From Armatimonadota bacterium (GTDB taxonomy: Bacteria > Armatimonadota > Zipacnadia > Zipacnadales > FEN-943): DNA of 34,551 bases. How positions within the stretch are numbered: the first letter of the stretch is position 1; every line of letters starts with the position of its first letter. Made by a program: the position numbers and the translations under genes. Below the pieces are notes generated by a model that saw only the letters and a program-made list of their open reading frames with translations, did not search any database and was not told the origin of the DNA. The stretch spans positions 1 to 34,551 of the forward strand of contig PMZA01000005.1 of the NCBI GenBank assembly GCA_003170595.1. The letters run 5' to 3'. Shown here one piece after another: positions 1 through 34,551 of the stretch.

Positions 1-41
1 GATGAACAAGAACGCACAAAGCACGCCGATGATTCCCATGT
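1..41 (-). CDS. 5' end of a gene leaving the window; hydrophobic N-terminus
   Basis: Only 13 codons are visible, reading leftwards from an ATG at 41 and beginning MGIIGVLCAFLFI. This is a strongly hydrophobic start typical of a membrane segment or signal peptide. A purine-rich ribosome binding site (GAGGGGAG) lies about six bases upstream. The same frame stays open upstream of 41, so a longer N-terminus is possible, but the ribosome binding site favours this ATG. Nothing more can be said about function. Confidence 0.35.
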
Positions 42-1431
42 CGTTCTCCCCTCGCCCGTTGGGAACCTCGGCGAGGGCTGCATCGCCGCCGCTGGCTCGG
101 ATGGGGTTCCCTCCGTCAATGGCGGTCGCCAGCGGATCCTGAGGTTCGCCGTCGACCGGCGGGGCGTCGGGAGCGTGTGCCCTGCTGGAGAAAGGAGGCC
201 CACCCGAGCCCGACCACATGCGGCCACGGAGCGACTGCCGCCGTGCTGCGAGGGCCGGCGGGCCCGGTCGATGAGGGCGGATCCCATGCGCAACCAGAGC
301 CGGAGGCAGCCACTCTCCAACTGGGGGAGGTCACCCAGTCAACGGAAGCCTGGGTGATCGTGCATGGGGTCGGCGGGCCCAGGTGTCGGATGGGGGGTGC
401 AGGCGACGTCGTGGCCCACGAGGTCCACCCTTGCCCCAGGCTGCCCCACCAGCAGGCCGGAGATGGAGGTCAGAGCCGGGGCCTGAAGCGGGCGGCAGGT
501 TCCGTCGCCGACGGGTGTGATCAACGACAACTAGAATTGCCGATCGTCGATGGATGCGGATCCTGGCGTCACGATGCAACTGCGTTCGACGTGTCGGCTC
601 CAGGGAGCAAGGTTGATTCGCCTAATGACGTCGCTGCCGACGGATTAGAAAGAAACGAAATGAACTGCAGCTCCACCCGCTTGGCGATCGATGAACCGGC
701 GAATTGGGAAATCGATTCCCACCCCAACTGGGGAGATCCCCAGAGGAAAGCCCCTTCGTGCATGCCGCTCTCGGAGAATCGCATTCGGCCATCCCTCCAA
801 GTTCGTCCCTGCCATCGGCCTCTCCGCTCTCGGCCGGCAGGTCCCCGTCCTGCAATATCGGGGTGCCCACGGGTCGTGCGGGCGAATCTCATGCAAAGCC
901 CGGGCCAACGGCAGCCTTTCATCAACTGGAGAATTGCCCCAGTGCCTCGGAGCCAGGCCGAGAGTGTTTCCGGGCGACTCGCCATGCAGGGCCCAACCGG
1001 GCTTGACGGCCGCAGGGTCCATCTGGCCATGAGGCCACGGCCGCATGCCGGGGCCATCCCTCCGGGAAGCAGAAGCATGCGCCCACCACCACAGGCCTCC
1101 GCCCGGATTCAACTTCGGGGCACGGCTCCGCTTCCACGGCCGCAACCGATCCTGGTCGGGCAACTCGCCATGTGGGGCGGGGAAAAAGTTTTCCGATCCC
1201 AGCATCATGTTCGCCGAATCTACTTTTCGAGAAGGATAAGAGCGATGCAAGAGGGCTCGACCAGCCGACCTGAGCAGGTGCGAGCCACATGATCACAGCA
1301 TCAGACATGCTGAACAGTTCGGCCGGGCCAGGCCAGGTCCGGTGCACATGAGTGGCCGGGGAGTTGGTCGAGGTTTCGTCGCCTCTCTCCCAAACCGACT
1401 CCCGGGCCACCGACAGGGGGAGAGAGACGAC
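42..1431. other. Gene-poor region upstream of the replication operon
   Basis: About 1.4 kb with no convincing gene. A 371-codon open frame on the plus strand (177-1292) has the arginine/proline/glycine-rich composition of a chance frame in GC-rich DNA and no recognisable domain. What the region does hold is short dispersed sequence. There are three imperfect palindromes starting CAACTGG (318-340, 725-743, 923-944) and several copies of a degenerate GGCRAMTCGCCATG-like motif, clearest at 972-986 and 1158-1172. One copy of the dispersed CGGCAATTC/TTGTCGTTGATCA motif lies on the minus strand at 518-541. Lying directly upstream of a replication initiator, the region could hold promoter, partition or incompatibility sites; this is inference. 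Confidence 0.5.
518..541 (-). repeat. Dispersed 24-bp motif, copy 1 (inverted orientation)
   Basis: Read on the minus strand this begins GGCAATTCTA and ends TTGTCGTTGATCA. It differs from the copy at 11227-11250 at only two adjacent positions. Two looser copies lie at 23078-23101 and 23165-23188. This copy is the only one in the opposite orientation. All copies lie in non-coding DNA or at a gene breakpoint. The function is unknown; a transposase or recombinase binding site is one possibility. Confidence 0.6.
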
Positions 1432-2712
1432 ATGGACGTACCGCATGGTGTTGAGCTTGCTCCGGTGAGCGCTCAGGGTTCTGGAGCGTCGACAGACGCC
1501 GTGCCACCCCCGGCGGCGACGAATCCACACGAGCCCGCCAAGGGCGGGGGCTTCGTCAAGCTACCCGCATGGCTCACGACGGATGGGCGGATGCTCGGCC
1601 TGACCCACCGGCAGTTCCGGATCTTCATCCACCTGCTGGCCCACTGCTGGCGGGCGGAAGGGACCAAGCGCACGAACATGATGGCGGGACAGGTGCTCCA
1701 GAGCGTGGCCGAGATCGCCCGGGACCTCCACATCCAGGCATCCCACGTGTACGCCGACGTCCGCCGCATGGTGAAGCTCGGCCTGCTCCACAGGGCCAAC
1801 GGCAGGCTGGTCGTGCTCGACCAGGCCGGCTGGATCGGTTCCGGTCAGGGCAACCCCGAAACCGGGGTGGGCGTGACCGCTACGGTCAATCCATGTAGCC
1901 GAAACGGTCACTGCGGTGTGACCGATACGGCCACTCCCCGTGGCAGGAACGGTCAGACCCCTGTGGCCGATACGGTCACAGGCCGTAGCCGATACGGTCA
2001 CAGTCCTGTAGCCGATACGGTCACAGAAGAGAGCATGTCTAAGGAACACGAGGCCTTGGATACCAAAGCCTCCAGACCTCCTGCGGCGGAGCCCTCAGAC
2101 GTAAAGACGTCAGACGGGGTTTCAAAGGAAAGAGAATCAGACGAGAGATCCGACGACGACGTCAGCCGTGCCTGCGGCACGGCCGACGGCCCGTCGTCGT
2201 CGCCAGGGGTATCGGAGTCTTCATCTAACAACCACAGCAACGGCCACGATGGGAGCCAGTATGCCTCTGGCTCTGCCTCTCCTTCCGAGCCAGATCCTAC
2301 CGGGACCCGCCGGATGGAAAGCCCGGAAGGGTTGGCTCCGACCGCTGCCACCTCCACCGACGAAGTTGACCGGGTTCACGCCTTCCTGCTTGACCGCGGT
2401 CTGACCCCGTCTCAGGCGGACACCCACTCCGGCTCGCTTTCGCTCGCCGAAGCCCGTGCTCTGTTCGCCCAGGTCGAGCATGGATGCCGCTCCAAGGCAG
2501 GCTCGAACCCGGTGGCCATCGTGGTCTCCATCCTGAAGCAGGGGCGAGCCGGGGTCCAGTCCTCCCTCCGCGGCCCCGGTGCCAGGGCCGCCACACGAGC
2601 CGTCCTGGTGGGCACCAGCAGGACCGTCACCGATGAGGAGATGCGTGCCAGCATCGACGGCAACAGGAGACTTCTGGCCAAGAGGAGTGAGGAAGATGAT
2701 CAGCAAGAATGA
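1432..2712 (+). CDS. Replication initiator-like winged-helix protein with internal iterons
   Basis: This 426-aa protein probably starts plasmid- or phage-type replication. ATG 1432 is chosen because AGGGGGAGAGAG lies just upstream; the frame is open further back without a better site. Residues about 40-135 form a predicted helix-turn-helix domain (from FVKLPAWLTTDG to the QAGW segment), as in DnaD/lambda-O-like initiators. A central stretch (residues about 147-200) is a 15-aa repeat such as VADTVTGRSRYGHSP, and it is encoded by seven DNA repeats spaced 22/23 bp. After it comes a long acidic, Ser/Thr-rich linker and a basic, helical C-terminus. The stop overlaps the start of the DnaC-like ATPase by 17 nt, so the two are translationally coupled, as lambda O is with P. 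The role is inferred from the fold pattern, the iterons and the partner gene. Confidence 0.72.
   Translation: MDVPHGVELAPVSAQGSGASTDAVPPPAATNPHEPAKGGGFVKLPAWLTTDGRMLGLTHRQFRIFIHLLAHCWRAEGTKRTNMMAGQVLQSVAEIARDLHIQASHVYADVRRMVKLGLLHRANGRLVVLDQAGWIGSGQGNPETGVGVTATVNPCSRNGHCGVTDTATPRGRNGQTPVADTVTGRSRYGHSPVADTVTEESMSKEHEALDTKASRPPAAEPSDVKTSDGVSKERESDERSDDDVSRACGTADGPSSSPGVSESSSNNHSNGHDGSQYASGSASPSEPDPTGTRRMESPEGLAPTAATSTDEVDRVHAFLLDRGLTPSQADTHSGSLSLAEARALFAQVEHGCRSKAGSNPVAIVVSILKQGRAGVQSSLRGPGARAATRAVLVGTSRTVTDEEMRASIDGNRRLLAKRSEEDDQQE
1873..2026 (+). repeat. Seven iteron-like repeats inside the initiator gene (candidate replication origin)
   Basis: Copies start at 1873, 1895, 1918, 1940, 1963, 1985 and 2008, giving spacing 22, 23, 22, 23, 22, 23. 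The core is close to GTRGCCGATACGGTCACAG; the last three copies match it best and the first four are more diverged. A 22- or 23-base step is not a whole number of codons, so neighbouring copies are read in different frames. The DNA sequence is therefore conserved across frames, which points to selection on DNA as well as on protein. The DNA just downstream (about 2031-2145) is less GC-rich. This mirrors the lambda origin, which lies inside gene O. I know of no other copies in the window. Confidence 0.75.
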
Positions 2713-3658
2713 GTGCATGAGGTACAGGCTGAGCCGCCCGTACGAAGATCGGGCCAAGCAGGGCCGCTGCCCCGAGGAGTCTCGGTGGGCTGAGCCGGCC
2801 GAATCGCTCTTCTGTGATGTCCGATATACCGATATCGCCTACCAACTGCCCAGCACCATGTCCTATGAGAACAGGCCCTCCTGGTGCGACGGCGAGTGGT
2901 TCGTGCCCCCCGAGGGAGACCACGGCGAGTCTCGGATCGATGCCACAAGCAGGGAGTACGTGGGCCACAAATGCCCCTTCAACTCAGCCGATGACTGCCC
3001 GTGGTGGGAGGAGCGGTTGGGATTCCATCTGGAGCAACGGGCTGGCGATCTCTCGGCCGTCGGCTTCCCGAATTCGAACCTCTACCCGGAAGCAGAACTG
3101 CTGCCGCCGGAGATCGCCGAGAAGGCGCTCTGCTACGTGCGCGACTCACTCAAGAGGCCGATGATGTCCAACGTGGTCATCGTCGGGCCGGTCGGTGCAG
3201 GGAAGACCTCCGTCGCCGCCTACCTGGTGGCCGAGCCCGGTTGGGATCCCACGGCGGCGATCCTGGGTGCCCCCATTGCGGACCTGGCGAGCAAGGCGCT
3301 CATGCTCTCCGCCGACGACCTCTTCGAGCGCCTCAACGAGCAGGTGGAGAAGCGGCTCCTCGAGGTACCACTCCTCATCGTGGATGACCTCGGCACGGAG
3401 ATGGCCTCACCCATCGGGGTGCGCAACTGGCACCGTGTCGTGGACCGGCGGTACAACGACAAGCTGCCCATCATCGTGACCACCAATGCGTCCGACGTGG
3501 ACTCCCTGTTCTCGGATGAGCGCACCCGGTCGAGGTTCATGGCCCGCTGCGAGGTCTGGCGGACGGAGCGGGGTGACTTGCGCCCCTGGATCGAGACGAA
3601 ACGCTCGCAGGACGAGGGCCAGACTGAAAGCGAGACTGAGGATGCGACGGAGGACTGA
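2696..3658 (+). CDS. DnaC/IstB-like AAA+ ATPase, probable helicase loader
   Basis: This 320-aa protein has a C-terminal AAA+ core: Walker A GPVGAGKT, Walker B LLIVDDLG, sensor I IIVTTNAS, and a conserved arginine in RSRFMARC. The family includes DnaC, phage P-type loaders and IstB, which use ATP to load the replicative helicase onto DNA. The N-terminal third is cysteine-rich (C7 and C-P pairs around KCPFNS and DCPWW) and may bind metal; this is an inference. ATG 2696 is preceded by a GAGGAGTGAGG ribosome binding site and overlaps the initiator stop at 2712. Pairing with the initiator argues for a helicase-loader role; IstB is less likely because no IstA transposase is present. The tail after about residue 300 is acidic and probably disordered. 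Confidence 0.78.
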   Translation: MISKNECMRYRLSRPYEDRAKQGRCPEESRWAEPAESLFCDVRYTDIAYQLPSTMSYENRPSWCDGEWFVPPEGDHGESRIDATSREYVGHKCPFNSADDCPWWEERLGFHLEQRAGDLSAVGFPNSNLYPEAELLPPEIAEKALCYVRDSLKRPMMSNVVIVGPVGAGKTSVAAYLVAEPGWDPTAAILGAPIADLASKALMLSADDLFERLNEQVEKRLLEVPLLIVDDLGTEMASPIGVRNWHRVVDRRYNDKLPIIVTTNASDVDSLFSDERTRSRFMARCEVWRTERGDLRPWIETKRSQDEGQTESETEDATED

Positions 3659-4054
3659 TCGCCCCGTCTCAGCAGGCCATCCGACAACGGCGGGCGAGGG
3701 GTCGGGTCGTTGTCAGGGACTGAGAGTTGCCCGTGATCGCCCTGCAGGGCTCCCAGACCCTCCAGGAGCCGAGATCTCGGGCCGCCCCTCCTCATCGCTT
3801 GCCCCATCCGATTCCGATGCCCCACAGGACATCCTGGGAGCTCACGAGCCCAGGTGGTTCACCGGCTCGTGGCATCTAGTCGACGGTCGACCTCAGGCGG
3901 ACGGGCTGACCAACATCACCTGCACGGGAGCCCTCCGAACACATCAGACCTCTGACGTGTGGTGAGACCCGGCAAACGGGGGTGGTCATCGGCCCGATCG
4001 GCTCATGCATCCGGCCAAATCCACCCCACGTCATCTGCCACGGGGTGAGGAGAG
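3659..4054. other. Intergenic region before the recombinase
   Basis: About 400 bp without a supported gene. An open plus-strand frame ends at 3965 and its last 45 or so codons look faintly protein-like, but it has no ribosome binding site and overlaps the ATPase gene in another frame, so I do not call it. No terminator hairpin with a T-tract was seen after 3658. The leader of the recombinase ends in a good ribosome binding site (GAGGAGAG before ATG 4055). Confidence 0.4.
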
Positions 4055-4987
4055 ATGGAAGACACGCCTTTCATACAGAGGTTGAAGCAGAAGCTTTCGG
4101 AGGAGGACCTGGCGGCCGAGACGGTCAAGCGGACCGTGATAGACGCCAACCAGTTCGAGGTTTGGTACCACGGCACGACCGGGCATGACATCGATCCCGA
4201 CGACATGCAGGTCGTCAACGTGGACTTGAGCGAGTTCCGAGGATGGCTGCAGAGGCAGGACATGAAGCCGTCGAGCGTCCGGCGCAAGTTCGCCAGCCTG
4301 CGAAAGGCCTTCATGCTACTCGCACCGGAGTCGGCCCTGCGACTTCGCTGGCCGAAGCTCCCGCAGGCGCAGGTGGCGGCTCCCTCGGGTCTCACCCGCA
4401 ACGAGCGCAACTCCATCCTGCGGGCCTGCGAGCAGCTGTCGGCTCGGGATGCCCTAGTCGTGGAGCTCGCCCTCTTCACGGGTGCGAGGTCGTCGAGCAT
4501 CGCCAGCATCCGCATGGCGGACATCGAGGCCGGGCAGCGCAGCGGGAGCATCACCTTCCATGGGAAAGGCAACAGGGAATATCGGGTGCCCATGAACCGG
4601 GAGGTGCGGGAGGCTCTGGCCAAGTACTTGGCCGAGCGCCCGCCCGTAGTGCATGACTACCTCCTGGTTCAGGAGCGCTGGCCGTACGAGCGGCTGTCCC
4701 GGTGGGTCTTACATGACATCGTCCACCGACGGCTGACCAAGCACCTCCCGCCCGACGTGGCCAAGAGGATGAAGGGGCTGCATGCATTTCGGCATGACCT
4801 GGCCCGCCGCCTTCTTTCCGGCGACGAGGGCAGGCACGCCCCGATCCCGGTCGGGGACGTCGCCGCCATCCTCGGCCATGCGGACGTCAGGACCACCGCC
4901 GGGATTTATGCCAGGCCCTCGCCGGAGGACATGAAAAGGGCGCTCGACCGGATCGCCGGGGAGGAGGACGAGGAAGACAGCGACTGA
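4055..4987 (+). CDS. Tyrosine recombinase / integrase (XerC/D-like)
   Basis: This 310-aa protein has full tyrosine recombinase architecture. An N-terminal core-binding (SAM-like) domain spans about residues 10-100, and a catalytic domain follows from about 115. Catalytic residues are visible: R145 in FTGARSSSI, K171 in GKGNREYRVP, H243 and R246 in LHAFRHDLA, H275 in ILGHADVRT and nucleophile Y285 in TAGIYARPS. It should cut and rejoin specific sites to integrate, excise or resolve the element. ATG 4055 follows a clear GAGGAGAG site. The C-terminal tail is very acidic. The last 20 or so codons and the downstream stem-loop recur in the same orientation at 14279-14430, so this gene's end lies at one boundary of the cargo region. 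Resolution of replicon dimers is an alternative role. Confidence 0.88.
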   Translation: MEDTPFIQRLKQKLSEEDLAAETVKRTVIDANQFEVWYHGTTGHDIDPDDMQVVNVDLSEFRGWLQRQDMKPSSVRRKFASLRKAFMLLAPESALRLRWPKLPQAQVAAPSGLTRNERNSILRACEQLSARDALVVELALFTGARSSSIASIRMADIEAGQRSGSITFHGKGNREYRVPMNREVREALAKYLAERPPVVHDYLLVQERWPYERLSRWVLHDIVHRRLTKHLPPDVAKRMKGLHAFRHDLARRLLSGDEGRHAPIPVGDVAAILGHADVRTTAGIYARPSPEDMKRALDRIAGEEDEEDSD

Positions 4988-5014
4988 GACGAACCGGGGA
5001 AAGGCCCCAGTTAC

Positions 5015-5048
5015 GGACGGCGGGACGGTCATTAGGTTCCCGCCGTCC
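5015..5048 (+). repeat. Stem-loop after the recombinase, copy 1
   Basis: A perfect 11-bp stem (GGACGGCGGGA at 5015-5025 pairing with TCCCGCCGTCC at 5038-5048) and a 12-base loop begin 27 nt after the recombinase stop. A second copy lies at 14380-14413, 26 nt after a recombinase-tail remnant. Between copies the third base pair changes from A-T to G-C on both sides, and conservation continues beyond the stem (CGGGTC-TGGCGCA). There is no T-tract, so a simple Rho-independent terminator is unlikely. A recombination site or structured signal fits better but is unproven. Confidence 0.65.
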
Positions 5049-5168
5049 GGGTCGTGGCGCATCACCAACTCCCTACCTCCCGGGGCCCCTGTTCTCGAGA
5101 CACGACGCAAGCCGACCGGGGCATTGCACCCATGCTCTGCGAGCGGTCGGTCACGGCATAACCAGTTA

Positions 5169-5469
5169 TCACTTGCCGCGATCGAGGCTCCTGCTGGCCT
5201 CGGCGACGGTGGACTCGATCTTCCGCAGGTGGACGTGCCCGGGGTGGCACGGACGGGAGGTTGAGGTGGCGGCACAGACGCTGACCAGCTCCGAGCGGGA
5301 TCATGCGGCCCAGGCCGTCAAGCGTCACGAGGAACGCCCACGTCCCGTCGACACGGCCGACCTCACCGGCCTTTGCGGTGGTGATCCGGCCGTCATGCTG
5401 CCGATCAGTTCCACCAGTGGCCGCCGAGACCGGTACGGCCTGAGAGCCGATGGACCAAGGAAACACCAT
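5169..5469 (-). pseudogene. Possible degraded small gene, frameshifted
   Basis: On the minus strand one frame reads protein-like sequence (GRITTAKAGEVGRVDGTWAF, then LDGLGRMIPLGAG). A shift of one base near 5235-5245 then opens a second plausible stretch (GHVHLRKIESTVAEASRSLD), ending RGK and a stop at 5169. Joined, they would make a small protein of about 90-100 residues. I do not recognise a family. It sits in the 530-bp gap between the recombinase and the methyltransferase operon and may be a relic. The rest of this gap (4988-5168 and 5470-5517) holds only the recombinase-associated stem-loop. Confidence is low because the call rests on composition alone. Confidence 0.3.
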
Positions 5470-5517
5470 TTCCCGGCGGATCCGTAGCGGCCCCCCGGGC
5501 TTGGTTCGCCGGGAACG

Positions 5518-6507
5518 TCATGGGCGATCGAAGCAGTTGACCGACCGCCATTTCACAACATAGGCGTACGAGTTCCCAGCGCCCTGAGAGTAGTTCGGGT
5601 CGTAGACCTGTGGCTGAGTGTAGTAAAGCCCGAACCCGTGAGCTAGGGCGCTCAGCGCCATGCCAAGAGTGTGGGGCTTGGGCCCGAACGGAGCCAGCAC
5701 GAGACGGCCTTTTGCCGCTCCCCATTGCTCACAAACCCTGGAGACCCGCTCAGCGTCCCAAGCTGACACGACGAGGAGGCGCGGGGATGCCTGAGGTGCG
5801 GACGGCATGACTTGCCGCAGCGTCCGCCACGTCCGGATGCTCCCGATACCGTTGGGCGGATAGGGGAGTATGCATTTCACGTCTTCTGCTTTGACTTCCC
5901 CCGAGAACATATCGAATAGACTGGCCACGCTCAGTGGCTCGAAGCCGACTGAGATGACTATCCCTCCCACCTCCTTGTGCCCTACGGCGTAGCCCGGCAA
6001 GAGGTCACACTGTAGCGGGTTGAGGGCCAACTGATGAGCCGTGTAGGACTGGGGTGCCACCGAGGTGTAGGTCACGATAAGGCTATGGATTGCTTCGGAG
6101 CGCACGAAGTGTTTCAGTAGAAAACAGAAGAAGCGCTTTGGCATGGAGCTTATGTCTAGGATCACGGCGCGGCCGTCGGCCTCGTCCACTAACCAGCGAC
6201 CGCAGTCGAGAAGCTCATCCTCAGACGCCAGAAGCTCTGCCTCTCTAGGGGTGACTCCTACCCCGGCCGCCTCAAGCCTTTCGCGGTTGGCCTCGGTCTT
6301 CTGGCGACACAAGTCGGTGAAATTGGGATACTGGCCGGGCGGGTCGTTGACCTGCAGGAGATCGAGCCCTTGGCCCCCTGGGGCCGCCATGCGAATCGGG
6401 ACGCGTGTGCATCTCTCCTCTGAGCCTAACGTCCCTACTACCAGGTAGGGCAAGTCTCGAATGAACACGTTGCGCACGAATTCCAGCTTCCCACCAGGCA
6501 GCCTCAT
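5518..6507 (-). CDS. Unrecognised protein, last gene of the ORC-ATPase/PRTase operon
   Basis: This 329-aa protein has no clear catalytic motif that I can name. It begins MRLPGGKLEFVRNVFIRD. The most distinctive segment is AVILDISSMPKRFFCFLLK (residues about 120-140), followed by alternating hydrophobic strands (SLIVTYTS, GGIVISVGFEP, RLLVVSAWD) that suggest an alpha/beta, possibly Rossmann-like, fold. No signal peptide or membrane helix is evident. The ATG at 6507 overlaps the ATPase stop as ATGA, so it is co-translated with the ATPase. Its position as the last gene beside predicted conflict-system genes makes it a candidate effector or sensor; that is inference from context. Confidence 0.7.
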   Translation of the reverse strand: MRLPGGKLEFVRNVFIRDLPYLVVGTLGSEERCTRVPIRMAAPGGQGLDLLQVNDPPGQYPNFTDLCRQKTEANRERLEAAGVGVTPREAELLASEDELLDCGRWLVDEADGRAVILDISSMPKRFFCFLLKHFVRSEAIHSLIVTYTSVAPQSYTAHQLALNPLQCDLLPGYAVGHKEVGGIVISVGFEPLSVASLFDMFSGEVKAEDVKCILPYPPNGIGSIRTWRTLRQVMPSAPQASPRLLVVSAWDAERVSRVCEQWGAAKGRLVLAPFGPKPHTLGMALSALAHGFGLYYTQPQVYDPNYSQGAGNSYAYVVKWRSVNCFDRP

Positions 6508-8549
6508 TCGAGATCACCCAAGCTCATCTGCTGTTCCTGGAGATGCTCAGCCCTGTCGGTTCCTTGGCGGAGTCCGCGTCGTGCCAAGGCGATCTCCCTA
6601 TCCTCGAAGATCCACTGCCAGACTTCCTCAACCTTGGCGTAGTAAGGCTCTTTGACTCGGCTGTACGGTATCCCAGTGACTGGCGACAGGAGCGGGTGTA
6701 AGTAGAACTTCCTTCGCTGGGGTTTGCCCTTCACCTTGGGGGTGTGACGTCGCTCCTCGAAGTACCCCCAGCCTACGCCCTCCTCCAGAAAGTCGGACAC
6801 CTTCCTGCCCGCAGCCGCAGAATGCAGTTCCAACTCCTCGAGCGAGAAACCACTATGGCCCGGGTTGGACATGGTGCTGCTCTTGACCACTGCCTCCTTC
6901 ACGGCAGCTGCGAACCGGTACGCGAAATCCTCGCGGCGAGGGCCACCTCCGTGCTCCCGAAGGTTTCGCTCTTGCCACTCAACCGACGCATCATAGATGC
7001 CGTAGGTCTGCACCTGTACCGGAAGCGCTTCACTGCCGAGGGGCTCTATCCCCTGCTTGGTGGCGACGTCCCAGATGCGACTACAGATCAGCAAGAACGC
7101 GTAGATGTTGCCTCCGGAGAGATAGACTATCGTGTTCCAGCCATAGTATTTCTTGGTATCGTTCGCCAGAGACGCCAGTCGGAATAGCGCGGCCTGCACC
7201 CTCTCCTTGTGCCACCATCGGCGCATCCAAGGTCGACCTGCCGAAAGCCGGAGGATCTCGTCAACGTCCTGCTTACGGGCAAGGCGTTGTCTGACCCACA
7301 CCGTTGCCAGGAGAGCATCCAGGGGATCTTCGCCAATGCTCACGAGCCGTCCCAGCGCCTCTCTCAGCGCAGGTTCCATGTCCCCCCAAAGCTGCTGACA
7401 CACCCGCTCAGGACCAAGCGAGTATTTTTCGGCCTCCGACTCGGCCGTCCAGCCACCGTACATAGCCTTAAGCTCTTTCGTCTCTAGGCCCCGGCCGCAG
7501 AAGGCCTCGATCCGCTTCTTTGCTACGTCAGCTGCGAACTTCGGGAACACCCATTCTCTCTGGCTTTCCCGCCTCATGAGTATGCGTGACAGGTCGATGC
7601 GCACGTAATCCCTCTGCGCCTCGACGGTCGCTTCCGACCCCCATACTCTCAGCTCCCTTCCCCAGTCGTGGGTCCGTACGCCGAGCTTGTAGAAGGCGAC
7701 CGGATCTCGGCCTTTGATCAAGGTATTGACTACTCGCTGCAGCGTCGCACCTTGACTGCCGCCCAACGCCTGCAGTTCCTCATACTGGTCGATGCAGACG
7801 AAGAGAGGCACGCTTCGTGTGGCAGAGCTGAGTTCCGAGAGCAGGTTGCCCATGCGGTGCAGCGGCTTGTCGGGGAGCGTCTTGGATGCCCATATGTCAT
7901 CAGGCACCGACTCCATGTTCATGTTCAGGAAGCTCTCCCAAGTGGCCAAGCGGGAGCGTGCCCGGCCCAAGAGATCGCCCAAGCTATCCGAGCCGTCGTA
8001 GTAACCGTACCAGCAAGCCCATCCGGCAATGTCGCATGCGACATCTCCAGGACCCCGGCCTGCCTGGTCGATGCCCAACCAGTCTCTGAACTCGCCCTCG
8101 CCGTCCTGGAAGATCAACTGAAGGGCCCGAAGGTACTCTATAAGCAGGTGGTGTGTGAGGAAATCCGCTGCGCAGGCAGCTCCGACCTCCGCTTGGGTAC
8201 CACTTCGAGCCGAACCAGTTCGCCGGCCGAACGTGTGGAAGCCTGCTCGTACCAGGTTGATCGAGATGCCGACAAAGGGTGCCACGTTGGCCAGCGCCCC
8301 AGGAGGGGACCCATGTTTCTTCAGCCAGTTGTTCATCACGACATACCGGATCAGGTTCAGGAGCATAGTCTTGCCAGAGCTGAGTGCGCCTGTCAGGACG
8401 ACGTTCTTCGGCTCGAACAGACTGAGAGTCTCCCCAATCAGAATCTCCGGGCTGAAAAGCTCGCCGTACTCAGGAAGATCGATGAGCTCGGTTGCCATGG
8501 CGTCCACAAAGGGGTTCCTGACAGCCCGATCGTCCGATCCCATGATCAT
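6504..8549 (-). CDS. ORC/CDC6-like P-loop ATPase of a predicted defence system
   Basis: This 681-aa protein has Walker A GALSSGKT at about residues 54-61, Walker B-like VPLFVCIDQYEEL at about 250, and a downstream VRIDLSRILMRRE segment. The C-terminus (about 600-680) looks like a winged helix followed by the conserved-looking stretch FYLHPLLSPVTGIPYSRVKE. This matches my recollection of ORC-CDC6-like ATPases that occur beside PRTase-like proteins in predicted prokaryotic conflict systems. The ATPase probably acts as a nucleotide-driven sensor or switch. ATG 8549 is chosen over the in-frame ATG 8609 because it overlaps the PRTase stop as ATGA and follows a GGGGGAA site. Its own stop overlaps the next gene in the same way. 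Family name is moderately sure; function is inferred. Confidence 0.72.
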   Translation of the reverse strand: MIMGSDDRAVRNPFVDAMATELIDLPEYGELFSPEILIGETLSLFEPKNVVLTGALSSGKTMLLNLIRYVVMNNWLKKHGSPPGALANVAPFVGISINLVRAGFHTFGRRTGSARSGTQAEVGAACAADFLTHHLLIEYLRALQLIFQDGEGEFRDWLGIDQAGRGPGDVACDIAGWACWYGYYDGSDSLGDLLGRARSRLATWESFLNMNMESVPDDIWASKTLPDKPLHRMGNLLSELSSATRSVPLFVCIDQYEELQALGGSQGATLQRVVNTLIKGRDPVAFYKLGVRTHDWGRELRVWGSEATVEAQRDYVRIDLSRILMRRESQREWVFPKFAADVAKKRIEAFCGRGLETKELKAMYGGWTAESEAEKYSLGPERVCQQLWGDMEPALREALGRLVSIGEDPLDALLATVWVRQRLARKQDVDEILRLSAGRPWMRRWWHKERVQAALFRLASLANDTKKYYGWNTIVYLSGGNIYAFLLICSRIWDVATKQGIEPLGSEALPVQVQTYGIYDASVEWQERNLREHGGGPRREDFAYRFAAAVKEAVVKSSTMSNPGHSGFSLEELELHSAAAGRKVSDFLEEGVGWGYFEERRHTPKVKGKPQRRKFYLHPLLSPVTGIPYSRVKEPYYAKVEEVWQWIFEDREIALARRGLRQGTDRAEHLQEQQMSLGDLE

Positions 8550-9547
8550 TTCCCCCCAGCGTGCGGGATTCGCCGGAACAGCGGATACCAGCTCGGAGCT
8601 TCGTGCCATATGAGTGGCAACGTGTTGTTCGGCGTGCTATAGCAGGGCACCACGAGAGCACCTGAGTCTTTGTAGCCGAAGGGGCCGTAAGGGGCTTCGT
8701 CGAGGTCATCAAGCCGCTCCATGACCCGCTCGGCTGACGTCTCGACTATCGAGCGAAAGGTTGGCCAGTCTGGGAGTTCCCCGGGCGTAGGGTTGGGCCT
8801 AACACAAAGCTGATCCGGCACCACAACAACAGGCTCAATCCGCACTCCCTCGATGGATCCGAGCTTGTTGGCTCCCGTCTCAAGCATCACCAAGGGGACA
8901 AAAATGCACGGCTGGTCCGGCCGCAGTCGGGCAGCCACCTTCTTGAGGCACCCGGCGGCTTGCGTGCCAGTGCCGACGAAATCCTCCATCACTATGATGC
9001 CGACCTTCTTCTCCGCTTCGGCCTGGGCCAGGGCCGCCTCTGGGGCGGGGCGCAGTTGCAGAGGCCTTGGAGCGACGATCTGGTTCTCCTTGAGGAACTC
9101 GCCGACCGCGCAGCTTTCGGTAATGTGGAACCATGCATGGTTCGCCAGTAGCTCGCGCAGTACCGATGGCCAGGACGGATCCAGCAGATCGTCGCCAGTC
9201 TTCCGTTGTTCCTCCACAATCCAAGGAACAATGACACCCCTGAGTGCTTCCCGATAGAGCGAATCCCGTTCATCACGGCTGACGAAGTGAATGTAGGCAA
9301 CCATCCTTAGCAGAGCCTGGCGCTGTTCGGGTTCTGGGAGATTGCCGAGCCATTTCTCCAGGCGCACATCGAACTCGCCGTCCTCAGACGATGCACTGTG
9401 GTCGCAGTACCTAAGTTCGGCGTGATAGAGAAGCTCGTCAAGCAAGTGGCGAAATGACGATGGGATATAGCCGCTCTTCTCGTCCAGTGGCGAGTTATCC
9501 CATTCAAGCGCCCACTGGTAGAGCTGGTTCTTGGGCGTCATACGCAT
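8546..9547 (-). CDS. Phosphoribosyltransferase-like protein (PRTase-CE type)
   Basis: This 333-aa protein carries the type I phosphoribosyltransferase PRPP-loop signature VGIIVMEDFVGTGTQAAG at about residues 181-198: hydrophobic strand, acidic pair position E-D, then GTGT. The region before it (MRMTPKNQLYQWALE through the 150s) is helical and extra to housekeeping PRTases. No purine or pyrimidine salvage partners are nearby. Paired with the ORC-like ATPase, it matches the PRTase proteins predicted to act as enzymes in phage-conflict systems, perhaps modifying nucleotides or nucleic acid on infection; the substrate is unknown. The start at ATG 9547 has a GGGGGGG site 5' of it and lies 11 nt after the methyltransferase stop. 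A second ATG two codons in is also possible. Confidence 0.72.
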   Translation of the reverse strand: MRMTPKNQLYQWALEWDNSPLDEKSGYIPSSFRHLLDELLYHAELRYCDHSASSEDGEFDVRLEKWLGNLPEPEQRQALLRMVAYIHFVSRDERDSLYREALRGVIVPWIVEEQRKTGDDLLDPSWPSVLRELLANHAWFHITESCAVGEFLKENQIVAPRPLQLRPAPEAALAQAEAEKKVGIIVMEDFVGTGTQAAGCLKKVAARLRPDQPCIFVPLVMLETGANKLGSIEGVRIEPVVVVPDQLCVRPNPTPGELPDWPTFRSIVETSAERVMERLDDLDEAPYGPFGYKDSGALVVPCYSTPNNTLPLIWHEAPSWYPLFRRIPHAGGK

Positions 9548-9558
9548 CCCCCCCAGGG

Positions 9559-10701
9559 CTATCTCTCCGCGACAAAGACTCGCTCGACCATATCTCGCTG
9601 AGAGTGGCCATTGGAGTTGGCGAGGGCGTTGAGGTAGCGCCTGCCTCCAACTACTCGGTGAACACTCCTGTGCGTGATCCTCAGACCAACTTGCCTCGAG
9701 CGGCATATGTCGGCTAGCAGGTCACCGGTTCTTATGACGTCGGTGCGGCGCTCACCCTTGCTAGTCGTCGTGTGGCGGACGTCGCCCGCTATACAGACCA
9801 GTTTACCACTCCTCCTCAATGCCTTCGCTATCGCTGCGAACGCCTCCGTGAGGAGATCCCTGTAACGGTCGATGCTTTGCGTCTGGATATACTGCGCCCT
9901 GATGGTTGGGTAGCTGCGGTTGAGAAGCCACAGGCGCAACCGATTGTCCTTAGCGTACGTCTGAGCGGCGAGATATGGTGGTGACGTAACAACCAGATCC
10001 ACCCGCCCCGTCAACTCGGGGAAAGCCGTCGCGACAGCTGCCGCTGGAGCTTCCATCACATCGCCCGCTACTGATGGAGGCAACGGATCTCGAAAGCACC
10101 TAGCTGCCTTGGCCAATAGGCACTCTTGCACGCTGCGCAGGGGTGCAGTGAGACCATGCTCCTGCGAGTACCGCTGGACGTACTGCGGCGACATCGAGTA
10201 AGCATGTGACGAGGGTAGCGACAAAGAGTAAGATGCGTGGCCGTGAAGGATTCCCAGAAGAAGACCTAGAGCGACTGTGGCACAGCTCCTCGTGGCACGT
10301 CGCCCGAGATCGACGTCGTGTAGGAGCGCATCCCGCACAGATAGGATTTGGGAAAGCGTTGCAGGGTGGAAGAAAATGCGAACCTCGTCAGGCACGTCAG
10401 CGCAGTCCCCGTCGTCGGTTGGCAGACGGCGGATGTACGACTCAACGGCCCGGACATCGGTGGCGAGCAGCTTGGCCCTGCTGCAGATGACCGCCTCGGG
10501 CGCAACGTCGAGCCCATAGGCAGGACGGCCGAGAAGGCGCGCAGCCAGAATCGACGTACCTTTCCCGCAAAATGGATCCAGCACCACACCGCCGGGTCTA
10601 CCGAAGCGCCTGACCAGACCATAGGGCACGTGAAGTGGGAAAGACCCCGTCCGGGCCATCATCTCCTGCATCGAGTGGTCATACCGATCTGCGGTTGGCA
10701 T
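9559..10701 (-). CDS. SAM-dependent DNA methyltransferase (amino-methylating type)
   Basis: This 380-aa enzyme has SAM-binding motif I VLDPFCGKGTSILAA at about residues 38-52 and catalytic motif IV TSPPY at about 239-243. That order (I before IV) and the SPPY tetrapeptide indicate exocyclic-amino DNA methylation (N6-adenine or N4-cytosine). It is the first gene of the minus-strand operon with the PRTase and ORC-like ATPase, and no restriction endonuclease is recognisable beside it. It may mark self DNA for the system. GAGAGAAG lies directly 5' of ATG 10701, which I prefer to an in-frame upstream start at 10761. The target sequence cannot be predicted. Confidence 0.8.
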   Translation of the reverse strand: MPTADRYDHSMQEMMARTGSFPLHVPYGLVRRFGRPGGVVLDPFCGKGTSILAARLLGRPAYGLDVAPEAVICSRAKLLATDVRAVESYIRRLPTDDGDCADVPDEVRIFFHPATLSQILSVRDALLHDVDLGRRATRSCATVALGLLLGILHGHASYSLSLPSSHAYSMSPQYVQRYSQEHGLTAPLRSVQECLLAKAARCFRDPLPPSVAGDVMEAPAAAVATAFPELTGRVDLVVTSPPYLAAQTYAKDNRLRLWLLNRSYPTIRAQYIQTQSIDRYRDLLTEAFAAIAKALRRSGKLVCIAGDVRHTTTSKGERRTDVIRTGDLLADICRSRQVGLRITHRSVHRVVGGRRYLNALANSNGHSQRDMVERVFVAER

Positions 10702-11150
10702 CTTCTCTCGTCGTTGGGCAGGCACTGAGTCGGGGCAGCAACCACGGCCGAAGTCGCCCACCGACCTTGATATGGCAGCACTGTACCGTGGCCCCCAAAA
10801 GGCTGCCCGCGCGTTGGCAGGCTCTTCTGTTCCTTCCCTGGTTCTCTAGCAGGACCTCCGTAACATCGATGGGCCACGGCTACTCTCGAGCTGGCCTGCC
10901 CCCATTGGCGGTACAAGTTGCTACGTCAGACACAGCGCGGTTGCGGCCCTGGGCGACAGGCGGGCCAAGGCAACGTATGGATCCGAAAGCATACCCTCCC
11001 CCGGGCCAGGCGGATAGTGGCCTCACGAATCGCGCAGCCCCAGCTTGTCGTGACGCCTTCGCCAGCGCTCGCCTCCCAACTTCACCACCCGACTAGAAGC
11101 GGCTCGTTCTGCGCCCTTCCGCCCGTCGGCGGAGACCTCCGGTCACGTGG

Positions 11151-11173
11151 CAACTGGGGAAGGCCTCCCCAGT
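11151..11173. repeat. CAACTGGGG palindromic element
   Basis: Inverted repeat with arms ACTGGGGA and TCCCCAGT-like halves around AAGGCC. Related imperfect copies are at 318-340, 725-743 and 923-944 in the region upstream of the initiator gene. All four are intergenic. They resemble small dispersed palindromes (REP-like), but four degenerate copies are too few to define a family. Confidence 0.4.
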
Positions 11174-11226
11174 AGTGCCCTCGCCCCCGCCTGACCCCTC
11201 CCGCCGGGTCATGTTGCGGTGAGGGC

Positions 11227-11250
11227 GGCAATTCTGATTGTCGTTGATCA
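11227..11250 (+). repeat. Dispersed 24-bp motif, copy 2
   Basis: This copy matches 22 of 24 bases of the motif at 518-541, in opposite orientation. The shared halves are GGCAATTCT and TTGTCGTTGATCA. It lies in the gene-free interval between the methyltransferase operon and the frameshifted gene at 11319-11832. Confidence 0.6.
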
Positions 11251-11318
11251 GGCAAGGTCGGTCGGAGTCCGTGACGGCACGCCCCTTTTACCGTCCGAAC
11301 CGAATCGGTTCCGGCATC

Positions 11319-11832
11319 TCATGCATCCCCCGACCAGCCCGCAGGGCCCTCCTGCGTGACCCCGCCTGCGCTCCTATGATCTGCCGCCATCCCTCCCCCG
11401 CTGGCTCGCCCGGCCGCCCTTGCGATAGCGACCTCTATGACCTGCACCATGACGTGACCCGGATCGCCCTCGCCGACCCATTCGGCACCCGGCACGGCTG
11501 GGAAGAACCAGCGCATCCCCAGCAGCTCGTGCGCCTTCATGTAGTCGAACCGCATGTCCCACCAATGGTTGAGGATCGCCTCCACCTTCTCGCAGACGGG
11601 ACGAACCTGCCCGTTCACCCTCACGCCCTTGATCCTGTGGTGCTCCTCGCAGTGAATCAGGTCATTCATGGTGAGCCTGGCCGCATCCTCGAGGACGATC
11701 CACGTGCAGTTGATCAGGCTGCACAGGGCATGGTTCCTGACTTCGATCAGCAGTCGGATCAACCCATCTTCCACCATCTTCCACCATCTGATCCAGCGCG
11801 TCCTGCGTGATTGCGCTCTCCCGTTTACTCAT
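11319..11832 (-). pseudogene. Unrecognised gene frameshifted by a 10-bp tandem duplication
   Basis: The natural start is ATG 11832, preceded by a good GAAGGAC site; it reads MSKRESAITQDALDQMVEDG. A 10-bp unit (CATCTTCCAC on the plus strand) is present twice, at 11765-11774 and 11775-11784, and throws the frame out. Removing one unit restores a continuous 167-codon protein running into LIRLLIEVRNHALCS and ending at 11319, which is exactly 504 coding bases. An internal ATG just downstream could restart a 152-aa product. The middle contains HCEEHHR and a C..H-rich stretch that might bind metal (HNH-like at a guess); I do not assign a family. The C-terminal 35 residues are low-complexity. Confidence 0.6.
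11775..11784. repeat. Second unit of the frameshifting 10-bp tandem repeat
   Basis: CATCTTCCAC at 11765-11774 is repeated directly at 11775-11784 and followed by a partial third unit (CATCT). Such a repeat can expand or contract by replication slippage, so loss of one unit would restore the host gene's frame. Confidence 0.7.
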
Positions 11833-11859
11833 GTCCTTCGCCGCTTTGCGTTCTCACTC

Positions 11860-11950
11860 ATCGATCCAGTCATCGAACCATCTCCCGAGCTGGCGGCGTC
11901 GGACTCGATCTGCCAGAACTCGTAGGTGTCGGGTTCCGGGCCTCGGTCAT
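11860..11950 (-). pseudogene. C-terminal fragment related to the 229-aa gene at 13056-13745
   Basis: On the minus strand the reading GPEPDTYEFWQIESDAASS, then after a one-base shift RWFDDWIDE and a stop, parallels the end of the gene at 13056-13745 (PEPDPYKYWDFECFESGVRG, then WFDEWIDAH). It is therefore a decayed partial copy lying between two other genes, with its beginning missing. It overlaps the last bases of the zinc-ribbon gene. This suggests local duplication and deletion in this gene cluster. Confidence 0.55.
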
Positions 11951-12945
11951 GGTGCGGTGATCGGCTTTGAGCGAGTCCAGAGCACCTCACCGCACTCGTC
12001 GCAGCTGACGTCCAGCATGACGGTCTCGTCCGAGAAGACCTCCACGCTCTCCAGGCCGTAGGCCAGCGGCGCCTCTGGGTCGTCCCGGGTTATCTGGCTC
12101 GCATGCCTGACCAGCGTGTCGGCTGTCAGGTCGTCACCGCCGCACACGGGGCAGTGCTCCGGCAGCCACTCCGGCTCGCCGACCCGGTCCTCCCGGATCC
12201 CATACCCGTTGGTCGTGGCCTGCCACGCCTTGCCCTCGTCGTGGTCGTCGTCCACCTCGACGACTGGCACCCGGAGCCTGATCTGGCGGCCCTCGCGGTC
12301 GCGTAGGATCATCGTGGCCCAGCGGGTGACCTGCCCGTAGTCGGGCGGGATCGCCTCGTACGACTCGCCAAACAGGCCCGGGTTGATGAAGCACCCGCCG
12401 CAGCATTCACCCTCGCCGATCCAGTCAGCATCCAGGTTGAGGGATAGCCCCCAGGGCTTCACCGGGTCCTCCTTGCGGCGCAGGACGAACTCGGGCACCG
12501 GCCCCAGCTTCGACCGCACCTCGTCACGCCGGCGCCGGTGCGCCTCGAGCGGGTCCCGCACGCCGTGCCGCAGATACCGGGCGATGTGCTCCGGGCATAG
12601 GCCGTCGTCGGACCAATCCTCTATCTCTTCTGCGCCAGGCCATCCCTCGGCTTCAGCGCCCTGGGCGTCTGCGAGGACCCGTGCTACGGACAAGCCGCCT
12701 CTCGCCGTGAAACTATGTCGCAGAAAGCAGGCAGCATGGCCGGGGCCCATCAGGCACGTCAGGGCGGCCTCGGCAGCGGGATCATCCCACGGCGAATCCG
12801 ACTCCGGTGATTCGCCCTCAATGGGCTCCCACAGGCAGCGGTCGCAGACGAGCACACCCTCGTAACCCGCCTTGACGGTCCTCTCGCCGCGAGCTTCGGT
12901 CCTCCCACAAAGGCTGCAAATCCTCACACCATCGCTGTCTCTCAC
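11947..12945 (-). CDS. Unrecognised protein with two paired-cysteine zinc-binding clusters
   Basis: This 332-aa protein begins MRDSDGVRICSLCGRTEARG. The first CxxC pair (CSLC) and a CDRC pair about 26 residues on form a four-cysteine cluster like the ClpX-type zinc-binding domain. A second set lies near the C-terminus: CPVCGGDD and SCDECGEVLW. The middle contains GECCGGCF. Acidic residues are abundant. It may be a protein- or nucleic-acid-binding adaptor; I cannot name a function. The GTG at 12945 is chosen over an in-frame GTG at 12954 because AGGAGG (12954-12959) would overlap the latter but lies eight bases from the former. Confidence 0.65.
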   Translation of the reverse strand: MRDSDGVRICSLCGRTEARGERTVKAGYEGVLVCDRCLWEPIEGESPESDSPWDDPAAEAALTCLMGPGHAACFLRHSFTARGGLSVARVLADAQGAEAEGWPGAEEIEDWSDDGLCPEHIARYLRHGVRDPLEAHRRRRDEVRSKLGPVPEFVLRRKEDPVKPWGLSLNLDADWIGEGECCGGCFINPGLFGESYEAIPPDYGQVTRWATMILRDREGRQIRLRVPVVEVDDDHDEGKAWQATTNGYGIREDRVGEPEWLPEHCPVCGGDDLTADTLVRHASQITRDDPEAPLAYGLESVEVFSDETVMLDVSCDECGEVLWTRSKPITAP

Positions 12946-12953
12946 TGCAAACA

Positions 12954-12959
12954 CCTCCT
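12954..12959 (-). promoter_or_regulatory. Ribosome binding site deciding the start at GTG 12945
   Basis: A consensus AGGAGG on the minus strand lies eight bases from GTG 12945. An upstream in-frame GTG at 12954 overlaps this site and so cannot be the start. Confidence 0.75.
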
Positions 12960-12997
12960 GTCGTCGTTGCTGACGTCAACCGCGGGCACCACGAGCG

Positions 12998-13019
12998 CCC
13001 TTATCCGCCTGCGAGATCG
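12998..13019. repeat. Duplicated 22-bp upstream sequence, copy 1
   Basis: CCCTTATCCGCCTGCGAGAT followed by CG recurs with one substitution at 13872-13893, and looser similarity (TGTCGTCG) extends to one side. Copy 1 lies about 53 bp upstream of the zinc-ribbon gene, and copy 2 about 127 bp upstream of the next gene, both on the minus strand. It may be a shared promoter or operator, or a trace of tandem duplication. Confidence 0.55.
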
Positions 13020-13055
13020 GGACAACTTGCCCGTCCCCTAAGCGGCTGGCACTCT

Positions 13056-13745
13056 TTAGCATGAGGGGCGTACCTGTCCGCCCAGCTCGGGACCCTCGGG
13101 ATGGGCGTCGATCCACTCGTCGAACCAGCCCCGGACGCCGGATTCGAAGCACTCAAAGTCCCAGTACTTGTAGGGATCGGGCTCCGGGTCCATGTTGGGT
13201 CCAGGCCACCACACGTTCCCATACTGCTTCCCATCCCACGCGAGGTAGCCGAGCCACCCATACTCCTCATTCTCCACCATGCCGGCCTCCTCCACGTAAC
13301 AGAAGTCATGCTCGTCCATCTCCTTCCGAGCCGCCTCGGCCCTTCGCTCGTCTCGTTCCGCATGGAAGGAGTCCAGATCGCCCTGAGCAGGGGCGATCGT
13401 CCGGATGGCCAGTTCGCTTGTCGTGGACAGCCTGAGTTCGCCCGCTTCGGTGAGCACTAACACGCATCGTTCGTCCCTCTGGTACGCGAGGACGAGTGCC
13501 TGCCTTGGTTCGTCCTTGTGCGGCCGAACACCGTGGAATAGGGCATCGCCCGGCTCCAGAGGGATGACCGAGATCGACTGCAGGTTCTCGGACAGACCGA
13601 TCTCGTCCATGACGATGTACTCCTGGCCGGCCCACTCGCGGACCGGGCGGCGTTCCGCACGGCAGTCATGCCTTTGCTGCACCATCCTCGACGCCGCCTC
13701 GTCAAAGGCCTTCCGAGACTCTCTCATGCCATCTACATCGATCAT
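13056..13745 (-). CDS. Unrecognised acidic protein
   Basis: This 229-aa protein begins MIDVDGMRESRKAFDEAASR. ATG 13745 has GGGAG nine bases upstream; in-frame ATGs at 13754 and 13778 have worse spacing. A central part (QSISVIPLEPGDALFHG to the VLVLTEAGELRL strands) looks beta-rich. A charged helix follows, and a tryptophan- and tyrosine-rich C-terminus contains GNVWWPGP and WFDEWIDAH. No enzyme motif was seen. A decayed copy of its C-terminus lies at 11860-11950, and a shared 22-bp sequence precedes both it and the zinc-ribbon gene, so the cluster has undergone duplication. Function unknown. Confidence 0.6.
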   Translation of the reverse strand: MIDVDGMRESRKAFDEAASRMVQQRHDCRAERRPVREWAGQEYIVMDEIGLSENLQSISVIPLEPGDALFHGVRPHKDEPRQALVLAYQRDERCVLVLTEAGELRLSTTSELAIRTIAPAQGDLDSFHAERDERRAEAARKEMDEHDFCYVEEAGMVENEEYGWLGYLAWDGKQYGNVWWPGPNMDPEPDPYKYWDFECFESGVRGWFDEWIDAHPEGPELGGQVRPSC

Positions 13746-13871
13746 CAGGCTCATCTCCCGGGGCGTTCTCGCCCCCACTGATTCTGTGGGCCTCGCAGCT
13801 CTGCTGAGTGTCCCGGCCCCTCATGTGAGCTTCCATTGCCCGCCAATCCAGGCTGTCGTCGCTCACGGGGA

Positions 13872-13893
13872 CCCTTATCCGGCTGCGAGATCG
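13872..13893. repeat. Duplicated 22-bp upstream sequence, copy 2
   Basis: Matches 12998-13019 at 21 of 22 positions. It lies upstream of the 229-aa gene on the minus strand, in the same orientation as copy 1. Confidence 0.55.
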
Positions 13894-13924
13894 TGGGAAC
13901 GGGCTGCATGGGGATTCTGGGGCT

Positions 13925-13955
13925 CATAACCAAAGTTATAACCATAGTTCATAAC
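13925..13955. promoter_or_regulatory. AT-rich tandem 12-bp repeat, possible operator
   Basis: ATAACCAAAGTT is followed immediately by ATAACCATAGTT and then CATAAC, forming an AT-rich patch in otherwise GC-rich DNA. It lies about 180 bp upstream of the 229-aa minus-strand gene. Tandem 12-bp repeats of this kind often bind a regulator; the partner is unknown. Confidence 0.45.
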
Positions 13956-14278
13956 GGCCCGAGAGCACACGACGGCGGGCATCGAGAGCACCTGGCGAGG
14001 TAGGTCGAGGCACAGGGCAGACGCGGATGGGAGTTCATGCCCGGGATCAGCGAAGGGGAATGACGAGGGCGCAGGGCCTGAAGCCCCAGCTCCAGTCGAG
14101 CCGGGGGCAGAAGCCGGGGACGAGGCCTCCCGAGTTCTCACCTGCTGCGAAAAGAGGCAGCTCATGTCGCTGCCATCCACAATGAGCGTACCGGGCTGGA
14201 CGCCCCCCCCCCTCATCCAGCAGTCGGGGCGGCCACAGGAGAGGTCGTCGAGCACGAGGATGGCCAGGAGGAGGAGGA

Positions 14279-14353
14279 AGACCAGCCTCCGAGGATGTGC
14301 GCCGGGCTCTGGACCGCATCGGCGGCGACGAGGACGAGGCAGACGACAGGTAG
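14279..14353 (+). pseudogene. Remnant of a tyrosine recombinase 3' end
   Basis: This frame reads RPASEDVRRALDRIGGDEDE, then ADDR and a stop. It aligns with the recombinase C-terminus at 4055-4987 (RPSPEDMKRALDRIAGEEDE, then EDSD and a stop). Homology ends sharply upstream, so only the last 24 codons remain. It is followed 26 nt later by the second stem-loop copy, just as the intact gene is followed 27 nt later by the first. The two copies are direct repeats about 9.36 kb apart. This is probably the scar of a related, not identical, integrase. Confidence 0.75.
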
Positions 14354-14379
14354 GCCAACTGGCGACTTGGCATAGTTCC

Positions 14380-14413
14380 GGGCGGCGGGACGGGCATGAG
14401 ATTTCCGCCGCCC
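14380..14413 (+). repeat. Stem-loop after the recombinase remnant, copy 2
   Basis: The stem GGGCGGCGGGA (14380-14390) pairs with TTCCGCCGCCC (14403-14413) with one G-U pair. It is equivalent to 5015-5048, and the third pair is G-C here instead of A-T, a compensatory change. Flanking sequence CGGGTCCTGGCGCA is also shared with copy 1. Confidence 0.65.
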
Positions 14414-14640
14414 GGGTCCTGGCGCACACGTGACCTGTCGCCTGCTCTCTGCCAGCGGGCCTGAAGGGGGCGGCCCGGGCCCGTTGCGCCGCAGCCTTGA
14501 GTATGGGCTGCTGACATTACGAGTGACGCTCGCTTCCCCTCTATGGCCTCTGCCTTGCGCCGGTAGGCGTTTCCATACGGTCCGAACCTCAGTGCAACCC
14601 GCCGCGAAGCGGTTGGGACAGCGCGGCCGAACATGCCGCC

Positions 14641-16668
14641 CTATTCGAAGTCCGGGCCCGAACTCTCCTCCAGTTGTATCGCCAGCGACAATTGTGCAGG
14701 ACACCCTCGGTGGTCCCCCGCTGCAAGCGGACATGGCTCTCCCTGAAGCCTAGCCAGTATGCAGCACGGCTCCGCTGCCTTGTGGAGAATGAGCAGCTTC
14801 TCTCTGGATCGTGAGCACCCGACCAACAGGAGATTGCGGATGGCTTCACAAGCGGTGCCGTCGGCGCTCGGCTTCAGGTGGCGGGTATCCAGGCTTGCGC
14901 CACAGACGAAGGTGTAGTCGAACTCCCTACCCTTCGCAGCGTGCATCGTTGCCAACGTGACCCATGAGCGGGTCCGTCTCCGTCGTTCTCTCGCCACCGC
15001 GCTCTCGACAGCCCTCCAGGCTGCCGCACTGACATCCTCAAGCGTCCCTCCCGGATTGCGCGTGACGAAGCCCTCCAGGTCCCCGGTCCATCGGGCAAGC
15101 GGCTCGTCGAGAAACGAATCGGATGTCCAGATGGATACGCCCCGGCGGCTGTTCATGGCCTTTCGGATACCGACAGCCGCGTCGCTGACAGCCCGCATGG
15201 CTTCGAAAGGGGCTAAGCCGCACGAGAGTGCCTCGCCAATGGTCTTGGCGACCTTCGCCTGTCTCTGCCCGTTCCCGCGTTTCAGAGGCTGGGCCGTCGA
15301 GCCGAACCAAGGCCCATGGGCATCCTTGACTGTTACACGGCGCATCTGTTCCAGCGCATCGCCGGCAAGATGTCTGGCCTCGTCGACGGACCTGAGTCCC
15401 AGGACACCCTCCATGAGATAAGCCAGCGCCGCCAGGAACACGCCGACCTCTTCTTCAAGGCCGACGATTGTGTGCCGCAGAGCTACCCCGCCATAGCCCT
15501 GCCTCAAGGCTTGGGAGACGGCTGCAAGCAACGCCCAGGTCGGGCATAGTAGCCCCACTCGCTTGCCGACTCCAAGCGCATCACGAATTTCGCCTTTCAT
15601 CCCGCTGACGTACGACACCGGCCACTCTCCATCAGCAGAACCCGGGTGCTCGCCGCGGGCCTCCTCTATCGACCGCACCTGGATGCACGCTCCAAGTGCA
15701 TCCAGCCCGGATGCCGGACCGGCCGTGCTGCAGGCCTGCCTGATGGCGTCAGCGACTGCCTTGAGGCCTGGGGACGCCTCAGTGCGGGGGACCTCGGGCA
15801 GACGGAACCCGTCAAGCACTTCGGGCTCTCGCTCGCTCTTCAGACGTGAGAGTCGGACCTCCGGATCCGCACCTCGCCACAGATAGACTGCCTGATCAGG
15901 ATCGCACATGCAGACGAGTGTCGAGTCGTGTGCCAAGGCCTTGATGAACTCCCATTCAACCCCGTTCGTGTCCTGAAACTCGTCAACGAAGATGAAAGGG
16001 TATCGTGCGCCCATGTGGCGGCGGACCTTGCTCGAACCGGTCAGTGTTAGGTGGGCGAAGTACGGCCAGCTGTCATAGTGAAGCAGGCCGTCGCGATGAT
16101 GCCTGCCCAGCGTGTCCGCCGCTGCCTGAAGTGTGTCGAAGGAGCAAGCACGAACCCGTTGACCGTCCATGAGTCCAGTCACGATGCTTGTGGCGTTAGC
16201 GGCCTCCCACTGCTTGGCGCGGTCCTTCTTTCCCCGCGCGTACGAGGCCTTGGTCTCGTCGTTGATTTGGCAGAGGGCAGCATCGACCTCGTGCGGTAGC
16301 CATGTCCGCCACCGCCTGGGCACCCCACAGTAGCGGACGTAGCCGTCCAAGAGCCGCCGATAAAGCGAGTGGTAGTTAAGGACCGCCACTTGTGATGTTC
16401 GGGCGCTGCTCTCCGTTCGGGCATCCCTGACCTGCAGGGCGAGTTGCTCAGCCGCACTGACGCTGAAGGTAAGCACAAGCGCGCTCTGTTCCGCAGGTAG
16501 ACGTTCCGCTGCCTCGAGGGCGAGTCTGGCCGTCAGCCAGGTCTTGCCAGAGCCGGGGCCGCCTTGGATGAGCACCGTGCGATGTCCCCGATCGAAGAGT
16601 GCCGAGCGGATATCACTGATTGCTTCCTCGTTCCATTTCTTGTTGGGAGATGACACTTGAGCCGTCAC
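14641..16668 (-). CDS. gajB: UvrD-like superfamily 1 helicase, Gabija GajB-type
   Basis: This 675-aa SF1 helicase has Walker A GGPGSGKT (residues 36-43), Walker B FIFVDEFQDT (about 228), a CDPDQAVYLWRG motif, TMHAAKGREFDY (about 578) and the C-terminal LLLVGCSRSREKLLI. In Gabija defence, GajB works with the GajA ATPase-nuclease to sense and cut invading DNA. GTG 16668 overlaps the gajA stop as GTGA, so it is the likely start; the frame is open further up but there it only shadows gajA. It is longer than typical GajB (about 500 aa), with extra sequence in the middle. No own promoter is evident, and translation is probably coupled to gajA. Confidence 0.78.
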   Translation of the reverse strand: MTAQVSSPNKKWNEEAISDIRSALFDRGHRTVLIQGGPGSGKTWLTARLALEAAERLPAEQSALVLTFSVSAAEQLALQVRDARTESSARTSQVAVLNYHSLYRRLLDGYVRYCGVPRRWRTWLPHEVDAALCQINDETKASYARGKKDRAKQWEAANATSIVTGLMDGQRVRACSFDTLQAAADTLGRHHRDGLLHYDSWPYFAHLTLTGSSKVRRHMGARYPFIFVDEFQDTNGVEWEFIKALAHDSTLVCMCDPDQAVYLWRGADPEVRLSRLKSEREPEVLDGFRLPEVPRTEASPGLKAVADAIRQACSTAGPASGLDALGACIQVRSIEEARGEHPGSADGEWPVSYVSGMKGEIRDALGVGKRVGLLCPTWALLAAVSQALRQGYGGVALRHTIVGLEEEVGVFLAALAYLMEGVLGLRSVDEARHLAGDALEQMRRVTVKDAHGPWFGSTAQPLKRGNGQRQAKVAKTIGEALSCGLAPFEAMRAVSDAAVGIRKAMNSRRGVSIWTSDSFLDEPLARWTGDLEGFVTRNPGGTLEDVSAAAWRAVESAVARERRRRTRSWVTLATMHAAKGREFDYTFVCGASLDTRHLKPSADGTACEAIRNLLLVGCSRSREKLLILHKAAEPCCILARLQGEPCPLAAGDHRGCPAQLSLAIQLEESSGPDFE

Positions 16669-18602
16669 CGAATCGAGAGCGAAATGATTTTCCTGCCCTC
16701 CGAGGCCGTCATACTGCAGGTAATGAAGCAATGAAGGTTCTCGAACAGGCAGCGGATGCCGGGAGGCACGCCGCCGGCGTCGACACAAGCTTGCGCCCAG
16801 ATCCTCCCGTACCTTGCGCTCTTGGCGAACACATGCTGATCGTCGGTGCCATCGCCCCGCTTGCCGCGACACCGATCGGCGAACCAATCACGAACGGCTT
16901 CGGAGACATCCTGACGTGCCTGGCCACATAAGTTCACCACGCATTCGATGACCGCACCGTCCGCTGCCTTCGATCCATCCGCTCCCGGCAAATGCTCCCC
17001 CAGATGCCTTGGAAGGCCCTTGCGTACCCATTCTCCGAACGAGCCGCCCTCCGGGGGAACGTAGATCTCAGACCAAGCCGTCAGCACTCGTCTGAGCACT
17101 TCCTCCGGCATAGCAACCGTCATCATGCCTTCGAAATCCCGGCCCGGATCCTCGTCGGGCCAATGCATGGCGAGGTCGGCGACGCGCTCGATCAATGCTT
17201 GCTGGTCCGCGTGTCGTCCGCCTTTGCCGCCTGCATTGGGGTCAAGATCGTAGAGCGCCACCACCTTGATGCCGTAACTCCGCAAGACCCGGGCGATAGG
17301 TGCAATGTCGGTGATGCCCCCGGCACTAATGAGCGCCACATCCGCGGCGTCAAGCCCGCGGTAGCTTCCGACCGTCTTGGCCGCCCAACAGTCAAATACC
17401 GGAAGAGCTCCGGCTTCGGTCGAGCCCTCGACCACTAGTGCTGCCCTGGCGAAGAGGGCCGACGAACAGACATCCCAGTAGCGTTGGGCGTTCTTTCTGA
17501 CCTGCTCCGCCTCCACGCAGCCCGCTTCAGAGGGAACCGTCCTCGCAGTCAACTCACCGTCTCGGTTGTCAATCCGCCATACCTCTTGGGGGCGGCAGGC
17601 TTGCACGATGTCCGCCGAGTGGGTGGCTATGAAAGCCTGGGGGCGGTCCGAGTCGATCCCTTCCGCCAGGCCATGGAGCATCGTTCGCTGCGCCTGGGCG
17701 TGGAGCCCGACCTCCGGTTCGTCGATCGTCAAGACCTGGGCACCCCGTACGCCTTCAGCTCCTGCCTTGATCTCGGCGAAGGCTGCCCGTGCCGCGATAG
17801 CGATGGCTCTCTGCATTCCAGCGCCTTGACGACTGAGCGGAATGCGTTGTCCCGACTCGCCAAAACCCAGCTCCATCATCCTCTGGGCCCAAGCCTCAGT
17901 GACTGCTGCGGTGATCCCAAGCTTGATGTCTCCCGCAGCTGAGGGCAAGAGCCGGCCAACTTGCTTGGAGATCTGCGACGCCAGCTCGTTCAGCCCATCT
18001 CCGGACCCGCTTCCGCTGGCGAACCCCTCGGCCTGGGCGACCAGGCTGTCGATGAAGGCAGGGATACGGTCCTCCCGGCGAGGGTCCCAACCAGCCGCCC
18101 GCGCAGCCCTCGCGAGCTGCGATCTGGTGGACAGGCTGCCCACCTCCCAGAGGGCTTCGTTGTATGGGGCGTCCCAGAAACCGAAGGCCTGCCGCTGTCG
18201 TTGAGCAACGCGCCTGCAGTCGGATTGGCCTGGTGGGTCGAACTTCGGAAAGAACCATACTGCGCGGTCCTCGGCCTCGGGCCGATCCGGCTGATAGAAG
18301 AGCGCCACTCGGAGAATGCAAGGGTCCTCATCCAAACCGGCAAGATCTGCGTCAGCCGGCCCCTCGGCCCAGGAGGGCAAGTCGGCGTATGGCTCCTCAA
18401 GTTCCGGGAACACGGCCCATTCCTGCTTAGACGGTTCGAGTATCGCGCCGATCTTCACAGTGAGGCCGCGCTCCCGCGTCAAGCCGTAGATGTCATAGCG
18501 GGTGAAGAGGTCCTCACCTCGATAGGCTTGCTCGACACCCAAGAGCAACTTGAGTCCCTCGAGAATGGTCGACTTTCCGGCGTTCGCACGTCCGACCAGC
18601 AC
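16665..18602 (-). CDS. gajA: OLD-family ATPase with TOPRIM nuclease domain, Gabija GajA-type
   Basis: This protein is 645 aa from GTG 18602. An ABC-like ATPase comes first: Walker A GRANAGKS at residues 4-11, signature LSRQGAGMQRAI at about 256, Walker B VLTIDEPEVGLH at about 289 and H-loop FIATHSADIV at about 325. A TOPRIM domain follows, with glutamate in LVVEGSTEAG (about 390) and acidic pair in VVALYDLDP (about 450). The family cuts DNA when nucleotides are depleted. The usual N-terminal strand (LDIENFRGIKQFTWHPAP) is encoded in frame upstream to about 18686, but no ATG, GTG or TTG lies between it and an in-frame stop. The true start is therefore non-canonical (ACG 18680 or CTG 18665), or the gene is frameshifted near 18675. 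GGAGG lies just upstream. Confidence 0.78.
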   Translation of the reverse strand: MLVGRANAGKSTILEGLKLLLGVEQAYRGEDLFTRYDIYGLTRERGLTVKIGAILEPSKQEWAVFPELEEPYADLPSWAEGPADADLAGLDEDPCILRVALFYQPDRPEAEDRAVWFFPKFDPPGQSDCRRVAQRQRQAFGFWDAPYNEALWEVGSLSTRSQLARAARAAGWDPRREDRIPAFIDSLVAQAEGFASGSGSGDGLNELASQISKQVGRLLPSAAGDIKLGITAAVTEAWAQRMMELGFGESGQRIPLSRQGAGMQRAIAIAARAAFAEIKAGAEGVRGAQVLTIDEPEVGLHAQAQRTMLHGLAEGIDSDRPQAFIATHSADIVQACRPQEVWRIDNRDGELTARTVPSEAGCVEAEQVRKNAQRYWDVCSSALFARAALVVEGSTEAGALPVFDCWAAKTVGSYRGLDAADVALISAGGITDIAPIARVLRSYGIKVVALYDLDPNAGGKGGRHADQQALIERVADLAMHWPDEDPGRDFEGMMTVAMPEEVLRRVLTAWSEIYVPPEGGSFGEWVRKGLPRHLGEHLPGADGSKAADGAVIECVVNLCGQARQDVSEAVRDWFADRCRGKRGDGTDDQHVFAKSARYGRIWAQACVDAGGVPPGIRCLFENLHCFITCSMTASEGRKIISLSIR

Positions 18603-18686
18603 GTTCCGCTGCGGAGCCGGGTGCCAGGTGAACTGTTTGATACCTCGGAAGTTCTCGATGTCCAGCCTGAGGATACGCGTGCTGGT

Positions 18687-19008
18687 TCACCTCCAGACGG
18701 CCGCTCGCGCTGCCAGGTAGCGGCTCTGCCCTGGTGCTGCGCTAGCTGGTGGCTAGCGGGCCTGCGTGCCTTCGCGCGCTCGCCGCCATTACCTTCGCCC
18801 TCGGAGCATGTACGGCCTGTCGAGCGCCCGGAGGGGTAACTGAGCCGGAGAGCAGCCACCAGCCGTGCCGGCCATCCCCGAGTAGCCAGTAGCGGGACCG
18901 CCCATTTGTGCCGGCGTCGGTAGCAGGGCCGTTACGCTATGAGTCGATCTGCCGTTGTTGCGGATGGTCGGCTCCTCGGGCAGAATCACGCGTGAGCCGT
19001 GAACCGCG
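18687..19008. other. Divergent intergenic region between gajA and the 1143-aa gene
   Basis: About 320 bp must carry promoters for both directions. It contains a clean inverted repeat at 18740-18758. No -10/-35 pair is convincing. Nothing else is recognised. Confidence 0.4.
18740..18758. promoter_or_regulatory. Palindrome CGCTAGC-TGGTG-GCTAGCG, possible operator
   Basis: Perfect 7-bp arms separated by five bases lie about 60-70 bp upstream of the gajA coding region. The size and symmetry suit a dimeric repressor site. No regulator gene is recognised nearby. Confidence 0.4.
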
Positions 19009-22000
19009 ATGGATAGCTCCACAGATCTAGAGGGGCAGGAAGCCCTCCCCAGACATGCCCAGATGGGTCAGCTCCGGGCAGAGCACCTGCGCGTCTACAC
19101 GCTTCTGCAGAACGTTGACGCCCAGTTTGCCGACTTCTACCTCGGTGGGGCGCTCCTCTTGTCATTGGGCCTACCTGACTCGGCCAAGGCGCACTTCCTG
19201 GCCTACGCCGGGCGGGAGGTCTGTGACAGGCTGGATCTTTGCCTGGGCGCAGAGCGCGTCGTAGGGGAAGATGGCAAGATCACCGCTAGCTCCAAGTTCT
19301 CGGGGGTAGTGCAGGCAGGAGAGCACTACCCAGTGGTCGAGGTCTGGGACGATCTGAGACAGGGGTTCAATGCGTCCGCGCATCTGCGAGCTCCGGGCCA
19401 AGCCCCTCCCAGTGCAGACTACTTCGCCGATCTGTTCGACCGGCTTACGAGCGTGTTGCTGTACCTGTTGGAGCCTCACTACGAGACCATCGATGAGCTC
19501 GACGCCGTCTTGGGCCAGGGGGCCCCTGACCCCGAGACCGTGGGCCATCTCGTCGAGATGCTGTCCAGCCCGGCCAAGAGAGCTTACTTCTTTGGTAGGC
19601 TCTCATCGTCAGCTTGGTTGGCTCCGCTCGATCATGAGGGCTTTTTCAGCAGCCCCCCGAACGCGATCCATAATGCTGAGGATGGGACCGTCCGTCTAGT
19701 CGCTTGGCCAGAGGGAAGGTACCTCGCACGGGCAGCTGAGGCAGCGCCGGAAGAGGTCTGCGAGATAGCCGTCCGTCTCATGACCCAGCCTTCGCCTGCG
19801 ATCGACAATCCCTGGGTAGTGAACGTCTTCATTGACGCGGCGATGCTCATGCCCCCTCTCCTTGCATCCGGGATCGCCCACGAGTTGCCTCGGTTCTTCG
19901 GGTTGATCGGGGCCGACTTCATCGTGATGAGGTCAGTCGACCTGATTAGGAAGCTCGCCGATGGCTCCGAACCCGCCGCAGCTCTGAGACTTCTCGACAA
20001 GACTCTCCAATTGCACGCCGAGCCAAGGCCCGGATGGGAGGCGATCGGCGGAGATGCCAATCTGAAGCGGGCCGTGCCTCTCTGCGGCGAATGGGAGTAC
20101 CAGCACATGCTCGACGAGGCAGGTCCGAGCGTGGTGGCCTCGGCTGGGCCGGACGCGATCGCCATGCTGTGCAAGCATCTTGCAGCAGCGGTGTGCATCG
20201 ACCACGGGCGCGGTTCGGGGCGAGGCTCCTATATGTGGCGGCCCGCGATCGCTGGCGGCGGAGACGGCAACGCCGACTGGGTCAAGAACGCGCTGGTGAC
20301 CGCCATACGGGACGGAGCCCAGGCGCTGGTAGATGCTGACCCAGCGTCCGTTGCTTCCATCTTTGATGTCCTGGAGAGGAATAAGTACCCCGTCTTCCGA
20401 CGGATCGAGCTGCACTTGCTTGCCAGCAACTCGCCTCTGGCAGATGACCGATCTCTGGAGCTTCTCACCGATCGCGAGTTGTTTGACGATCACGAAGTGG
20501 CCGAGGAGTATGAAGCCCTGACGGGGCAACGTTTCGGCAGCCTTACGCCAGACCAGAAGGAGATGATCTTGGGTTGGGTGCAGGGCGGCCCGGACGAACA
20601 GCGGATGAGGGACAACTACGAGAAACATACTGGTACTCCAGCTGAGGACGAGATGGTCCAGCGGTGGAGGGAGGAGTGGCAGCTCGAGCGTCTGCGCTCC
20701 ATTCGGGAGTCTCTTCCCGCGGAGTGGACAGAGCGCTACGAGGAACTGGCGGACCGTCACGGCGCTCCGCAGAGCCCGGCAGAGCGCAGGGGTTCCATGC
20801 GCTTCATGTTCGTTGGCCCGGTACCGTTCAGGACCCATGACGAGCTCGGCTCGATGACGGTTGAGGATATCACCACGTTCCTGAAGGCCACTCCAGAGCC
20901 GACCCAAGACTTCCACGCCCCGACCCCCGAGGGTCAGGGCCGCGTTCTGGCTGAGATAGTGAGGTCGCGGCCGCAGGAGTTCGCTGAGCAGGCCCTGCGG
21001 TTTCACGGTCTGCGGCCCACCTACGTCCGGCATCTCATCGAGGGGCTTACCGACGCCTGCAAGCAGGACGTCGTGTTCCCGTGGCCCCCCGTGCTAGAGC
21101 TCTGCCTGTCGGTGGTGCGTGAGCCCCTGCCTCAGACTCTCCCCGGTCCGCGGCCTCATCTGGAGGACGACCCCGACTGGTCGTGGTGCCAGAAGGCGGT
21201 GCCTGGACTAGTCAGGACGGGGCTCCAACGATCAGGAGGCAGCATACCGTTCGACCTCCGCGAACTGGTGTGGCAGTGCCTGGAGCCTTTGGCCAAGCAC
21301 CCGCACCCGACCCCGGAGGACGAGGCGAGCTATGCGAGTATGGGCCCGGCGGGCACTGCCATCAACACTGTTCGAGGGCAGGCACTTGAGGCTGCCCTGG
21401 CCTTTGCGGCCTGGTGTGTCCAGAAGATGCACCCAGAGCAGTCATGTTTCGGCCAGTACGCGGGGGTCATGGATGAGCTTGGTCCTATCAGGGCCGTCCT
21501 AGAGACGCACCTTGACCCGATCCACGAGCCTTCGCCGGCCGTTCACTCAGTGTATGGCAAGTTCTTTCCGCTGCTTGCCTGGATCGACCTCAACTGGGCC
21601 CTAGACAACAGACCTAGGGTATTCCCACCAGACGAACAACTCCGAGACATGCGATCGGCGGCATGGGAAAGCTACCTGCTATTCGGCGGTCTCTATGTTG
21701 GCCTCGTGGATGCCCTGCGGGAGGAGTATGCGTCGGCGTTGGACGAGGTGTGCCAGATCGGGGAAGCGTCTGACGTCGCCGACCGGGGTTCGGCCGGAAG
21801 ACTCGCCGAGCACATCGCGACCATGTACCTTTGGGGCATCGAGACTCTCGCAGGACCGCTTGTGTCGAAGCTATACCACGAGGCCCCTGTGAAGCTTAGG
21901 GCCCATGCCGATAGCTTCCTCGGAAGATCCTTCAACAGAGCGGCCGGAGTGGAGAGGGAGTACCTGGAGCGAGTACTGGCCCTCTGGGAGTGGCGAATCG

Positions 22001-22440
22001 ACGAGCTGTCCGCTGCGACAGCGGCCACCGAAGACCGACTGGAGCTGCGGGCCTTCGGCTGGGTCTTCCAGATCGATGCCCTGGACCCGGAGCGATCGCT
22101 GAACCTGTTAGCTCGCACGCTGCGACTGACAGACGGGACCACCGACTGGGACGCCGGCGTCGCCAAACGACTAGCAGTGCTCGCCGACTCCTATCCCCTC
22201 CAAGCCGTGCGGGCACTTAGCCTCACGATAGGCGAGAACAGGCAGGATTGGGGATTCTACTCGGTTGTGAGGGAGAGCCAGGCAATTCTCTCGGTCGCGA
22301 TCCACTCGGAAAGCCGCGAGGCGCAAGACCTCGCAGTCCAGTGCATTAACGAATACGGAAGACGAGGCGAGGACAGCTTCAGGCCTTTGCTGCAGGAGCT
22401 GCGAGAACGTCGAGAGCAGGATGAAGGTCCCGCCGAATAG
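19009..22440 (+). CDS. Large helical protein of unknown function, candidate defence gene
   Basis: This is a 1143-aa protein with no P-loop, nuclease or methylase motif that I can see. Long runs of amphipathic helix, leucine/alanine-rich segments and repeated W/L/P patterns suggest alpha-solenoid (HEAT/TPR-like) structure throughout. Notable stretches are AYFFGRLSSSAWLAPLDHEG near residue 190 and the C-terminal LNLLARTLRLTDGTTDW and YPLQAVRALSLTIGENRQDW. These resemble, from memory, C-termini of large proteins found in defence islands; I cannot assign a family. It diverges from the Gabija pair and precedes the ADP-ribosylglycohydrolase remnant by 85 bp. ATG 19009 gives the longest frame but has no strong ribosome binding site; ATG 19063 is an alternative. 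Confidence 0.75.
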   Translation: MDSSTDLEGQEALPRHAQMGQLRAEHLRVYTLLQNVDAQFADFYLGGALLLSLGLPDSAKAHFLAYAGREVCDRLDLCLGAERVVGEDGKITASSKFSGVVQAGEHYPVVEVWDDLRQGFNASAHLRAPGQAPPSADYFADLFDRLTSVLLYLLEPHYETIDELDAVLGQGAPDPETVGHLVEMLSSPAKRAYFFGRLSSSAWLAPLDHEGFFSSPPNAIHNAEDGTVRLVAWPEGRYLARAAEAAPEEVCEIAVRLMTQPSPAIDNPWVVNVFIDAAMLMPPLLASGIAHELPRFFGLIGADFIVMRSVDLIRKLADGSEPAAALRLLDKTLQLHAEPRPGWEAIGGDANLKRAVPLCGEWEYQHMLDEAGPSVVASAGPDAIAMLCKHLAAAVCIDHGRGSGRGSYMWRPAIAGGGDGNADWVKNALVTAIRDGAQALVDADPASVASIFDVLERNKYPVFRRIELHLLASNSPLADDRSLELLTDRELFDDHEVAEEYEALTGQRFGSLTPDQKEMILGWVQGGPDEQRMRDNYEKHTGTPAEDEMVQRWREEWQLERLRSIRESLPAEWTERYEELADRHGAPQSPAERRGSMRFMFVGPVPFRTHDELGSMTVEDITTFLKATPEPTQDFHAPTPEGQGRVLAEIVRSRPQEFAEQALRFHGLRPTYVRHLIEGLTDACKQDVVFPWPPVLELCLSVVREPLPQTLPGPRPHLEDDPDWSWCQKAVPGLVRTGLQRSGGSIPFDLRELVWQCLEPLAKHPHPTPEDEASYASMGPAGTAINTVRGQALEAALAFAAWCVQKMHPEQSCFGQYAGVMDELGPIRAVLETHLDPIHEPSPAVHSVYGKFFPLLAWIDLNWALDNRPRVFPPDEQLRDMRSAAWESYLLFGGLYVGLVDALREEYASALDEVCQIGEASDVADRGSAGRLAEHIATMYLWGIETLAGPLVSKLYHEAPVKLRAHADSFLGRSFNRAAGVEREYLERVLALWEWRIDELSAATAATEDRLELRAFGWVFQIDALDPERSLNLLARTLRLTDGTTDWDAGVAKRLAVLADSYPLQAVRALSLTIGENRQDWGFYSVVRESQAILSVAIHSESREAQDLAVQCINEYGRRGEDSFRPLLQELRERREQDEGPAE

Positions 22441-22525
22441 CCGAGACAATTGGCCCCAGCCATCAGAGGAAGTTCGGGCAGGGCATGCCACGACCCCGGA
22501 ACCTGCACGCCGATAGGTGTAGACC

Positions 22526-23107
22526 ATGCCGCATCCATCCGCGGACGATTCCCCCATCGTGAGCCGAGCGCGAGGCTGCCTCCTCGGGCAGCTGGCTGGC
22601 GATGCGCTGGGCGGCCTTGTGGAGTTCGAGACCCCCGGCCAGATCCGCCGCCGATACCCCCATGGCGTCCGGGAACTCCAAGACGGCGGGACATGGGGCA
22701 CGCTGGCCGGGCAGCCAACTGACGATTCGGAGATGGCTCTGGCCCTGGCTCGGACGCTGGTCGCCGACGGTCGGTCTGGCATTGAGAATGTCGCCAGGGC
22801 GTACGCCCGCTGGTACGAATCCGGCCCCTTCGACATGGGCGGCACCTGCCGGACCGCTCTGTCGGCAGCGACACGGTCCTTGAGGGAGGGAAGGTCTGCG
22901 TCGGAAAGGGCGCAGGCTTCGGCCAGCCGCGCCAGCCAGGCCAACGGCGCTCTCATGCGCATCAGCCCGCTGGCGATCTTCGCCGCCCGGTCCCCGAAAG
23001 AGGACGTCATGCTGTGGGCTCGGGACGACGCCTCCCAGCTCAGGCGAATCGATGGCCTCTTCGCCGTCCGTCAACCGGCAATTCTTGTTGTCGTCAGCGA
23101 CAACTAA
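22526..23107 (+). pseudogene. ADP-ribosylglycohydrolase (DraG-like), truncated
   Basis: The first 175 or so residues are typical DraG family: RARGCLLGQLAGDALGG near the start, metal-binding PTDDSEMALA at about 65-74 and QANGALMRISPLAIFAA at about 138-155. These enzymes remove ADP-ribose from protein or nucleic acid using two Mg ions. A full protein is about 300 aa and ends with a second aspartate-rich metal motif, which is missing. Similarity stops after LWARDDASQL. The remaining codons (ending AVRQPAILVVVSDN) come from the dispersed 24-bp motif at 23078-23101, so the frame runs by chance into repeat DNA. The product is almost certainly inactive. Confidence 0.78.
23078..23101 (+). repeat. Dispersed 24-bp motif, copy 3, at the DraG breakpoint
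   Basis: Begins GGCAATTCTTGTTGTCGT and is preceded by GTCAACC as in copy 4. It encodes the artificial C-terminus of the truncated DraG gene. A tandem pair of CGACAACTAA follows at 23099-23118 on the same strand. Confidence 0.6.
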
Positions 23108-23164
23108 CGACAACTAACGGTCCTTTCACCGTCCCTCCACCGACATTTCTACGTGGCGTCAACC

Positions 23165-23188
23165 GGCAATTCCTGTTGTCGTTCATCA
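23165..23188 (+). repeat. Dispersed 24-bp motif, copy 4
   Basis: Same orientation as copy 3 and 87 bp downstream. They share GTCAACCGGCAATTC and TGTTGTCGT. Copies 3 and 4, with CGACAACTAA repeats between them, make a cluster of related short sites such as is seen in multi-site transposon ends; this is an inference. Confidence 0.6.
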
Positions 23189-23320
23189 CCTCACCGCCGA
23201 TCACCCCAGCACCGAAGCTCTGCTCCGTCAGGCCCATGTCGGAGTCGCCACCCGTGCGGGCACGCCGTCCGTGGCATGACAGACCTGGTCGGCGGCATGC
23301 AGTCGAGGTCGGTTCTATCG

Positions 23321-24463
23321 CTACTTGCTTGCGGACCAAGCAGCCCAATCATCGGCAGTCAAGGGATACTTGTCCTGCTGCTGCGCCCAATCCACGAACC
23401 GACCCCTCTTGTAGTACCCGGCCATCATCCAAAACAACCGAAATGCTCTCAGCAGGTTCGGTGTCCAGTGTCGGCCGATGAACGGCTTGTCGCGATCCGT
23501 GATATTCAGCGGTTCATACCGCTGCGGATACGGCTGGATGCCGAGCCTGACGCACTCGTGCATCCTGTAATCTGCCTCTTGGGGCGTGTCCGTGAAGTTG
23601 AAGAGCGTGTAGGCCATCATATTGCTCTTCGCAACACCGCCCGATCGAAGGCGATTGACGGCCTCTTGAAAGATGCCATCCTCCTCCATGCGATCGAAGG
23701 CGAGACGCAGGCCCAAAATGACCCACCTCACCCGAGCAAGCTCGGCGGCCATCTCGTCGGTTATGAGCTTGCAGTCCAAGCCATTATCCAGTATGACCCG
23801 CTTCTTCTTCTGCACCAGGAACTCGATGAGTTCAAGCACGTGTTCCGTGGGGCAAGCGGACAGGTTGTTGTCCGAGATCATGGCATGGGGTTTCTCATCG
23901 ACGATGTGCGAACGCCATGTGGGATTCACCCACAGATCGGGCTCAAGTCGGGGTACCGCACAGTAGGCGCAGTGATTGGGGCAACCTCGAGACGTGAAGG
24001 TGAACGAGAACTTGCTCCACTTCTCTTCCACGCCCCAGTCGATGCTGTAGTCCGGGACGCACTCATCCAGCGCCTGGCTGTAGCCTCGATATACCAGTGC
24101 ACTTCCCGCTACGGCGTTGGGCACCAAGGTCGCCGCCACACCGCCCAGGAGAATGGGAGCATCGGGTAGCACGCAGGACGCCTCTCGTATGGCATCTCTG
24201 ACCGGGAGCGAGGCATGGGTGAAGAGGGACGTAACGCAGACCAGGTCGTAGTCGCCCGGCGTCGGCTTGCGTGTGAACACGACCTCGCCACCATGGCGCT
24301 TGACGAAGGTGGCGATTTTGGCCAACCCCAAGGGGGGGTACTTGCGGCGATACCTGGGTTCGACCAGAAGGACTCGCTTGGCCTGTCCGAGCGTCTCCAA
24401 CAGAGCGGTTTCGTCAATGAAGAGGGTTCTCTCGTCTCCATCCGGTGTCTCCGCCAGAGTCAC
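23321..24463 (-). CDS. B12-binding-like / radical SAM protein
   Basis: This 380-aa protein has an N-terminal Rossmann-like part (residues about 25-150, with KRVLLVEPRYRRKYPPLGLA) of the kind that binds cobalamin in B12-dependent radical SAM enzymes. The radical SAM core follows, with the [4Fe-4S] motif SRGCPNHCAYCAVP at about 160-173 (Cys x3 Cys x2 Cys). The C-terminal part (YPQRYEPLNITDRD onward) is aromatic-rich and may hold substrate. The family does difficult methylations and rearrangements; the substrate here is unknown. The GTG start at 24463 has GGGAGG seven bases upstream. It stands alone between two truncated genes, with no partner genes. Confidence 0.8.
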   Translation of the reverse strand: MTLAETPDGDERTLFIDETALLETLGQAKRVLLVEPRYRRKYPPLGLAKIATFVKRHGGEVVFTRKPTPGDYDLVCVTSLFTHASLPVRDAIREASCVLPDAPILLGGVAATLVPNAVAGSALVYRGYSQALDECVPDYSIDWGVEEKWSKFSFTFTSRGCPNHCAYCAVPRLEPDLWVNPTWRSHIVDEKPHAMISDNNLSACPTEHVLELIEFLVQKKKRVILDNGLDCKLITDEMAAELARVRWVILGLRLAFDRMEEDGIFQEAVNRLRSGGVAKSNMMAYTLFNFTDTPQEADYRMHECVRLGIQPYPQRYEPLNITDRDKPFIGRHWTPNLLRAFRLFWMMAGYYKRGRFVDWAQQQDKYPLTADDWAAWSASK

Positions 24464-24776
24464 GCCGTTTCCTCCCTGCGATCAGTGCTGTCGATGCTTC
24501 TAAGAGTGACCTTGCCCCCGATAGCGGGCCGAGGTTGAACGCCATTATACGCCGGACCTGGGACCAATCCAGAGGGGGCATGAAGCATGGCCAAGAGAGG
24601 TCTGGTGAGCGACGATTGGAACTGCCCGAGGTTCGGTCAACAGGCGTGTAGTTGTCGTTTGGGAGTGCGTGCTCAAGCTCAGTGACTACTCTTCAGGGAT
24701 CCCTTCGCAGTCGCTCAGCCGGCGAGTCCGCCCGTAGTAGGACCGTCGTAACCGTCGCTCGTCGAGGCCGCGGCCG
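24464..24776. other. Gene-free interval
   Basis: About 310 bp with no supported gene. A GTAGTTGTCGTTTG stretch at about 24648-24662 loosely resembles the second half of the dispersed 24-bp motif. Nothing else was recognised. Confidence 0.35.
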
Positions 24777-25109
24777 CTATGTGACCCCAAGTATCCACCC
24801 CTGCAGCTCCGCGGCTCTCCGTTGCTCGGAGGTCAGCGGCGGATCAAGGTACCGCCGGAGGTAGCTGATCGGGAAGCTGAACGCATGGTCGATGCCGGCG
24901 ATGAAGCATGTCCCGTCACGGGCCAACCCGATGAGCCAGTCGGCGATCTCGCTTCGGCACCAGTTCCAGTGCCTCTCCTCGGGCTGGGATGGCGTCGAGA
25001 CGCGTTCGGGCAGGCCCTCGCCGGCTCTGTAGACCTGGAGGCCCCTGAGCCGGGACGTCGGCGTCTCGGCCCCGCTGTAGTCGATGCCGACGTAGGTGGC
25101 GAAGGTCAT
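24777..25109 (-). pseudogene. RNase H-fold-like protein (DUF429-type), C-terminally truncated
   Basis: This 110-aa product reads MTFATYVGIDYSGAETPTSR at the start and GTCFIAGIDHAFSFPISYLR near its end. Both match the two acidic strands of a family of roughly 250-residue RNase H-like proteins of unknown function, from memory. More than half of the expected protein is missing after about residue 100. ATG 25109 has CAGGAG eight bases upstream, so the 5' end is intact. It may be a remnant. It follows the MITE-split gene on the same strand. Confidence 0.55.
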
Positions 25110-25182
25110 GAGTGTTGCTCCTGCCTCTACGATGCCTCCGCTACTCGGGCGGCGAATGCGGTGCTCGGGCTGAGCTGCCGGA

Positions 25183-26650
25183 TCAGTCCTCGCCCAGCAG
25201 CTCCCGCAGATCGGCTTGGAGGTACTCGTCGCTGGACAAGAAGAGCTCCCTCACCTCGTCGCTGATTGGCACCTCGTTGCGGTCTTCCGCCCCGCACCAC
25301 GCTCGGTACACTCCCGCCAGCCACAGATACGCATCCAGATCGCGGTCTGACAGGCACAGAGACATAAGCGAATAGGGCTATGCAGTTGACACAAGTAAAG
25401 GCAAGAGAGACGGCTTCATCAACAGCGTCCCAACCGCATGTGTCTCGGGAGTCATCGACCTCGCCTATCAGAAGGCGACCAAATGAGGCATCGGCTTGGG
25501 CAAGTGGGCACCTCAAGGGGCGATTAGGTGGCCGTCAAGCCTCGTGAAAGCGCCTTTCAAGCTACACGGCATCATATTAGCAGTCCTCGGCAACTTTGAT
25601 AGCCTGGGTTCCGCCAACACCTACTTAGGAGCTCAAATGACGGGCCCGTCGGGCCAAGGCCACCTACTTGTGTTAACTGCATAGCCCTATAAGCGAAAGG
25701 TATCTCGCCGCCCGAGCGAATGGAACATAGGAGACGTCTAGCTCCGCTCTGGTTCTGCCGAGATGGTGCCTCAAGGACTCGACGGCCCAGCTGTCATAGG
25801 TGGGCACGTACCCGATGGTCGGAACGTGGAGCTGCACGAATACCGACGCGAACTGGCGGAACTCCACCGACCGACCCGAGGGTCGGGATATGAGCTCGAC
25901 GAGGCGGATGGGGTCGTCCGGCGGATCCCGCAGGACCTCGTGGATATGCGTGGCCATCAGCCCGGTGTCTGGTAGTGGGCCCTCGCAGAGAGCCTTCGTA
26001 CCCTCTACAAGGGTCACGATACCCTCGTAGTCTCGCGGGGGGCCTGGATCACGGCCAGGCACGAGCACGGGGCCACTCTGAGCAAAGCGACTGGTCATCT
26101 GAGAGCATAGCCTCGACGCCGCTTCAACTTGGGTAAGCCATGGAGGAGTGAGCCCGAACGGCACCAAGTTTGGTGGCTGGCACATCCCGGCATCGCCAAG
26201 CTCGATCCTCTTCGATTGGGCCGCCACGCGGTCCTTGAGCCATCCTACGTCACCAACGCCCTCGAGAGCGCCCGCTATCGCGCCCGTTGCCGCCGACAGC
26301 GCGATGATGTTGAGGACCTTGGTGTTGATGGGGCCGCCCACGTCATCGACCGGATCCCCACAGCTGCATCTCCACACGATCAGTGTTTCGTCCTGCTCCG
26401 CGTCCTCGGAGAACGCAACCCGAGCCTCGAGATCGGGAAGCTCGAGTGCGAGCTGCCATTCGGCGGCTTCCGCCCATAGTTGGCGGAATGCTCCCCAGCA
26501 GAACGCGTCGGAAGCGCCACCGAAGATGCCGACAACGTCCGGAGGACAGTGGGGCAGGTAGACCTCCACGCCAACGACTTCGTGCCCGGCGTGGGGACCG
26601 CTTCCCTGTTCCCACTTCTTCTCGTCTGGAGCCCGTTTCTCGTCGGCCAT
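25183..26650 (-). pseudogene. Unrecognised gene split by a MITE; 380 aa when restored
   Basis: The first part begins MADEKRAPDEKKWEQGSG at ATG 26650 (GGGAGAC upstream), and as written it terminates inside the inserted element after ARYLSLIGLCS. The rest of the gene lies beyond the element at 25365-25183 and reads MSLCLSDRDLDAYLWLAGVY on to a stop. Removing the 317-bp element and one 8-bp target copy leaves exactly 1143 bases, 381 codons, reading ARYLSLMSLCLSDRD without a break. The protein includes VGVEVYLPHCPPDVVGIFGG (about 26-45), a hydrophobic stretch LNIIALSAATGAIAGALEG (about 112-130), and acidic segments. No family recognised. It lies 54 bp downstream of the methylase gene, so it may be an accessory gene of the DISARM-like operon. 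Confidence 0.78.
25373..25689. mobile_element. 317-bp MITE with terminal inverted repeats and 8-bp target duplication
   Basis: The ends are inverted repeats of about 25 bp with one mismatch, each starting TAGGGCTATGCAGTT. The element is flanked by perfect direct copies of TAAGCGAA (25365-25372 and 25690-25697). No transposase gene fits inside, so it must be mobilised in trans. It interrupts a gene, and its precise removal restores the reading frame. The parental IS family is not assigned from these ends. Confidence 0.9.
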
Positions 26651-26704
26651 TGCTCAGTCTCCCGTCGGGCATCTCATCGCCGGACCCGCGCCCGTCGTAC
26701 CCGA

Positions 26705-29700
26705 CTAACCATCTGACTGCCGCTTCCACGCCTCCAGGACGAGGCGGCGGGTGCGGTACTCGCCGAAGGCCTTCTCTTCCTTGTTCCTCAGCACCCGGAA
26801 GGTCTCGCCGGGGAAGTCGATGGCCGGCTCGGCCGGCAGCAGGTGCGGGCCCGAGCAGGTCGGGTCCTCCCAAGGGTCCAGGATGTCCGCCAGTTCCAGC
26901 TCGCTCAGGCCGTGCGGGTCCAGGATGTAGCGGAGTTGCTTGCGGTTCAGGCCGTACAGCCGGGCGTACCAGGCGTCCAACTCCGCCCGCAGCACCGCCC
27001 GGCGGTCGTCGCTCCACTTGAAGGGCGGCAGGGGGCAGCCATCGGCGGCGATCTCCGCCCACTCGGGCGGGTCCCAGGTATGCCCGCCGGTCTCGCCGCG
27101 GTTGGCCTCCCATTGCTGCTGCAGGGCCTGCCGCAGAGCGTCATCTCCCTCCCGCCATACGTCGTCGGCGAAGGCCTTGATGTCCCAGGCGGTGTAGGTC
27201 AGTTCGACCACGCGGGGGACGATGAAGAGCAGGTCGGCGGCGGCGTAGGCGTCAGGCGGGATGATGGGGAGTTGTCTCACGTAGAAGATGTTCATTGTGG
27301 CGGCTGCTAACTTGCCGCGAATGACGTAGTCCAGGATTAGGGAGTTGCAGTCACCGAGGAGGCATCCCACGAGTGGGGAGGGCCGATCCACCGCCATGAG
27401 AAGAGGGATTTTGTCTCCAATGGCAGCGATCGGCAGGACAGTGAACGTCGCCGTTCGTGCGAGAGACTTGCTTGTCACGCTTCGGAACCCAAGCAGCCAC
27501 GATCTGTCCCACCGGGGAGCGAGTACGTTCTGCACCTCGGAGTAGGAGACGTAGTAGCAGGCCAGTGGAATGTATGATGGGTCTTGGTGTTGGGATGCCG
27601 AGCAGTTTGGGAGCATGTGCGGTCTCTGACCGTTGCAGTCCTCGTACGAGGCGAACCGATGGTCGAATTGGTGCACCATCTTGCCTTCGTACAAGGGCAC
27701 CCAGTGCGTATTCCCATCCACGAAATGGGCTCCCATTCGCACGAAGCCCTCCCCCTGAAGTTCAGCCGGTGTCTTGAAGAGGTGGGAGGCGGTGTTCGTC
27801 ATGAACATCAGGAGAAATCTGGCACCCCAAGGGCTTACGCCCGTGACCTCGTTCTCCAGAACAGGCACACGCCGGTGCACCTCCATAGTCAAGTCGGCAT
27901 CTGGTCGGGTCCGGAACACAGGAGCCGTCTGCGTATTGGGATTGATGACGGCCAGGTCATCGCGAGTTAGGCGGAAATGGCGGATGGCCTGGCGTACGTC
28001 GCCAAAGGTCTGACACTCGTAGGCGAAGTCGGCATGCTCACTCTTGGCCTCGCGACCCGTCAGTGTGAGAGCACAGAACCGGAAGTTGTGGAGGACGTCT
28101 GCGAAGATCCGTTTTTCGTTGACGAATGCACACAGGGAAACAAGCGTGCCCGTCGCCATCAGGTCCTGGAAGAACGTCTTCGCAGTCTCGTCCGACGCTA
28201 CGCCAGGGGGAACGACAAGCCCGGCCCTGCCTTGCGGTGCCAACAGCATCCGTGCGAACTCGGCAAAAAGAGGAGCCAGGTTGGTTCGGCCTCCTTCGGT
28301 TAGCGGGAAGCGACCCGAGGCATGGACGAAGTTTTTCGCCTTGTCGCTCTCGCTTACGGCCAAGTGGTACTCCCTGAGTAGGTCCGGCCGGGATTCTGAC
28401 AACCGTTTGATGAGACGGGATCGCTGGGCCATATTGGCCGCCGCGGCCACGTCCGGAGAACGGTTAGCAAAGAACTCCTGCGGGTCAAGCTGCATCTGGT
28501 CCCACGGCGGATTGGAAAGCACGCAATCGAAGCCGCCCTGCTCGAACACCCCGGGGAACTCCAGCGGCCAATGGAAGAAGCGGTTGCGTTCGGCCAAGGC
28601 CCAGACGTGGTTCCGCATACGGGCATCCACGGCCTCCGGGCTCTGCATGTATCGACGCAGATCGTCAGTGGTGGGGATGCGGCGGCCCGCCTCTGCTTCG
28701 GGCGTCAGTTCGGCGAAGAACGCCGCCGTCCAGAGGTGACACGCCATTCGCTCTCGCCAGAGCGTGCTCCCCTCTTGCTGCAGCCGCTCGTAGGCCTCCC
28801 TCTTGCGGTGGATCTGGTCGGGCGTGTCATCGGCGAGGCCGTCCAGCTCCCGGCGTTCCTCAACCAGGCGATGCACCTCCGCGGTGGCGTCAGCCAGGGC
28901 GAGGCCGAGCTGGCTGCGTTCCTGCTTGTTCCGCTTCTTGATCGCTGACGCGAGCTTGCGGTCGTCGCCGGAAACGGCGTCGAAGGCGGCGTCGGGGATG
29001 CCATCGTCCAGCACGGCGAGGTCGAAGACGCCGACGAGGGAGTCGCCGCAGCGGATGCGGTGATCCAGGAAGGTGAGGGGCTTGCCGCCTGAGTGCCCCT
29101 CGATCCAGAGGGCGACCTTGCACAGGTCCACGGCGAGGGGGTTCTTGTCCACGCCGTAGATGCAGTGGGTGATGACATCCCGCACGGCGGCCCGCACAGC
29201 ATCGGGAGCGGGGGCCTCCTCGTCGGTGCGGACCTTCGCCAATTCGGTGCCGATCCTGCGAGCGGCGGCAAGGAGGAAGTGGCCGGAGCCGCAGGCCGGG
29301 TCGCAGACTCTCAGCGAGAGGAGGGCCTGCTCACGCTCGGGCGGCTTCGTCGCCTGGAGGCGATCCTCGATGACCGGAACGAGGGCGGACTTGACGAGTT
29401 CCGCGACCAACTCGGGGCGTGTGTAGTACGAGCCGGTGGTCTTGCGTTCGGTGCCGGCACCGAAGTGGAAAGTGAGCCGCCCGTCCTGGCCGTCAACGAT
29501 GGGCTGCAGGTCGAGCAGGGACTCATAGACGCTGCCCAGCTCCTCGACGTCGAGGTGGCGATAGTTGACGCGGGTCGGCACCCGCTGGTCGCGGGGCACG
29601 AACCACGATAGGGTGTGCATCGCGGTGAGCAGGTCGCGGTTGTTGAGGTAGGCGTCGCCGAGGGCGGAAGTGCGGGCACAGTCGAACAACTCGCCGTTGA

Positions 29701-30778
29701 GCGGCGGGAGGCCGAGAGCCTCGGCGAACTCCTCCTTGCAGAGCGAGAAGAACAGAGCCCGCAGGTTGCGGTAGAGATCGCAGAAGCGTTCCGGGGCACT
29801 GAGCGGCTCGTCGGCGAGGGCACGGAGCCGCTGGACCGTGAAGTAGTCGCGTGCGGAGTGATCCTGACCGTCGCCCCCGCGGAGCAGTCCCCGCTCCTCC
29901 GCCACCATCAGGAATAGCAGGCGGTAGATGAGGTACAGGAGCTGCTGGTAGAACCCCACGGGAGTGAGCCGGCCGGAGCGGAGGGCCTCCCGGAGGTCCT
30001 CGTTCTTCGCATGGGCGAGGAAGCCGTTGGCGAAGATGGAGATGGCCTGCTCGACGGCACCGCGGAGGCCGTCGCGGATCCGGCCGCCCTGATCGATGCC
30101 GATCTGGTGGTACTTCTCCAGCAGGCAGGTGTCCCCGTCATCCATCGCCTTCGGCATGCGGGTGCGATGGACGAGGCGGTAGAAGAGGAAGAACTCGTCC
30201 AGCCGCTCGCCCTCGAGCATCTGCTGGAGATCGAACTCGATGAAGGCCGGACGAGTGAAGTAGGACGAGTCGCGGAGCAGGCGGAGGGTGTTGCCGTTGG
30301 TGACGATGGCCCAGAGGTGGTCGGTGCGGTTGAGATAGTCCTGCATCATCGCGTGCGGCGACATGTTGCCGCGGCCCGAGGGCGGGCGGGAGCCGAGGTC
30401 CTGGTCGAAGGGCTCGATCTGGACGGGGAGGTCTTCGTCGGTCTCGCCAGTGCGGTGGCTGATGCGGTAGAGGCGACCCTCGACATCGACGCTCTGCGGC
30501 TGGTAGGCCAGCCGGTAGCCGAGAGCATCGAGCAAGGGGATGACCCACTGCTCGCGGGTGATGGTGGTAACGCTCTCGCTGGACGACCGCTGGAGGCGAC
30601 GCTGGAAGGCATCCCAGTAGGAGCGGACATCTGACCAAAGCGACGAGACCTCGTCCACCAGTGTGCGGCGACCCTCGATCCCGAAGTCGGAGGGCTTCTG
30701 GCCCTCGGCGTCAGCGATGGTCTCCAGGAAGTCCGGGGCGAGCAGGCCGCCCTCGATCTTGATGCAGGTGGAGTTCAC
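26705..30778 (-). CDS. drmMI: Large N6-adenine DNA methylase, DISARM DrmMI-type
   Basis: This 1357-aa methyltransferase has a long helical N-terminal region, then SAM motif I VCDPACGSGHFLLAAARR at about 490, and catalytic NPPW (CVLSNPPWDQ) at about 757, the PglX/Eco57I-like arrangement. The C-terminal 400 or so residues, with YVSYSEVQNVL and a late RKQLRYILDPHGLSELELAD, probably read DNA sequence. In class 1 DISARM, DrmMI methylates host DNA and works with a SNF2 helicase and DUF1998 protein to block unmodified phage. GTG 30778 overlaps the helicase stop as GTGA, so I prefer it to the upstream frame opening at 30958. BREX PglX is an alternative, but no other BREX genes are present. Confidence 0.75.
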   Translation of the reverse strand: MNSTCIKIEGGLLAPDFLETIADAEGQKPSDFGIEGRRTLVDEVSSLWSDVRSYWDAFQRRLQRSSSESVTTITREQWVIPLLDALGYRLAYQPQSVDVEGRLYRISHRTGETDEDLPVQIEPFDQDLGSRPPSGRGNMSPHAMMQDYLNRTDHLWAIVTNGNTLRLLRDSSYFTRPAFIEFDLQQMLEGERLDEFFLFYRLVHRTRMPKAMDDGDTCLLEKYHQIGIDQGGRIRDGLRGAVEQAISIFANGFLAHAKNEDLREALRSGRLTPVGFYQQLLYLIYRLLFLMVAEERGLLRGGDGQDHSARDYFTVQRLRALADEPLSAPERFCDLYRNLRALFFSLCKEEFAEALGLPPLNGELFDCARTSALGDAYLNNRDLLTAMHTLSWFVPRDQRVPTRVNYRHLDVEELGSVYESLLDLQPIVDGQDGRLTFHFGAGTERKTTGSYYTRPELVAELVKSALVPVIEDRLQATKPPEREQALLSLRVCDPACGSGHFLLAAARRIGTELAKVRTDEEAPAPDAVRAAVRDVITHCIYGVDKNPLAVDLCKVALWIEGHSGGKPLTFLDHRIRCGDSLVGVFDLAVLDDGIPDAAFDAVSGDDRKLASAIKKRNKQERSQLGLALADATAEVHRLVEERRELDGLADDTPDQIHRKREAYERLQQEGSTLWRERMACHLWTAAFFAELTPEAEAGRRIPTTDDLRRYMQSPEAVDARMRNHVWALAERNRFFHWPLEFPGVFEQGGFDCVLSNPPWDQMQLDPQEFFANRSPDVAAAANMAQRSRLIKRLSESRPDLLREYHLAVSESDKAKNFVHASGRFPLTEGGRTNLAPLFAEFARMLLAPQGRAGLVVPPGVASDETAKTFFQDLMATGTLVSLCAFVNEKRIFADVLHNFRFCALTLTGREAKSEHADFAYECQTFGDVRQAIRHFRLTRDDLAVINPNTQTAPVFRTRPDADLTMEVHRRVPVLENEVTGVSPWGARFLLMFMTNTASHLFKTPAELQGEGFVRMGAHFVDGNTHWVPLYEGKMVHQFDHRFASYEDCNGQRPHMLPNCSASQHQDPSYIPLACYYVSYSEVQNVLAPRWDRSWLLGFRSVTSKSLARTATFTVLPIAAIGDKIPLLMAVDRPSPLVGCLLGDCNSLILDYVIRGKLAAATMNIFYVRQLPIIPPDAYAAADLLFIVPRVVELTYTAWDIKAFADDVWREGDDALRQALQQQWEANRGETGGHTWDPPEWAEIAADGCPLPPFKWSDDRRAVLRAELDAWYARLYGLNRKQLRYILDPHGLSELELADILDPWEDPTCSGPHLLPAEPAIDFPGETFRVLRNKEEKAFGEYRTRRLVLEAWKRQSDG

Positions 30779-33702
30779 TGGGCCGCCCCCTTCGGCACTG
30801 GCACCAGCACCAGTACGCCGAGGAGGTCGGGCGGCTTCTGTGGCTCGATGCGTACATGCCCGGCCTTGGTGAGGCTGCGGATGCGGCGGTGAGATTCGGT
30901 GAGCCGTCGGGCCCGCTCGTCGAGCACGGCCGAGAGCTGCTTCTGCAACGGCTCCCACCCGGCGAGCATCTCGGCGACGACCTCGGTCTTCTCCTGGGCG
31001 GAGAGGTTCCCAACTGGGGCCGCCTCATCCACCAGCTTCTTGGCGTCGTCGAGGGAAATCGGCTCGATGTCAGGCAGGAGGCCACGGTATCCCCAGACGA
31101 GGGTCTCCTCGGCCAGGCTGGGCGTCTCTTCGTCCCGCTCGTGGATCAGGTAGCGTAGGCGAAGCAGGAGCAGCGTGGTCCGCCGGGTGACGGCGTCGGT
31201 GCGGATGGCTCCGCAACGTGCCGCCGCCGACTGGTCGGAAGATGGGTAGAAGGCCAGGTCCATGAGATGCTCGGCCAGGCACTCGATGAGACGATGGCTG
31301 CGTCCGACGTAGGCGACGCCCTCGGGGACGGGCGTGTCGAAGGTGATGGGCCACGGATCGGGCACGTTGCCGAGAGCCTGCCTCACCGCTGGCGGCAGGG
31401 GGGCGATGTCGATCTCCCAGACCTCGGGGCCGGTCTTGCGAGAACGGCTGCTCCGGCGGAAGCCGAACGTCAGCCGCTGGCTGGCCTCGAGTAGGAAGCT
31501 TCGGACCTCCTCCGGGTCACCCAGGACTCCGTCGGTCTCGGACAACTCTCGCTGCACTTCGTCGGGCTTGATGCTGCGTTGGGCGAAGCGGGAGCGTGTC
31601 TCCTTCTCCCGCTCGGCGGCCAGGTCCATCTGGTAGTGGAAACTGCGGACGACCTCGGACGCCATGTCGGACCGGTCGAAGAGCGAGAGCTGTCGCTTGC
31701 CCTCGTAGGACCGGGCGAAGACGGACTTGAGGACCGTCTCCATGACGGTCTCGCTGTCGACGGGGACCGGGACATAGATGCCCAGGGCTTTGTGGATCTC
31801 GCGGGCCTTGCGGATCAGGACGTCGAGAACCGCCCCGTCCACCGGGTTGTCCTGGCCGTAGATGAGCACGGTGCGGACGGTGGGCGAGTTCTGGCCGAAG
31901 CGGTCGACGCGGCCCTCCCGCTGTTCGAGGCGGTTGGGGTTCCAGGGCAGGTCATAGTGGAGGACGGCGTTGAAGTGCTCCTGGAGGTTGACGCCCTCGC
32001 TCAGGCAGTCGGTGGCCACCAGGACACGCCTCGGGGCCTTCGCGAGTTCTGCGAGCTTCAGACGCCGCTCGTCTTCGCCGACGGTGCCGTTGATGGACGT
32101 CACCCGGAGGTCTCGGAACTTCTTGCCCAGGGCACCCTGGAGTTCCTCCGCGACATAGTCGCTGGTCGCTATGTATCTACACCAGACGATGGGATGGTAG
32201 CCGTCACGCAGGCAGGCTCTGACAGCCTCGGCTGCGGCTTGGAGCTTGGCATCGTGTCTCCCCCGCAGCTCGCCCGCACGCTTGGCGAAGGCTCTCATCC
32301 GGCGACGGTCGGCATCGGGCCAGGATGAATCCATCTCCTGAGCGTCGAAGATCGCCGTAGGAGGGGCGTCAGCCGATGGCCCCGCATCGGTGGAGTCGTA
32401 GAGGGCGGGCTCGAAGGTCGCTTCGAGTTCGTCCTCGGTGGATGCGTCAAGGGCTTCGGTGGAGAAGCCCTCGTCTCCGCCCAGTCGTCGGAGCAGGCTG
32501 GCCTCCGCGGCGGCCGGCGATGAGGTCACGCACCGCATGAGGGCGAGGGCGGACCAGAAACGCATCCTTCGCTTCCAGCCTTTGAGCGTCTCCGCGGAGT
32601 CAACGAGGCCGCGGGCGAAGTCGTACACGTCGGAGTAGAAGCTACGGTAGGCGTCGGAAAACGAGTACGGGTACTCGCCGGACGGTGCGGGCCACGGGTC
32701 CCGCTCGGGGAAGGGCGTGTCCTCTCCCATCCACCGCTTCACGTCGGGTCGCCGACGCTGGACGAAGTGCTTCGACAACTCGTCCCGTTCGTCGTCGGAC
32801 AGCTCAGCCAGGTTCAGGTCAGCAAACTCCGGTCGTAGCAGCCCGAGCAGGGAGAGGAACGACTCCTCGACACCGCTGTGCGGCGTGGCGGTGAGAAGCA
32901 CGAGGTGGCGGTTCGGGTCACTGGCAACTTGGCACACCAGATCGTGCCTTTGCTGCTGAGAGCGTGCCCGTCGATCGCCCGGCGGCCGGGCGGCCCCGTG
33001 GGCCTCGTCGACTATCACGAAGTCGGGGCAGTGCAACAGAAACGTCTCACGGTATCGCTCGCTCTTGATGGTGTCGATGCTGGCCACGAAGTGCCGGTGT
33101 TGCTGGAAGATGCTGCGGTCGGCCGGGCAAAGGCGTTCAAGTCTGGCGACGGTCCCCGAGCGGATGACTTCAGCCTCCATCTGGGCCTTCTCTGCGAGTT
33201 CCCGCTGCCACTGATCGCAGAGGTAGGGGGGACAAAGAACGGCGAGTCGCCGTACCTCTCCACGGGCCATCAACTCACGGCCGAGCAATATCCCTTCGAG
33301 GGATTTGCCTACTCCGACATCGTCCGCCACCAGCAGTCGAGCGGTATCCTGCCGGAGCCCCATGAGCATCGGGACGTATTGGTACGGGCGGGGTCTGACG
33401 GACAGATGGCCCAGCGACCTGAAGGGTGTCGCCCCATCCCGCAGGAGCAGACGGGCGGCCTCCAGCAGCAACTTGACGGCGGCGTGGTCCTGCACCGCAC
33501 TGGCGTCTGGTGCCCTGAACTGCGTCTGTTCGACCCGCTCGAAGAACAAGCTGTAGGCCATCGTGTCGGCGAGCGACCGCAGGACGCCGCAGACCTCCCT
33601 GGCACTGCCCCCGATCGGGCGGAGCATCATGAGCCCGGGCTCCTCCGATGGCAGGACAACCCAGTCCCGTTCGCGGTACCGCACCAGCGTGCCGGGGTTC
33701 AA
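30775..33702 (-). CDS. drmD: SNF2-family helicase, DISARM DrmD-type
   Basis: This 975-aa SF2 ATPase has motif I LVADDVGVGKSLEG (about 125-138), motif II IVDEAHG (about 232), motif III LLTATPHSG (about 272) and the helicase C-terminal signature PNRLEQREGRVDRFGQ (about 595-610). Beyond it is a 350-residue C-terminal region with charged helices. DrmD is the helicase specific to class 1 DISARM and translocates on DNA rather than unwinding it. TTG 33702 forms a TTGA overlap with the upstream stop, and its own stop forms a GTGA overlap with the methylase start. The three genes are therefore one translationally coupled operon. Function is by family; activity is inferred. Confidence 0.78.
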   Translation of the reverse strand: MNPGTLVRYRERDWVVLPSEEPGLMMLRPIGGSAREVCGVLRSLADTMAYSLFFERVEQTQFRAPDASAVQDHAAVKLLLEAARLLLRDGATPFRSLGHLSVRPRPYQYVPMLMGLRQDTARLLVADDVGVGKSLEGILLGRELMARGEVRRLAVLCPPYLCDQWQRELAEKAQMEAEVIRSGTVARLERLCPADRSIFQQHRHFVASIDTIKSERYRETFLLHCPDFVIVDEAHGAARPPGDRRARSQQQRHDLVCQVASDPNRHLVLLTATPHSGVEESFLSLLGLLRPEFADLNLAELSDDERDELSKHFVQRRRPDVKRWMGEDTPFPERDPWPAPSGEYPYSFSDAYRSFYSDVYDFARGLVDSAETLKGWKRRMRFWSALALMRCVTSSPAAAEASLLRRLGGDEGFSTEALDASTEDELEATFEPALYDSTDAGPSADAPPTAIFDAQEMDSSWPDADRRRMRAFAKRAGELRGRHDAKLQAAAEAVRACLRDGYHPIVWCRYIATSDYVAEELQGALGKKFRDLRVTSINGTVGEDERRLKLAELAKAPRRVLVATDCLSEGVNLQEHFNAVLHYDLPWNPNRLEQREGRVDRFGQNSPTVRTVLIYGQDNPVDGAVLDVLIRKAREIHKALGIYVPVPVDSETVMETVLKSVFARSYEGKRQLSLFDRSDMASEVVRSFHYQMDLAAEREKETRSRFAQRSIKPDEVQRELSETDGVLGDPEEVRSFLLEASQRLTFGFRRSSRSRKTGPEVWEIDIAPLPPAVRQALGNVPDPWPITFDTPVPEGVAYVGRSHRLIECLAEHLMDLAFYPSSDQSAAARCGAIRTDAVTRRTTLLLLRLRYLIHERDEETPSLAEETLVWGYRGLLPDIEPISLDDAKKLVDEAAPVGNLSAQEKTEVVAEMLAGWEPLQKQLSAVLDERARRLTESHRRIRSLTKAGHVRIEPQKPPDLLGVLVLVPVPKGAAQ

Positions 33703-34551
33703 GGCCGCACCCCCTCACCGAAGACATCGGGATGCTCAGCGATCTGCTCCTCGAGGCCCCGGTCGTAGCGGATCGTGATGACCCGATATCCGAGTTCCCG
33801 CAGTCTGCGTCGGGCTGCCTCGTCCCTCCCTTGCTGTTGAGGCTGATCGTGCACACTCCCGTCGCAGAACACGCAGACGTGCAGGCCTTCGTAAGCGAAG
33901 TCCGGCGTGCACTCGGCTTCGGGCACGTGCATCTGAGCGTGCGAAGGCAGGCTCCGTCGAGTGCGGTAGAGGTGGTCGATGAACTGCCTCTCAAGGGCCG
34001 ATCGAGAGTCCGTCTCGCTCATCAGCCACTGACACTGCTCGTCGTAGGAGCGTCCGGCTATCTCGACCCGGACCCGCCCGCCCTTCAGGCTTAGCAGAAG
34101 GTCCCGCACGAGGTGTCTATCGAGGAGTCTGTGGTGTCTTTGGTTGTAGTAGGAGAGCAGGCAGTCATAGCAGGCCCTGGCACAGCCGTGCACCTCGTCC
34201 TCGGGCGGCCGCATGTCCTCGCCCGTGTCCGGGTCGAAGTGCATGATCTCCAGGGCCAGCGATGCGACGCCCGAGAGGGCGTCCGGCTCGTCCACCAGAC
34301 GCCTGAGCACTCCCAGCCCTCCCTCGGCCGCTTCCCATATCAGGATTCGACGCCCCAGTCCCTCCCCGATGACTTCCGAGCCCAGCTCGGACGACTCCAC
34401 CTGGTACCGGGCAGCGACCCCGGCGACGAGGGCGTACTGAAGCGTGTAGACGAAGGAGTTGGTGGTCGCCTCGTCATCCGGGTCTCCGATGTCGGGGTGC
34501 ACGAGGACGGCGTTCGAGGTGTTCCTGACGAACAGCCGTACATAGTGGCGG
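33699..34551 (-). CDS. DUF1998 (DrmB-like) protein with C-terminal nuclease-like domain, partial
   Basis: The gene enters from beyond the right edge and ends at 33699; the frame is open to base 34551. The visible 283 or so residues hold the DUF1998/MZB-type cysteine cluster HGCARACYDCLLSYYNQRHH followed by LLDRHL, typical of DrmB and of helicases such as MrfA/YprA. After it comes a C-terminal domain with an early glutamate (ALERQFIDHLYR), TPDFAYEGLHVCVFCDG and LRELGYRVITIRYD. This looks like a Vsr/DUF559-type PD-(D/E)XK nuclease fold. Such a nuclease tail is not standard for DrmB as I know it. Position directly upstream of drmD supports a DISARM-like identity; a longer YprA-like helicase is possible. 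Confidence 0.68.
   Translation of the reverse strand, partial: RHYVRLFVRNTSNAVLVHPDIGDPDDEATTNSFVYTLQYALVAGVAARYQVESSELGSEVIGEGLGRRILIWEAAEGGLGVLRRLVDEPDALSGVASLALEIMHFDPDTGEDMRPPEDEVHGCARACYDCLLSYYNQRHHRLLDRHLVRDLLLSLKGGRVRVEIAGRSYDEQCQWLMSETDSRSALERQFIDHLYRTRRSLPSHAQMHVPEAECTPDFAYEGLHVCVFCDGSVHDQPQQQGRDEAARRRLRELGYRVITIRYDRGLEEQIAEHPDVFGEGVRP

Follow-up and report, generated by a model that had tools for sequence, protein, structure and literature searches.

The region analysed here (the window) is the whole of a 34,551-nt stretch of Armatimonadota DNA. Read from the sequence, it contains a 317-bp non-coding element at positions 25373-25689, bounded by the terminal inverted repeats TAGGGCTATGCAGTTGACACAAGTA (25373-25397, plus strand) and TAGGGCTATGCAGTTAACACAAGTA (25665-25689, minus strand), which are identical at 24 of 25 positions. 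The element is flanked by perfect 8-bp direct repeats, TAAGCGAA (left copy, 25365-25372; right copy, 25690-25697), whose sequence fits the pattern WWNNNNWW. The initial annotation had described 25-bp inverted ends and a perfect 8-bp duplication at this position, and both proved exact to the base. A scan of the window for 11-bp inverted-repeat seeds spaced 150-5000 bp apart returned 122 pairs, and a perfect flanking 8-bp direct repeat was found for this pair only. We therefore dismiss a chance origin of the inverted ends and the duplication.

The GC content of the element is 55%, versus 64% for the window. Its longest stop-free stretches are 65 and 54 aa, and neither gave a Pfam match or meaningful similarity to a transposase. 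By these searches no recognisable gene, hidden peptide or transposase remnant was found within the element, and the earlier claim that it has no internal gene was borne out.

The element lies inside a gene on the minus strand. The 5' part of this gene (25673-26650) is now a truncated frame of 325 aa, consisting of 320 native residues followed by IGLCS read from the element, and its 3' end (25183-25372, about 60 aa plus a stop codon) is detached. When the flanks were joined, with the element and one target copy removed, we obtained a single frame from 26650 to 25183 that encodes 380 aa plus a stop, the 381 codons that had been proposed.

When 291 genomes of the phylum were searched with the 5' part, relatives were found in nine other genomes, along with one paralogue in the window's own assembly (G000). 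Eight loci (L094-L100 and L103) are collinear with the joined frame and align without a break over the insertion point. The initial annotation had noted that homologues lacking the sequence at 25183-25365 as their C-terminus would speak against a split gene. This objection falls away because the detached piece alone retrieves the same eight loci (at most 54% identity over 57 aa), and all eight homologues share the C-terminal 60 aa; the gene is cleanly split. The protein had no match in Pfam or PADLOC, and one scan of viral contigs returned no relatives of it. The insertion would presumably have cost it its function.

The window is rich in defence genes, which occupy the stretches 6504-9706, 14641-18602, 19009-22440 and 26705-34502. 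They include a PRTase-CE and ORC-CDC6-like pair, a Gabija-like GajA/GajB pair, a weak Dsr1-like protein, a DrmMI/type IIG-like methylase, a DpdE/DrmD-like helicase and an MrfA/DruE-like C-terminal piece.

The initial annotation had called the element a MITE and had suggested a search of the genome for further copies. In G000 (6.45 Mb, 553 contigs, 84.5% complete), about 11 distinct sites carry the element or its end; the count is of insertions of this terminus, some of which could hold a longer relative with the same end rather than the MITE. Further stretches of the element on contigs C160, C401, C209 and C534 are 100% identical to the window copy. The terminus of the left repeat recurs at eight contig ends, and the element's 15-bp terminus lies at the ends of C1, C98, C168, C354, C478, C489, C500, C522 and C542. 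This location is expected, since assemblers break at repeats. The full 317-bp length could be read directly only in the window copy and in C160, where it is present as two halves around a nested insert and lacks the last 2 bp, because the assembly contains the remaining copies only in part. Relatives of the element were found neither in plasmids nor in phages, and its end did not turn up in viral contigs.

Three pairs of contig ends could be matched through shared 8-bp duplications: C1 with C489 (AAGCGGAA), C168 with C500 (TTGCCCAA) and C522 with C401 (AAGGACAA). When C168 and C500 were joined at the duplication, over 1000 codons could be read in one open frame across the junction, which indicates that a second gene has been split by insertion. 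At this site, unlike in the window copy, a TTGAC version of the terminus is present on both sides. It could be guessed that the autonomous partner of the element resides there.

Taken over all distinct sites, the targets conform to WWNNNNWW in 10 of 11 cases, in a region of 64% GC (binomial p ~3e-17). Purine-rich stretches like AAAGGCGAAAGG were seen beside the target in the flanks of C209, C401 and C489, and such stretches may be a favoured intergenic target repeat.

The element is thus short, lacks a gene, has terminal inverted repeats and a target-site duplication, and is present in many copies at unrelated sites. These data uphold its description as a MITE, with identical sequence in multiple copies of one genome, 8-bp duplications at several sites and ends of a recognisable family (see below). 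The view that the insertion is recent also held, as the duplication is perfect and every partial copy in G000 is 100% identical.

The copy on C160 is interrupted by a 4397-bp insert (L026, C160:10199-14595) with the ends GGTAATAACATACTTGGCGCACCA / GGTAATAATATACTTGACACACCA and an 8-bp duplication, CACCTAAT. This insert encodes its own IS1595-family transposase with a zinc ribbon, and its cargo consists of an EcoRI-type adenine methyltransferase, a GmrSD_N-HNH nuclease and a SocA/Panacea protein; it has the appearance of a restriction-like module carried on a small IS1595 transposon. The copy on C534 runs into a different repeated terminus, TGTTTGACGTCAAGTATTTCTT (L035, C534:17821-17842), which occurs in exact form at two other places and as further near-matches with 2-3 mismatches. 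This sequence is probably the end of another multi-copy insertion element in G000.

The family to which the element belongs had been left open by the initial annotation, and a search for insertion sequences with the same ends identified it as IS1595. A 21-bp core of the terminus had one match in the whole GTDB contig collection, on JALGSS010000397.1 of a Candidatus Zipacnadia MAG, which corresponds to contig C541 of G020; this genome and that of the window belong to the same order. In G020 some 40 bp separate the terminus CAGGGCTATGCAGTTGACACAAGTAGGTGG from the end of a DDE_Tnp_IS1595 frame, the remnant of a transposase gene. The similarity extends inward from the right repeat: a 30-bp stretch of the element (bases 287-316) is a 97% match to the transposase-proximal end of this remnant. 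In addition, the first 15-18 bp of the element are the same as the ends of several IS1595 elements or differ from them by 1-2 bases, and some of these elements occur in other genomes of the same phylum.

Members of the IS1595 family make 8-bp duplications, and their transposases have an N-terminal zinc finger (PMC8101967). Duplications of this length are present at the window copy and at three other sites in G000, and the terminal repeats are of IS1595 type, matching ends in G020, in G102 (another genome of the phylum) and in Legionella antarctica. The complete IS1595 element on a plasmid of the latter, which came up among the relatives of the G020 transposase, is 990 bp long, with ends CAGGGCTATGCAGTTGACTAACC and the duplication TTATTATT intact at 8 of 8 positions. 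Perfect 8-bp duplications also flank IS1595 elements of an Enterobacter plasmid and of Methylocella, as well as ISCsp2 and ISAcr1, and several of these four have related ends. As no sequence for a zinc ribbon and DDE_Tnp_IS1595 transposase is present inside the window element, it is a derivative of the family and not an autonomous member.

Another possibility is that the MITE derives from some other family of insertion sequences that makes 8-bp duplications (such as IS66, ISL3 or ISAs1) and that its ends resemble those of IS1595 by coincidence. Duplications of 8 bp also occur outside IS1595, and no partner transposase has been assembled in G000. However, this is very unlikely given that the first 15-18 bp agree so closely with several IS1595 ends and that the sole match of the 21-bp core in the GTDB contigs adjoins an IS1595 transposase remnant.

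With respect to the partner, the fragmented assembly of G000 yielded no autonomous IS1595 element with the exact ends of the window element (TAGGGCTATGCAGTT). This absence is weak evidence, since the assembly is 84.5% complete and in 553 contigs, and repeats fall at contig breaks. G000 has two PF12762 genes, on C160 and C54. The C160 transposase is unsupported as the direct partner because its element has different ends (GGTAATAA...); the C54 transposase is likewise unsupported, as no matching inverted ends were found around its gene. In G001, which belongs to the same family as the window genome, the near-match GGGCTATGCGGATGACAGAAGTA was rejected as a comparable end, as it differs at 3 bases (the immediate flank was examined). 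In this genome an IS1595-like terminus that resembles TGGGAGTATTCAGTTTACT is repeated about 15 times, on contigs C77, C281, C324, C330, C614, C698, C730 and others; no inverted partner end was present in the pieces fetched around these sites.

Comparable elements were found elsewhere in the phylum. In G102 there are three 288-bp elements (L120-L122), two of them with perfect 8-bp duplications. Their ends are also those of a full-length IS1595 element of 1017 bp that G102 carries and that encodes a 307-aa transposase. The similarity between these MITEs and the IS is limited to about 25-40 bp at the ends. In G020, a 309-bp element on C80 (L124) has the duplication TTCCGAAT and a 170-bp stretch that matches the end region of the G102 IS at 71% identity. 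Three of the four copies in the two genomes therefore have perfect 8-bp duplications. Like the window element, these MITEs are of similar size with IS1595-type ends and 8-bp duplications; in contrast, their interiors are unrelated to it and their terminus is slightly different (TGGGGGTATGCAGTTGACTC). With the 288-bp and 309-bp elements standing beside the window element, it seems that the phylum has given rise to IS1595-type MITEs on more than one occasion.

Considering these results together, the element is almost certainly a MITE that derives from an IS1595-family insertion sequence and would be moved in trans by an IS1595-type transposase. It retains only the 25-bp ends, which an IS1595-type DDE transposase, presumably supplied in trans by an autonomous partner, would bind and cut. 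The transposase would insert a copy at an 8-bp target edged by A/T (TAAGCGAA) and duplicate the target. In the present case, the insertion brings in a stop codon, located five residues beyond the junction, and thereby removes the last 60 aa of the 380-aa protein. Mobilisation in trans and this order of events are what we infer from the arrangement of the locus and its relatives.

It could be speculated that the MITE serves as a reversible switch, in which precise excision restores a gene of the phage-defence neighbourhood so that defence varies between cells. The split gene is located about 55 bp downstream of the DrmMI-like methylase and the DpdE/DrmD-like helicase, on the same strand, and the duplication would permit exact restoration; however, the other insertions are in unrelated places, and IS-type elements usually excise precisely only on rare occasions. 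We regard such a switch as highly improbable, and there is just as faint a prospect that selection has favoured the insertion as a means, perhaps a reversible one, of silencing an accessory gene within a phage-defence operon. If that were true, excision of the MITE would give some cells of the population a defence component back. That the inverted ends and interior are instead a conserved structured RNA or regulatory hairpin, an objection the initial annotation had itself raised, has a negligible chance of being correct: the ends do pair strongly in single strand, but no Rfam family matched, the predicted fold of the interior is like that of shuffled sequence (z -0.12), and the sequence is found at several unrelated sites, where the flanking 8-bp duplications differ.

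An IS1595-derived MITE is therefore the reading we retain, and it documents a recently active family of such elements in an uncultured bacterial lineage, with similar-sized MITEs that appear to have formed independently in two related genomes. The insertion has also left a freshly broken gene in a defence-rich region, and any annotation or functional reading of this region should allow for it. Apart from the record of the MITE family and the broken gene, the locus illustrates textbook insertion biology, clear but ordinary.

The closest known system is the IS1595-derived MITE of Haloquadratum walsbyi, whose partner is ISHwa6 and which is 165 bp long and present in 7 copies (Kamoun et al. 2013, PMC3852290). 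It has 25-bp inverted repeats and 8-bp direct repeats (PMC3852290). Both this MITE and the window element are short, non-coding and multi-copy, with 25-bp ends, 8-bp duplications and, presumably in the case of the window element, an IS1595 partner. They differ in that the former is a 165-bp element of an archaeon while the latter is 317 bp long and occupies about 11 sites in an uncultured bacterium, and in that the assembly that holds the window element lacks its partner. The IS1595 element of Legionella antarctica plasmid pTUM19329-1 (NZ_AP022840.1) resembles the window element in its end (CAGGGCTATGCAGTTGAC, compared to TAGGGCTATGCAGTTGAC in the window) and its 8-bp duplication; on the other hand, it encodes a 305-aa transposase and the window element encodes none. 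An IS1595-derived MITE with 25-bp ends and an 8-bp duplication has thus already been published, and the window element adds a new one.
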